Assembly: GCA_019239915.1 (NCBI GenBank)
Contig: JAFAZF010000079.1
Span: 1 to 47,769, forward strand
From: Sphingomonadaceae bacterium
GTDB taxonomy: Bacteria; Pseudomonadota; Alphaproteobacteria; Sphingomonadales; Sphingomonadaceae
Reading direction: 5' to 3'
DNA: 47,769 nucleotides
The notes beneath the pieces were generated by a model, which had not been told where the DNA came from, ran no database searches, and saw only the letters and a program-made list of their open reading frames with translations. The position numbers and the translations under genes were made by a program. Of this stretch, positions 1-47,769 are shown one piece after another (the first letter of the stretch is position 1; each line of letters opens with the position of its first letter).

Positions 1-309
1 ACGCCGCTCGCGCTGCTGTTCCACGAGCTCGCGACCAACTCGGCCAAATATGGCGCGTTGTCGGTGGCGGACGGCCATGTCGATCTCGTGGTCGCCGACG
101 AGGGGCGGGACATCGTCTTCCGCTGGCGCGAGGTCGGCGGTCCGCCGGTAAAGCATCCGGGCGAAGATACCGGCTTCGGCTCGAAACTGATCGAGCTGAG
201 CGCGGTGCGACAGCTTGGCGGCGCGGTGGAACGCGAATGGCGCGCCGACGGCCTCGTCGCGACGATCCGACTCCCGGCCTCCTCGCTCAGCCGCCCGTCG
301 ACGAGCTGA
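1..309 (+). CDS. HWE/HisKA_2-type sensor histidine kinase, C-terminal end (5' truncated)
   Basis: Only the last 102 codons lie in the window; the frame is open from base 1, so the sensor and phosphoacceptor regions are outside. The visible part is the ATP-binding domain. An N-box of the type HELATNSAKYGALS stands at residues 8-21, and a G-box-like GFGSKLI follows near residue 60. The AxNSxKYGALS pattern is typical of the HWE/HisKA_2 kinases common in alphaproteobacteria, which autophosphorylate on His and pass the phosphate to a response regulator. The last 23 bases overlap the 3' end of a convergent response regulator gene, a plausible but unproven partner. The signal that is sensed cannot be inferred. 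Confidence 0.85.
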   Translation, partial: TPLALLFHELATNSAKYGALSVADGHVDLVVADEGRDIVFRWREVGGPPVKHPGEDTGFGSKLIELSAVRQLGGAVEREWRADGLVATIRLPASSLSRPSTS

Positions 310-712
310 CCGAACCGAGCGGGACGACGTTGTCGTTGGCGGGGCGGCCTTGCGGCGACGCCGCCCATGCCGCCGCCGCGAGGATTGCCTCGCGATCGAA
401 CGGCTTGCGGACATAGGCGAGCGCACCGTCTATCCCCTCACCGATCTGGCCAGGGTTGGCCGTGACGAAGATCGAGCGGATGCCGAAGCGCTTCCACAGC
501 TCGCGCGCGATCCGCGGCCCGGTTGCGCCGTCGCGCAGGTTCACGTCGACGAAGGCGAACGCACAGTCCGGCGCGGCGCCGATCGCTTCCTCATGATCCG
601 CCGCGATCGCACAGATGCCGTAGCCGCCGTCAGCGAGTAGCTGCTCGAGTTCGAGCGCGACGAAGATCTCGTCCTCGACGATCAGGATCGGGCCGGGCGG
701 ACGCGGTGACAT
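287..712 (-). CDS. Single-domain response regulator (CheY-like receiver)
   Basis: A 141-residue protein that is almost entirely a receiver domain. The acidic pair E13-D14, probable phosphoacceptor D56 (FVDVN), conserved T84 (VTAN) and K103 (RKPF) are all in the expected order. There is no output domain, only a short polar tail of about 20 residues, so it probably acts by protein-protein interaction or as a phosphate relay. The ATG at 710-712 has no clear Shine-Dalgarno sequence before it, so translation may be leaderless or weak. The gene is convergent with, and overlaps by 23 bp, the histidine kinase at the window start. That arrangement makes it a candidate partner, although co-transcription is impossible. 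Confidence 0.9.
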   Translation of the reverse strand: MSPRPPGPILIVEDEIFVALELEQLLADGGYGICAIAADHEEAIGAAPDCAFAFVDVNLRDGATGPRIARELWKRFGIRSIFVTANPGQIGEGIDGALAYVRKPFDREAILAAAAWAASPQGRPANDNVVPLGSVSSSTGG

Positions 713-776
713 GGATTAGGAAAACCCGAGACGGCTCGCGGGTTCCGTTCTTTTTACCGCCGTGACGATGCCGATC

Positions 777-832
777 AAAGCGTTGCGGGTCTGCAACGTT
801 TTACTAATCGCGCGTTAACCGTGCAACGCTTT
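777..832. promoter_or_regulatory. Inverted repeat upstream of lgt
   Basis: AAAGCGTTGC (777-786) is repeated as its exact reverse complement GCAACGCTTT (823-832), with an extra GCAACG at 793-798 between the arms. It lies in the 173-bp gap between the divergent response regulator and lgt genes, ending about 53 bp before the lgt start. It could be a regulatory dyad or an RNA hairpin. No function is assigned. Confidence 0.3.
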
Positions 833-885
833 GCGCACCCGGCACTCTGCTTTATGGAACGCGGACGACCACGCCGGGGAGCACC

Positions 886-1743
886 TTGATCCATTTTCTC
901 GCTGCCGCCGCGCCGCTCCAGTGGAGCGCGCTCGGCCTTTCGCCCGTCGCGCTTCATCTCGGCGCCTTCCAGATCCGTTGGTATTCGCTCGCCTATATCG
1001 CCGGCATCCTCATCGGCTGGTGGTATCTGCTGAAGCTGCTCGATCAGCCCGGCGCGCCGATGGCGCGGCGCCACGCCGACGATCTCGTCTTCTACGCCAC
1101 GCTCGGCATACTGATCGGCGGCCGGCTCGGCTTCGTCACCTTCTACCAGCCGCAGATCTGGCGGCATCCGGTCGATGTGCTCAAGCTGTGGGAAGGCGGT
1201 ATGTCCTTCCACGGCGGCGCTTTCGGCGTCGTCGTCGCGATCCTGCTGATGGCGCGGAAACATGGGCTCAGCGCCTTGCGCCTCCACGACTATGTCGCCT
1301 GTTGCGCGCCGTTCGGACTGTTCTTCGGCCGCATCGCAAATTTCGTGAACGGCGAGCTGTGGGGCCGGCCGACGACGCTGCCTTGGGGCATGGTCTTCCC
1401 GCGCGCGCCGGACAATCTGCCGCGCCATCCGAGCCAGCTCTACGAAGCCGGTCTCGAGGGCATCGGCCTTTTCCTGCTCCTCGCCTTCTTCTTCTGGCGA
1501 ACGGACGCGCGCTACCAGCCCGGCAAGCTGCTCGGCCTGTTCCTCGTCGGCTATGGCCTCATCCGCTTCAGCCTCGAGAAGGTACGCGCGCCCGATGCCG
1601 GGCTCGAGCATCTCAGCTGGGGCCTGACGATGGGGCAGACACTGAGCTTCCCGATGATCTTCGTCGGCATCTGGTTCATCGTCACCGCCAAGGGCCGGCG
1701 CGTGCGCGTCGAGCCCATCGCGGGAGGGCCGAGCGTCGCCTGA
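886..1743 (+). CDS. lgt: Prolipoprotein diacylglyceryl transferase Lgt
   Basis: Inner membrane enzyme that transfers diacylglyceryl from phosphatidylglycerol to the lipobox cysteine of prolipoproteins, the first step of lipoprotein maturation. The 285-residue product has the usual length and several hydrophobic segments. Family signatures are in order: HGG at 109-111, [13 protein letters not shown] at 148-160 with the conserved Arg149, HPSQLYEA at 181-188, and [10 protein letters not shown] around 223-232 with Arg227. The start is a TTG preceded by GGGGA. The gene heads an lgt-midA-pgeF run, and the next reading frame probably overlaps its 3' end. Identification is secure. Confidence 0.97.
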
Positions 1744-1786
1744 TCTGGCCGCCCGCCTCGCGGAACGCATCAGCGAGACGGGGCCT

Positions 1787-2791
1787 GTGCCGGTCGCCGA
1801 GTTCATGGCGCTCGCCAATGCCGAATATTATGCCACTCACCCTGCGATCGGCGCGGCCGGCGACTTCATCACCGCGCCCGAGATCAGCCAGATGTTCGGG
1901 GAGATGGTCGGGCTGTGGTGCGCCGACATGTGGCAACGCGCTCGCCAGCCCGCGACGCACCTCGTCGAGCTCGGGCCGGGCCGCGCCACGCTCGCCGACG
2001 ACGCGCTCCGCGCGATGCGCCGCGCCGGCTTCGAGCCCTCGGTCCACCTCGTCGAAACCAGCCCGGCGCTGCGCGAGGCGCAGAAGGAGCTGATCGAGAA
2101 TGCGACCTGGCACGAGCGCATCACGACGCTGCCCGAAGACAAGCCGCTCCTCATCATCGCCAACGAGTTCTTCGATGCGCTGCCGGTGCGCCAGTTCATC
2201 CGCACGCTCGCCGGCTGGCGCGAGCGGATGGTGCGGAACGGATTCGACGGACTGGAGCCTTGCCCCGGCGAGAAACCGTCCGAGGCGATCGTGCCGGCGC
2301 GTCTCCACGATGCCGATCCCGGCGGCATCTGGGAGGATTCTCCGGCCTCGGTGCGGATGATGCGCGCGCTGGCGAAGCGCGTCGGCAAGCAGGGCGGTGC
2401 GATCCTGGTGATCGACTATGGCTATGCCGGCTACGCCGCCGGTGACACGCTGCAGGCGGTGCACGCGCACGCCTATGCCGATCCTTTCGCGCGGCCGGGA
2501 CGCAGCGATCTCTCGGCGCATGTCGACTTCACCGCGCTGGCCCGTGCCGGTGAGGGCCAGGGCCTCACAGCGTTCGGCCCGGCGACGCAGGGCGACTGGC
2601 TGACCGAGCTCGGCATCGGCACGCGCGCCGCGCTGCTCGGCCGCGCCAATCCGACGCGGATCAACCAGATCGAGGCCGCGCGCCGGCGGCTGATCGATCC
2701 GCAGGAGATGGGCGAACTGTTCAAGGTGCTCGCGCTCGCACCCGATCGCTGGCCCGACCCTACCGGCTTTCCGCCCCCTCCGTTACGATGA
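1787..2791 (+). CDS. MidA/NDUFAF7-family SAM-dependent methyltransferase
   Basis: COG1565 (DUF185) methyltransferase; the mitochondrial homologue NDUFAF7 dimethylates an arginine of a complex I subunit. Visible motifs are the AGDFITAPEISQMFGE segment near the N-terminus, the SAM-binding ELGPGR at 61-66, HLVETSPALR, and the acidic NEFFDALPVRQF. The GTG at 1787 is the first standard start, but the open frame continues upstream with family-like sequence ([14 protein letters not shown]), through 1742 and into the end of lgt. The true start is therefore probably earlier, possibly CTG 1745 or a codon overlapping lgt, adding 15 or more residues. The 3' end overlaps pgeF by ATGA, so translation is probably coupled. 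Confidence 0.88.
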   Translation: MPVAEFMALANAEYYATHPAIGAAGDFITAPEISQMFGEMVGLWCADMWQRARQPATHLVELGPGRATLADDALRAMRRAGFEPSVHLVETSPALREAQKELIENATWHERITTLPEDKPLLIIANEFFDALPVRQFIRTLAGWRERMVRNGFDGLEPCPGEKPSEAIVPARLHDADPGGIWEDSPASVRMMRALAKRVGKQGGAILVIDYGYAGYAAGDTLQAVHAHAYADPFARPGRSDLSAHVDFTALARAGEGQGLTAFGPATQGDWLTELGIGTRAALLGRANPTRINQIEAARRRLIDPQEMGELFKVLALAPDRWPDPTGFPPPPLR

Positions 2792-3573
2792 AGCTGATGA
2801 CGGTATTCGATGCAGTCGGCGTGATCCGCAGCACGGCACTGGCCGACGTGCCGCACGGCTTTCTCGGTCGTTCTGGTGGCGTATCGAGCGGTGTCCATGC
2901 CGGGCTCAACGTCGGTCTCGGCTCCGACGACGATCGCGCCGCGGTCGCCGAGAACCGGCGGCGCGCGGTGCAAGCGGTGCTGCCGGGCGCCAAGCTGGTG
3001 ACGCTGCATCAGGTCCACTCTCCCGACGCGATCGCCGTTACCGCCCCCTTTCTCGACGACGCCCGGCCGCATGCCGATGCGCTGGTGACCGATCGCCCCG
3101 GTCTGCTGCTCGGCATCCTCACCGCCGACTGCGCGCCGATCCTGCTCGCCGACGCCCGCGCCGGCATCGTGGGCGCGGCGCATGCCGGCTGGAAGGGCGC
3201 GCTGGGCGGCGTGATCGAGGCGACCGTGCGCGCGATGGAGCGGCTCGGCGCCACGCGCGGCGACATCGCCGCCGCGGTCGGCCCCTGCATCGCGCGCGCA
3301 AGCTATGAGGTCGACGACGGCTTCCGCCGCCGCTTCGAGGAGGCCGATGCCGCGAACGAGCGCTTCTTCCTCTCCGGCCGCCCCGGCCACGCGCAGTTCG
3401 ATCTCGAGGCCTATGTCGTCTCGCGCCTTGCCGAGGCCGGCGTCGGCCGCGTCGAGGCGCTTGGTCTCGACACCTATGCAGACGAGGCGCGCTTCTTCAG
3501 CTTCCGTCGCGCCACGCATCAGGGCACGCCCGATTACGGCCGCGAGATCAGCCTGATCGCGCAGCCTGAGTGA
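2788..3573 (+). CDS. pgeF: Peptidoglycan editing factor PgeF (YfiH, laccase-domain)
   Basis: A 261-residue member of the YfiH/PgeF family, formerly called polyphenol oxidase or laccase domain. In E. coli it removes wrongly incorporated L-Ser-containing peptidoglycan precursors, and human LACC1 has purine nucleoside activities. The probable zinc ligands are present: His77 in LHQVHS, Cys115 in TADC and His132 in AHAGWKG. The GPCIARASYEV signature follows. ATG 2788 overlaps the upstream stop as ATGA; a second ATG at 2797 is possible. It is the last gene of the lgt-midA-pgeF run. Confidence 0.93.
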   Translation: MKLMTVFDAVGVIRSTALADVPHGFLGRSGGVSSGVHAGLNVGLGSDDDRAAVAENRRRAVQAVLPGAKLVTLHQVHSPDAIAVTAPFLDDARPHADALVTDRPGLLLGILTADCAPILLADARAGIVGAAHAGWKGALGGVIEATVRAMERLGATRGDIAAAVGPCIARASYEVDDGFRRRFEEADAANERFFLSGRPGHAQFDLEAYVVSRLAEAGVGRVEALGLDTYADEARFFSFRRATHQGTPDYGREISLIAQPE

Positions 3574-3660
3574 CGCCGGCCGCCTCCGCGCGAAAATCCG
3601 TTTCGTTACCGTGAACAACTGCGCGGCGAAGCCGTTGTAGCGCGGACAATGGAGCCCCGC

Positions 3661-3966
3661 ATGAAACGCACGCTTACGATCATCGCGCTCGCCACCACCC
3701 TGACGACGCCGCTCCCGGCGCTCGCGCAATCGGATGCGCCGGCGGTGCATCACTATCACGGCCATGGCAGCCATTATCGCTACCGCTGCAAGCGGAGCAG
3801 TGGCCGGACCGGCCTTCTTGCCGGCGCAGGCGGCGGCGGTCTCGGCGCGGCAGCGCTCGGCGCGGGCCCCGTCGGCATCGCAGCCGGCGTGATCGGCGGC
3901 GGCTTGCTCGGCCGTCACCTCGACAAGAAGCACGACGCCGCACAGAACCGTCGCAACGGCTGCTGA
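3661..3966 (+). CDS. Small secreted glycine-zipper protein
   Basis: A 101-residue product with a signal peptide (MKRTLTIIALATTLTTPLPALAQ, predicted cut after ALAQ). Next come a short His/Tyr-rich stretch (HHYHGHGSHYRYRC) and a Gly/Ala-rich glycine-zipper segment, GAGGGGLGAAALGAGPVGIA, that could insert in or pack against a membrane. The end is basic with a terminal Cys. ATG 3661 is chosen over ATG 3649 because GGAG lies about 6 bases before it and the signal peptide then starts cleanly. Such proteins are common in sphingomonads and are often cell-envelope associated. Function is unknown. Confidence 0.75.
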   Translation: MKRTLTIIALATTLTTPLPALAQSDAPAVHHYHGHGSHYRYRCKRSSGRTGLLAGAGGGGLGAAALGAGPVGIAAGVIGGGLLGRHLDKKHDAAQNRRNGC

Positions 3967-3999
3967 TCCGCAGGATCGCCGCCCCTGCGGCGGCGACTG

Positions 4000-4404
4000 T
4001 CAGGCAGCGTTCGCCGAATAGGCGTTGAGCCAGGTGTCCGCGGCCGACGGCGACAGGAAATATTGCACGGTGTCGACCGCTTCGGTGACGCGCTTCATCT
4101 GTAGCTTCAGCAGCGACGATGACACGATGACCGCGACGCGATCGCCTGGCTTGGAGATGATCTGGCCCTGCGCCTGCATATACTGGATCAGCTCGGAGGT
4201 CTGCACATGGGCTTTCGTGCCGTCTACGAGCACCAGCGCATAACCCAGTCTCGCGCGCGATTTGTCGTACGCCGCCCTTACCAGCGGATAGAATTCGTTG
4301 AAATCGTCAACCGACCAGATGCCGAACGTTTCTATGCGAACGGCGGCCCTCGCCTCGTCCCAGTGGATGACGAACTTCCCAGCGCTTTCGCCAATGACGA
4401 TCAT
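4000..4404 (-). CDS. Hypothetical protein, possible SpoIIAA/STAS-like fold
   Basis: A 134-residue protein from ATG 4402-4404, which follows a good GAGAGGAAG ribosome binding site. An upstream ATG at 4488 is open in the same frame but lacks such a site. No signal peptide or membrane segment is seen. The pattern of a FVIHWDEARAAVRIETFGIWS strand-turn-strand, a helix with RAAYDKSRARLG, then ALVLVDGTKAHVQTSE and DRVAVIVSSSLLKLQMKR resembles SpoIIAA/STAS-like alpha/beta proteins. That is a fold impression, not a motif match. It ends in the short gap after the glycine-zipper gene, convergent with it. Confidence 0.7.
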   Translation of the reverse strand: MIVIGESAGKFVIHWDEARAAVRIETFGIWSVDDFNEFYPLVRAAYDKSRARLGYALVLVDGTKAHVQTSELIQYMQAQGQIISKPGDRVAVIVSSSLLKLQMKRVTEAVDTVQYFLSPSAADTWLNAYSANAA

Positions 4405-4499
4405 TCTTCCTCTCCGGTCGCTGCGGCGATACCGAAAGAACGGTAAATGCGCGGTTACAGGAGCCTCACCGGCTGGCCTCGGCGGCACCGTTAGCCGGA

Positions 4500-4880
4500 C
4501 TAACGCGGGGCGATCTCCTCCGGCGCCGCCAGCTGGGCCACGATCCAGCCGTTGCCGTCGGGATCCTCCAGCATCGTGAAGCGGCCCCAGGGCTCCTGCC
4601 CGATCGGACTCGGCGACGCGCCCGCGCGCTCAAGCCGTGCATGCTCGGCAGCGATATCGTCGACATGCACCATCAAACCCTGCTGACCGCCGGGCTTGAG
4701 GCTGTCGAACCAGGTGACGAGCGCGATCGTTGCGCCGCCGCTCTTCGGCTGGAGCTGGATCCAGCGTGTGCCCGGCTGCATCTCCTGCTCACGCAGCAGC
4801 GCAAAGTTCATCACGCCGGTGTAGAAATCGCGCGCGCGGGTCTGGTCGGTCACGGGTACCGAGACGATGGCGATCGGCAT
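4500..4880 (-). CDS. VOC (glyoxalase/bleomycin resistance) family protein
   Basis: A 126-residue, single-module vicinal oxygen chelate protein. Features are the opening beta strand IAIVSVPVTDQ, the helix RARDFYTGVMNF, GLMVHVDDIAAEHARLERAG, and the closing EDPDGNGWIVAQL with the usual DPDGN turn. VOC proteins use a metal for isomerisation, ring cleavage or epoxide opening, or simply bind ligands; which applies here cannot be told. ATG 4878-4880 is chosen because AGGAGA precedes it by a normal distance. It is divergent from the sulfur amino acid enzyme, with 55 bp between the starts. Confidence 0.88.
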   Translation of the reverse strand: MPIAIVSVPVTDQTRARDFYTGVMNFALLREQEMQPGTRWIQLQPKSGGATIALVTWFDSLKPGGQQGLMVHVDDIAAEHARLERAGASPSPIGQEPWGRFTMLEDPDGNGWIVAQLAAPEEIAPR

Positions 4881-4935
4881 GGCTTGTCTCCTGAAGGCAG
4901 TTGATGCGTTATCGCAACAAAGCCGGGAGGTAGCC

Positions 4936-6279
4936 ATGACGGACCATAAGGTGCCCGAAACCGAAGCGGATCTGAGTGGCGCGGCGCCGCCGCACACAAT
5001 CGCCCGCCGCCACGCCAAGCCGGACATCCGCGAGATCGGCGGCCGCAGGCTGAAGCCTGCGACGCTGATGATGGGCCACGGCTATGATCCCGCGCTTTCG
5101 GAAGGATCGCTGAAGCCGCCGATCTTCCTGACCTCGACCTTCGTGTTCGAGAGCGCGGCGGCGGGCAAGCGCCACTTCGAGGGCGTCACCGGCAAGCGGC
5201 CGGGCGGCGCAGAGGGGCTCGTCTATTCGCGCTTCAACGGTCCGGATCAGGAGATATTGGAGGATCGCCTCGCGGTGTGGGAAGCGGCGGAGGAGGCGCT
5301 CAGCTTCTCGAGCGGCATGTCCGCGATCGCGACGCTGCTGCTCGCGCTCGTCCAGCCGGGTGACGTCATCGTCCATTCAGCCCCGCTCTATGCCGCGACC
5401 GAGACGCTGATCGCGCGCGTGCTCGGCCGGTTCGGCGTGCAGTGGCTCGACTTTCCGGCCGGCGCCGACGCGGCGCGGATCGCCGAGGTGCTCGATCGCG
5501 CGAAGGCGCAGGGCCGCGTCGCGCTCGTCTATCTCGAAAGCCCGGCCAACCCCACCAACCAGCTCGTCGACATCCAGGCGGTGGCGGCGGCGCGGGACCG
5601 GCTGTTCGCCGACGGGGATGCCAAGCCGCCGATCGTGATCGACAACACCTTTCTGGGGCCGCTGTGGCAGCAGCCGCTGCGCCACGGCGCCGACATGGTC
5701 GTTTACAGCCTGACCAAATATGCCGGCGGGCATAGCGATCTCGTCGCCGGCGGCGTCACCGGCGCCAAGGCCGCGATCGATCCGATCCGCGCGATGCGCA
5801 ACACGATCGGCACCATCCTCGATCCGCATTCGTCGTGGATGCTGCTCAGAAGCCTCGAGACGCTGGAGCTCCGCATGACACGCGCGGGCGAAAACGCCGC
5901 CAAGGTCTGCGCCTGGCTGCGCGACCATCCGAAGGTCGAGCGCGTGGGCTATCTCGGCTTTCTGCAGGAAGGCAGCCGCCAGGCGGACATTCACCGCCGC
6001 CACTGCTCGGGCGCGGGATCGACTTTCTCGCTCTACCTCAAGGGCGGCGAAGCCGAAGCGTTCCGCTTCCTCGATGCGCTCAAGGTCGCGAAGCTCGCGG
6101 TCAGCCTCGGCGGCACCGAGACGCTGGCGAGCCACCCGGCCGGGATGACGCACCTCTCGGTTGCGCCGCCACGTAAGCGCGAGCTCGACATCGGCGACAA
6201 CCTCGTCCGCATCTCGATCGGCGTCGAGGATGCCGACGATCTCCTCGCCGATTTCGAGCAGGCGCTGGAGGCGGTTTGA
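4936..6279 (+). CDS. Cystathionine gamma-synthase family PLP enzyme
   Basis: A 447-residue member of the Cys/Met metabolism PLP-dependent family (cystathionine gamma-synthase, beta-lyase, O-succinylhomoserine sulfhydrylase, methionine gamma-lyase). Seen are YSRFNGP at 97-103, the SSGMSAI phosphate/cofactor segment near 125, ESPANPTN near 201, the PLP-ring Asp236 in VIDNTF, and the Schiff-base Lys261 in SLTKYAGGHSD. The C-terminal LASHPAGMTHLSV contains the conserved region contacting substrate carboxylate. ATG 4936 follows GGGAGG. The N-terminal extension of about 40 residues is longer than in E. coli MetB. Whether it synthesises or breaks the C-S bond cannot be decided from sequence alone. 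Confidence 0.9.
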   Translation: MTDHKVPETEADLSGAAPPHTIARRHAKPDIREIGGRRLKPATLMMGHGYDPALSEGSLKPPIFLTSTFVFESAAAGKRHFEGVTGKRPGGAEGLVYSRFNGPDQEILEDRLAVWEAAEEALSFSSGMSAIATLLLALVQPGDVIVHSAPLYAATETLIARVLGRFGVQWLDFPAGADAARIAEVLDRAKAQGRVALVYLESPANPTNQLVDIQAVAAARDRLFADGDAKPPIVIDNTFLGPLWQQPLRHGADMVVYSLTKYAGGHSDLVAGGVTGAKAAIDPIRAMRNTIGTILDPHSSWMLLRSLETLELRMTRAGENAAKVCAWLRDHPKVERVGYLGFLQEGSRQADIHRRHCSGAGSTFSLYLKGGEAEAFRFLDALKVAKLAVSLGGTETLASHPAGMTHLSVAPPRKRELDIGDNLVRISIGVEDADDLLADFEQALEAV

Positions 6280-6353
6280 GCTCGAGACTCGCCTGAACCG
6301 GCTTCATCCGTTCCGCCGAAGCCGCGGGAGCCGCAGTGTCCGTCCCGCGACGT

Positions 6354-9300
6354 TCAATAATCCTTGGACACCCGCACATGCGCGCTCTGGCGACCGATCG
6401 TCGAGACGGTCGAGAGCAGCGAAAGCCAGCGGGTAAGCTGGAACTCGACGTTGGTCGCCGAGTAGCCCTGGCCGTCCGTCACCAGCTCCACATAGGTGCG
6501 GCGGCCGATATACTTGCCGGCGGCGACGCTGGTCTTCTGACCCGTCGTGATGTCGGCGGGCAGGATGCGGAGCCGATCGAGCCCGATCACCTTGCGCACC
6601 GCGTTGATCGGGTTGAGCCCGCCACCACCCTTGCCCTCGAACGAGGCGACGGCGGCGGCGAGCTGCAGCGCCTCCGGCGCCGAGAGGTTGGCGACCGAGG
6701 TGCCGAACAGCAGCCGGCTCAGAAGCTCGTCCTCGGGCAGCGCGGGTGTGCTGGTGAAGTCGATCTGCGGCTGAAGCCCGGTGCCGCCGACATGGATCTG
6801 CGCCTGGAGATCGGTGACGTTGGCCTGCGCGGTGATGTCGAGCACCGGATCGATCGGCATCGACCCCGTGAAGCGGATCGCGCCGCGATCGAGATCGAAG
6901 CGCTTGCCCGCGAAATCGAACGAGCCGCGGACGAGATCGGCGCGGCCGAGGATGCGCGGATTGTTGACCGCGCCCTTGAGATCGAGTTTGGCGCGCCATT
7001 CGCTATCGAGACCGAGCCCGGCGACCTGGAGCTGGTTGCGCGCATCGGCGTGGATGTCGAGCTGCCAGGGCACGGGCGGGGTGGCGACGACCTCCTCGTC
7101 GGCGGGCTGGTTGATCTCGGTAACGGCGAGGTGCGGGATCGCGGTCGCCTGCGCGCGGCCGAGGCGAAAGCGGCCCTTCTCGATCTGGACGTCGCCCGCG
7201 ATCGTGCCGCCGCGTCCGTCCGACTTGATGCTGACCGGGCCGGTAACGGTGGCGGCGATGTCGTCGCGATCGAGCAGCTGCGCCTTGTTCGCCTGCAGCG
7301 CGATGTCCATGCCGAAGCCGTGGGTGGCGCCGAAGTCGAAGCTGGCGCGGCCGGTGACGCTGCCATTGCCCTTCGTCGATCCGGCGAAGCTGTCGATCAC
7401 CAGCTTCGATCCGCCGAACGCGCCGCGCGCGGCGATGCCGTCGATCACGGTGCCGGTCGTAGCGCCCTCCAGCCGCGCCTTCTGGGTCGCGAACGAGCCC
7501 TTCAGCGAGGGATTGGCGAGCGTGCCGCCGATGTCGGCGCCGATCGCGACCGGGCCGGACAGGTCGATCGACTGGACGCCGATCAGCCGCCACAGCGTGT
7601 CCGCCGGGCCGTTATAGCGGAGCTGCGCGAACAACGGCGCGGTGGTGAGCCGCGTGCCGAGATCGCCGGTCGCGGACAACGGCGCGATCCGCGCCTGCGC
7701 GCGCCCGATCACCTGGCCGCCGCTCGCCACCACCGCCCGCGCGGCGGCAGCGCCGCCGGCGAGCACGCCCGCGAGACCGACGTCCACGGGTGCCGACGAC
7801 AAGACGAGCCCGGCGCGGGTGAGCCCGCGCACATTGAGGTCGATGCGGCCCGAAGGCGGCACGCCTGCCGAGGCCTGGGTGTAGCTGAGCTTGCCGGTCG
7901 CGCTGCCGCCGAGGCGGAGAGCGGGATCGAAGATGTCCAGCACCGCGAGCGGCATGGCATCGAGGCTGGCGTCGAGCGCGTTGGCGCTTGAGCCGCCGAA
8001 GCGACCGGCGACGGTGGCGGCGCCGCCGCCGAAGGCGAAACCGGTCGGCGCAAGTTTCCAGGCGTCCCCGTCGCGCGTGAGCAGCGCCGGGCTCGTCAGC
8101 TTGAGCGGGCGGCCGTCGACATTGCCCGCGCCGAGCAGGCGCATGCTGCCGGGCGCGACGTCGGCGACGGTCTGGACCGCATAGGCGTGGCCGCGATTGC
8201 CGGCGAACGACGCACGGATCGTGCCGCGATCGCCGATGAGCCGCGCGTTCGCCGCGAGCCGCGCGAGGAAGAGCGTGCCGCGCTTGAGGCCCTGCGCGCT
8301 CAGCGTGACGTCGGTCTTGGTGCCGGCGGGATCGAGCAGCACGCTGCCATCGATGCGGCCGCGGCGCGCGCTCGTAGCGATGCTGCCGGCAAGCGTCGCG
8401 TCGGCGAGCGCGAGGTGCGCCTCGATCTTCTGGATCACGCCGACGGGTGCCAGCACCAGCGCGCCGTCGATGCCGCCGCCGCCGACGCGGAGCGTGCCGT
8501 CAGCGCCTTCCGGCAGCGCCTTGAGATTGCCTGACAGGCGCGTGCCGGTGACGTTCAGCGCGGCGACGTGGATGACGGTGGTGCCGCCCGGCGGCGTCAG
8601 GATCGCGCCGGTCGATGCGAAGGGTCCGAGCGTGGAGCCTCCCGCCGCCTTGTAGTCGAACCCGGCCGGCGTCGGATCGAGCGCGAGGTTGACGCCCGCG
8701 AGGCCGAGCGCGGGCAGCGGTGCGGCGAGTTGGATGTCGAGCTTGGGCTTGGCGATGTCGCCGTCGAGGCTGAGCTTGAGCGGACCGTAGCGCGCATGCG
8801 TGCCGCCGCCGATGAACTGGAAGGTGCCGTCGCGGCGCCTGAGCCCCGCCCCCGCCAGGCGCAGGGCGGGCGCGGTGAGCACGAGGTTGGTCAAGTGCAT
8901 CGTGCCGTCGGGATCGCGGACGAGGCCGGTGTCGAGCGACGGCAGGCCGCCGGCGAGGCCGCGCAGAAAGCCGTTGTCCAGTCGCCGTACCCAGGCCTTG
9001 CCATGGCCAGTGACGAGCGTCTTGCCGCCCGGGCCGGGGACGACACGCAACGTCGTGTCGACATCGACGATGCCGAGGCCGGGGATGAGATAGCGCTGCA
9101 ACCCGCCGCCAAGGTTGACGACGAATTGGCCGGTGATGAGATCGACCATCAGCGCGAGCTTGGCCGTGAGCTTGTCCGACCTCAGCGCCAGCCCTTCGCC
9201 GGTGAGCAGCTTCGGCGTCACCTTGAGCAGGCCGTCGACGCTGAGATTGCCGAGGATGCCGCCCGCCACCGTGCCGGCGCCGGTGACGCGCGCCGCGGTG

Positions 9301-10526
9301 AGTCTGATCGGCACCGTGACCGGGCTCTTCGAGAAGCGGCCGCGTCCGGTCGCGCGGACTTCGTCGAAGCCGGTGTTGTCGAAGGCGATGTGCGGCGAGG
9401 CGAGCTGATAGCCGAAAGCGGAGCCGGCGAACGGCCCGTCGATCGTCATCCGCAGCCGTACGCCGTTGCCGCTCATGTTCGGGAACAGCGCCGCCGGGCG
9501 GAGCAGCCGCCCGTCGATCAGGATGCCGTCGAACATGCTCCTGGCGAGATCGATCGTGCCGGTGGCGTCGAGCGCGAGCGCCTCCGAGCGCAGGCCGAGG
9601 CGGCCGTTGAGCCGGCGATCCGCCAACGTGGCGCGTCCGCTCACTGCAACGTGCGGGCTCGTCAGCCGCTGCAGCTTGCCCTGCGTGATCGAACCGTCCG
9701 TCACCCTGCCGCCGAGCGTGTAGACACCGGCGCGCACGCCGAGCCCGAGCGAGGCGATCGGCACGCCGCCGACGACGAGACCGGCGCGGCCATTCCACCG
9801 GCTCCAGCTCCCCTCCCCGCCGAGATCGAGCGCGAGCGCCTTCTTCGTGCCGATCATGCCCGCGACGAGGCCGTCGCCGGGGGCGCGCAGCGTCGCGCCG
9901 GCATCGAAGCGATCCTGATCCGGGGCGGCATCGAGATCGAGAGCGAGGCGATCGTTCGCGGTCGAAGCCGCCGCGAGCCGGATCAGCGCACGGCGGTGAT
10001 GGATGTCCGCGGTGCCGCTGATCCGCGCCAGGCGGCGCGTGCCGGCCACCGCCGGCTCGAAACGGATGCGCGCATCGAGCTTGCCGATGTGGATGTCGAA
10101 ACTCGGAAGCAGCGGCGCGTTGCCGGTGCGGCGGAACTGCGGCAGCCGCCGCAGGATGACGAGATCGGATTCGAGATCGTCGATGCGCAGCGCGTTGCGC
10201 AGCCACCAGGTCGGCCGCCAATCGAGCGTCACCTCGGGCGCTTCGAGGAACAGGCCCTTGGGATCGGAGAGTCGCAGGTCGCTCAGGCGCATACTGCTCC
10301 ACACCGATCCGTCGATGCGTCCGACATGGACGCGCAGGCCGGTCGGTGTCCTGATCCGCGCGATACGATCGGCGAGGAAGCGGTGGCCGGCGTCGGTATC
10401 GATCCCGAGCAGCACCGCGATCGCGAGCAGCAGCGCGGCGAGGAAGCCGCCGCCCACCCAGCGCAGCACCCTGCCGCGCGCAGCCGGCTGCGGCAGGTCG
10501 ATCAGCTGGGTGGTCGCCGCGTCCAC
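6354..10526 (-). CDS. tamB: TamB-like translocation and assembly module inner membrane protein
   Basis: A 1390-residue protein that partners with TamA, bridging inner and outer membranes. TamB-type (AsmA/VPS13-like) proteins are implicated in autotransporter assembly and phospholipid transport. An N-terminal membrane anchor (about residues 20-43, RWVGGGFLAALLLAIAVLL) is followed by a very long periplasmic region of repeated beta strands rich in Gly, Leu and Asp. It ends in a DUF490/TamB C-terminal domain (PEDELLSRLLFGTSVANLS, then the RKVIGLDRL region). The start is a GTG immediately after the TAG stop of tamA, so coupled translation is likely. It is convergent with the PLP enzyme, with a 74-bp gap. 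Confidence 0.93.
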   Translation of the reverse strand: MDAATTQLIDLPQPAARGRVLRWVGGGFLAALLLAIAVLLGIDTDAGHRFLADRIARIRTPTGLRVHVGRIDGSVWSSMRLSDLRLSDPKGLFLEAPEVTLDWRPTWWLRNALRIDDLESDLVILRRLPQFRRTGNAPLLPSFDIHIGKLDARIRFEPAVAGTRRLARISGTADIHHRRALIRLAAASTANDRLALDLDAAPDQDRFDAGATLRAPGDGLVAGMIGTKKALALDLGGEGSWSRWNGRAGLVVGGVPIASLGLGVRAGVYTLGGRVTDGSITQGKLQRLTSPHVAVSGRATLADRRLNGRLGLRSEALALDATGTIDLARSMFDGILIDGRLLRPAALFPNMSGNGVRLRMTIDGPFAGSAFGYQLASPHIAFDNTGFDEVRATGRGRFSKSPVTVPIRLTAARVTGAGTVAGGILGNLSVDGLLKVTPKLLTGEGLALRSDKLTAKLALMVDLITGQFVVNLGGGLQRYLIPGLGIVDVDTTLRVVPGPGGKTLVTGHGKAWVRRLDNGFLRGLAGGLPSLDTGLVRDPDGTMHLTNLVLTAPALRLAGAGLRRRDGTFQFIGGGTHARYGPLKLSLDGDIAKPKLDIQLAAPLPALGLAGVNLALDPTPAGFDYKAAGGSTLGPFASTGAILTPPGGTTVIHVAALNVTGTRLSGNLKALPEGADGTLRVGGGGIDGALVLAPVGVIQKIEAHLALADATLAGSIATSARRGRIDGSVLLDPAGTKTDVTLSAQGLKRGTLFLARLAANARLIGDRGTIRASFAGNRGHAYAVQTVADVAPGSMRLLGAGNVDGRPLKLTSPALLTRDGDAWKLAPTGFAFGGGAATVAGRFGGSSANALDASLDAMPLAVLDIFDPALRLGGSATGKLSYTQASAGVPPSGRIDLNVRGLTRAGLVLSSAPVDVGLAGVLAGGAAAARAVVASGGQVIGRAQARIAPLSATGDLGTRLTTAPLFAQLRYNGPADTLWRLIGVQSIDLSGPVAIGADIGGTLANPSLKGSFATQKARLEGATTGTVIDGIAARGAFGGSKLVIDSFAGSTKGNGSVTGRASFDFGATHGFGMDIALQANKAQLLDRDDIAATVTGPVSIKSDGRGGTIAGDVQIEKGRFRLGRAQATAIPHLAVTEINQPADEEVVATPPVPWQLDIHADARNQLQVAGLGLDSEWRAKLDLKGAVNNPRILGRADLVRGSFDFAGKRFDLDRGAIRFTGSMPIDPVLDITAQANVTDLQAQIHVGGTGLQPQIDFTSTPALPEDELLSRLLFGTSVANLSAPEALQLAAAVASFEGKGGGGLNPINAVRKVIGLDRLRILPADITTGQKTSVAAGKYIGRRTYVELVTDGQGYSATNVEFQLTRWLSLLSTVSTIGRQSAHVRVSKDY

Positions 10527-12554
10527 CTAGAAAGCCTGCCCGAGCGAGACATAGACCGCCACGCGGGTATCGCCCTTCTGCGGATTGACCGGCGTGCCGA
10601 GATCGACGCGGATCGGTCCGAAGCTCGTATAGTAGCGCACCCCGATGCCGGTGCCATAGCGCAGGCCGGTGAGCCGCGGCATCGTGCTCGAATAGAGGTT
10701 GCCGCCATCGAAGAACGGCACGACGCCGAAATTGCCGAAGCGGATGCGCGCCTCGAGCGCGAATTCGTTGAGGCTCTTGCCGCCGACGGGATCGTTGTCG
10801 ATGTCGCGGGGGCCGATGTCCTGATAGCCATAGCCGCGCACCGAGCCGCCGCCGCCCGAATAGAAGCGCTGCGAGGGCGCGATGCGGCTCGCGTCCGGCC
10901 CGAAGATCGATCCGAAGCGCAGCCGTCCAGCAAGCACCACCTTGCGTGACACCGGAACGTAGTAGCTGCCGTCGAGCTGGACGATGGTGTAGCCGAATGT
11001 CCCGTTCTGGAACGAGAGCGACGGCGAGACGTGCGAGGAGAGGCGATAGCCGCGCGTCGGATCGAGCAGATTGTCCGAGCCGTCATAGGCAAGGCTGAGC
11101 GGCACGAGGCCGATGAAATAGGTGCGGTCGCGCGGCTGGCCGGTCGCCTGGATGACGTCTTTCTCGTCGGAGGCGAGCAGTTGCCCGCCGACGCTCCACG
11201 TCCATTTCTTCTGCCAGATGATGTTGGTCTGGCGCTCGATGCCGGCCGAAACGCTAGCGGTCTTCGCCTCATAGGCGGGGCGCTTCTGGTGATCGATCGC
11301 GAGCTGGCCGGTGAGCGCCTCGTCGCGGCTGCGGAAGTTGCTGCGGCGATAGTTGGCGGAAAGCGCCTGCTCCTGCGTGCCGACGATGCCGCGAAAGGTT
11401 ACGGCGCCTTCGGGCGGCAGCAGGTTGCGATGCTCCCAGCTCAGCTGCAGGCTCGCGCCCTCGCCGGTGCCGTAACCGAGCTCGGCGGCAACGGTGCGCG
11501 GCGGCGCCGGCTCGAGCCGCACGGCGAGATCGGCGACCTGCGGATCGGCGGTCTGGATCGGGGTCAGCTGGATCGTCGAGACGAGGCCTGTCGCGATCAA
11601 CGCGCGCCGGAGGTCGTCGATACGCTTGGCGTTGAGCGGATCGCCGGGATGGAGCCGCGCGATCTGCGCGATGTGCTGCGCGGTGAAGAGGTGCCTTCCG
11701 CGCAGCTCGAAGTGGCCGAAGCGTTTGACCCCGTTGGGCGCGACGGCGAGGCTCAGCGTCGCGGCATGCGCGTCGTGATCGACGACGATCTGCGGATCGT
11801 CGAGCTTGGCGAAGACATAGCCGCGCTCGCCGAGCGCCGCCTTGAGGCTCGCCTGCGCCGCGTTGACCTTGTCGGCATCGACGGGATCATCGGGTTTCAG
11901 CGTGAAGGCGGCGCGCAACGCCGGCGCATCGCCGGCCGTCGCATCGAGACCAGGCAGGGTGACGCTCGAGAAATGGTAGATGCCGCCGGCCGTCGCGATC
12001 AGCCGGACGCGGATGCGCGCGTCGGGCTGCGCCTCGACCTTGGTATCGACCTCGGCGTCGTAAAAGCCTTCGGCGACGAGCAGCGCGCGCAGCGTCTCGG
12101 CGTCCTCGGTGGCGCGGCGATCGATCTGCGCGACGTTGGCGGGCTTGCCGGCGCTCTGGACGAGCGTCGAGACGCTGTCGAAGCGGGCCCGCAGCGCCGT
12201 GCCGCCGGCAGCGTCGATCCCCTCGAGCACGACGGTGTAGCGCTGCGCGACGCCGGCATCGATCGCGGCGCGGGGCGCCTGCGCCTTTCCGGTCGGTCCG
12301 GTTGCGGGCGCGGCGCCGGGCGCCGCCGGCGCCGCCGCCGTCGGATCGGGCCAGGCGACGCCCAGATCGGGCAGCGCCTGCATCGGTGAATTGGGATCGA
12401 GCTCGCCCCCCGGCGAAGAGGATATGGAGGAGGTCAGCGGCGACGGCGGCGGCGCGCCCGGGGGTGGCTGCGCGTGCGCGACACCGGGCAGCGCCCAGAA
12501 GGCTGCGGCGAACGGGAGACGCGACGCACAATGCCGCAACGCGACAGGGAACAT
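10527..12554 (-). CDS. tamA: TamA-like Omp85/BamA family outer membrane protein
   Basis: A 675-residue outer membrane protein. The signal peptide ends near AHA-Q29. A low-complexity Pro/Gly/Ser/Ala linker follows, then POTRA-type repeats (for example GIYHFSSVTLPGLDA, KRFGHFELRGRHLFTAQHI and the KRIDDLRRALIATG helix). The C-terminal Omp85 barrel carries an RGY-containing turn (GSVRGYGYQDIGP) and ends in the aromatic Phe expected of barrels (VSLGQAF). With TamB it forms the TAM complex. tamA and tamB abut with no spacing (TAG then GTG), and tamA is transcribed first. Confidence 0.94.
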   Translation of the reverse strand: MFPVALRHCASRLPFAAAFWALPGVAHAQPPPGAPPPSPLTSSISSSPGGELDPNSPMQALPDLGVAWPDPTAAAPAAPGAAPATGPTGKAQAPRAAIDAGVAQRYTVVLEGIDAAGGTALRARFDSVSTLVQSAGKPANVAQIDRRATEDAETLRALLVAEGFYDAEVDTKVEAQPDARIRVRLIATAGGIYHFSSVTLPGLDATAGDAPALRAAFTLKPDDPVDADKVNAAQASLKAALGERGYVFAKLDDPQIVVDHDAHAATLSLAVAPNGVKRFGHFELRGRHLFTAQHIAQIARLHPGDPLNAKRIDDLRRALIATGLVSTIQLTPIQTADPQVADLAVRLEPAPPRTVAAELGYGTGEGASLQLSWEHRNLLPPEGAVTFRGIVGTQEQALSANYRRSNFRSRDEALTGQLAIDHQKRPAYEAKTASVSAGIERQTNIIWQKKWTWSVGGQLLASDEKDVIQATGQPRDRTYFIGLVPLSLAYDGSDNLLDPTRGYRLSSHVSPSLSFQNGTFGYTIVQLDGSYYVPVSRKVVLAGRLRFGSIFGPDASRIAPSQRFYSGGGGSVRGYGYQDIGPRDIDNDPVGGKSLNEFALEARIRFGNFGVVPFFDGGNLYSSTMPRLTGLRYGTGIGVRYYTSFGPIRVDLGTPVNPQKGDTRVAVYVSLGQAF

Positions 12555-12620
12555 GTCGGGAATCTATCGTGACGAGGTGCGGACCGCCAGCATTTCCCGA
12601 TCAGGCCGGCTGCATTCGGC

Positions 12621-12836
12621 TCAATGGCGCGTCGCGTCGTCGCCCGCTTGGGTCAGCACGTCGAGCATCCGCTCGACGCGGCGCCAGCGCGTGAAATGGA
12701 TATGGTTGCCGATGCGCCGGCTCTGCTCGGCGCGACGCGCCGCCTCGCCGCGCGCTTCCTCGCCGAACAGCCCGATGAGCTCGACGGCTCCGTCCACGGC
12801 GGCACGGTCGGCAATGAAATGCAGCGTATCGAACAT
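12621..12836 (-). CDS. Small hypothetical protein
   Basis: A 71-residue polar, helix-prone protein (MFDTLHFIADRAAVDGAVEL... HIHFTRWRRVERMLDVL). Two thirds are charged residues in an alternating helix pattern, with no signal peptide or membrane segment. The ATG has a good AGGGAG site eight bases upstream, which supports it as a real gene. It stands alone between tamA and a repeat-containing gap. I do not recognise a family. Confidence 0.6.
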   Translation of the reverse strand: MFDTLHFIADRAAVDGAVELIGLFGEEARGEAARRAEQSRRIGNHIHFTRWRRVERMLDVLTQAGDDATRH

Positions 12837-12969
12837 CGAGGCTCCCTTGCACGGCTATCCCGATAGCTTGCCAACCCGTAACAGCCGCCTGCGGGAAATG
12901 GCGAATGCGACGTTCACCATCCGGCGGGGATCGCGACGAGGTCGGCCGGCGACCATTTACGCAACAACC

Positions 12970-13038
12970 ATTCGCCCTGCGAAGTCGAAGGGCACGCGCC
13001 GGCAGTGGCTGTGCTTCGACTGCGCTCCGCACGAACGG
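12970..13038. repeat. REP-like paired inverted repeat (copy 1 of 3)
   Basis: Two hairpin-forming arms (about 12970-12997 and 13011-13038) face each other. The left arm has stem GCCCT/AGGGC around GCGAAGTCGA, and the right arm is built around TCGACTGCGCTCC with a GTGC/GCAC stem. The outer CGTTCG-type end and the GAAGTCGAA loop are shared with the elements at 20399-20483 and 23800-23882. It occupies the 275-bp gap between the 71- and 58-residue small genes. Nothing else is seen in that gap. Confidence 0.65.
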
Positions 13039-13111
13039 CGGATGGTGGCATTGTCCAGCCTGAAGCGCGCCGATATTGCGCCGGCACCGCGTAGCTGCCA
13101 GAGCGCGCGCC

Positions 13112-13288
13112 ATGGCCGAGCCCTCCAGCCCGCGCGCCGGCGGCGCGATTATCGCGCTCACCACGATCGCCGGCGCGCTCGTCGGCAAGCTCGCGCACCA
13201 ACCCTCGATCGGCATCCTGGTTGGTTTCGCGATCGGCGTGATCGTTTCGCTGCTGATCTGGCGGGCAGACGCGAAGCGCGGGAACTAG
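13112..13288 (+). CDS. Small two-helix membrane protein
   Basis: A 58-residue protein starting MAEPSSPRAGG. It has two hydrophobic segments, AIIALTTIAGALVG (about 12-25) and GILVGFAIGVIVSLLIW (about 33-49), and a basic C-terminus (RADAKRGN), so it is probably an inner membrane hairpin. ATG 13112 is preferred over an upstream in-frame ATG at 13076, which would add 12 Arg-rich residues. The gene follows directly on a REP-like element. Function is unknown. Confidence 0.55.
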   Translation: MAEPSSPRAGGAIIALTTIAGALVGKLAHQPSIGILVGFAIGVIVSLLIWRADAKRGN

Positions 13289-13478
13289 CGGGCGCCGCTT
13301 TCTGCGTTGCGCGGCACGCCGGGTTACGAACAGAAATCTCGCGAGCGGCTATTGCGGCCGCGCTGTCCCCACAGCATGACCTCGGCCCAGAGCCCGCCGC
13401 GTCTCCCGCGGCGCGCTTCATTCGGCGCCGGGACGGCAAGGGCGATCGGGCGCCGATCAACATGGGAGAAGGAGAAGG

Positions 13479-13721
13479 ATGATGGGTAAAGCGATCCTCG
13501 CTGCCGCCGTCGCGCTCGCGGCTGCGGTCGCGGCTCCGGCATTCGCGCAGATGCCGCCGCCGCACGACATGCCCGGCGGCCCGCCGGCGGGCCACGACAT
13601 GGACCGGCACGACATGGGCCGGCACGACATGGGCCGGATGGACCATCGCCATGGCGGCTGGCATCACCGCCGCTGCAGCTGGACCTGGCATCACCATCAC
13701 AAGGTGCGCCGCTGCTGGTAG
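13479..13721 (+). CDS. Small Met/His-rich secreted protein
   Basis: An 80-residue protein with a clear signal peptide (ILAAAVALAAAVAAPAFAQ) and a mature part made mostly of His, Met, Asp, Gly and Pro. The gene holds a 15-bp exact tandem repeat (13605-13619 and 13620-13634), which encodes RHDMG twice. The end is HHHHKVRRCW. Met/His-rich periplasmic peptides often bind copper or other soft metals; here that is inference from composition only. The start follows a purine-rich GGAGAAGGAGAAGG. ATG 13479 and ATG 13482 are both possible. No copper-resistance genes are adjacent. Confidence 0.75.
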   Translation: MMGKAILAAAVALAAAVAAPAFAQMPPPHDMPGGPPAGHDMDRHDMGRHDMGRMDHRHGGWHHRRCSWTWHHHHKVRRCW

Positions 13722-13754
13722 TCTGATCGCGGCTGGGGATGGCGGCAAGCGCGC

Positions 13755-14402
13755 CTACCCCAGCCGCCTTCCCACCCAGACGACGCGGCCAATCACCGCC
13801 AACTCCGCCGGATCGCAGTCCGGCCAGCTCGGATAATCCTTGTTGTCGCTGACGATCGCGACGCGGCGGCGGACGGCATCGACCGCGAGCCGCTTGACGA
13901 TCAGCGCGCCATCCACCCGCAGCACGTAGATGCCGTCGCGCAAGGCTTCGCCGGCATCGCCGCGATCGACGAGGATCTCGTCGCCGGCGGCGAGCGTCGG
14001 CAGCATCGAATCTCCCGCCACGCGAATGATCGAGAGCGCCGCCGGATCGCCGCGCGCCGCCTCGCGCAGGAAGCGCCGCGAGAAGCCGAGCGTGCCGACG
14101 CCGCGCTCCTCGCCCGCGATCGCGCCCGCGCCCGCCGCGGCGCCGACGTCGAGCCGCGGCACGCGCACGACGTCGTCCCGGGCTGGCAGCGACGGCGGCG
14201 CGCCGAGCAGCGCCTCGTCGACGCCGAAGAAGCGCGCCAGGATCCGGCGATCCTCCTCCGCGAGCTGGCGCGGCGTGCCGCGGCGGATGAACTGCTGGAT
14301 GTAGGCGGCATTGCGCCCGATCAGCCGCGAAAGCGCGCTCAGATCGGCGCCGCGTGCGCGCGCGAGCGTCTCCAGGACCGTGCGGGGATCGGCGCCATCC
14401 AC
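13755..14402 (-). CDS. S24/LexA-like repressor with N-terminal DNA-binding domain
   Basis: A 215-residue two-domain protein. Residues 19-60 resemble a helix-turn-helix (DLSALSRLIGRNAAYIQQFIRR then ILARFFGVDE). The C-terminal half is an S24 peptidase domain with the Ser-Lys dyad: Ser132 in AGDSMLPTL and Lys170 in ALIVKRL. A possible Ala-Gly self-cleavage site lies in AAAGAGAIAG at 88-97. Such proteins act as cI/LexA-like repressors; some respond to DNA damage, others are constitutive. The start is a GTG at 14402. A palindrome at 14419-14432 lies just upstream, so autoregulation is likely. It is divergent from the 61-residue gene. Confidence 0.85.
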   Translation of the reverse strand: MDGADPRTVLETLARARGADLSALSRLIGRNAAYIQQFIRRGTPRQLAEEDRRILARFFGVDEALLGAPPSLPARDDVVRVPRLDVGAAAGAGAIAGEERGVGTLGFSRRFLREAARGDPAALSIIRVAGDSMLPTLAAGDEILVDRGDAGEALRDGIYVLRVDGALIVKRLAVDAVRRRVAIVSDNKDYPSWPDCDPAELAVIGRVVWVGRRLG

Positions 14403-14418
14403 GCGATCGAGATAGCGA

Positions 14419-14446
14419 TAGGAAATTTCCTAGACAAGTAGGAAAT
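14419..14446. promoter_or_regulatory. Probable operator: 14-bp palindrome plus extra half site
   Basis: TAGGAAATTTCCTA (14419-14432) is a perfect 14-bp palindrome, and a further half site TAGGAAAT follows at 14439-14446, 20 bp from the first. It lies between the divergent S24 repressor (GTG at 14402) and the 61-residue gene (ATG 14505), and is strikingly AT-rich for this genome. This is the expected place and symmetry for binding by a dimeric repressor that controls both genes. That the S24 protein binds it is inference. Confidence 0.7.
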
Positions 14447-14504
14447 GAGAACAGATGTGGAACATCGCGATTCGATCCGAGCGAGTCGCGAGGAGGTTCC
14501 GACC

Positions 14505-14690
14505 ATGCACTTGCTCCACCGGATCGAGCGCCATCTCGATCGCAGCGGCACGCCCGCGACGCGCTTCGGCCGCGAGGCGGTCAACGATCCGCGCTTCGTC
14601 ATCGATCTGCGCAACGGACGCGAACTGCGGCCTACGACGCGCGCGAAGGTGATCGCCTATCTGGATCGCGCCGAAGAGCAACGCGCATGA
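14505..14690 (+). CDS. Small probable HTH DNA-binding protein
   Basis: A 61-residue protein starting MHLLHRIERHL with a strong AGGAGG site 8 bases upstream. The sequence LDRSGTPATRFGREAVNDPRFVIDLRNGRELRPTTRAKVIAYL resembles the Cro/cI-type five-helix pattern, in which TPATRFGREAVNDPRFV is the helix-turn-helix and RPTTRAKVIAYL the following helix. Similar short proteins are frequent in sphingomonads. It is divergent from the S24 repressor across the palindromic operator and overlaps the next gene by ATGA, so the three genes form a small regulatory unit. DNA binding is inferred. Confidence 0.7.
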   Translation: MHLLHRIERHLDRSGTPATRFGREAVNDPRFVIDLRNGRELRPTTRAKVIAYLDRAEEQRA

Positions 14691-14995
14691 GCCGGCTGCT
14701 GATCGACCGCGCGCTCGCGGCGCTGCTGCGCGCGCTTGCAGCGGGTGCGGCCGGGCGCTTCCGCATCGCCGAAGCACGCAGCACGCCGTGGGCCAGCGCC
14801 ACCTTCGAGGGCGCGCGCCATGCCGTGACGCTGGAGCTGGAGGGCGCGGAAGCGGCCGAACGGGCGGCGCGGCTCAGGGAAGCGCTGCCGGAGATGGAGT
14901 TCGCGCTGCCGGCGCATCTGGTGGCGGATATCGTGGTCAAGGCAAGCGAAGGCGCGACCTTGAGCTTTGAGACGCTGATCCTTGAGGAAGCCTAG
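14687..14995 (+). CDS. Hypothetical protein, translationally coupled to the small HTH gene
   Basis: A 102-residue acidic protein rich in Ala, Leu and Glu, starting at an ATG that overlaps the upstream stop (ATGA). It alternates strands and helices (FRIAEARSTPWASATFEGARHAVTLELEG, then AERAARLREALPEMEF and VADIVVKASEG). There is no signal peptide or membrane segment, and no family is recognised. Coupling to the HTH protein suggests they act together or share stoichiometry. Confidence 0.7.
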   Translation: MSRLLIDRALAALLRALAAGAAGRFRIAEARSTPWASATFEGARHAVTLELEGAEAAERAARLREALPEMEFALPAHLVADIVVKASEGATLSFETLILEEA

Positions 14996-15018
14996 GAAGC
15001 CTTTCCCCTAAGCTAAAG

Positions 15019-15111
15019 CCCCTCCCTGGAAGGGAGGGGTCGGGGTGGGTCGCTATCGGTAGCGCACCTCGCCAATCAACCCAACGCCTGCCCCTCCCTG
15101 AGAGGGAGGGG
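15019..15111. repeat. Pair of GC-rich hairpins (REP-like)
   Basis: Two near-identical palindromes, CCCCTCCCT-loop-AGGGAGGGG, at 15019-15038 and 15091-15111, separated by about 50 bp. They fill the 124-bp gap between the plus-strand 102-residue gene and the convergent glycosyltransferase frame. They may double as transcription terminators, but no T-run follows. The arms differ only in the loop and one base. Confidence 0.6.
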
Positions 15112-15119
15112 AAAGCCGG

Positions 15120-15728
15120 TTACGCCGAGCGGCGGCGTTGGGCGAGGCGGCTGAGCTCGTCGAGCGTGCCGCGCATCACCGGATCGCTCGCGGCGGGGCG
15201 ATCGCTGTGGCCGGCGGCGGCGCGGCGGGCGAGACCGCTCTTCAGGCGATCCATCAGCGCGGTGATCGTCGGATTGGGCTGGGTCGCATCTTCGGGCGCA
15301 CGCTCGGTGAGCTCGAGCGGCTCCTCCTGGGGGATCGCCGGGCGGGCGACGCGGGCGGCCGGCGCCGAGACGTCGACGTCCATCAGCGCAGTGCCGAGAT
15401 CGCGCGCCGCGAAGATCGGCGCACGCGCCGGGGCATCGGGATGCGCGTCGGCACGGCGCAGCGTCGGCACCTCGCCGGGCGCCTTGCGCGCCGGCGCGGG
15501 CTTGCCGGCAATCTTGAGCAGCTGCCAGGTGGCGACGCCGAGCGCGATCGCGGCGACGACGGCGACGCACGCGCGCGTCGTGCCGTCCGCCTCGGCGACG
15601 AAGATCGACGAGAAGAGCGAGGCCGGCATCGCGAAGATCGCGAAGGCGAGCGAGGCGCCCAGCAACGCACCGGCGGGCGCTTCGATCGGCGCCTTGCTGG
15701 CGGCTAGCAGGAACGGTCTCAGCTTCAT
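15120..15728 (-). CDS. Possible separate membrane protein read from an internal start of the glycosyltransferase frame
   Basis: From ATG 15726-15728 a 202-residue product would begin MKLRPFLLAASKAPIEAP. It has hydrophobic segments GALLGASLAFAIFAMPASLF and ACVAVVAAIALGVATWQLL. After these comes a long polar cytoplasmic-looking tail rich in Pro, Ala and Arg (LRRADAHPDAPARAPIFAARDLG), and an amphipathic ALMDRLKSGLARR helix. This looks like an independent small membrane protein rather than part of a glycosyltransferase. The ribosome binding site before it is weak (CGGACGACG). It is listed as an alternative reading of the same frame: either a fusion, a second start, or a lost stop codon. Confidence 0.45.
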   Translation of the reverse strand: MKLRPFLLAASKAPIEAPAGALLGASLAFAIFAMPASLFSSIFVAEADGTTRACVAVVAAIALGVATWQLLKIAGKPAPARKAPGEVPTLRRADAHPDAPARAPIFAARDLGTALMDVDVSAPAARVARPAIPQEEPLELTERAPEDATQPNPTITALMDRLKSGLARRAAAGHSDRPAASDPVMRGTLDELSRLAQRRRSA

Positions 15729-17039
15729 CGTCGTCCGAGTCACAGCGCTCAAGCCCCCGAGCTTAGCAGATGCAGCATCATGATGCGCAACGCTTTGGTA
15801 AACGGGGAGGTAAGACTTAATGTTTAACGACCAGTTACGATCTTTCTCGACGAAGGCGCGTGCGCGATCGCGCCTTCCGGGCCAGTTCTCGCGATCGCCG
15901 AACAGGCCGGCGAGCGCCGTCGCCAGCGCCTGCGGATCGTCGGGCGCAAACAGCGTGCCGGTCTCGCCATCGGAGATCAGCTCCCTATGGCCGCCAACCG
16001 ACGAGGCCGCGACGAGCTTCTTCTGCGCCATCGCCTCCAGGGGCTTCAGCGGCGTCACCAGTTCGGTCAGCCGCATCGCCTTGCGCGGATAGGCGAGCAC
16101 GTCGATCAGCGAGTAGTAGCGGTCGACCTGATCGTGCGGCACGCGGCCGACGAAATGGATGCGATCGGCGACCGGCGACGACGTCGACTGTGCGCGAAGC
16201 GCCCCTTCCCGGGGGCCGCCGCCGACGAGCAGCAGCTCCGCCGTCGGCCGCGCCGCGACCAGCGCCGGCATCGCCGCGATGAGATCGTCGATCCCCTCAT
16301 AATCGTAGAAGGAGCCGATGAAGCCGACCACGTCGGCATCGCGGGCGAGCCCCAGCGCCTGCGCGAGCGCGTCGTCGCGCGGCGGCGGGTCGCCGAACAG
16401 ACCGAGATCGACGCCGTTGGGCGAAACCGCGATCTTGGCCGGCGGGATTCCCCGCGCGATCAGGTCGCCGCGCAACCCCTCGCAGATCACGACGATAGCG
16501 TCGGCGAGCCGGCAGGCGAAGGTTTCGAGCGCACGGGTCGCCCGATAGCGTGCCGAACCTTCGCGGCCGGTGCCGTTGCCGACTGCGGCATCCTCCCAGA
16601 AGGCGCGGATCTCGTAGACGAAGGGGAGTTTGCGCCGCCGCGCGACGATCGCGGTGGCGAGCGCGTTCAGCACCGGCGAATGCGCGTGCAGCACGTCGGG
16701 CTGCCATTCGTCGACCATGCGATCCAGCCGCCGCGCCAGCGCGCGCACCTCGGCGATCTCACCGAGCACGGGCAGCTTCGGCGAGCGCTTCAGCGCGGCC
16801 GTGCGGAAGAAGCTGAGGCCGTCGACGGTCTCGGCCGCCGCGCTCCAGCCTCCCAGGGACGCCGCTTCGTGGCGGACGCCGGTGACCCCCGCGACCTCCA
16901 GCCCCATCGCGGCCTGCGCGGTCATGATCGCGCGCGTGCGGAAGGTATAGCCGCTGTGGAGCGGCAGGCTGTGATCGAGGATGTGGAGGATACGCAAAGG
17001 AGAGAACCGCCCGCTGCTCAGTCGGCGGGCTTGTCGCAC
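15120..17039 (-). CDS. Exosortase-A-type glycosyltransferase with C-terminal membrane extension (possible fusion)
   Basis: A 639-codon open frame. Residues 16 to about 420 are a GT4-type glycosyltransferase of the PEP-CTERM/XrtA-associated kind: LRILHILDHSLPLHSGYTFRTRAI at the start, HAHSPVLNALA, SPNGVDLGLF, VGFIGSFYDYEGIDDLI and MAQKKLVAASSVGGHRELI with the acidic donor-binding region. Family members usually end after about 400 residues. Here the frame continues through an AT-rich stretch into MKLRPFLLAASKAP, two hydrophobic segments and a polar tail (see 15120-15728). The start is uncertain: GTG 17039 gives the longest form, while TTG at codon 15 gives the family-like beginning LRILHILDHSL. 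It is divergent from the O-ligase genes. Confidence 0.8.
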   Translation of the reverse strand: MRQARRLSSGRFSPLRILHILDHSLPLHSGYTFRTRAIMTAQAAMGLEVAGVTGVRHEAASLGGWSAAAETVDGLSFFRTAALKRSPKLPVLGEIAEVRALARRLDRMVDEWQPDVLHAHSPVLNALATAIVARRRKLPFVYEIRAFWEDAAVGNGTGREGSARYRATRALETFACRLADAIVVICEGLRGDLIARGIPPAKIAVSPNGVDLGLFGDPPPRDDALAQALGLARDADVVGFIGSFYDYEGIDDLIAAMPALVAARPTAELLLVGGGPREGALRAQSTSSPVADRIHFVGRVPHDQVDRYYSLIDVLAYPRKAMRLTELVTPLKPLEAMAQKKLVAASSVGGHRELISDGETGTLFAPDDPQALATALAGLFGDRENWPGRRDRARAFVEKDRNWSLNIKSYLPVYQSVAHHDAASAKLGGLSAVTRTTMKLRPFLLAASKAPIEAPAGALLGASLAFAIFAMPASLFSSIFVAEADGTTRACVAVVAAIALGVATWQLLKIAGKPAPARKAPGEVPTLRRADAHPDAPARAPIFAARDLGTALMDVDVSAPAARVARPAIPQEEPLELTERAPEDATQPNPTITALMDRLKSGLARRAAAGHSDRPAASDPVMRGTLDELSRLAQRRRSA

Positions 17040-17106
17040 GCGCGAGTTAACGCCCCCTCAACCGCGGTTGCGCTAACGGAGCAGCAGCTTCCGGAGTGCG
17101 CCAGCC

Positions 17107-17268
17107 TTGATCGATCTCTTCTCGCTCGCGCTCTGCCATGCCTTGCTGCTGCTCACCGGCTGCCGGCTGCTGCGCCGCTCCGACCTCGATGGCGAGGTGC
17201 CGGCCGCACCTGACGTTGCGCCGCCCGCCGCCCCCGCCCGCAACGGATGGGGCGTCCGCCGTGCATGA
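17107..17268 (+). CDS. Small membrane peptide upstream of the O-ligase
   Basis: A 53-residue protein from TTG 17107, with GGAG nine bases upstream. It begins LIDLFSLALCHALLLLTGC, a single membrane segment, then RLLRRSDLD and a Pro/Ala-rich tail. Its stop (17266-17268) overlaps the GTG start of the next gene, so it is very likely co-translated with the ligase. The position and hydrophobic start suggest a small accessory of the polysaccharide machinery. Function is unknown. Confidence 0.6.
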   Translation: MIDLFSLALCHALLLLTGCRLLRRSDLDGEVPAAPDVAPPAAPARNGWGVRRA

Positions 17269-18613
17269 TCTCGCCTTCGTCGCGTTCCTGTTGCTGCTGC
17301 TCGGGCTCGGGTTCCGGCGGCCGTTCCTGTTCGTGCTCGGCTATGTCTATGTGGACATCGTCTCGCCGCAGCGGCTTTCCTATTATCTCATCAACTCCGT
17401 CCCGCTCTCGCTGATCTTCTTTCTGCTCGCGGTCGGCGGCTGGCTCGTCGCCGACAGGAAGGAAGGCACGCGGATCGCGCCGCGCCAGATCCTGCTCTGC
17501 CTGCTGCTCGCCTGGGTGGCGTGGACGACCGCGCACGCCGATTTCCCGCTGCCCGCGCTCGCCAAGTGGAACTGGGTGTGGAAGAGCCTAATCTTCTCGA
17601 TCTTCCTGCCGCTGACGCTGCGCACGCGGCTGCGCATCGAGGCGCTGCTCACCTTCATGGTGATCGCGGCGAGCTCGATCATCGTCGTGGGTGGCATCAA
17701 GACGCTGGCCTCCGGCGGAGGCTACGGCGCGCTCAACCTCATCATCGACGACAATAGCGGCCTCTACGAAGGCAGCACAATCTCGACGGTGGCGATCGCG
17801 ATCATCCCGGTGATCCTGTGGATCACGCGCTTCGGCACGATCTTCCCGCCGGAATGGAAGATGCGCATCTATGCCTATGCGCTGTGCTTTGCGTGCCTGC
17901 TCATCCCGATCGGCACCGAGACGCGCACCGGCCTGATCTGCATCCTGCTGCTCGCCGTGCTGATGCTGCGCGAGACGAAGCGGCGCATGCTCTACATCGC
18001 CGCGATGGGCATCGCCGCCGCGATCGCCGTGCCGCTGCTGCCGCACAGCTTCACCGACCGCATGCAGACGATCAAGACCTACCAGGGCGACGCGTCGGCG
18101 GCGACGCGTGTGGCGGTGTGGAAGTGGACCTGGGACTATGTGAAGGATCATCCGCTCGGCGGCGGTTTCGAGGCCTATCGCCAGAACAAGGTGAAGATCG
18201 ACCTCAAGACCACCAAGGCCAATGGCGAGGGCGTGCAGGTCGCGCAGTCGACCGAGGCCTATGACCAGGCGCGCGCTTATCATTCCGCCTATTTCGAGAT
18301 GCTCGGCGAGCAGGGCTTCCCCGGCCTCGCGATGTGGCTCGTGCTCCAGATCGCCGGGCTGATCCGCATGGAGGCGGTGCGGCGACGCTTCCGCAAGCCC
18401 GCGCCCGGCCAGGAGTGGATCACGCCGCTGGCAACCGCGCTCCAGCACGGCCAGCTCATCTATCTGGTCGGCGCGCTGTTCATCGCGATCGCCTTCCAGC
18501 CCTTCATGTTCATGCTGATGGCAGCGCAGATCGGGCTCGACGGCTATTGCGCGCGCGCGTTCCGTCCAGCGGTCCGCCCGATGCGATCGACGCCGGCGCT
18601 GCAGCCGGCGTGA
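17261..18613 (+). CDS. Putative O-glycosylation ligase, exosortase A-associated (O-antigen ligase-like)
   Basis: A 450-residue polytopic membrane protein of the Wzy/WaaL superfamily, with the DUF5935-like N-terminal half typical of exosortase-A systems (GFRRPFLFVLGYVYVDIVSPQRLSYYL). About ten hydrophobic segments are visible. The large periplasmic loop holds GIKTLASGGGYG and the STISTVAIAIIPVILW region, then the conserved TETRTGLICILLLA and the TRVAVWKWTWDYVKDHPLGGGFEAY signature. It is expected to join a polysaccharide repeat or glycan to an acceptor at the outer leaflet. GTG 17261 follows GGATGGGG. The end overlaps the acyltransferase gene by GTGA. Confidence 0.85.
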   Translation: MHDLAFVAFLLLLLGLGFRRPFLFVLGYVYVDIVSPQRLSYYLINSVPLSLIFFLLAVGGWLVADRKEGTRIAPRQILLCLLLAWVAWTTAHADFPLPALAKWNWVWKSLIFSIFLPLTLRTRLRIEALLTFMVIAASSIIVVGGIKTLASGGGYGALNLIIDDNSGLYEGSTISTVAIAIIPVILWITRFGTIFPPEWKMRIYAYALCFACLLIPIGTETRTGLICILLLAVLMLRETKRRMLYIAAMGIAAAIAVPLLPHSFTDRMQTIKTYQGDASAATRVAVWKWTWDYVKDHPLGGGFEAYRQNKVKIDLKTTKANGEGVQVAQSTEAYDQARAYHSAYFEMLGEQGFPGLAMWLVLQIAGLIRMEAVRRRFRKPAPGQEWITPLATALQHGQLIYLVGALFIAIAFQPFMFMLMAAQIGLDGYCARAFRPAVRPMRSTPALQPA

Positions 18614-19716
18614 CCAAGCCGGAGCTCAAGGGCCTGACCGGGCTGCGCGGCGTCGCGGCCTGGTTCGTCGTGCTCTACCATATCCGCAAGGCGCTCGGCC
18701 GCAACATCCCGGCAGGCACGCTCGCCGTGTTCGCCAAGGGCTATCTGGCGGTCGACCTGTTCTTCATCCTCTCGGGCTTCGTAATGTGGCTCAACTATGC
18801 CGAGCGGCTGCACGCCGACGGCATCGCCGCCGCGCCGCGCTTCCTGCTGCGCCGGATCGCGCGGATCTGGCCGCTGCACCTGGTCATGCTCGGCTTCGCC
18901 GCCGCGCTGGTGCTCGCGCTAAACGCGACCGGCCGCTACCCGTCAGGCTTCCCGTGGCACGAGCTGCCGCTGCACATCCTGCTGCTCCAGAATTGGGGCT
19001 TCACACGCGCGCTGACCTGGAACGATCCCGCCTGGTCGATCAGCTGCGAGCTCGCCGCCTATCTGATCTTCCCGATCCTGTGCGGTCTCGTGGTGTGGGA
19101 ACGCTATCGCACGGCCACGCTGCTCGGCGCGGGCGCCGCGCTGGTGCTCGCGCTCTGGGCGTTCTTCGCGAGCCACGGCGCGGCGCTGCTCGGCGCCGAC
19201 ATCCTCCATTACGGCCTCGTCCGCTGCCTGCTCGAATTCGCGACCGGCACGGTCGTCTGCGCATTGTGGAAGCGCTGGCGGAGCGCTGCCTTCGCGACAC
19301 CGCTGGCGCTGGGGACTGCCGCGATAGCGGGGCTGGCTTGGTCGGCCGGCCTCGCGCCCGAAACGGCGCTGGTCCCCCTCGCCTTCGCCAGCCTGCTGCT
19401 CGGGCTCGCGCTTGCCGAGGCGGCCAATCCGCTGCGGCTGGCGCCGTTCCACTACCTCGGCGAGATCAGCTACGCGACCTATCTGTCGCACTATCTGCTG
19501 TTCTTCGCGTTCAAGCTCGCCGTCGTGCGCGACGCGCACGCAATGCCGCTTTGGCAGGGCGGCCTGTTCCTGGCGCTGACGCTCGCCGCTTCCGTCGCAC
19601 TCTACCACGGCGTCGAGCGGCCGGCGCAGAAGGCGATCAATCGGCTGGGCAGAAAAACAGCTTCGCGATCGCCAAGAACCACCCGTTCCCCGGCGAAGGC
19701 CGGGGTCCAGTCCTAA
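18610..19716 (+). CDS. Acyltransferase 3 family (OafA/YrhL-like) membrane protein
   Basis: A 368-residue integral membrane O-acyltransferase. The family start is clear: LKGLTGLRGVAAWFVVLYHI, FFILSGFVMWLNY and the conserved LRRIARIWPLHLV. About ten hydrophobic segments follow, with ISYATYLSHYLLFF near the end. Such enzymes add acetyl or succinyl groups to exported polysaccharides, which fits coupling to the ligase gene (GTGA overlap, GTG 18610). The last ten or so codons (SPAKAGVQS) are supplied by a palindromic repeat, so the original stop was probably nearer codon 350. Start choice rests on the overlap. Confidence 0.88.
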   Translation: MTKPELKGLTGLRGVAAWFVVLYHIRKALGRNIPAGTLAVFAKGYLAVDLFFILSGFVMWLNYAERLHADGIAAAPRFLLRRIARIWPLHLVMLGFAAALVLALNATGRYPSGFPWHELPLHILLLQNWGFTRALTWNDPAWSISCELAAYLIFPILCGLVVWERYRTATLLGAGAALVLALWAFFASHGAALLGADILHYGLVRCLLEFATGTVVCALWKRWRSAAFATPLALGTAAIAGLAWSAGLAPETALVPLAFASLLLGLALAEAANPLRLAPFHYLGEISYATYLSHYLLFFAFKLAVVRDAHAMPLWQGGLFLALTLAASVALYHGVERPAQKAINRLGRKTASRSPRTTRSPAKAGVQS

Positions 19717-19799
19717 ACGAACAATCCACGCGGCAGCGTGGAGCGCGCTGCCGCGCGCGATTTTGCCCGGGCTGGACCCCGGCCTTCGCCGGGGAACGG
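19683..19799. repeat. 28-bp perfect inverted repeat pair (REP-like)
   Basis: The 28 bp at 19683-19710 recur exactly as the reverse complement at 19772-19799. Each arm has its own hairpin, CCCCGGC-GAAG-GCCGGGG. The left arm lies inside the 3' end of the acyltransferase frame and the right arm ends just before the DJ-1 gene's stop region. Between them is another GC-rich dyad (CGCGGCAGCG...CGCTGCCGCG). The core resembles the element at 22729-22802. Confidence 0.8.
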
Positions 19800-19812
19800 T
19801 ATCAGCCGAGCC

Positions 19813-20352
19813 TCAAGCCTCCTCGATCTTGCGGATCAGCGCTTCGGTGAAGGCGGGGATGTCGTCGGGCTTGCGGCTCGTCACGAGATTGCCGTCGACA
19901 TGGACCTGCTCGTCGACGACGTTGGCGCCGGCATTGGCGAGATCGGTGCGGATCGACGGCCAGCTCGTCAGCGTACGGCCGGCGACGACGTCGGCTTCCG
20001 CGAGCAGCCATGGGCCGTGGCAGATCGCCGCCACCGGCTTGTTTTCATCGAAGAAGGCGCGAACGATCTCGAGCGCCTGCTCCTCCATGCGCAGCTTGTC
20101 GGGGTTGGCGACGCCGCCGGGCAGCACCAGCGCGTCATAGTCGCCGGGCTGGACCTGATCGAGTGTGAGGTCGGGCGTGATCGTGCTGCCCTTCTCGTCA
20201 TGCTCCATGCCCTGGATCGGATCGCGCTTCGGGCTCGCCAGCGTCACCTCGGCACCGGCATCGAGCAGGCTGGCGCGCGGCTTGAACAGCTCGGACTGCT
20301 CGAAGCCATCGGTGGCGAGGATGAGGACCTTGGCGCGATCGATCGCTGGCAT
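19813..20352 (-). CDS. DJ-1/PfpI family protein (type 1 glutamine amidotransferase-like)
   Basis: A 179-residue protein of the PfpI/YhbO subgroup. It has the Glu18 of GFEQSE, the nucleophile elbow AICHGPWLL with Cys111 followed by His112, and DALVLPGGVANPD upstream. Members act as deglycases, chaperones or peptidases under stress; the activity of this one is not decidable. ATG 20350-20352 follows CGGAG, and the usual family length is kept. The open frame goes on upstream only through repeat sequence. Confidence 0.92.
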   Translation of the reverse strand: MPAIDRAKVLILATDGFEQSELFKPRASLLDAGAEVTLASPKRDPIQGMEHDEKGSTITPDLTLDQVQPGDYDALVLPGGVANPDKLRMEEQALEIVRAFFDENKPVAAICHGPWLLAEADVVAGRTLTSWPSIRTDLANAGANVVDEQVHVDGNLVTSRKPDDIPAFTEALIRKIEEA

Positions 20353-20398
20353 GATTTGCTCCGGGAAGTCGAGGGGTTGATCCGCGTCGATGCACGGG

Positions 20399-20483
20399 CC
20401 GTTCGTGCTGCGCTTTGTCGAAGCACCGTCTTTCTTGTCGGCTGACAGGAAGAACCGCGCTTCGCCAAGCTCAGGGCGAACGG
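20399..20483. repeat. REP-like paired inverted repeat (copy 2 of 3)
   Basis: Arms at about 20399-20426 and 20457-20483 begin and end with CCGTTCG/CGAACGG and carry internal hairpins: GTGCT/AGCAC around a TTTGTCGA loop on the left, and a GCGCTTCG...AGGGC arm on the right. A smaller dyad (TTCTTGTC...GACAGGAA) lies between them. The element occupies most of the 222-bp gap between the divergent DJ-1 and topoisomerase IB genes. Confidence 0.65.
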
Positions 20484-20574
20484 ACCTGCAATGGCGCCGT
20501 CCGGCGGCTAGAACGAAGCGGGCGCGGAGCCCGTTCCGGAACGTCTGCGCCATTGGTCGCGTTCACGCCTCCCT

Positions 20575-21594
20575 ATGGCCACGCTCCCCGACACGCTCAG
20601 CTACGCCCACGACGACGAGCCCGGCATCACCCGCAAGAAGATCGGCCGCGCCTGGGGCTATTTCGATGCCGCCGGCAAGCGCGTCACCGATCGCGACGAG
20701 ATCGACCGGCTCAACAAGATCGGCATGCCGCCGGCCTACCGGGATTGCTGGTTCTGCGCCGACCCTCGGGGTCACATCCAGGGCATCGGCTACGACGAGA
20801 AGGGTCGGAAGCAGTATCGCTACCATGTCGACTTCCGCGCCGCCGCCGAGGCCGAGAAATATGAACGCTGCGCCGACTTCGGCCGCGCGCTTCCGAAGCT
20901 GCGCGCCAAGGTCGACGCCGATCTCGGCCGCCGCACGCTCAACCGCGAAACGGTGATCGCCGCGATCGTCCGCCTGCTCGATCTCGGCCGCGTCCGCATC
21001 GGCAACGACGCTTATGCCAAGGCGAACAAGAGCTTCGGCGCGACCACGCTGCGGCAGAAGCACGCCAAGGCGAGCGGCAGCCGCGTGCGGCTCGAATATC
21101 TCGGCAAATCGGGCAAGCAGCAGTCGATCACCGTCACCGACCGCCGGCTCGCGACGATCGTCAAGCGCCTCCAGGACCTGCCGGGCCAGCGGCTGTTCCA
21201 ATATGTCGACAATAACGGTGAACGCCACGCGATCGGCAGCCACGACGTCAACGACTATATCAAGCAGGCGACCGGCCGCGACTTCACCGCAAAGACGTTC
21301 CGCACCTGGGGCGCCTCGGTGCTCGCCTACCAGCATCTGATCGAAAGCGCCGAGCGGGGCTGCACACTCAAGACGATGCTCGCGCCCGTTGCCGCCGCGC
21401 TCGGCAATACGCCGGCGATCAGCCGCAAATCCTATGTCCACCCCGCACTGATCGCGCTCGCCCGTTCAGGTGGGCTCAAGCAAGGCTGCCCCATTCGCCT
21501 GCCGCGCGCTAAGCGCTATCTGCAGCCGGCCGAGCGAGGGCTGATCGCCTTCCTCGATACGCTCGGCGAAGAGAAGCTGAAGGAAGCGGCCTGA
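20575..21594 (+). CDS. DNA topoisomerase IB (poxvirus/eukaryote-like)
   Basis: A 339-residue type IB topoisomerase, which relaxes supercoils through a 3'-phosphotyrosyl intermediate. Visible are the N-terminal clamp motif GRKQYRYH (78-84), catalytic Arg141 in RVRIGND, LRQKH near 159-163, Arg243 in FRTWGASV, and nucleophile Tyr287 in SRKSYVHP. ATG 20575 is the first start after the repeat; the ribosome binding site is not strong. Bacterial type IB enzymes are scattered and are often found in sphingomonads and other alphaproteobacteria. The last 40 residues are basic. The next gene follows after 4 bp. Confidence 0.93.
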   Translation: MATLPDTLSYAHDDEPGITRKKIGRAWGYFDAAGKRVTDRDEIDRLNKIGMPPAYRDCWFCADPRGHIQGIGYDEKGRKQYRYHVDFRAAAEAEKYERCADFGRALPKLRAKVDADLGRRTLNRETVIAAIVRLLDLGRVRIGNDAYAKANKSFGATTLRQKHAKASGSRVRLEYLGKSGKQQSITVTDRRLATIVKRLQDLPGQRLFQYVDNNGERHAIGSHDVNDYIKQATGRDFTAKTFRTWGASVLAYQHLIESAERGCTLKTMLAPVAAALGNTPAISRKSYVHPALIALARSGGLKQGCPIRLPRAKRYLQPAERGLIAFLDTLGEEKLKEAA

Positions 21595-21598
21595 CATC

Positions 21599-22720
21599 AT
21601 GGCATTGCCGAAAGTGAAGACGTCGACGGCGACACCCTCGCCGCCGGGGCCGGGCATTAGCGAGAGCCTCGGCAACGCGCATGCCCAGCTTCACCTGCTC
21701 GCGCGCCAGAGCGTCGAGTGGGTCGTGCATAACAGCCTTCAGATCGTCGTCTCGGCCGTGATCGGCACCGCGATCACGCTCGCGCTGCTCGGCATCCGCA
21801 CGCTCGGCACGCGGCTGTGCCGCGAGGGGCGCGGCGGCCACTGGCGGCTGATCATCGGCCGGATGTTCGCCAAGACGAGCTTCTGGTTCTGCGTGATCGT
21901 CGCGGTGCGGCTCGTCGACGGCTATGCCGACGCGCCGCCAGCGGTCGATCGTACGATCAACTTCTTCTTCACGGTGATCACGGTATTCCAGGCGGCGGTC
22001 TGGACGCGCGAGTTCGTGCTCGGGCTGATCGAGCACCGCGCCGGCGCCGACGAGAATGACGTGAGCGGGCTCGGCTCCGCGATCGGCATCATCCGGCTGC
22101 TGGTCAGCCTTGCGCTGTTCGCGATCGCCGCGGTCTTGGTGCTCGACAATCTCGGCGTCAATGTCACCGGGCTGATCGCCGGCCTCGGCATCGGCGGCAT
22201 CGCGATCGGCCTCGCCGCGCAGGGCATCTTCGCCGATCTGTTCGCCGCGCTCGCGATCATCTTCGATCGCCCGTTCCGGCGCGGCGATTCGATCAGCTGG
22301 AGCGGCACCAGCGGCAATGTCGAGGCGATCGGCCTGAAGAGCACGCGCGTGCGCGCGCTATCGGGCGAGCTGGTGGTGATCGCCAACCGCAAGCTGCTCG
22401 ATCAGGAGATCCACAATTTCGCGCGGCTCGACCGGCGCCGCAACACGGTCGACTTCGCGATCGACTACCAGACGCCGCCGGAGATCGTCGCGCGCATCCC
22501 GGACGTCGTGAAGGGCATCGTCACGCAACATCCCAAATGCGTGCTGGTGCGCTGCGGTCTGATCGGCTTCGGCGTCGGCGGCATACTGATCGAAGTGGTG
22601 TTCGACGTGCGCTCGGAGAATTACAACGAGGTGTTCGGCGCGCGTAGCGCGGTCTCGGCCGAGATCGTCGCCGCGCTGGGCGCCGAAAAGGTGGCCTTCG
22701 TCAACTCGCAGCCGAAGTGA
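21599..22720 (+). CDS. MscS family mechanosensitive channel
   Basis: A 373-residue inner membrane channel. Hydrophobic segments occur at about 46-66, 94-106, 121-143 and 161-181. The last, at about 188-222, is the pore helix with Gly/Ala packing (GLIAGLGIGGIAIGLAAQ) followed by the beta-domain start FDRPFRRGD. It should open under membrane tension to release solutes on hypo-osmotic shock. The N-terminus is Pro/Ser-rich and soluble. ATG 21599 starts four bases after the topoisomerase stop, so co-transcription is likely. Confidence 0.92.
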   Translation: MALPKVKTSTATPSPPGPGISESLGNAHAQLHLLARQSVEWVVHNSLQIVVSAVIGTAITLALLGIRTLGTRLCREGRGGHWRLIIGRMFAKTSFWFCVIVAVRLVDGYADAPPAVDRTINFFFTVITVFQAAVWTREFVLGLIEHRAGADENDVSGLGSAIGIIRLLVSLALFAIAAVLVLDNLGVNVTGLIAGLGIGGIAIGLAAQGIFADLFAALAIIFDRPFRRGDSISWSGTSGNVEAIGLKSTRVRALSGELVVIANRKLLDQEIHNFARLDRRRNTVDFAIDYQTPPEIVARIPDVVKGIVTQHPKCVLVRCGLIGFGVGGILIEVVFDVRSENYNEVFGARSAVSAEIVAALGAEKVAFVNSQPK

Positions 22721-22728
22721 CACGTCAT

Positions 22729-22802
22729 GCTCCGGCGCAGGCTGGAGCAGTGGAGATTGAAGCACATCGCTCGCCGCCGGCGCTCCGGCCTTCGCCGGAG
22801 CA
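22729..22802. repeat. REP-like inverted repeat pair
   Basis: Two GC-rich arms, GCTCCGGCGCAGGCTGGAGC (22729-22748) and a closely related palindrome at 22782-22802 with GGCCTTCGCCGG at its centre. They fill the 84-bp gap between the convergent MscS and epimerase genes. The core GGCCTTCGCCGG is shared with the arms at 19683-19799. Confidence 0.65.
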
Positions 22803-22804
22803 CA

Positions 22805-23791
22805 TCAGCCCCATAGTGCAAGGGTTGGCGCAGCCATGAGGCCGCCATCAAAGCGTATTCCCGGATCGCGATCCTTCGCCAGCAGCAATGGTCCGTCGAG
22901 ATCGACCCAGCGCGCCCCCTGCGCGGCGTAGAACGCCGGTGCGACGCCGAGCGACGTCGAAAGCATGCAGCCGACCATGACGTCGAGGCCGCGAAGTTGC
23001 GCCTCGGCGGCGAGCGCCAGCGCTTCGGTGAGCCCGCCCGCCTTGTCGAGCTTGATGTTGACCGCCTCGTAGCGGCCGGCGAGCCGATCGAGATCGGCGC
23101 GATCCTGGCAGCTTTCGTCCGCGCACAGCGGCACGGGCGAGCGCACGCCGTCGAGCAGCGCGTCCTGCCCCGCCGCGACCGGCTGCTCGATCAGCCCGAC
23201 GCCGAGCGCGGCGAGCGCGGTCGCCTCGGCGGCGACGTCGCGGCCCGTCCAAGCCTCGTTGGCGTCAACGATCAGCCGCGCGTGCGGAGCGCCGCGCCGC
23301 ACCGCCGCGACTCGCTCGCGATCGCCTTCGCCGGCGAGCTTGAGCTTGAGCAGCGGATAGCTATCCGCCACTTCGCGCGCCCGGCCTTCCATCGCCTCGG
23401 GATCGGCGAGCGAAATCGTGTAGGCAGTCGTGAGCGGCTTCGGTGCGGCGAGCCCGGCAAGCTGCCAGACCGGCCGCCCCGAGCGCTTCGCCTCGAAATC
23501 CCACAGCGCTGCGTCGAGCGCGTTGCGCGCTGCGCCGCGCGGCATCAGCCGCAGCAGATCTTGCCGCCCTGCGCCGTCGGCGATCGCCTCCGCCTGCGCC
23601 AGCACCGCGTCGCGCACGCTCTCGGCGCTTTCGCCATGATAGTAGATCGCGGTCGCCTCGCCGCGCCCGACGGTGTTGCCGTCGCCCACCTCGGTGACGA
23701 CCACATCGACATGCGTCTTAGCGCCGCGCGAGATGGTGAAGGCGCCGGCGACCGGCCAGCGCTCGATCGTAGCGGTCAGATCACGCTTCAA
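22805..23791 (-). CDS. Dipeptide epimerase (enolase superfamily, L-Ala-D/L-Glu epimerase-like)
   Basis: A 328-residue muconate-lactonizing subgroup enolase. The catalytic KxK is K149-L-K151 in PLLKLKLAG. Metal ligands are Asp176 (IVDANEAW), Glu202 (IEQPV) and Asp225 (ADES), and the second acid/base is Lys250 in KLDKAGG. These fit L-Ala-D/L-Glu epimerases, which help recycle murein peptides, though related enzymes epimerise other dipeptides. The start is TTG 23791 with GGAG seven bases upstream. The frame is open further upstream only across a repeat element. Confidence 0.9.
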   Translation of the reverse strand: MKRDLTATIERWPVAGAFTISRGAKTHVDVVVTEVGDGNTVGRGEATAIYYHGESAESVRDAVLAQAEAIADGAGRQDLLRLMPRGAARNALDAALWDFEAKRSGRPVWQLAGLAAPKPLTTAYTISLADPEAMEGRAREVADSYPLLKLKLAGEGDRERVAAVRRGAPHARLIVDANEAWTGRDVAAEATALAALGVGLIEQPVAAGQDALLDGVRSPVPLCADESCQDRADLDRLAGRYEAVNIKLDKAGGLTEALALAAEAQLRGLDVMVGCMLSTSLGVAPAFYAAQGARWVDLDGPLLLAKDRDPGIRFDGGLMAAPTLALWG

Positions 23792-23799
23792 AGCCCACT

Positions 23800-23882
23800 C
23801 CGTTCGTCCTGAGCGAAGTCGAAGGACGCGCCGGGAACGCAGCGTTCGGGGCACGCACTTCGACTTCGCTGAGTGCGAACGG
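23800..23882. repeat. REP-like paired inverted repeat (copy 3 of 3)
   Basis: Arms at 23800-23829 and 23853-23882, both reading CCGTTCG...AGCGAAGTCGAA when taken on opposite strands. The left stem is CGTCCT/AGGACG and the right stem is CGCACT/AGTGCG, so paired positions differ while the hairpin is kept. The element lies just upstream of the epimerase start. The rest of the 218-bp gap to the PHA depolymerase shows nothing recognisable. Confidence 0.7.
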
Positions 23883-24009
23883 GGGAATTGTGTCAAGGAA
23901 AACCTGACCGCATCGCCTTGGTGGAGGCTAGGCCCGCTCCCGGCAACAGCGCCGTCGCCTGCGCCGAAGGCGGCGCCGGTCTTCCGCCCGGGGACACTCT
24001 TATATCGCG

Positions 24010-25233
24010 TCAGGCCGCGTCGTGCGCCGCCATGAATCGCTCGACCACCGGCGCGATCTCCTCGCGCCAGCGGCGGCCGTTGAAGATGCCGTAATGGCCG
24101 ACATGCTTGGCGAGATGATAGGCCTTCAGTTCGTCAGGCAGCTTGGTCGCGATCTTCAGCGCCGCCTGGGTTTGGCCGATGCCGGAGATGTCGTCCCGCT
24201 CGCCCTCGATGGCGAGGAGCCCGACGTCGGTGATCGCGCTCGGATCGATCTTGCGGCCGCGATAGGTGAGCTCGCCCTTCGGCAGCTTGTGCTGCTGGAA
24301 CACGTCCTCGATCGTCTGGAGGTAGAATTCCGCGGTCATATCGCAGACCGAGCGATACTCGTCGTAGAAGGCCTTGGTCGCCGCCGCTTCCTCGCCGTCG
24401 CCGTCGATGAGGTGCTGGAACATCCGATAGTGGCTCATCAGATGGTTGCCGAGGTTCATCGCCATGAAGCCCGAGAGCTGCAGGAAACCCGGATAGACCT
24501 GCCGGCCATGACCCGGATAATAATAGGGCACGGTCTGGATCACGTTCTGGCGGAACCAGGCGAGCGGCCGCTGGGTCGCGACGGTGTTGACGACGGTCGG
24601 CGCCTCGCGCGTGTCGATCGGCCCGCCCATCATGGTCAGCGTGCGGGGGCGCGCAGGGTCGCCGTCTTCGGACATCAGCGCGGTAGCGGCATAGGCTGGC
24701 ACCGAGGGCTGGCAGACGGCGAGCATGTGTGCGCCCGGCCCGATCGCCTCGAGGAACGCGATCACATAGTCGACATAGTCGTCCAGCGCGAAGGTGCCGG
24801 CGTCGGTCGGCACCAGCTTCGCGTCGTGCCAGTCGGTAATGTAGACATCGGCGCTCGGCAGCATGCGCTCGACCGTGCCGCGCAGCAGTGTCGCATAGTG
24901 GCCAGACATCGGCGCCACGATCAGCAGCTTCGGCCCGCCCGTGACGCCCTCCCGGACGAAACGCTTGAGCTGGCCGAACGGCTTGCGCAGGACGATCTCC
25001 TCCCGCACCGCCACTTCGCGTCCCTCGATGATCGTCATATCGAGCCCGAAGTCGGGCTTGCCGCGCCGCGCCGAGGCATGCGCGAACACGTCGAGTCCCG
25101 AGGCGACGAGCGGCCCGACGCCGGTGTAGGAGAGCGGGTTGATCGGGCTCTGCAGCCACTCGGCGCCGATGCCGGCGGCGATGCTCGCGCCCGTCAGCCA
25201 GGATTGTTGGAGTTCATAGGCATCGTACAGCAT
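24010..25233 (-). CDS. phaZ: Intracellular polyhydroxyalkanoate depolymerase
   Basis: A 407-residue member of the intracellular PhaZ family that breaks down stored polyhydroxybutyrate or related polyesters. The alpha/beta-hydrolase nucleophile is the Cys174 of LAVCQPSVPA, as in Cupriavidus PhaZ1, rather than a serine. Other signatures are IVAPMSGHYATLLRGT near 105, YITDWHDAKLVP near 131, and the C-terminal His region KHVGHYGIFNGRRWREEI. ATG 25231-25233 follows GGAGGGAAGG. It is on the same strand as the upstream phosphotransferase but 183 bp away; the gap contains an AT-rich stretch (TTTATAGG, TATATT) that may hold its own promoter. Confidence 0.93.
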   Translation of the reverse strand: MLYDAYELQQSWLTGASIAAGIGAEWLQSPINPLSYTGVGPLVASGLDVFAHASARRGKPDFGLDMTIIEGREVAVREEIVLRKPFGQLKRFVREGVTGGPKLLIVAPMSGHYATLLRGTVERMLPSADVYITDWHDAKLVPTDAGTFALDDYVDYVIAFLEAIGPGAHMLAVCQPSVPAYAATALMSEDGDPARPRTLTMMGGPIDTREAPTVVNTVATQRPLAWFRQNVIQTVPYYYPGHGRQVYPGFLQLSGFMAMNLGNHLMSHYRMFQHLIDGDGEEAAATKAFYDEYRSVCDMTAEFYLQTIEDVFQQHKLPKGELTYRGRKIDPSAITDVGLLAIEGERDDISGIGQTQAALKIATKLPDELKAYHLAKHVGHYGIFNGRRWREEIAPVVERFMAAHDAA

Positions 25234-25416
25234 CCGAGAACCTTCCCTCCGCGACGGAAGGCTCCGCGCGCACGCAATATAGGTAGCAGCTTGCCCCCTA
25301 TAAATCGTAACGTACAGAGAGGGTTCCGTCGAATGCCCGCTGCGCAATCGCGGATTGCGAGGTGCACGGGCGGTTCCGAGGCGGAACGGCGGCCGCTATT
25401 CTTGAGGTTCGCGCGG

Positions 25417-26451
25417 CTAAAGTTGGTCGATCACCGCCAGTGCGCGGGCAAGGTAGACGCGATCGAGCTTTCCCTTCTCCTCGGCATTGCCCGCATTCGC
25501 GCTCCCGGCGGCCGCGCGCTGTGCGATGCCGTGGAAGATGCCGGAATTGCGAAAGTGCGCGAAGGCGAAATAGAAGGGCGTCAGCAGGCGATCGCTGATC
25601 GCGTGCTCGTAATAATAGTCGAAGAACTCCTCCGCGCTCGGGATGCCGAGCGCTTCGAGATCCTGACCCATCATGCCGCCATATTCGTCGAGCGTCGTCT
25701 CCCACATGAACGCCCAGACATGGGCGAGATCGACGAGCGGATCGCCGACCGTGCACAGCTCCCAATCGAGCACGGCGGTGAGTTCGGACGTCTCGGGCGC
25801 GAAGATGACGTTGTTGAACTTGTAGTCGCCGTGAACGATCGCGCTCTCCTCGTCCTGCGGCATGTTGGCGCGCAGCCAGCCGACCAGCCGCGCGACGTCG
25901 GGATCGCTCTCGACAAGGTCGCCCCATTGGCGCACCCAGGTGTTGAGCTGGCGCACGAGGTAGCGCTCGGGCCGCCGGAAGCTCGCCAAGCCGACGGCAT
26001 CGACATCCACCGCGTGGAGCGCGGCAAGCACGCGCGCGAATTCGCGAAAATAGGTTTTGCGCTCCGCCCTCGGCACCTCGGGGATCGAAGCATCGGCAAA
26101 CACGCGCCCGTCCACCCGCGCCATCAGATAGAAGGGCGTACCGACGACGTCCGGCTCCTCACGGAAGAGGATCGGCGGCGGTACCGGCACCGGCGTGCCG
26201 TGCAGCGCCGAGATGATGCGATATTCGCGGCCGACATCGTGGGCGCCGCGGGCATGCTCGCCGGGCGGCCGCTTGCGGAGGACCATGCGCTCGCCACCGG
26301 CATCGATGAAATAGGTCGGGTTCGACTGGCCGCCGCCGATCCGCTCGAGCGCGAGCGGGCCGGCCGCCTCCGGCAGCGTCCGCGCCAGGAAGGCCTGCAG
26401 CCTCGCGGGCTCGAAATCGATCTCGGCTCTCGCCGGCGCATTCTCGCTCAC
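25417..26451 (-). CDS. Phosphotransferase family protein (ACAD10/APH-like kinase)
   Basis: A 344-residue aminoglycoside phosphotransferase-fold protein of the type often found beside acyl-CoA metabolism genes and similar to the N-terminal part of ACAD10. The kinase-like residues are Lys60 (VLRKRP), catalytic Asp209 in VHGDYKFNN and metal-binding Asp229 in LDWE. ACAD10-type enzymes phosphorylate 4-hydroxy-acyl-CoAs before their breakdown; that role is a reasonable guess here. The GTG start at 26449-26451 has GGGAGGAG just upstream. It is divergent from a dehydrogenase gene with 137 bp between starts. Confidence 0.88.
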   Translation of the reverse strand: MSENAPARAEIDFEPARLQAFLARTLPEAAGPLALERIGGGQSNPTYFIDAGGERMVLRKRPPGEHARGAHDVGREYRIISALHGTPVPVPPPILFREEPDVVGTPFYLMARVDGRVFADASIPEVPRAERKTYFREFARVLAALHAVDVDAVGLASFRRPERYLVRQLNTWVRQWGDLVESDPDVARLVGWLRANMPQDEESAIVHGDYKFNNVIFAPETSELTAVLDWELCTVGDPLVDLAHVWAFMWETTLDEYGGMMGQDLEALGIPSAEEFFDYYYEHAISDRLLTPFYFAFAHFRNSGIFHGIAQRAAAGSANAGNAEEKGKLDRVYLARALAVIDQL

Positions 26452-26588
26452 GCTGCTCCTCCCGCCATGATCGGCCGCGCCTAGCGCACGATCTTCGTCG
26501 CCGGAAACAGAAATGCCGTTGCGGCGATGGTGGCGAGGCGCCGGCTGCTCTATCCGCTGAGCGGGATGCGGACGCACGAGGCGAAGCT

Positions 26589-27371
26589 ATGACCACGGAT
26601 ACGGGCCGCGTCGCCGGAAAGAAGGCGCTCATTACGGGGGGTGCGCAAGGGCTCGGCGCGGCGACGGCACGGATGCTCGCGCGCCATGGCGCCACGGTTG
26701 CGATCGCCGACCTCAACCTCGCCGGCGCGCAGGCGGTGGCGCACGAAATCGATGCCGCATACGGCGCCGGCAGCGCCTTCGCCTACCGCCTCGACGTCAC
26801 CGACCTGACCGGCTGGTCGGACACCGTCGCGCGTGCGGGCTCCGATCTCGGCGGCCTCTCGGTCCTGGTCAACAATGCCGGGATCGCGCCCGTCGGCAAC
26901 ATCGAAAGCGTCGATCTCGAAACCTGGCGGCGCACGATGGACATCAACGTGGACGGCGCCTTTCACGGCACCCGCGCCGCGCTGCCGCTGATGCGCGAGA
27001 GCCAGCCCGGCTCGATCGTCAACATCTCCTCGATCGCCGGACTGGTCGCGAGCCACGCCTTCGCCGCCTACAACGCATCCAAGGCGGCGCTGTGGATGCT
27101 CACCAAGTCGATCGCGCTGCACTGCGCGCGGGAGGGGCTCGACATCCGCTGCAACTCGGTCCACCCGACCTTCGCCGACACGCCGCTGCTCGAAGGGCTG
27201 ACCTCCGGCACCCACGAGGAGCGCACCGCCAAGCTCGCCAGGCAGATCCCGCTCGGCCGCATCGCGACGCCGGACGACATCGCCTATGCGGTGCTCTATC
27301 TCGCCTCGGACGAAAGCCGGATGATGACCGGCGCCGAGCTCAAGCTCGACGGCGGCATCTCCGCGATGTGA
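26589..27371 (+). CDS. Short-chain dehydrogenase/reductase (SDR)
   Basis: A 260-residue classical SDR. The nucleotide-binding motif TGGAQGLG is at 16-23, NNAG follows DLGGLSVLV, and the catalytic Ser of NISSIAG lies 13 residues before the Tyr of YNASK. The C-terminus LKLDGGISAM is usual. It should oxidise or reduce a secondary alcohol or ketone with NAD(P). Substrate is unknown. It is followed after 26 bp by the SMP-30-like gene on the same strand. Confidence 0.92.
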   Translation: MTTDTGRVAGKKALITGGAQGLGAATARMLARHGATVAIADLNLAGAQAVAHEIDAAYGAGSAFAYRLDVTDLTGWSDTVARAGSDLGGLSVLVNNAGIAPVGNIESVDLETWRRTMDINVDGAFHGTRAALPLMRESQPGSIVNISSIAGLVASHAFAAYNASKAALWMLTKSIALHCAREGLDIRCNSVHPTFADTPLLEGLTSGTHEERTAKLARQIPLGRIATPDDIAYAVLYLASDESRMMTGAELKLDGGISAM

Positions 27372-27397
27372 TCGATCGCCGAGAAGGGGAGAATGGG

Positions 27398-28279
27398 ATG
27401 AGCGAGGGGATACAGTTCGAGGAGATCGTCGACGGCCTCGCCTTTCCCGAAGGCCCGGTGGTGATGGCGGACGGGTCGGTGATCGTCGTCGAGATGGGCA
27501 CCGGACACATCACGCGCTGCTGGAGCGGGTGCAAGGAGCTGGTCGCCGATCCCGGCGGCGGCCCCAACGGCGCCGCGATCGGCCCCGACGGCGCGCTCTA
27601 CGTCTGCAACAACGGCGGCATGAACATGTCCGGTTACGGCTTTGCGGACCGCAGCGGCGGGCCGGGCCGGATCGAGCGGATCAATCTCGCCACGGGGCGG
27701 GTCGAACGGCTCTACGAGACCTGCGACGGGCGCCCGCTCTCGGCGCCCAACGATCTGATGTTCGCCGCCGACGGCAGCTTCTGGTTCACCGACCTCGGCA
27801 AGACAGGCGCCTCTTCCCGGGAGCACGGCGGGCTCTACCATGCCCGACCGGACGGCAGCATGATCCGCTGCATCCACTATGGCCCGGTCTATTATAACGG
27901 CGTCGGTCTCGCGCCCGACGAGCGCACCGTCTATGTCGCCGAGACGCCCTCGGCGCGCCTCTATGCCTTCGACATCGACGCCGCCGGCAATCCCGGCAAG
28001 CGCCGCATGATCGGCACCGCACCCGGCATGGTGATGCTGGACAGCCTCGCGATGACCGCGGCGGGCAACATCGCGGTGGCGCAGCTCTATCAGGGCGGCG
28101 TGGCAACGTTCACGCCCCAAGGCGCAGTGAGCGTGATCCGCTGCCCGGATCCGATGACCACCAACATCGCCTTCGGCGGCGAGGACATGCGGACCGCGTT
28201 CCTCACCCAATCAAAGGGCGGCCGCCTGATCCGTGCGCGCTGGCCGGAAGCCGGCCTCCGGCTGCGGTTCAACGGCTGA
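27398..28279 (+). CDS. SMP-30/gluconolactonase/LRE family protein
   Basis: A 293-residue six-bladed beta-propeller. Glu18 in LAFPEGPVV, Asn in SAPNDLMFAADGSFWFTD, and the Asp in YNGVGLAPDERTVYVAET match the metal-binding set of this family. Such enzymes hydrolyse lactones of sugars or of other cyclic intermediates; some cleave esters. The start ATG 27398 follows GAAGGGGAGAATGG. Standing just after an SDR, it fits a lactone-opening step, but the substrate is not known. It is convergent with the crotonase, 2 bp apart. Confidence 0.9.
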   Translation: MSEGIQFEEIVDGLAFPEGPVVMADGSVIVVEMGTGHITRCWSGCKELVADPGGGPNGAAIGPDGALYVCNNGGMNMSGYGFADRSGGPGRIERINLATGRVERLYETCDGRPLSAPNDLMFAADGSFWFTDLGKTGASSREHGGLYHARPDGSMIRCIHYGPVYYNGVGLAPDERTVYVAETPSARLYAFDIDAAGNPGKRRMIGTAPGMVMLDSLAMTAAGNIAVAQLYQGGVATFTPQGAVSVIRCPDPMTTNIAFGGEDMRTAFLTQSKGGRLIRARWPEAGLRLRFNG

Positions 28280-28281
28280 GG

Positions 28282-29076
28282 CTAGCGCCCGCGATAGGCC
28301 GGCGCGCGCTTGCCCTTCACGGCGGCGAGACCTTCCTGGAAATCCTCGCTCTTGAGCAGGATCGCCTGGTTGTTGACGTTGGCGGACCACTCCGCCTCCA
28401 TGGACGTCTCGAGCCCTCGGTGCATCGCCTGCTTGACCGAAGCGTAGGCGAGCGGCGCCACCGCGGCGAGCTCCTCGGCGAGCGCCTGGCCGCGCGCGCC
28501 TAGGTCGGCGAGCGGCACCACCTCGGAGGCGAGCCCGATCCGCTCGGCCTCCTCCGCCTTCACCGGCAGCCCGCGGAGCACCATCTGCGATGCCCGTCCC
28601 AGCCCGATGATGCGCGGCAGCAGGAACAGCCCGCCGAGCGGCGGCATGATGCCGAGCTTGATCCAGCTTTCCTGCAGGAAGGCGTTGTCGGCGAGCAGGC
28701 GGAAGTCGCAGGCCAGCGCGAGCTCACAGCCGACCGTCACCGCGGCACCCTGCACCAGCGCGAGCGTGGGCTTCGGGCAATGGTAGAGCCGCTTCGCCGC
28801 GCCCTGGAAATGCTGGTAGACCTGCGCCTTGATCTCGCTCGCGCTCATCGCTTCCATCTGCTCCAGGAAGCTGAAATCCGCGCCCGCGGAGAAATGCTTG
28901 CCCTCGGCGCGCAGCACGATCGCGGCGACCTCGTCGTCGGCGGTGAGTTGGTCGATGCCCACGCAGATCTCGGCCAGCGTGTGCGGCCGCACGGTGTTGC
29001 CCTTCTCCGGACGGTTGATGGTGAGCGTGCCGACGCGAGCGGCGACCTCGACGTTGATGTCCTCGAACTCCGCCAC
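28282..29076 (-). CDS. Crotonase (enoyl-CoA hydratase/isomerase) family protein
   Basis: A 264-residue crotonase. The oxyanion-hole segments GKHFSAGADFSFL and VQGAAVTVGCELALACD are present, with one Glu in GCELA. The second catalytic Glu of true hydratases (QPEIKLG) is not there; the corresponding region reads QESWIKLGIMPPLGG. This favours an isomerase or another crotonase chemistry over classic hydration. GTG 29074-29076 has GGAGG six bases before it. It is divergent from the AtuA-family gene, with a likely operator between them. Confidence 0.88.
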   Translation of the reverse strand: MAEFEDINVEVAARVGTLTINRPEKGNTVRPHTLAEICVGIDQLTADDEVAAIVLRAEGKHFSAGADFSFLEQMEAMSASEIKAQVYQHFQGAAKRLYHCPKPTLALVQGAAVTVGCELALACDFRLLADNAFLQESWIKLGIMPPLGGLFLLPRIIGLGRASQMVLRGLPVKAEEAERIGLASEVVPLADLGARGQALAEELAAVAPLAYASVKQAMHRGLETSMEAEWSANVNNQAILLKSEDFQEGLAAVKGKRAPAYRGR

Positions 29077-29099
29077 GGCATTCCTCCACAAACCGCATC

Positions 29100-29131
29100 C
29101 GATTCCGCCTTGCACCTAATGGGCGGAACCG
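29100..29131. promoter_or_regulatory. Inverted repeat between crotonase and AtuA-family genes
   Basis: CGATTCCGCC (29100-29109) and GGCGGAACCG (29122-29131) form a 10-bp dyad with one mismatch and a 12-bp spacer, so the centres of the arms lie 22 bp apart, about two helical turns. It sits in the 83-bp gap between the divergent starts, a typical operator location. The bound protein is not known and no regulator gene is adjacent. Confidence 0.55.
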
Positions 29132-29159
29132 ACATGCGAAAGCGCGAGGAGAGTGACCG

Positions 29160-30944
29160 ATGAGCAAAACGGTTAGGATCGGCGGCGCCTGCGCCTTCTA
29201 TGGCGATTCTTCGGTCGCGCCGACGCAGCTGCTGCGCGCGGGCGTCGACTATCTGGTGCTCGACTATCTGGCCGAGGCGACGATGTCGGTGCTGGGTGCG
29301 ATGCGCGCCAAGCGCGACACGCTGGGCTATGCGCATGATTTCACCGAATGGGTGTGGAAGGACAATCTCCGCCTGATCAAGGAAACCGGCGCGAAGATCG
29401 TCACCAACGCCGGCGGCGTAAACCCGCGCGCTTGCCTCGCGCGTATGGAGAAGCTCGCGGCCGAAGCCGGGCTCTCCTTCAAGATCGCCTTCGTCGAAGG
29501 CGACGACATGCTGGACGGGGTCGATGCGATCGCCGGCGACCGCGAGATGTTCACCGGCGTTCCGTTCCCGCCGCGCGAGCAGATCGTCACCGCCAATGCC
29601 TATCTTGGCGGAACGCCGATCGCGCGCGCGCTGGCGATGGGCGCGGACGTGGTGATCACCGGCCGTGTCGTCGATTCCGCGCTGACGCTCGGGCCGCTGA
29701 TCCACGAATTCGGCTGGAGCGCCGACGATTATGACAGGCTCTGCGCCGGCAGCCTCGCCGGCCATGTCATCGAATGCGGCGCGCAGGCGACCGGCGGCCT
29801 CTTCACCGATTGGGAGGACGTGCCCGATTGGGCGCATATCGGCTATCCGATCGTAGAATGCGCCGCGGACGGCAGCTTCGTCGTCACCAAGCCGGAAGGC
29901 ACCGGCGGGCTGGTCAGCACCGCCGTCGTCGCCGAGCAGATCCTCTACGAAGTCGGCGATCCGCAAGCCTATATGCTGCCCGACGTGGTCTGCGACTTCA
30001 CGCGGCTGAAGCTCGAGCAGATCGGCGAGGATCGGGTCAGGGTCTCGGGCGCGATCGGCTATCCGCCGACGGCACGCTACAAGGTGTCCGTCACGCACAA
30101 GGACGGCGAGCGCTGCCTCGCCTTCATGCCGGTGGTCGGCCGCGAGGCGGCGCGGAAGGCGCAGCGTCAGGGCGAGGCGGTGATCGCCCGCGTCGAGGAG
30201 ATCCTGCGCGAACGCAACATCGGCCCGTTCCGCGCCAAGCGGATCGAGGTGATCGGCGCCGAGGCGAGCTATGGCGCCAACGCCCGCGCACAGGACACGC
30301 GCGAGGTGGTGTGCAAGGTCGCGGTCGAGCATGATGACGCCCGCGCCTTCGCTGTCTTCCTGCGCGAATTCGATGCGCCGACGACGTCGATGGCGGTGGG
30401 CACGACCGGCTGGTTCGGCGGGCGCGGCCAGGTGACGCCGGTGATGCGCGTCTTCTCGACGACGATCGAGCGCGAGGCGCTGCCGATTACGATCACGCTC
30501 GGCGACAGGCAGGAGACGATCACCGTCCCCGCACCCGCCCGCGCCTATGACGCCGCCGCCATCGAGCGCGCGGCGGACGGGCCCGCGGCAGCCGCCGCGG
30601 ACGGCGCCACGCGCACCGTGCCGCTGATCGAGGTCGCCTGGGCGCGCTCCGGCGACAAGGGCGATGCCTTCAACATCGGCGTGATCGCGCGCGATCCGGC
30701 GCATCTCCCCTTTATCCGCGCGGCGCTCACCGAGGCGGCGATGGAGGACTATTTCGCGCACGAGTTCGAAGGCGCCGCCAATCCCGGCGTCACCCGCTAC
30801 GAAGTGCCGGGGCTGAACGCGATCAACCTCCACTTCCACGATGCGCTCGGCGGCGGCCAGTTCGCCTCGCTGCGGCTCGATCCGCTCGCCAAGGGCAAGG
30901 CGCAGCAGCTGCTCGATTACCCGATCACGGTTCCCGCAGCTTGA
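29160..30944 (+). CDS. AtuA-family (DUF1446) acyclic terpene utilization-like protein
   Basis: A 594-residue protein with the DUF1446/AtuA domain over about residues 5-450 (IGGACAFYGDSSVAPTQLL, KIVTNAGGVNPRACL, GADVVITGRVVDSALTLGPL) and an AtuA C-terminal ferredoxin-like domain from about 480 (PLIEVAWARSGDKGDAFNIG). AtuA is needed for citronellol/geranyl-CoA catabolism in Pseudomonas, but its reaction is not firmly known; homologues occur in other hydrophobic-compound pathways. ATG 29160 follows GAGGAGAG. The last 20 bases overlap the convergent MFS gene. Confidence 0.9.
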   Translation: MSKTVRIGGACAFYGDSSVAPTQLLRAGVDYLVLDYLAEATMSVLGAMRAKRDTLGYAHDFTEWVWKDNLRLIKETGAKIVTNAGGVNPRACLARMEKLAAEAGLSFKIAFVEGDDMLDGVDAIAGDREMFTGVPFPPREQIVTANAYLGGTPIARALAMGADVVITGRVVDSALTLGPLIHEFGWSADDYDRLCAGSLAGHVIECGAQATGGLFTDWEDVPDWAHIGYPIVECAADGSFVVTKPEGTGGLVSTAVVAEQILYEVGDPQAYMLPDVVCDFTRLKLEQIGEDRVRVSGAIGYPPTARYKVSVTHKDGERCLAFMPVVGREAARKAQRQGEAVIARVEEILRERNIGPFRAKRIEVIGAEASYGANARAQDTREVVCKVAVEHDDARAFAVFLREFDAPTTSMAVGTTGWFGGRGQVTPVMRVFSTTIEREALPITITLGDRQETITVPAPARAYDAAAIERAADGPAAAAADGATRTVPLIEVAWARSGDKGDAFNIGVIARDPAHLPFIRAALTEAAMEDYFAHEFEGAANPGVTRYEVPGLNAINLHFHDALGGGQFASLRLDPLAKGKAQQLLDYPITVPAA

Positions 30945-32238
30945 GCGCCGCGTAGCCGACGAGCCCCGCCATCGCGGCCGCGCTCACCAGATAGGGGAGC
31001 GCATGCCAGCGATCGTACATGAAGATGCCGAGCGAAGGCCCGAGCACGAAGGTGAAGCCGTTCACCGCGGCGACGCGGCCGGCGACGACGCCCTGCTCGG
31101 CGCTGCCGACCGCCAGCGAGGCGCCGGCGGTGAACCCCGGCCGCAGGAAACCGAAGCCCAGCGATGCCAGCGCGAAGCCGACGGCGATGCCGTGCAGATT
31201 TGTGGCGAGCGCGACCCCGAGGCAGCCGAGCGCGGACAGCACCGATCCCCAGAACACCATCGCGCGCGGCTGGAGATCGAGACGCGGGATGACGCCCCAT
31301 TGCGCGAGCAGCGCGGCAAGCGCGCCGCCCATCAGGATCATGCCGATCAGCGGCTGCGCGACGGCCGGCGGCGCGCCGAGCCGATCGATCACCAGAAAGG
31401 CGAGCGTCTGCCCCGCGATCGCCTGCGCGTGGCCCGATATCAGGCCGACGAGGATCCACGGCCAGATCCGCTGATCGCGATAGCCGACCTGCAGCTCCGT
31501 GTCCGGTGCGGCGGCGGCGGCGGCGGTGACGTCGCTCGGTTCCCCGCCGATCGTCGGCTCGGCGGACGGCACCGCATGCGCATCGGGCGCCATCGCGACG
31601 TTGCGCAGTTGCGATGCGATGACGATCGCCATGACGATGCCGAGCAATGCAAAGGCGTAGGCCGGCCCCGCCAGCCCGACGAACGGAAACACGAAGAAAG
31701 GCGCCAGCGCCGGGCCCAGGATCGTGCCGAGCCCGAACGCCGATGCGAGCAGGCTCAGCGCCTTCGTCCAGTTCTCGCGCGGCGTGATCGCCACCACCAT
31801 CGCCTGCGCCGCCGGCGGCGCGGCGGAGCCGAACAGCCCGTAGAGGCCCCGGCCGATCACGAAGCCGACGAACGCGACCGGCGCCGCCAGGACGCCACGC
31901 AACCCGGCGGTGAGCGCGAGGCCGCCGACCACCATCGAGCTGATGAACCCGATATTGCCGATCTGCACCATCCGCTTGGCGCCGAACACGCCGAGCCGTT
32001 TCGCCCAGGCCGGCGCCGCCAACGCATAGAGCAGCGCCGAAAGCGAGAAAGCCAGCGCGATGAGCGGATCTGGCAGGTGCAGGCTGCGTCCGATCGCGGG
32101 GAGCACCGATTGCAGCCCGGTCGTGCCGACGGCCGTCGCCAGCATCACGCAGAACAGCAGCGCTTGTTCACGCACACCTTCGGGCAGCGCGCGCGGCACG
32201 GCGACCCGCATCAGGCAAGACCCCGCATCGTCTTGCAC
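30925..32238 (-). CDS. Major facilitator superfamily transporter
   Basis: A 437-residue MFS protein with about twelve membrane helices. The usual first-loop sequence (AWAKRLGVFGAKRMVQIGN) and the central hydrophilic loop (residues about 220-255, rich in Ala, Pro and Thr) are visible. Substrate is unknown; the neighbours suggest a small hydrophobic acid or similar. The start is taken at the ATG of 32236-32238; an in-frame ATG nine codons on (32211) is also possible, and neither has a strong ribosome binding site. Its 3' end overlaps the AtuA-family gene by 20 bp. Confidence 0.88.
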   Translation of the reverse strand: MQDDAGSCLMRVAVPRALPEGVREQALLFCVMLATAVGTTGLQSVLPAIGRSLHLPDPLIALAFSLSALLYALAAPAWAKRLGVFGAKRMVQIGNIGFISSMVVGGLALTAGLRGVLAAPVAFVGFVIGRGLYGLFGSAAPPAAQAMVVAITPRENWTKALSLLASAFGLGTILGPALAPFFVFPFVGLAGPAYAFALLGIVMAIVIASQLRNVAMAPDAHAVPSAEPTIGGEPSDVTAAAAAAPDTELQVGYRDQRIWPWILVGLISGHAQAIAGQTLAFLVIDRLGAPPAVAQPLIGMILMGGALAALLAQWGVIPRLDLQPRAMVFWGSVLSALGCLGVALATNLHGIAVGFALASLGFGFLRPGFTAGASLAVGSAEQGVVAGRVAAVNGFTFVLGPSLGIFMYDRWHALPYLVSAAAMAGLVGYAALKLREP

Positions 32239-32508
32239 CTGCCGCCGCGAAGTCGCTCGAAACCGGTCACGTCATCCCTCAACGCTCCAATCGTCTAGCG
32301 AGGGCGCGCGGCATGTCCAGCGACGGCGCGCTCACGTCGCCAGGTCGGTGGGACAGCGTCTGACAGTGCGCCGAACACCGGCGACCCCGACGATCGCCGA
32401 CTTCTCGAAGCCGGCTCGAACCGATCGTCCTGCGCACCGACGATCTCGCCACCGCCGTCGCCTAACGCATGGAGCGGGCCGGGGCGACAGCCTGCCTCCC
32501 TTACCAAC

Positions 32509-32547
32509 AAAAAAGCGGGCGCCCCGAAGGACGCCCGCCCATTTTTT
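32509..32547 (-). terminator. Rho-independent terminator of the TonB-dependent receptor gene
   Basis: A strong hairpin, GCGGGCGCCCC-GAAGG-ACGCCCGC on the plus strand, is flanked by A6 on the left and T6 on the right, so it could act in both directions. Read on the minus strand it follows the receptor stop by about 17 bp and ends in a T-run. The remaining sequence of the 325-bp gap (32239-32508) contains no gene I can support. Confidence 0.85.
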
Positions 32548-32563
32548 GCTGCTTCTCGACGGC

Positions 32564-35206
32564 TTAGCGCGCGTCGCTGCCGAAGCGATACTTGAGGCTG
32601 AAGCCGAACATCCGCGGCGCGCCATAGATGTTCGAAGCGGTACCCACCGACGACGCCTGCGTCAGATCGTTGCTGCCGATCCGATACAGCCGGTTCAGCG
32701 CATTGGTCATGAAGAAGCCGAGGTCGAACGGCTTGCCGTACACGTTGGTCCAGCTGACGTTGAGATCGAGGAGACCATAAGGACGCTCGACCGCCAGCGG
32801 ATTGAGCGTGCTCGTGTCGTTGAGCGCGATCGACGACTGATGATACCATTGCGCGCCGACGACCACCTTGCCCATGCCCGGATCGAGCGGAAGCGTATAA
32901 TCGGCGGTCAGCGTGTACTGGAACTTCGGCGTATAGGCGAAGCGGTTGAACGGGCAGAAGGACGCGTTCGTCGTCGCTCCCGCCGGGTTGCAGGCAATCG
33001 GATCGTAGCTGACGTTCTTGTCGAACTTGGCGTCCGTATAGGCGAAGCTGCCGCCGATCGTCAGGCTCCGGAACGGAATGATCGCGCCATCGAATTCGAT
33101 GCCCTGCACCGTGGCGTCGTCGACGTTGCGGACGAGCTGCAACGGCACCGCGCCCGGCACGACGATGCCCTTTTGGATCTTCGAATAGTCGTCGTGATAG
33201 GCCGCAAGATTCGCGCGAACCGTCGTCGAGCCCAGATGGAACTGCGACTTGATGCCGATCTCGAACGAAGTGTCGTATTCGGGGTTGTAGACTGGGCTCG
33301 TCCCCGCCGGTGCGGTCGCGTTCACACCGCCCGGACGATAGCCTTTGCTCGCCTTGAAGTAGAGGAGCGGGCCCGCTCCGCGCTTATAGGAAAGGCCCGC
33401 CTGCCAGGTCGTCGCGTTGAACGCCTGCGTAATGTGATTGCAGGAGGCTGCGCCAAAGAGGGAGGGGAAACCACCCACAGTCCCGTAACTGGTGCAGGCT
33501 CCGTGCGGGATCGGCGCGTAAGTCGCCGCAGCGATCCCGGCAGCCGTAGCTGGAACGAATGCCGCGGGCACACCCTCCAACGGCAGGATACCAGTCAAAA
33601 CAGTAGCCAATTGCGCGGGAGTACCAGCGACGGGACGCAGATAGGTCGCCTCGACCGTGTCGACGGTGTCATGCGTATAGCGCACGCCGCCGTTCACCTT
33701 CAGACCCGGCAGCAACTGCTCCAGATCATATTCGCCGGATGCGTAGAGCGCCTTCGATGTCGTCGTCGAATATTGGACGCCGTCGCGCTCGAGAATGCTG
33801 AAGGTGAGCGTATCGTTCTCGAACTGGCGGCCACCCGGGTCCTGCTTGTCGGCATAGCCGCCGATCGCCCAGGTCAGGTGATTGTTGAACGACTTGCCGG
33901 AGAGGCGAAGCTCTTCGCTATACTGCTTCTGCGAATTGAACAGCAGGCCGCTACCCGGCGTGCCGCAGGCCGAGTGGCAGGTCTCGACGGTGCCGAGATT
34001 GTCGCCGCTGAAGCTGGACGCCTCGTCGTCGCGAACGTCGATATAGCCGAAGATGTTGGTCAGCGTCAGCGCATCGCTGAGCTGCGCCACCGTCCGGTTG
34101 ACGACATAGAGGTTCTTGCGGTTGTCGAAGCTCGGATAGGTCTGGAAGACCTTGCGGGGCCCGAGCGCCTGCTGGTTCGCAAGCTCGCGATTGATCTCGG
34201 TGATGTAGCTCGCTGCGGTATAGGGAGTCAGCCCGGGTGCGAAGGGATGCACCGTGCCGTTGCCATCGATCCCGTAGACGCCCGGGAACAGCCCCGCGAC
34301 ACCGCCGACCTGCGCGGCAAGCACAGGATCGTTCACCGCCGCCAGCACGTCGGCCGTGCCGTTGTCGTGGGTGTGCTGGTAAGACACCGTGGTGGTGTTG
34401 GTCAGCGTATCGGTGAGGTTGAGCTTGAGCCCGACGCGGTAAGACTCGTAACGCTGATCGTCGAGATCCTGACCATTGTAGAGGTTCGTGGTGAAGCCGT
34501 CGCGACGGCCGATCTCGAACGCGCCGCGCAGCAGCACCTTGTCCTCGACGATCGGCACGTTGAGCGCGCCATCGAAGATTTTAGCGTTGTAATCGCCGAG
34601 CTTCACCTGAGCATAGCCGCCGAACTCGTTCTTCGGCTCCTGCGCGGTGACCATGACGTTGCCGCCATCGGTGACGCGGCCGAAGTTGACGCCCTGCGGG
34701 CCGCGCAGCACCTGCACGTTGGCGAGGTCGAAGAACTGACCCGCGGTCAGCTGCGTGATCGGCACTTCGTCGAAATAGGTGATCACCGCCGGGAACAGCG
34801 TGCCATAGGCGAAGCCTTGGCCGCGGATCGAATAGGTGACGTTGTTGCGGTCGCCGATCGACGCGGCAACGCTCAGGCCGGGAACGTCCTTGGTCAGATC
34901 GGTCGGCGTGAACGTACCCTTCGAGTTGAGGGTCGCCGGCGCGAGCACCGACACCGAGATCGGCACGTTCTGGAGGCGCTCGTTCGAGCGGCGTGCCGTA
35001 ACGATGATATCGCCGGAGGCCGGGGTGCCCGCAGCGTCCGCATCGGTCCGGCCCGGCGCGGCGGGAGCCGCCTCCGGCGCATTGGACGAGGCGGCATTCG
35101 GCATGGCCTGGGGCGCGCCGGGAGGCGCGTCCTGCGCCATCACTGCGGTGGCCGGGAACGCGATGAGCGCGCCGGAAATGAGCAGACGGTTTTTCAGCGA
35201 AACCAT
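32564..35206 (-). CDS. TonB-dependent outer membrane receptor
   Basis: An 880-residue receptor. A signal peptide (KNRLLISGALIAFPATAVMAQ) precedes an Ala/Pro-rich linker, the TonB-box-like region and the plug (DIIVTARRSNERLQNVPISVSVL, then QVLRGPQGVNFGRVTDGGNV). A 22-strand barrel follows, ending FSLKYRFGSDAR. There is no N-terminal STN signalling domain. In sphingomonads this long-loop type of receptor often takes up large hydrophobic or plant-derived compounds rather than siderophores. It is divergent from the CoA ligase operon, suggesting shared control. A sigma70-like promoter is seen upstream. Confidence 0.94.
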   Translation of the reverse strand: MVSLKNRLLISGALIAFPATAVMAQDAPPGAPQAMPNAASSNAPEAAPAAPGRTDADAAGTPASGDIIVTARRSNERLQNVPISVSVLAPATLNSKGTFTPTDLTKDVPGLSVAASIGDRNNVTYSIRGQGFAYGTLFPAVITYFDEVPITQLTAGQFFDLANVQVLRGPQGVNFGRVTDGGNVMVTAQEPKNEFGGYAQVKLGDYNAKIFDGALNVPIVEDKVLLRGAFEIGRRDGFTTNLYNGQDLDDQRYESYRVGLKLNLTDTLTNTTTVSYQHTHDNGTADVLAAVNDPVLAAQVGGVAGLFPGVYGIDGNGTVHPFAPGLTPYTAASYITEINRELANQQALGPRKVFQTYPSFDNRKNLYVVNRTVAQLSDALTLTNIFGYIDVRDDEASSFSGDNLGTVETCHSACGTPGSGLLFNSQKQYSEELRLSGKSFNNHLTWAIGGYADKQDPGGRQFENDTLTFSILERDGVQYSTTTSKALYASGEYDLEQLLPGLKVNGGVRYTHDTVDTVEATYLRPVAGTPAQLATVLTGILPLEGVPAAFVPATAAGIAAATYAPIPHGACTSYGTVGGFPSLFGAASCNHITQAFNATTWQAGLSYKRGAGPLLYFKASKGYRPGGVNATAPAGTSPVYNPEYDTSFEIGIKSQFHLGSTTVRANLAAYHDDYSKIQKGIVVPGAVPLQLVRNVDDATVQGIEFDGAIIPFRSLTIGGSFAYTDAKFDKNVSYDPIACNPAGATTNASFCPFNRFAYTPKFQYTLTADYTLPLDPGMGKVVVGAQWYHQSSIALNDTSTLNPLAVERPYGLLDLNVSWTNVYGKPFDLGFFMTNALNRLYRIGSNDLTQASSVGTASNIYGAPRMFGFSLKYRFGSDAR

Positions 35207-35290
35207 TCGATTTCCCTCTCAGAAGCCGGTTCGACCGGGATGGCTTGTCCGTGAGCAGCCGGCGCCAGGCCGGGTCCTGCAGATAACTTG

Positions 35291-35320
35291 TCTATATGAT
35301 CGTCTGCTCACTATCGTCAA
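35291..35320 (-). promoter_or_regulatory. Sigma70-like promoter of the receptor gene
   Basis: On the minus strand TTGACG (complement of 35315-35320) and TATAGA (complement of 35291-35296) are separated by 18 bp, close to the consensus -35 and -10. Transcription would start about 75 to 80 bases before the receptor ATG. The 389-bp gap to the CoA ligase is otherwise AT-richer than the genome. It has a direct repeat GTCAATCA at 35316-35323 and 35355-35362 and a small palindrome TGTTGCAACA at 35427-35436. Confidence 0.55.
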
Positions 35321-35595
35321 TCATGGCGCCCTTTGGCTTGCCTGCTGAATAATGGTCAATCAAATCAGTGTCTTAATATCCGTATGAGCGACACGATGAG
35401 GTATGCGAAAGCTGAATGCTGCCTGCTGTTGCAACAAATCCACACCGGCTATCGGCCGCTCCCCCGACCCACAGGCCGGTCGAAGACAAGTTCCGCGTTT
35501 GCCGTCGGCCGCCGGCCCGCGGGCGCCATGCGCAGCCTTGACCGGCGCCCGCCGCCCCCTCATGACGACGGAAACATATAGATCATAGGTTCCGT

Positions 35596-37221
35596 ATGGA
35601 TGCTGAGGAATTCGCCGCGCTCGGGTTGATCGCGCCGGCACAGCGGGTCGATCCGCCGCTCGGCCCGCGCGACATCGCCTCGATGCTCGGGCCCCGCGTC
35701 GCCGAGCAACCGGATGCCGAAGCGATCGTCGATCCCGGCAGGCGGCTGACCTATGCCGCGCTCGATCGCGCAATCGCTGCCGCCGCCCATTTGTTCGAGC
35801 GCCTCGGCGTCGAACCCGGCGATCGCGTCGCCGCGTCGCTGCCCAACGCCTGCGACATCGTCGTCGCCTTCATGGCGGTGCAGCGCCTGGGCGCGATCTG
35901 GGTCGGCATCAACACGATCCTCTCGCCCAACGAGAAGCGGCACATCCTCGGCCATTCCGAGACCAAGCTGCTGCTCACCGACAGCCGCTTCGCGGCGCCG
36001 TTCGATGCGCTGCGGGCGGATCTGCCGAAGCTCGATCATCTCCTCGTGATCGACGACGCGGCGCGCGATCTCGGCTGGGCGACGGTGTTCGCGGCGACGG
36101 ACGCGCCCGCGATCGCAGCGCGCGAGATCGATCCGTTCGCGCCGGCCGCGATCATGTACACCAGCGGCACCACCGGCGTGCCGAAGGGCGTGGTCCACAG
36201 CCAGCACAACATGATCACGGTCTGCGCCGCCGGCTCGAGCTTCGGAATGATGCACCCGGAAATGAAGCGCGGCGTGGTGCTGCCGCTCACGATCACCAAC
36301 CTGATGATCCTCGGCCCGCTGGTCGCCTTCTGGAACGGCACGAGCTGCGCCTGCGGGCAATCGGTCAAGATCGACCCGCTGGTCGACTGGATCGCGCAGG
36401 AGAAGGTCGGAACCTGCGCCACCGTGCCGACGATCGTGCACGATCTGCTCCAATCGGGCCGCGATCTGCCGCAGGGCTTCATCATGGGCGCCGGCGGCGC
36501 GCCGCTGCCGATGCCGATCCGCAACGCGTTCAAGGCGCGCTACGGCTATCCGCTCGGCGGCAGCTACGGGTTGACCGAGGCGCCGACGGTGGTGACCGAA
36601 ACGCGCGGCATCGAGCCGCCGTCCGGATCGAGCGGGCTGCCGCTGCCGCATCTCGTCGTGACGATCCGTGCCGAAGACGGCACCGTGCTGCCCACCGGCG
36701 AGGTCGGCGAAGTGTGCGTCTCGGGTGTGACCGAGGGGCCGTGGGCGGGCGTCTACACGCCGGCGCTCGGCTACTGGAAGGATGGCGACAAGAGTACCGT
36801 CCTGCTGCGCGGCGGCATTCTCCACACCAGCGACATGGGGCGGCTGGACGAGAATGGCTGGATCTATCTCGCCGATCGCAGCTCCGAGCTGATCCTGCGC
36901 GGCGGCTCCAACGTCTATCCGGCCGAGGTCGAACGCGTGCTGCACGAGCATGCGGGGGTCGCCGCCTGCGCGCTGGTCGGCAAGCCCGACGAGCGGCTCG
37001 GCATGCGTACCGTCGCCTTCATCCAGCCGGTGCGCACCGGCGAAGAAGACCAGATTCGTGCCGATCTCATCGTGCTGTGCCAGGAGTCGCTCGCCCGCTA
37101 TAAGCAGCCCGACGAGTGGATCTTCGTCGAGCAGTTCCCGCGCAATGCGATGGGCAAGATTGTCAAGCCGGCGCTGCGCGCGCAGCTCGCCGAGCAACAA
37201 GCCGAGCGACAGGAGGCATAG
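35596..37221 (+). CDS. AMP-forming acyl-CoA synthetase (ANL superfamily)
   Basis: A 541-residue adenylate-forming ligase that activates a carboxylic acid to its CoA thioester. Core motifs are the P-loop YTSGTTGVPKG (188-198), GLTEAPTVVTETRG, GYWKDGDKS, the SDMGRLDENGWIYLADRSSELILRGG hinge region, NVYPAEVERVL, and the C-terminal catalytic Lys521 in NAMGKIVK. ATG 35596 is preceded only by a weak AGG. It heads a plus-strand run that continues through 40007. Its substrate is unknown, but the neighbours suggest an oxidised hydrophobic compound. Confidence 0.93.
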   Translation: MDAEEFAALGLIAPAQRVDPPLGPRDIASMLGPRVAEQPDAEAIVDPGRRLTYAALDRAIAAAAHLFERLGVEPGDRVAASLPNACDIVVAFMAVQRLGAIWVGINTILSPNEKRHILGHSETKLLLTDSRFAAPFDALRADLPKLDHLLVIDDAARDLGWATVFAATDAPAIAAREIDPFAPAAIMYTSGTTGVPKGVVHSQHNMITVCAAGSSFGMMHPEMKRGVVLPLTITNLMILGPLVAFWNGTSCACGQSVKIDPLVDWIAQEKVGTCATVPTIVHDLLQSGRDLPQGFIMGAGGAPLPMPIRNAFKARYGYPLGGSYGLTEAPTVVTETRGIEPPSGSSGLPLPHLVVTIRAEDGTVLPTGEVGEVCVSGVTEGPWAGVYTPALGYWKDGDKSTVLLRGGILHTSDMGRLDENGWIYLADRSSELILRGGSNVYPAEVERVLHEHAGVAACALVGKPDERLGMRTVAFIQPVRTGEEDQIRADLIVLCQESLARYKQPDEWIFVEQFPRNAMGKIVKPALRAQLAEQQAERQEA

Positions 37222-37223
37222 GA

Positions 37224-37880
37224 ATGGACGAGCTGCTGCTGGTGCTGAGCAACGGGAAGCCGGGACGCGAGGCCGACTATGTCCAATGGTATAGCTCGCA
37301 ACATCTCGACGACGTCAAGCGGGTGCCGGGCGTTGCCGATGGCGGGCTCTACACGATTACGAAGCCGGACGATGCCGCGCGCTGGAGCGTGGCGGCGCGC
37401 TATCCGCTGTCGCAGCCGGTCGAATCGGTGCTGCAGGGCTTGTTCGAACGCACCGGCACGGACGCGATGCCGCTGACCGACGCCATCGACGGCAAGAGCG
37501 TGCTGATGATGGGCGCGACGCCCATCGGCCCACGCGTGCGCGCCGAGGGTGTTGACGATCGCCAAGATGGCGTGATCTTCGTTGTGCTGACCAACGCAAC
37601 CGAAGGCGACGACGACGATTTCAACGGCTGGTACAGCGACCAGCATATTCCGGACGTGCTCGCTGTCCCCGGCTTCATCGCGGCGCAGCGTTTCAAGGTC
37701 GCCGCGGAGACGGCCGGCAAGGCGAGCCCGTGGCGCTACCTGTCACTCTACGAGGTGGCGCCGGAGGATCTCGACGCCAGCATGGCGGAGCTCCAGGCGC
37801 GCGCCGGCGGCGAGAAGATGCCGCTCTCGCCAACGCTGGCGAACGACGTCTACGCCACGCTGTTCTCGCGCGCGGCGTGA
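37224..37880 (+). CDS. Duplicated ferredoxin-like (EthD/dimeric alpha-beta barrel) protein
   Basis: A 218-residue protein with two related halves. YVQWYSSQHLDDVKRVPGV (about 15-33) recurs as FNGWYSDQHIPDVLAVPGF (about 133-151), each followed by a strand and helix as in dimeric alpha-beta barrel domains such as EthD. A single chain would thus imitate the usual dimer. EthD-like proteins appear in ether, quinone and steroid degradation operons, usually with unclear roles. ATG 37224 is 2 bp after the ligase stop, with AGGAGG. It overlaps the next gene by GTGA. Confidence 0.75.
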   Translation: MDELLLVLSNGKPGREADYVQWYSSQHLDDVKRVPGVADGGLYTITKPDDAARWSVAARYPLSQPVESVLQGLFERTGTDAMPLTDAIDGKSVLMMGATPIGPRVRAEGVDDRQDGVIFVVLTNATEGDDDDFNGWYSDQHIPDVLAVPGFIAAQRFKVAAETAGKASPWRYLSLYEVAPEDLDASMAELQARAGGEKMPLSPTLANDVYATLFSRAA

Positions 37881-38719
37881 CGGGCGTTCCCCCCCTTCCG
37901 CGTCTCGGGCGGCTGCAGGGACGGACGGCGATCGTGACGGGAGCCGGATCGCTTGGCGCTGGGTTCGGCACCGGCAAGGCGATCGCGCTGCTCTTCGCCT
38001 CCGAGGGCGCGCGGGTCGCACTGGTCGATCTCGATCGTGATCGTGCCGAGGAGACCCGTGCCCAGATCGCGGCGGAAGGTGGCGACTCCGCCGTGGTCGT
38101 CGGCAGCGTGATCGACGCCGAGGATTCGCTGCGTATCGTAGCCGAAGCGGTGGAGGCGCTGGGATCGCTCGACATCCTCGTCAACAATGTCGGGATGGGC
38201 GCCGGTGCCGGCCGGCTGGAGACGATCGATCCGGCGGCGTGGCAGCGCGGCATGGACCTGAACATCGCCAGCGCCTTCCTGATGACCCGCGCCGCTATCC
38301 CTGCCCTGCTTGCCGGCGCCGGCAAGGCAATCGTCAACATCGCCTCCGTTGCCGGCATTCGCGCGCACGGTAGCGCATCCTACGGGCCGGCCAAGGCGGC
38401 GATGATCCAGTTCACGCGCGAGACCGCGGTGATGTATGGCGCCGAAGGCATTCGCGCGAACGTGATCGCACCGGGCCACATCATGACGCCGCTCGTGGAA
38501 AAATTCTCCGCGCCGGCCGCCCGCGACAACCGGCGCCGCGTCGGCGCGCTCTCCTCGGTTGAAGGCGACGCCTGGGACATCGCTTATGCGGCGCTGTTCC
38601 TCGCGAGCTCCGAGGCGCGCTTCATCAGTGGCGTCTGCCTGCCGGTGGATGGCGGCGTCACCCAGATCGGGCCGCTCGCCGCCTTCGAACGAATGACAGG
38701 GGAATCGATGACGGCCTGA
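37877..38719 (+). CDS. Short-chain dehydrogenase/reductase with extended glycine motif
   Basis: A 280-residue SDR. The cofactor motif is stretched: TGAG-SLGAGF-GTGKAIA rather than TGxxxGxG. The rest is normal: NNVG after DILV, Ser in NIASVAGIR and the catalytic Tyr/Lys in YGPAK, followed by VDGGVTQ. This stretched loop is known in some SDR subgroups and may alter cofactor choice. GTG 37877 overlaps the preceding stop (GTGA), so it is translationally coupled to the EthD-like gene. Confidence 0.88.
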   Translation: MTGVPPLPRLGRLQGRTAIVTGAGSLGAGFGTGKAIALLFASEGARVALVDLDRDRAEETRAQIAAEGGDSAVVVGSVIDAEDSLRIVAEAVEALGSLDILVNNVGMGAGAGRLETIDPAAWQRGMDLNIASAFLMTRAAIPALLAGAGKAIVNIASVAGIRAHGSASYGPAKAAMIQFTRETAVMYGAEGIRANVIAPGHIMTPLVEKFSAPAARDNRRRVGALSSVEGDAWDIAYAALFLASSEARFISGVCLPVDGGVTQIGPLAAFERMTGESMTA

Positions 38720-38744
38720 CCGCCGATAAAAGCGAGGGGATAGC

Positions 38745-40007
38745 ATGACCGACACCGCCGCGCTGGCCGCTGGCCCACCATCCGGGCGTTCCGAGTTTGC
38801 CACCGGATGGCCGATCCTGCTCGCGGGCGCATTGGGCACCGGCACCACGGGCGTCCATTTCATGGTCGTCGGAGCGATGCTCAAGCCGCTCCACGCCGCC
38901 TATGGCTGGAGCCGCGGCGAAACCGCCTTCGCGCTGACCATTGCCACGATCGTGATGTCGCTCGTGCACGTGCCGACGGGCATCCTCGTCGATCGGCTCG
39001 GGCCGCGGACGGTGCTGGTTCCGGGTACCTTCGTGTTCGGGGTCAGCGTCGCGCTGCTCGGCATCGCGGGACCATCATTATGGTCATGGTATGCCGCCTA
39101 CGCGGTGTTCAGCGTCATGGTGGTGCCGGCGAGTGCCTTCGTCTGGATGAACGCCATCGCACGCCACTTCGTCGTGAAGCGCGGGCTTGCGCTCGGGCTC
39201 GCGCTGGTCGGCTCGGCGCTATTGACCGCGATCGTTCCCGGTCTCGTCCTCAAGCTCGTCGATAGCTACGGCGTTCGCGGCGCCTATTTCGCCATGGCGG
39301 CCGGCGCGTGGGCACTGACGTTTCCGTTCGCACTGCTGTGTATCCCCCGCTCGATGGGGAGCGGCGGCGACCCGGTCCATGCGCCGGCGCCGGTGATCGA
39401 CCGCAAGGAGCGCTGGACGCTGTTGCTCGGATCGCGCTTCTGGCGGATCGCGCTCGCGGTCTGCCTGGTATCGCTCTGGATCGGCACCTTCTCGGTTCAC
39501 TTCCAGCCGATGCTCACCGACGCCGGCCTGTCGCCGGGTGATGCGGCGCGCGAGGCGGTGTTCCTGGGCATCTGCATGATGTTCGGATCGCTGGGTACCG
39601 GCGTGCTGTTCGATCGCTTCAGTCCGCGCTTCGTCGCGGCGATCAGCTACTGGGTTCCGGCGATCGCGAGCGCGCTGCTGCTCGGCTTCCACGGCAGCTT
39701 CGTCCTGGGAGCGGTGATCGCCGCGCTGGTAGGGCTGGGGCTCGGCGGCGCGGTCAACGTCCTCTCCTACGTCGGCAGCTATTATTTCGAGCTGCGCCAT
39801 TATGGCTTCGTGCTCGGCGTGCTCTACGCGATCCTCGCAGTCTCGATCGGCTTCGGCGGCTGGCTCGCCGGCGCGCTGTTCGATGCGCTGGGTAGCTATC
39901 AGCTCGTGCACATGCTGCTGATCGCCGGATCGCTGATCGCCGGCCTGCTGCTGCTCTCGCTGCGGCGGGCACCGGACCTGACGCTGCAACCCGTCGCCGC
40001 CGCCTGA
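38745..40007 (+). CDS. Major facilitator superfamily transporter (second)
   Basis: A 420-residue, twelve-helix MFS protein of the monocarboxylate-transporter-like kind, with the loop VPTGILVDRLGPRTVLVPG after helix 2, the usual place of the GxLaDrxGrr motif. The mid loop around residues 200-215 is short and charged. ATG 38745 has GAGGGG upstream. It ends the plus-strand run that begins with the CoA ligase, 33 bp from the convergent SDR operon. It could import the compound or export a product. Confidence 0.88.
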   Translation: MTDTAALAAGPPSGRSEFATGWPILLAGALGTGTTGVHFMVVGAMLKPLHAAYGWSRGETAFALTIATIVMSLVHVPTGILVDRLGPRTVLVPGTFVFGVSVALLGIAGPSLWSWYAAYAVFSVMVVPASAFVWMNAIARHFVVKRGLALGLALVGSALLTAIVPGLVLKLVDSYGVRGAYFAMAAGAWALTFPFALLCIPRSMGSGGDPVHAPAPVIDRKERWTLLLGSRFWRIALAVCLVSLWIGTFSVHFQPMLTDAGLSPGDAAREAVFLGICMMFGSLGTGVLFDRFSPRFVAAISYWVPAIASALLLGFHGSFVLGAVIAALVGLGLGGAVNVLSYVGSYYFELRHYGFVLGVLYAILAVSIGFGGWLAGALFDALGSYQLVHMLLIAGSLIAGLLLLSLRRAPDLTLQPVAAA

Positions 40008-40040
40008 TCGCAGCGCGGCGGCCGATCGTCCATCCGGGCG

Positions 40041-40865
40041 CTAAGCCTTGGTGCGGGCGTGCATGCGATCGGCCGGGAAGCGCGCATTGATGGTGGTGCC
40101 GCCGTCGGCGCGCAGCTCGCTGCCGGTGATGAAGGCTGCTTCGTCGGAAGCGAGGAACAGCGCCGGGCCGGCGATATCCTCCGGCCGCCCGAACCGGGTC
40201 AGATGGCGCACGCGCAGCAGCGGCCCCGCCTGCTCATCCGCGATCAGCCTCTCGGCGACATCGGAGGTGATGATCAGGCCGAGCAGGATCGCGTTCACCC
40301 GGATGCCGTGCGGCGCATATTCCACCGCCATCGAGCGGGTCGTCGCGTTGATCGCGCCCTTGGCGGCGGTGTAGGCGTCGGCGCCCTCCACGCCCGCCAC
40401 CGAAACGGTCGATGATATGTTGACGACCGAACCGCCGCGGCCGCTCTCGATCATCGCCGAGATACCGTAGCGGCACATCCAGAAATAGCCGTAGAGCGCG
40501 CCGCGCCACAGACTGTCCATGTCCGCCGTGGCGAGGCGCGTGACCGGCGCGTCGACGCGTTCCGAACCACGCTGCAGCTCGGTGGGGCTGGCGTTGTTGA
40601 CGAGGATGTCGAGCCCGCCAAAGGCGGCGACGGTGCCGGCGACGAGCGCATCGACCTGCGCTTCATCCGAGATATCGGCGCGGAGGAAGGTGGCGATGCC
40701 GCCCGCCGCCCCGATCTCGGCAGCGATCGCGCGTCCGCGCGCCTCGTTGCGCCCGGTGACGACGACCTTCGCCCCTTCTGCGGCGAAGCGGCGTGCGATT
40801 GCCGCCCCGCAGCCCGCGGTCGACCCGGTGACGAGCGCGACCCTGCCCTCCAGCCGCCCGCTCAT
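40041..40865 (-). CDS. Short-chain dehydrogenase/reductase (last gene of the SDR operon)
   Basis: A 274-residue SDR: TGSTAGCG at the N-terminus, LVNNASPTE, catalytic Ser in NISSTVS 13 residues before Tyr in YTAAK, and LRADGGTTINARFP near the end. The pocket region ERVDAPVTRLATADMDSLWRGALYGYF is longer than usual, suggesting a bulky substrate. ATG 40863-40865 overlaps the stop of the upstream SDR (ATGA). It is the last gene of the minus-strand operon. Confidence 0.9.
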   Translation of the reverse strand: MSGRLEGRVALVTGSTAGCGAAIARRFAAEGAKVVVTGRNEARGRAIAAEIGAAGGIATFLRADISDEAQVDALVAGTVAAFGGLDILVNNASPTELQRGSERVDAPVTRLATADMDSLWRGALYGYFWMCRYGISAMIESGRGGSVVNISSTVSVAGVEGADAYTAAKGAINATTRSMAVEYAPHGIRVNAILLGLIITSDVAERLIADEQAGPLLRVRHLTRFGRPEDIAGPALFLASDEAAFITGSELRADGGTTINARFPADRMHARTKA

Positions 40866-41629
40866 TGCGGAATGCCGATGCGCGGCAGGTGGCGCGCGCC
40901 GCCATCCATGCAGATCGTCTCGCCGGTGATGTACCGCGCGCCGTCCGATGCGAGGAACAGCACGGCCTCGGCGACCTCGGACGGCTCGGCGACGCGGCCC
41001 ATCGGGCGGGCGCGGCCGATCGCCTCGAGAGCGGCGGCGCCGGCCGCGCGCTCGAGCAGCGGCGTCCGCGTCGGGCCGGGCGCGACGCTGTTCACGCGGA
41101 TGCCGTTGCCGGCATATTCGTTCGACGCCGTCTTGCTCAGGCCTTCGACGGCATGTTTGCTCGCGGCATAGAAGCCGCCGCCGAGCGTGCCGCTGAACGC
41201 CGCCATCGAGCCGATGTTCACGATCGTGCCGCCGGTCTCCTGCATCAGCATCTGCTTGATCTCCATCTGCATCGCCAGCCAGAGGCCGCGAACGTTGACC
41301 GCGAATACCGCATCGAAATGCGCGATCGTCTCTTCCGCGAGCCGCACGCCCTTCTCGGCACTGGCGAGCGAGTTCACGGCGATGTCCAGCCCCCCGAAGC
41401 GCTCGCGCACCGTCGCTCCCAGTGCGTCCACCGAAGCCGCATCGGTGACGTCGACGCGATGGAAGCTCGCCTCGCTGCCCTGCGCGCGCAGACCGCGTGC
41501 AATCTCCTCGCCATCGTCGCGCCTGCCCGCGATCAGCACCCGCGCGCCTGCCCGTGCAAGAGCGTCGGCACAGGCCAAGCCAATGCCCGAGGTGCCCCCG
41601 ATTACGAGCGCGGTGCGGCCGTGAAGCAC
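40862..41629 (-). CDS. Short-chain dehydrogenase/reductase with altered motifs
   Basis: A 255-residue SDR. The usual TGxxxGxG is IGGTSGIG here and the NNAG motif is NSLA (DIAVNSLASAEKG), while Ser in NIGSMAA and the YAASK tetrad are intact. ETICMDGGA near the end is typical. The changes are in structural positions near the cofactor, so a different cofactor grip is possible. GTG 41629 starts five bases after the upstream DUF1214 gene, and the stop overlaps the next SDR. Confidence 0.88.
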   Translation of the reverse strand: MLHGRTALVIGGTSGIGLACADALARAGARVLIAGRRDDGEEIARGLRAQGSEASFHRVDVTDAASVDALGATVRERFGGLDIAVNSLASAEKGVRLAEETIAHFDAVFAVNVRGLWLAMQMEIKQMLMQETGGTIVNIGSMAAFSGTLGGGFYAASKHAVEGLSKTASNEYAGNGIRVNSVAPGPTRTPLLERAAGAAALEAIGRARPMGRVAEPSEVAEAVLFLASDGARYITGETICMDGGARHLPRIGIPQ

Positions 41630-41634
41630 GGCGC

Positions 41635-42846
41635 TCAGAAGCCGTAGCGGCGCAGCGACGCGTCACGCCGCCGCAGCAGCGTCGCCTGCCGCTCCTCCGC
41701 GAAGACATACGGAGTGTCCGCCGGGAGATGATCGCGCAGCTGCGCGAGCGGCACCTTCCTAACCGTAGGCACGACCCGCTTCTCGGTGCGGTACCAGCGC
41801 CACTGCGCCATGCCGACGCCGGGATCCTGCGCGTCGATCCAGTTCGGCACGCCAGGGTCTTCGAGCGAAAGAACGAGGCGGATCTTGCCGTCCGCATCGC
41901 GCCGCGCTTGCTTGTCGTTCAGCGCGCTCTGATGATGGCTGTAATCGAGATTGTGCCACCAGTAGTCGCTCAGCTGCAGGCTCCAGTAGAGCGCGTCCGG
42001 CATCTCGCTTTCGATGATGTATGCCTCACCCGGTTGGATGTCGTAGATATAGTCGAGATAGACAGCTTCGGGGTTGCCGCCCTTGTCGCCGATCACCTCC
42101 GGCGCATCGAGCGAGAGGAACGCGAAGACGTCGCCGTCACGGCCGCCCCGATCGACGATGATCTTGGTGCTGTTGAACGAGAAATCGATATGGTAGGCGA
42201 TGAAGCGCGCCGCCTTCTCGATGCGCAGCGCGACTTCGTCCTCGTCCATCAAGATGCGCGCGCGGGGATCGCGATCGAGGCATTCGATGCGGATGTCGGT
42301 ACCGATCTCGCCTTCCCAATCGAGCGAGGTCTCGCGCATGTTGATCACGATGTTGTGCGCATCGCGATCGAGCTTCACCCAGTTGCCCTCGTGACGATCG
42401 GCCGAGAGGATGACCTCGAACGCGCCGTCGGGCCCGTACTCGATCGTGTCGAAATCGAGATTGGCGATGTTCTTCGAGCTCTCGTCGCCCCAGAACCCGG
42501 CGTTGAACTGCGCGTGCAGCCAATGCGTCGTGCCGCGCCTGCCCCAGAGGCGGTAGGTGTGCGCACCGTCGATTGAGCACCAGCGATAGAGAAAGTCGGC
42601 GCAAGGCAGGCCCCAGCCCAGCTCGAACGGCAGGAACACCGAGTGGACGTAAAGCGCCGGATATTGATGCCGGGGCGCGACATAGAGCCCGAAGGCGGCC
42701 GTTTGGAGCACCTGGAGGAAATAATGCGCCTGGGCGCGCACCTTCGGATCGGCGCATTCCGGCACCGCGAGGAACCGGGCCAGCCCGTCGCGGACCGCGT
42801 CATGATAGGTCTCCCAGGCACGCTCGGCCCCGCTCGGTTCCGCCAT
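41635..42846 (-). CDS. DUF1214 domain protein (B copy)
   Basis: A 403-residue protein of the DUF1214 type common in sphingomonad and mycobacterial hydrophobic-compound clusters. No signal peptide or membrane helix is seen. Aromatic and His/Trp-rich segments stand out: RRGTTHWLHAQFNAGFWG and LQLSDYWWHNLDYSHHQSALN. The C-terminal RLVLSLEDPGVPNWIDAQDP matches RLVIARRDPGVANWLDTGG in the other copy (45358-46602), but overall identity is low. Its role is unknown. ATG 42844-42846 follows GGAGGAGG. Confidence 0.75.
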   Translation of the reverse strand: MAEPSGAERAWETYHDAVRDGLARFLAVPECADPKVRAQAHYFLQVLQTAAFGLYVAPRHQYPALYVHSVFLPFELGWGLPCADFLYRWCSIDGAHTYRLWGRRGTTHWLHAQFNAGFWGDESSKNIANLDFDTIEYGPDGAFEVILSADRHEGNWVKLDRDAHNIVINMRETSLDWEGEIGTDIRIECLDRDPRARILMDEDEVALRIEKAARFIAYHIDFSFNSTKIIVDRGGRDGDVFAFLSLDAPEVIGDKGGNPEAVYLDYIYDIQPGEAYIIESEMPDALYWSLQLSDYWWHNLDYSHHQSALNDKQARRDADGKIRLVLSLEDPGVPNWIDAQDPGVGMAQWRWYRTEKRVVPTVRKVPLAQLRDHLPADTPYVFAEERQATLLRRRDASLRRYGF

Positions 42847-42937
42847 CGTCAGCCTCCTCCGATGCGACGTGCGCCGCTTCCGTCGAGATCCCCGGGGCCG
42901 GCCCGTGCGGATCCGATCCCCCGCACGGCCGCTGCGG

Positions 42938-43729
42938 TCACGGGTACATGAACATCCCGCCATCGACCATGAAGGTCATGCCGGTCAGGAAGGCGGCGTC
43001 GTCGCTGGCGATGAAGACCGCGATGCGGCCGCCATCCTTGTAGATGTCGCCCCACCGCCGCACCGGCACCGTGAGCAGCGCCGCCTTCGATTCTTCCGGA
43101 TGCTCCTTGATGTGGTTGCGCATCGCATCGGTTTCGATCGCGGGATTATAGACGTTGCAGGTGATGCCGTACTGGCCCCATTCGCGCGCTGCCGTCCGCG
43201 TGAGGCCGCGGATCGCCTCCTTGCCGGCATTGTAAGCGACCGATCCCGCATTTCCGAACTGCCCCCAGTTCGATCCGAGATTGATGACGCGCCCGCGCCC
43301 CGATGCCTTGAGACAGGGGAAGGCCGCCTTCATGAACCGATAGCTGGCGGTGACGCCGGTCAGCAGCGTGCGATCCCATTCCTCGTCGCGGAAATCCTCG
43401 ATCCCCGTCAGCACCGGCGACGGATCGGGCTTTTCGAGCGTGCCGAACGCCTGCGCGTTGTTGATCATGATATCGAGGCCACCATAGGTCTCGACCGCCT
43501 TGGCGACCGTCGCCTTGATATGATCGTGGTTGCCGACGTCGCAGACCGTGCCGGTCGCGGTGCCGCCGGCGGCCTCGATCTCGCCCAGCGTCTCGTCGAT
43601 CGAGCCCTGGCTGCGCGAGGCGACCACCACCTTCGCTCCCTCCTTCGCGAGCTCGACCGCCATGCCCCGCCCGATGCCGCGCCCGGCACCGGTAACGATC
43701 GCTACCCTGCCCTCAAGTATTCCCGCCAT
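42938..43729 (-). CDS. Short-chain dehydrogenase/reductase (tandem copy 2)
   Basis: A 263-residue SDR with TGAGRGIG, INNAQ, catalytic Ser in NLGSNWGQ and YNAGK. The N-terminal and middle parts are nearly identical to the upstream neighbour at 43774-44565 (both have AVELAKEGAKVVVASRSQGS and a PDPSPVLT stretch). The unusual NNAQAFGT in place of NNAG is shared. ATG 43729 is preferred to a TTG two codons earlier. It is the downstream member of the tandem pair. Confidence 0.92.
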   Translation of the reverse strand: MAGILEGRVAIVTGAGRGIGRGMAVELAKEGAKVVVASRSQGSIDETLGEIEAAGGTATGTVCDVGNHDHIKATVAKAVETYGGLDIMINNAQAFGTLEKPDPSPVLTGIEDFRDEEWDRTLLTGVTASYRFMKAAFPCLKASGRGRVINLGSNWGQFGNAGSVAYNAGKEAIRGLTRTAAREWGQYGITCNVYNPAIETDAMRNHIKEHPEESKAALLTVPVRRWGDIYKDGGRIAVFIASDDAAFLTGMTFMVDGGMFMYP

Positions 43730-43773
43730 TTTCAATCATCCTTCCGAATTCGATTTTTGGTCGTCGGCATCGC

Positions 43774-44565
43774 TCAGGGCGACATGAAGTGGCCGCCATC
43801 GACCATGAAGGTCATGCCGGTGAGGAACGCGGCGTCAGGCCCGGCGATGAACACCGCGATGCGACCGGCATCCTTGAAGATGTCGCCGTAGCGACGCATC
43901 GGGATCTGCATCATCGATTGACGCGACAGCTCGGGATTGACCCGCGCATGGTTGCGCAGTGCGTCGGTCTCGACCGTCGGGTTGATGACGTTGCAGGTGA
44001 TTCCGTGCTGGCCCCATTCGCGCGCGCCGGTGCGCGTAAGGCCGCGGATCGCCTCCTTGCCGGCATTGTAGGCAACCGAACCGGCGTTGCCGACCTGACC
44101 CCATTGCGAGCCCAGGTTGATGATCCGCCCCTGCCCCGACGCCTTCAGATGCGGGAAGGCCGCCTTCATGAAACGGTAGCTTGCGGTGACGCCGGTCAGA
44201 AGCGTGCGGTCCCACTCCTCGTCGCGGAAGTCCTCGATCGGTGTGAGGACCGGCGACGGATCGGGTTTCTCCTTGGTGCCGAACGCCTGCGCGTTGTTGA
44301 CGAGGATATCGAGCCTGCCGAACGCGTCGACCGCCTTGGCGACGGTCGCGCGGATATCGCCATTCTCGCCGACGTCGCAAGGTTGGCCGACCGCCGTCCC
44401 GCCAGCCTCCGCGATGAGCTTCAGCGTCTCGTCGATCGAACCCTGGCTGCGCGAGGCGACGACCACCTTCGCGCCTTCCTTTGCGAGCTCGACCGCGATG
44501 CCGCGACCGATGCCGCGCCCCGAGCCGGTGACGATCGCCACCCTGCCGTCCAGCGTTCCTGCCAT
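43774..44565 (-). CDS. Short-chain dehydrogenase/reductase (tandem copy 1)
   Basis: A 263-residue SDR with TGSGRGIG, LVNNAQAFGT, Ser in NLGSQWGQ and YNAGK, ending MVDGGHFMSP. It is a close paralogue of the next gene downstream, of identical length and with long stretches of identity. Most differences lie in the middle-left part (residues about 47-90) and near the substrate loop (HARVNPELSRQSMMQIP against HIKEHPEESKAALLTVP). ATG 44563-44565 follows GAGGA. Confidence 0.92.
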   Translation of the reverse strand: MAGTLDGRVAIVTGSGRGIGRGIAVELAKEGAKVVVASRSQGSIDETLKLIAEAGGTAVGQPCDVGENGDIRATVAKAVDAFGRLDILVNNAQAFGTKEKPDPSPVLTPIEDFRDEEWDRTLLTGVTASYRFMKAAFPHLKASGQGRIINLGSQWGQVGNAGSVAYNAGKEAIRGLTRTGAREWGQHGITCNVINPTVETDALRNHARVNPELSRQSMMQIPMRRYGDIFKDAGRIAVFIAGPDAAFLTGMTFMVDGGHFMSP

Positions 44566-44599
44566 TCCTCAAATCCTCAGTTGATAGGGTCCTGATCGA

Positions 44600-45361
44600 T
44601 CACTTCGCGGCCCAACCGCCGTCCACCGGGATGACCAGACCGGTGACGCCCGACGATGCCGGCGAGGCCGCCCACAGGATCGCCTGCGCGATCTCCTCAG
44701 GCGTGATCAGCCGGAGCATCGGATGGAACTCGCGCACGATCAGATCGCGTTGCTCGGCCGTCATCGACTTCTCGATCGCCGGCGTCGCGGTGAGGCCGGG
44801 GGCGACGACGTTGATTCGGATCTTGTCGGGCGCGTGCATTACCGCGAGCTGCTCGCTGAGATGGACCACGCCGGCCTTGGCCGCCGTATAGGCGGGCGAG
44901 GCGAAACGCGTGACGCGAATGCCGGCGAGCGAGGCGATGTTGACGATGCTGCCGCCACCGCCGCGCAGCATCGCACGGATCGCATATTTGGTGCCGAGCA
45001 TGCAGCTGGTGAGCGATTGCCGCATGGTCGCCTCCCAGGCGTCCAGCGGGGTGTCGGCGAAGCCGGTGGCGATGCTGTCGCCCGCGCCGAAATTGCCGAC
45101 GTTGTTCACCGCGATGTCGAGCCCGCCGAACCGCGTCTCCGTCTCTTCCACCGCGCGCGCGGCATCGGCCTCGACGGTCGCGTCGGCGCGGATGAAATAG
45201 GTGCCGTCCATTGCTTTCCCGGCGGGCTCGGCGATGTCGGTGAAGGCGACCGCGGCGCCCGCCGTGCGCAACGCCGCCACCGTGGCGCGGCCGATACCGC
45301 TGCCGCCGCCGGTGACGAGCGCGACCTTGCCGTCCAGGCTGTTGGAAGTCATCGCGGTCAC
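44600..45361 (-). CDS. Short-chain dehydrogenase/reductase
   Basis: A 253-residue SDR: TGGGSGIG, the NNVGNFGAGD loop in place of NNAG, Ser in NIASLAGIR and YTAAK, ending VIPVDGGWAAK. GTG 45359-45361 overlaps the DUF1214-A stop (GTGA), which supports this start; an in-frame ATG at 45352 is an alternative. It lies between DUF1214-A and the tandem SDR pair in the operon. Confidence 0.9.
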   Translation of the reverse strand: MTAMTSNSLDGKVALVTGGGSGIGRATVAALRTAGAAVAFTDIAEPAGKAMDGTYFIRADATVEADAARAVEETETRFGGLDIAVNNVGNFGAGDSIATGFADTPLDAWEATMRQSLTSCMLGTKYAIRAMLRGGGGSIVNIASLAGIRVTRFASPAYTAAKAGVVHLSEQLAVMHAPDKIRINVVAPGLTATPAIEKSMTAEQRDLIVREFHPMLRLITPEEIAQAILWAASPASSGVTGLVIPVDGGWAAK

Positions 45362-46602
45362 TCGGTGATCCGCCGCGCATAGGCGGCGAGACGGGCATCG
45401 CGCTGGGCCTTGCGCTGCGCGGCATCGAACCAGCGCGTGTCGCCGGGCAGGTCGCGCTTGAGCCGATCCTGCGTCGACATGGTGAGCCGCGCGTCAAGGC
45501 CGCCGTTGAGCGGGTTGGCGGGAATGTTCTGCCAGCGCAGGATCATGAACACGTTCTCGGCACCGCCGGTGTCGAGCCAGTTGGCGACGCCGGGATCGCG
45601 CCGCGCGATGACGAGCCGGATGCGGCCATCACCGTCCACGACGGATTGTGTGCCGGTCAGGCTCGACTGGATCTCGTGATAGTCGAGCGAGCGGTACAGC
45701 CATTCGGTGAGCTGCACCGCGACATAGCCCGCGCCTGCCGGGTTATAGTCGAGGATCGCGACGTCGTCCTCGCCGAGACGGAAGGTGCCGTGCGAGAGGC
45801 CCTGGGTGACCAGGCCGCCGGTGCCGCGGTTCTGCGCGGGCGGCTGGAGCGTGTTCCAGTTGCGACCGCTCCAGACGTTCTGGAACCAGAAATAAAGGTG
45901 GAAGTCGTCGAGCAGGCGGAAGGCGCCGCGGGCCGCCATCTCGTCCAGGCCGATCGGATCGGCCTTCGCCGCACCGATGCGCTCGATCTGCAGGTCGAGC
46001 GGCGTCTCCGTCGCCCAGTCCATCATCGAATCGCGCACGAACAGGAACTTCACCTCGGGCGCGGTCGTCATGTGGTTGGCGCGGCCATTGGCGGGCTGGT
46101 CGTCGATGGTGACGACGAACTCACCATTGCCATCAATCTCAAGCTGATGATCCTCGATCGTCTGGACGGTCCGTGACGTGCCGTAGTTGGCGGTCAGGGT
46201 CAGCGAGACGTTGGCGGGCTTGGCATCTAGGATCCGTCCCCTGATGCGGTAAGAGGTGCCGTGGGCGATGCCGGCGAGCCGGTAGCAATTGTCGGGATTG
46301 TCGCCGCCGGTGCGCGCCGCCGGCACGTCATGTCCGTGCCAGCTGTAGCCCGGCATGAAATCGCGCACGAAGCGCGGATGCTGCGCGTCGCTCGCCGCCG
46401 CCTTGAACAGCCAGTTGTTGACATATTCGTCACAGAACGCGCCGAGCAGCGGACGCTCCGGCTCGGGGATGCGATCCCCGAAGCCCATGACGAACAGCCG
46501 CTCCACCATCATGCGGGCGTTCTTGATGCGCTCGTCGCCGAGCATCGCGGCGACGTCCGCCTCTGCCGCGAACTGGCCGGCATTGGCGATGGGATTGGTC
46601 AT
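45358..46602 (-). CDS. DUF1214 domain protein (A copy)
   Basis: A 414-residue soluble protein distantly related to the B copy (41635-42846). Features include GYSWHGHDVPAARTGGDNPDNCYRLAGI near residue 80, beta-rich middle segments (SLTLTANYGTSRTVQTIED), and the C-terminal DUF1214 block AVQLTEWLYRSLDYHEIQSSL, then RLVIARRDPGVANWLDTGG. There is no signal peptide, and the function is unknown. ATG 46600-46602 overlaps the sulfotransferase stop (ATGA), so the two are probably made together. Confidence 0.78.
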   Translation of the reverse strand: MTNPIANAGQFAAEADVAAMLGDERIKNARMMVERLFVMGFGDRIPEPERPLLGAFCDEYVNNWLFKAAASDAQHPRFVRDFMPGYSWHGHDVPAARTGGDNPDNCYRLAGIAHGTSYRIRGRILDAKPANVSLTLTANYGTSRTVQTIEDHQLEIDGNGEFVVTIDDQPANGRANHMTTAPEVKFLFVRDSMMDWATETPLDLQIERIGAAKADPIGLDEMAARGAFRLLDDFHLYFWFQNVWSGRNWNTLQPPAQNRGTGGLVTQGLSHGTFRLGEDDVAILDYNPAGAGYVAVQLTEWLYRSLDYHEIQSSLTGTQSVVDGDGRIRLVIARRDPGVANWLDTGGAENVFMILRWQNIPANPLNGGLDARLTMSTQDRLKRDLPGDTRWFDAAQRKAQRDARLAAYARRITE

Positions 46603-47769
46603 GCCCGCTTCTCCCGTTTGATCCCGAAGTGGTCCATGTAGCGCGCGAAGGTGCGGTCGATCTGCGCCTCGCTGAGGCCGAATTCGGCGAGCGTATAGAC
46701 GCGGCCCGGGCCCTTGCCGTGATGATCGGCTTCGATGTGACGCTCCATCGCGTCCCTCGCCGCGGCCGTCAGCGCGATGCCGAACTGGTCGTAGACCCGC
46801 GCCACCGTCTCGAGCGGCCGTGCCGTCAGCTCCGCGAAATGGATGTCGACGACGTTCTTCGCGTCCTTGCCCGGGCCGCTGCGCCAGTCGGTATATTGGC
46901 TGGTGGCCGCCTCCCACATTTGGAGCTGGGCAAGGCCGAGCTGCAAGGGATCATAGCCCCGGTCCGAGAACAGCCCACGCAGCGCCCGAAACAGCGTCGC
47001 GATCGAGGGCACGATCTTTCCGGGATCGCGATGGTTGACGTAGATGAGCGCGTCCGGGAACGCGATCTGCATCTCCGCCCAGGTGAACATGTGGCCAGGC
47101 GCCTTGAGCGCCCAGCGCCCGCCGGGCCGGACCGCCTGGAGGTACTGCATCATGCCCAGCTGCCAGCGATAGGCGCTCGGCGTCTTGTCGGCGACCGCCT
47201 GCTGATAGGCCGGCACGTTCCAGTAGACGTTGTAGAGCGAGGCGCAGTCGGCCTCCTGCAGGAAGATGCATTCCTCCGGCAGCGCCGCTCCGAAGGGGTG
47301 GATCTGCGTCACGTCGGGATGCGTCGTACCCTGATAGTCGAGAATCTGCTGATAGAGCGCGATGCGCTCGTCGGTCTCGCCATCATCGAGCGGCACCGGA
47401 ATTGCGGCCTCATAGGCGCGTGCGACGCGGTTGGCCGGATCCTGCGCGATAACGCCGTGGAAGAAGGTCGTGCCGGCGCGCGGCAGCCCCGTCCCGATCA
47501 GCGGCGCGACGATGCGCTGATCGTCGACCCCCGCTGTCGCCTTGCGCGCCTCGATATAGCGCAGCCGCGAGACCAGCATCGTGAACAGCCGCGTATGCGT
47601 GCGGCTCCGTCCCAGCTCCGTGACCTCGGCCGTCGCCTCGATCGCGGCGCACAGCACGGAGAGATCGTGGCGGAAGCGCTCCTCGCTCCAGCGCCGACCG
47701 CCCCAGTCGGCCAGGCCGGTGACCGTCTCCGCCTCTGCGATCAGCGTCTCAGCCGCGAGCACGGCCGAA
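46599..47769 (-). CDS. Sulfotransferase-fold protein (5' end at window edge)
   Basis: At least 387 residues of a sulfotransferase family protein. The phosphosulfate-binding loop GLPRAGTTFFH begins near residue 92 counted from GTG 47762, and the 3'-phosphate region includes ALIYVNHRDPGKIVPS. A conserved ALKAPGHMFTWAEMQIAFPDA segment lies between them. The frame stays open to the window edge, so the true start may be outside, although GTG 47762 is possible. In these catabolic clusters such proteins often accompany DUF1214 genes; whether they transfer sulfate from PAPS is not established. Confidence 0.85.
   Translation of the reverse strand, partial: SAVLAAETLIAEAETVTGLADWGGRRWSEERFRHDLSVLCAAIEATAEVTELGRSRTHTRLFTMLVSRLRYIEARKATAGVDDQRIVAPLIGTGLPRAGTTFFHGVIAQDPANRVARAYEAAIPVPLDDGETDERIALYQQILDYQGTTHPDVTQIHPFGAALPEECIFLQEADCASLYNVYWNVPAYQQAVADKTPSAYRWQLGMMQYLQAVRPGGRWALKAPGHMFTWAEMQIAFPDALIYVNHRDPGKIVPSIATLFRALRGLFSDRGYDPLQLGLAQLQMWEAATSQYTDWRSGPGKDAKNVVDIHFAELTARPLETVARVYDQFGIALTAAARDAMERHIEADHHGKGPGRVYTLAEFGLSEAQIDRTFARYMDHFGIKREKRA

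What the first reader, a model, noticed from the sequence alone, without database searches (positions are those of the whole stretch)
40041..47769. Eight-gene operon of sulfotransferase-fold, two DUF1214 and five SDR genes: candidate undescribed pathway
All genes run on the minus strand with ATGA or GTGA overlaps or gaps of 5-91 bp. The order is sulfotransferase-like, DUF1214-A, SDR, SDR, SDR, DUF1214-B, SDR, SDR. Two divergent copies of a family of unknown function, each next to a dehydrogenase, suggest paired functional units. Together with the convergent CoA ligase/MFS run and the TonB receptor this looks like degradation or modification of a bulky hydrophobic alcohol or ketone. That a sulfotransferase-fold protein joins it is odd, since sulfation normally makes rather than breaks products. 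The pathway is inference; the gene layout is seen directly.
Basis: partly seen in the sequence, partly recalled or inferred. Interest (0 to 1): 0.7.

Follow-up and report, generated by a model that had tools for sequence, protein, structure and literature searches.

The report
Sulfotransferase and DUF1214 catabolic gene pair
The operon is real, and at its head sits a gene pair, a sulfate-adding enzyme next to a protein of unknown function, which keeps turning up side by side across distant bacteria and probably removes stubborn hydroxyl groups from steroid-like molecules by first turning them into sulfates.

Summary
The eight-gene minus-strand operon is confirmed; it runs to the contig end. 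The sulfotransferase is not an odd passenger. In 18 named genomes, leaving out the locus by which each was picked, 44 of 56 genes of this DUF1214 family lie within 1 kb of a gene of this sulfotransferase family (chance about 0.3), in actinobacteria and proteobacteria. Of 140 non-redundant DUF1214 genes 101 have one within 8 kb, upstream as often as downstream; 66 of 84 units with one within 4 kb also carry an SDR or zinc alcohol dehydrogenase; 9 of 140 have PAPS-making or PAP-recycling genes within 8 kb. In Mycobacterium the trio sits beside KshA. Best reading: the dehydrogenase sets an alcohol, the sulfotransferase makes it a sulfate ester, and DUF1214 acts on that ester, probably expelling sulfate to leave an alkene, as ketoreductase-sulfotransferase-thioesterase does in olefin synthases. 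The pairing is shown; DUF1214's reaction is inferred. The operon is a composite: SDR3-DUF1214-B-SDR4-SDR5 has a 72-86% identical copy elsewhere in the genome. The host has no KshA match, so its substrate is probably not a steroid degraded by the standard route.

The parts
46599..47768 (-). Sulfotransferase (Sulfotransfer_3), 389 codons, frame open to the contig end; GTG at 47762 is a possible start
   Evidence: family alignment A2
47466..47483 (-). PRAGTT motif of the sulfotransferase, the 5'-phosphosulfate loop of PAPS-binding enzymes (motif role recalled)
   Evidence: R97 invariant and G99, T100, T101 nearly invariant in 23 sequences
47004..47030 (-). R247 to S255 of the sulfotransferase, the 3'-phosphate site of PAPS enzymes (role recalled)
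   Evidence: both residues invariant in 23 sequences
45358..46602 (-). DUF1214-A, 414 aa, overlaps the sulfotransferase stop by 4 bp
   Evidence: counterpart pair with the same 4-bp overlap in genome G040 (59% and 47% identity)
44600..45352 (-). SDR1, 250 aa (or from GTG 45361)
43774..44565 (-). SDR2, 263 aa, 79% identical tandem copy of SDR3
42938..43729 (-). SDR3, 263 aa
41635..42846 (-). DUF1214-B, 403 aa; model pLDDT 92.8, same fold as PDB 6ANS
41833..41859 (-). DPGVPNWID motif (D330-D338) of DUF1214-B, the family signature
   Evidence: P331 and N335 invariant, D330, W336, D338 in at least 34 of 36 sequences
40862..41629 (-). SDR4, 255 aa (GTG start)
40041..40865 (-). SDR5, 274 aa
25417..28279 (.). 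APH-type phosphotransferase, SDR, SMP-30 lactonase-like block that lies next to the DUF1214-B cassette in the C31 copy, so probably of the same pathway
   Evidence: 79-87% identity to L047; Pfam for the first and last gene
35596..40007 (+). Convergent run: CoA ligase, DUF4286 protein, SDR, MFS transporter
   Evidence: SDR by similarity
32564..35206 (-). TonB-dependent receptor

Best explanation
The operon is a catabolic set built round a sulfotransferase-DUF1214 module. Step 1 (inferred): an SDR fixes the redox state of an alicyclic alcohol/ketone. Step 2 (strongly supported, not assayed): the sulfotransferase transfers sulfate from PAPS to the hydroxyl. Step 3 (inferred): the DUF1214 protein binds the sulfate ester and expels sulfate, leaving an alkene, which removes a hydroxyl that cannot easily leave as water. 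The two DUF1214 genes serve two units: sulfotransferase-DUF1214-A-SDR1 and SDR2/3-DUF1214-B-SDR4-SDR5. The substrate class is steroid-like or terpenoid; CoA ligase, enoyl-CoA hydratase, AtuA, MFS and TonB genes nearby would take up the substrate and finish the breakdown.
For: Pairing: in 18 genomes 60 of 74 DUF1214 genes lie within 1 kb of the sulfotransferase, 55 on the same strand, 0.39 expected; leaving out the locus by which I picked each genome, 44 of 56, 39 on the same strand, 0.31 expected. Of 140 non-redundant DUF1214 genes 101 have it within 8 kb (66 of 82 with full flanks), 52 within 60 bp on the same strand, 26 overlapping. It is upstream in 39 and downstream in 40 of 79 close pairs, so order is not simply inherited. 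All 10 DUF1214 genomes of 196 in the order have the sulfotransferase, 42 of 196 overall. Tree distances correlate, Spearman 0.378, 0 of 2000 permutations as high, 6 of 1000 when partners are shuffled within genomes. PAPS use: invariant R97, R247, S255; CysD/N/C/Q genes within 8 kb of 9 of 140 DUF1214 genes, e.g. ADH-DUF1214-sulfotransferase-VOC-CysQ-CysD-CysN in Paraburkholderia sprentiae. Dehydrogenase: 66 of 84 units with the sulfotransferase within 4 kb have an SDR or Zn-ADH there too. Chemistry precedent: olefin synthase (passages of PMC3903477) and LGS1 (passages of PMC8713700). Steroid link of the family: KshA beside the mycobacterial trio; 8 of 10 DUF1214 genomes have KshA against 15 of 196.
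Against: No assay shows sulfation or elimination. DUF1214's close fold relatives are uncharacterised, so the fold gives no reaction. The sulfotransferase profile reaches the CurM and retinol dehydratase structures only weakly and scores protein-tyrosine sulfotransferases about as well or better, so it does not point to elimination. The host genome has no KshA match, and 4 of its 11 DUF1214 genes have no sulfotransferase in the stretch fetched. 39 of 140 DUF1214 genes lack one within 8 kb, though 58 of the 140 have incomplete flanks. The sulfotransferase also occurs without DUF1214: 32 of 42 genomes in the order. PAPS genes are near only 9 of 140, two of them similar Paraburkholderia loci, and I computed no chance value for that; nor for SDRs, which are common genes. 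APS kinase is nearly universal and so uninformative (186 of 196). The mirror-tree signal within single genomes alone is not significant (285 of 2000 shuffles as high). No sulfotransferase-DUF1214 fusion was found in the loci fetched.
Confidence: 0.45

Rival explanations
1. Sulfation and DUF1214 are consecutive but DUF1214 does not expel sulfate as an alkene-forming lyase: it displaces it (water in, giving inversion of the alcohol) or triggers a ring rearrangement through a carbocation.
For: Same genomic evidence as the main reading; sulfation followed by cyclisation is described in the LGS1 paper (passages).
Against: Inversion of an alcohol is easier with two SDRs, and several are present.
Confidence: 0.17
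2. The sulfotransferase makes sulfate conjugates for detoxification, solubility or export, and DUF1214 is a steroid-binding or carrier protein or an isomerase acting on the free alcohol.
For: Sulfation is usually conjugative (recalled); MFS and TonB genes are nearby; sulfatase genes lie within 8 kb of 4 of 140 DUF1214 genes, 3 of them without a sulfotransferase called in the locus (3 of 39 against 1 of 101, P 0.07).
Against: Does not explain why DUF1214 and the sulfotransferase keep so close in two phyla, nor the setting among oxidative catabolic genes.
Confidence: 0.2
3. The sulfotransferase-fold protein no longer uses PAPS and has another role.
For: No assay; its nearest solved relatives are listed only as putative uncharacterised proteins.
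Against: PAPS-site residues invariant; PAPS synthesis and PAP phosphatase genes are linked in some units.
Confidence: 0.08
4. An ordinary catabolic operon in which these genes travel together by chance or by hitchhiking on plasmids.
For: Many copies lie on sphingomonad megaplasmids.
Against: Pairing far above chance, in both gene orders and in genomes of mycobacteria.
Confidence: 0.05

Closest known systems
Olefin synthase (OLS) and CurM: ketoreductase, sulfotransferase, thioesterase
   Same: A keto group is reduced, the alcohol is sulfated from PAPS, a partner enzyme expels sulfate to give an alkene (passages). Remote homology of the sulfotransferases (4GOX, listed as polyketide synthase, E 4e-8; 4GBM CurM, E 5.5e-7).
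   Different: OLS is a biosynthetic polyketide megasynthase and the partner is a thioesterase with decarboxylation; here the enzymes are free-standing, in catabolic clusters, and the partner is DUF1214. Protein-tyrosine sulfotransferases score about as well.
Mycobacterial trio DUF1214-SDR-sulfotransferase beside KshA (in M. tuberculosis recalled as Rv3531c-Rv3530c-Rv3529c; Stf1)
   Same: Same three families in one operon (L152, L157); the M. szulgai sulfotransferase matches PDB 2ZQ5 over 379 of 381 residues (E 1e-237; 2ZQ5 recalled as Stf1).
   Different: Lies with KshA and Hsa-type genes; the window genome has no KshA match.
PDB 6ANS, uncharacterised protein of Burkholderia cenocepacia
   Same: Same fold and family as DUF1214-B: TM 0.80-0.81 and 0.88-0.89, 27% identity; profile E 9e-90.
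   Different: No function assigned; its neighbourhood was not examined here.
VPA0735/VPA0106-type Vibrio proteins (recalled as DUF1254-DUF1214)
   Same: Next-best fold matches.
   Different: TM only 0.43-0.46 by query length; profile match negligible (E 0.1); no DUF1254 match in the window proteins.
Hydroxysteroid dehydratases Hsh2 (NTF2-like) and Hsh3 (EthD) of Sphingobium Chol11
   Same: Remove a hydroxyl from steroids during catabolism in sphingomonads (passages of PMC12175502).
   Different: They expel water at C-7, a position I take to be activated by the 3-keto system; other folds; no sulfation in the passages seen.

Membership tests
Sulfotransferase family (Pfam Sulfotransfer_3) | Profile match over most of the domain | tested here: met
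   E 9e-31, 108 bits against cut-off 27, profile 1-214 of 216
Sulfotransferase family (Pfam Sulfotransfer_3) | PAPS-binding residues | tested here: met
   R97, R247, S255 invariant in 23 aligned sequences; their role is recalled
Sulfotransferase family (Pfam Sulfotransfer_3) | Transfers sulfate from PAPS | not testable with these tools
   needs an assay
Pfam DUF1214 | Score over the curated cut-off | tested here: inconclusive
   DUF1214-B 34.2 bits over 25; DUF1214-A 21.5 bits, under; the mycobacterial member gives no hit at E 0.001
6ANS-type subfamily of DUF1214 proteins | Shared fold and family signature | tested here: met
   DUF1214-B model TM 0.80-0.81/0.88-0.89 to 6ANS; DPGxxNWxD signature in both window copies
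DUF1254-DUF1214 proteins (VPA0735 type) | DUF1254 domain before DUF1214 and overall fold match | tested here: not met
   no DUF1254 hit; TM 0.43-0.46
OLS/CurM sulfation-elimination systems | Sulfotransferase joined to a polyketide synthase and a thioesterase | tested here: not met
   no such domains in the eight genes; it may work like one but is not one
9,10-seco steroid degradation | KshA in the genome | tested here: not met
   G000 (98% complete) has 0 KshA_C matches
Sulfotransferase-DUF1214 module (proposed here) | Sulfotransferase and DUF1214 adjacent on one strand, dehydrogenase close by | tested here: met
   window pair overlaps by 4 bp, SDR1 follows

The most novel reading that the evidence does not exclude
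6ANS-type DUF1214 proteins are a new family of sulfate-ester lyases, and dehydrogenase-sulfotransferase-DUF1214 is a general bacterial 'sulfo-dehydratase' that removes unactivated hydroxyl groups from steroids and terpenoids, present in about eleven copies in this genome and also in the mycobacterial cholesterol cluster.
Probability: 0.35. Interest if true: 0.88.

Novelty: new variant of a known kind. Interest (0 to 1): 0.72.

Why it matters
A gene pair this constant across two phyla, for which I found no described function, is a direct lead to new enzymology. It would give a use for sulfation in breaking compounds down rather than building or conjugating them. It offers a function for an unassigned part of the mycobacterial cholesterol cluster and for hypothetical genes on sphingomonad plasmids. 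It predicts a transient sulfated intermediate that would be missed by the usual extraction of steroid metabolites (inference).

Tried and rejected
Tried without result: NCBIfam gave nothing at E 0.001 for the sulfotransferase and both DUF1214 proteins, and none of the 25 families shown for each SDR (of 218 to 233) reached its cut-off. Literature, seen as search listings unless said otherwise: 'DUF1214' is in 1 held paper, whose title is on eukaryotic genome quality; 'Rv3531c' in 5, two seen by passages; a search round Rv3529c/Stf1 gave 1, which cites Stf1 as acting on host signalling (passage). Searches for sulfation or sulfotransferases in elimination or steroid catabolism listed nothing that by title and start of abstract describes such a catabolic system (10 of 10 listed; 34: 20 of 49; 57: 5 of 5; 78: 12 of 12; 90: 12 of 216); the 12 papers contain the word sulfotransferase 0 times by the listing. 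'6ANS' as a search word hit French '6 ans' in the 10 of 15 rows shown. The tomatine paper has no sulfotransferase or DUF term. Passages of the comparative steroid paper PMC4810484 hold no 'sulf' and no Rv3529c or Rv3531c. Subscription papers are not covered. APS kinase as a discriminating test was uninformative.

Considered and rejected: standard 9,10-seco steroid degradation in the host (no KshA match); sulfotransferase as a stray gene; DUF1214 as the Vibrio DUF1254-type protein; fusion evidence (none in the loci fetched).

Rows dropped before counts, and choices: one of the 75 rows, the second half of a gene reported in two pieces, was dropped, leaving 74. The 18 genomes were picked by me from the 80 loci after I had seen, and 17 of the 18 picked loci had a sulfotransferase; therefore repeats the count without the 18 picked loci (44 of 56). 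In one search, 147 DUF1214 genes were reduced to 140 at 95% identity: 75 from the 80 loci, 20 from named genomes, 13 from plasmids, 32 from the window and its kin. In one search, 79 pairs were reduced to 77 so that no sulfotransferase was used twice. For alignment A4, 64 of the 80 loci were used with the two window proteins. Searches scored at most 9 candidates a genome and used different E limits (1e-40 and 1e-60). The KshA count of 15 uses E below 1e-20, chosen after seeing the table; at Pfam's own cut-off it is 33 of 196, with the same 8 of 10. Of 28 and 26 plasmid records with a hit I opened 13 regions from 12 records. Gene calls in regions without annotation come from my own codon-usage caller trained on 13 window genes and may err in starts and in less GC-rich genomes.
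Full report
What is there. The window is one whole contig of a 3.6 Mb genome in 85 contigs. From 40041 to the end, eight minus-strand genes follow each other with overlaps of 4 bp or gaps of 5 to 91 bp: sulfotransferase, DUF1214-A, SDR1, SDR2, SDR3, DUF1214-B, SDR4, SDR5. Pfam confirms the families, except that DUF1214-A scores under the DUF1214 cut-off; it is nevertheless homologous to DUF1214-B. The sulfotransferase frame is open to the contig end, so the operon may start further upstream.

The operon is a composite. On contig C31 of the same genome lies SDR-DUF1214-SDR-SDR with 86, 83, 72 and 84% identity to SDR3, DUF1214-B, SDR4 and SDR5, with no sulfotransferase called in that 19.5-kb stretch; SDR2 and SDR3 are 79% identical tandem copies. 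Beside the C31 copy lies a phosphotransferase-SDR-SMP-30 block 79-87% identical to window 25417-28279 (Pfam), which ties that part of the window to the same pathway. In genome G040 the pair sulfotransferase-DUF1214-A occurs with the same 4-bp overlap.

The sulfotransferase is a constant partner of DUF1214. I searched for DUF1214 relatives without regard to sulfotransferases. Of 28 regions, the window included, 20 held a sulfotransferase of the same family. Of 80 named loci from bacterial genomes 66 did. In 18 of those genomes searched whole, 60 of 74 DUF1214 genes lay within 1 kb of one, 55 on the same strand, where 0.39 are expected from copy number and genome size. I had picked these genomes, so I repeated the count without the 18 picked loci: 44 of 56, 39 on the same strand, 0.31 expected. 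Conversely 60 of 86 sulfotransferases lay within 1 kb of a DUF1214 gene. Over 140 non-redundant DUF1214 genes, 101 have a sulfotransferase within 8 kb (66 of the 82 with complete flanks), 52 within 60 bp on the same strand and 26 overlapping. The sulfotransferase is upstream in 39 and downstream in 40 of 79 close pairs, so the association has been rebuilt or kept through rearrangements. In 196 genomes of the order, all 10 with DUF1214 also have the sulfotransferase, which 42 have (hypergeometric P 8e-8 without correction for kinship); so the sulfotransferase occurs without DUF1214, but DUF1214 was not seen without it there. Distances between DUF1214 proteins track distances between their partners (Spearman 0.378, 0 of 2000 permutations as high; 6 of 1000 reach it when partners are shuffled within genomes), although the 39 comparisons inside single genomes are not significant by themselves. 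In this genome 7 of 11 DUF1214 genes have a sulfotransferase within 4 kb and 6 of 8 strong sulfotransferases lie in the DUF1214 regions.

The sulfotransferase is built to use PAPS. The PRxGTT motif and residues R247 and S255 are conserved in 23 sequences (roles recalled). Nine of 140 DUF1214 genes have PAPS-making or PAP-recycling genes (CysD, CysN, CysC, CysQ) within 8 kb; the clearest is ADH-DUF1214-sulfotransferase-VOC-CysQ-CysD-CysN in Paraburkholderia sprentiae, and in Tsukamurella the trio DUF1214-SDR-sulfotransferase is divergent from CysD and an adenylyl-sulfate kinase. I computed no chance value for this linkage. Sixty-six of the 84 units with a sulfotransferase within 4 kb also have an SDR or a zinc alcohol dehydrogenase there; SDRs are common genes and no control was run. 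APS kinase is in 186 of 196 genomes and does not discriminate.

DUF1214 itself. The model of DUF1214-B is confident (pLDDT 92.8) and matches PDB 6ANS, an uncharacterised Burkholderia cenocepacia protein (TM 0.80-0.81 and 0.88-0.89), far better than the Vibrio proteins VPA0735 and VPA0106 (TM 0.43-0.46). R171, R350, D84, D319, P331 and N335 are among the residues invariant in 36 sequences. Conserved arginines would suit a sulfate ester; that is inference, and coordinates were not at hand to map a pocket.

What it breaks down. In Mycobacterium szulgai and M. asiaticum the trio DUF1214-SDR-sulfotransferase has the same layout. In M. szulgai its sulfotransferase is the neighbour of KshA (2ZYL at E 1e-255) and, on the other side, a FAA-hydrolase and a DmpG-type aldolase gene, HsaE/HsaF-like by Pfam, lie within about 5 kb; the sulfotransferase matches PDB 2ZQ5 at E 1e-237. 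I recall this as Rv3531c-Rv3530c-Rv3529c of M. tuberculosis; the KstR motif between Rv3531c and Rv3532 is in PMC1995591 (passages), and Rv3529c is called the sulfotransferase Stf1 in PMC8882603 (passage). DUF1214 lies with FadD3 and CysQ on plasmid pNL2 of Novosphingobium aromaticivorans and with CysQ on a plasmid of strain ES2-1 (estradiol degrader, recalled). In the order, 8 of 10 DUF1214 genomes have KshA against 15 of 196 overall (P 6e-9, not corrected for kinship). But the window's own genome has no KshA match at all. So the steroid link belongs to the family, and in this host the substrate is more likely another bulky alcohol; AtuA, CoA ligase and enoyl-CoA hydratase genes nearby fit a terpenoid but do not show it.

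How it most likely works. A hydroxyl on an alicyclic skeleton is a poor leaving group. The hydroxysteroid dehydratases Hsh2 and Hsh3 of a sphingomonad expel water at C-7 (passages of PMC12175502), which I take to be helped by the 3-keto system. For an unactivated hydroxyl, sulfation followed by elimination is a known trick: in olefin synthases a ketoreductase makes the alcohol, a sulfotransferase sulfates it and a thioesterase expels sulfate (passages of PMC3903477); sorghum LGS1 is thought to make a sulfate that leaves during ring closure (passages of PMC8713700). The sulfotransferase profile here reaches the CurM, a polyketide-synthase and the retinol dehydratase structures, but weakly, and protein-tyrosine sulfotransferases score about as well or better, so homology does not choose the chemistry. 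Dehydrogenase-sulfotransferase-DUF1214 would be the free-standing, catabolic counterpart, with DUF1214 in the place of the thioesterase. Shown: pairing, PAPS motifs, PAPS-gene linkage in some units, fold. Inferred: sulfation of the substrate, action of DUF1214 on the ester, alkene product, substrate class. A small side observation fits a sulfate-ester role: four of 140 DUF1214 genes have sulfatase genes within 8 kb, three of them in loci without a sulfotransferase, but P is only 0.07.

Novelty. In the listings I saw no paper that describes the pair or gives DUF1214 a function; three of these listings show only part of the papers that matched or only the starts of abstracts, and subscription journals are not covered. 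I file it as a new variant of a known kind (sulfation to make a leaving group), with a real chance that DUF1214 is a new enzyme family.

Noticed in passing
G000:C53:4958-6159 (L050): A DUF1214 copy reported in two pieces in different frames, so probably broken or a sequencing error; another copy about 4 kb away is followed by a sulfotransferase within 5 bp.
   Followed up: no
G000 (same genus as G001-G009): This genome carries about 11 DUF1214 genes, while a search with DUF1214-A found a match in only 1 of 9 other members of its genus: a strong expansion or gain.
   Followed up: partly
window 25417-26451; also plasmid loci L070, L171, L173: APH/ecdysteroid-kinase-like phosphotransferases recur near DUF1214 genes; phosphorylation could be a second way of activating a hydroxyl.
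   Followed up: no
window 37224-37880; also L040: A DUF4286 protein next to the CoA ligase; a DUF4286 protein also follows DUF1214 in L040. An EthD-type dimeric barrel protein is a known hydroxysteroid dehydratase (Hsh3), so these small proteins may deserve a look.
   Followed up: no
L068 11815-12954: A Sphingobium plasmid DUF1214 gene with no sulfotransferase called in its 25-kb locus but near an arylsulfatase and genes annotated as monooxygenases, one ssuD-like.
   Followed up: partly
window 29160-30944: AtuA with its ferredoxin-like domain in one protein, of the acyclic terpene utilisation family.
   Followed up: no
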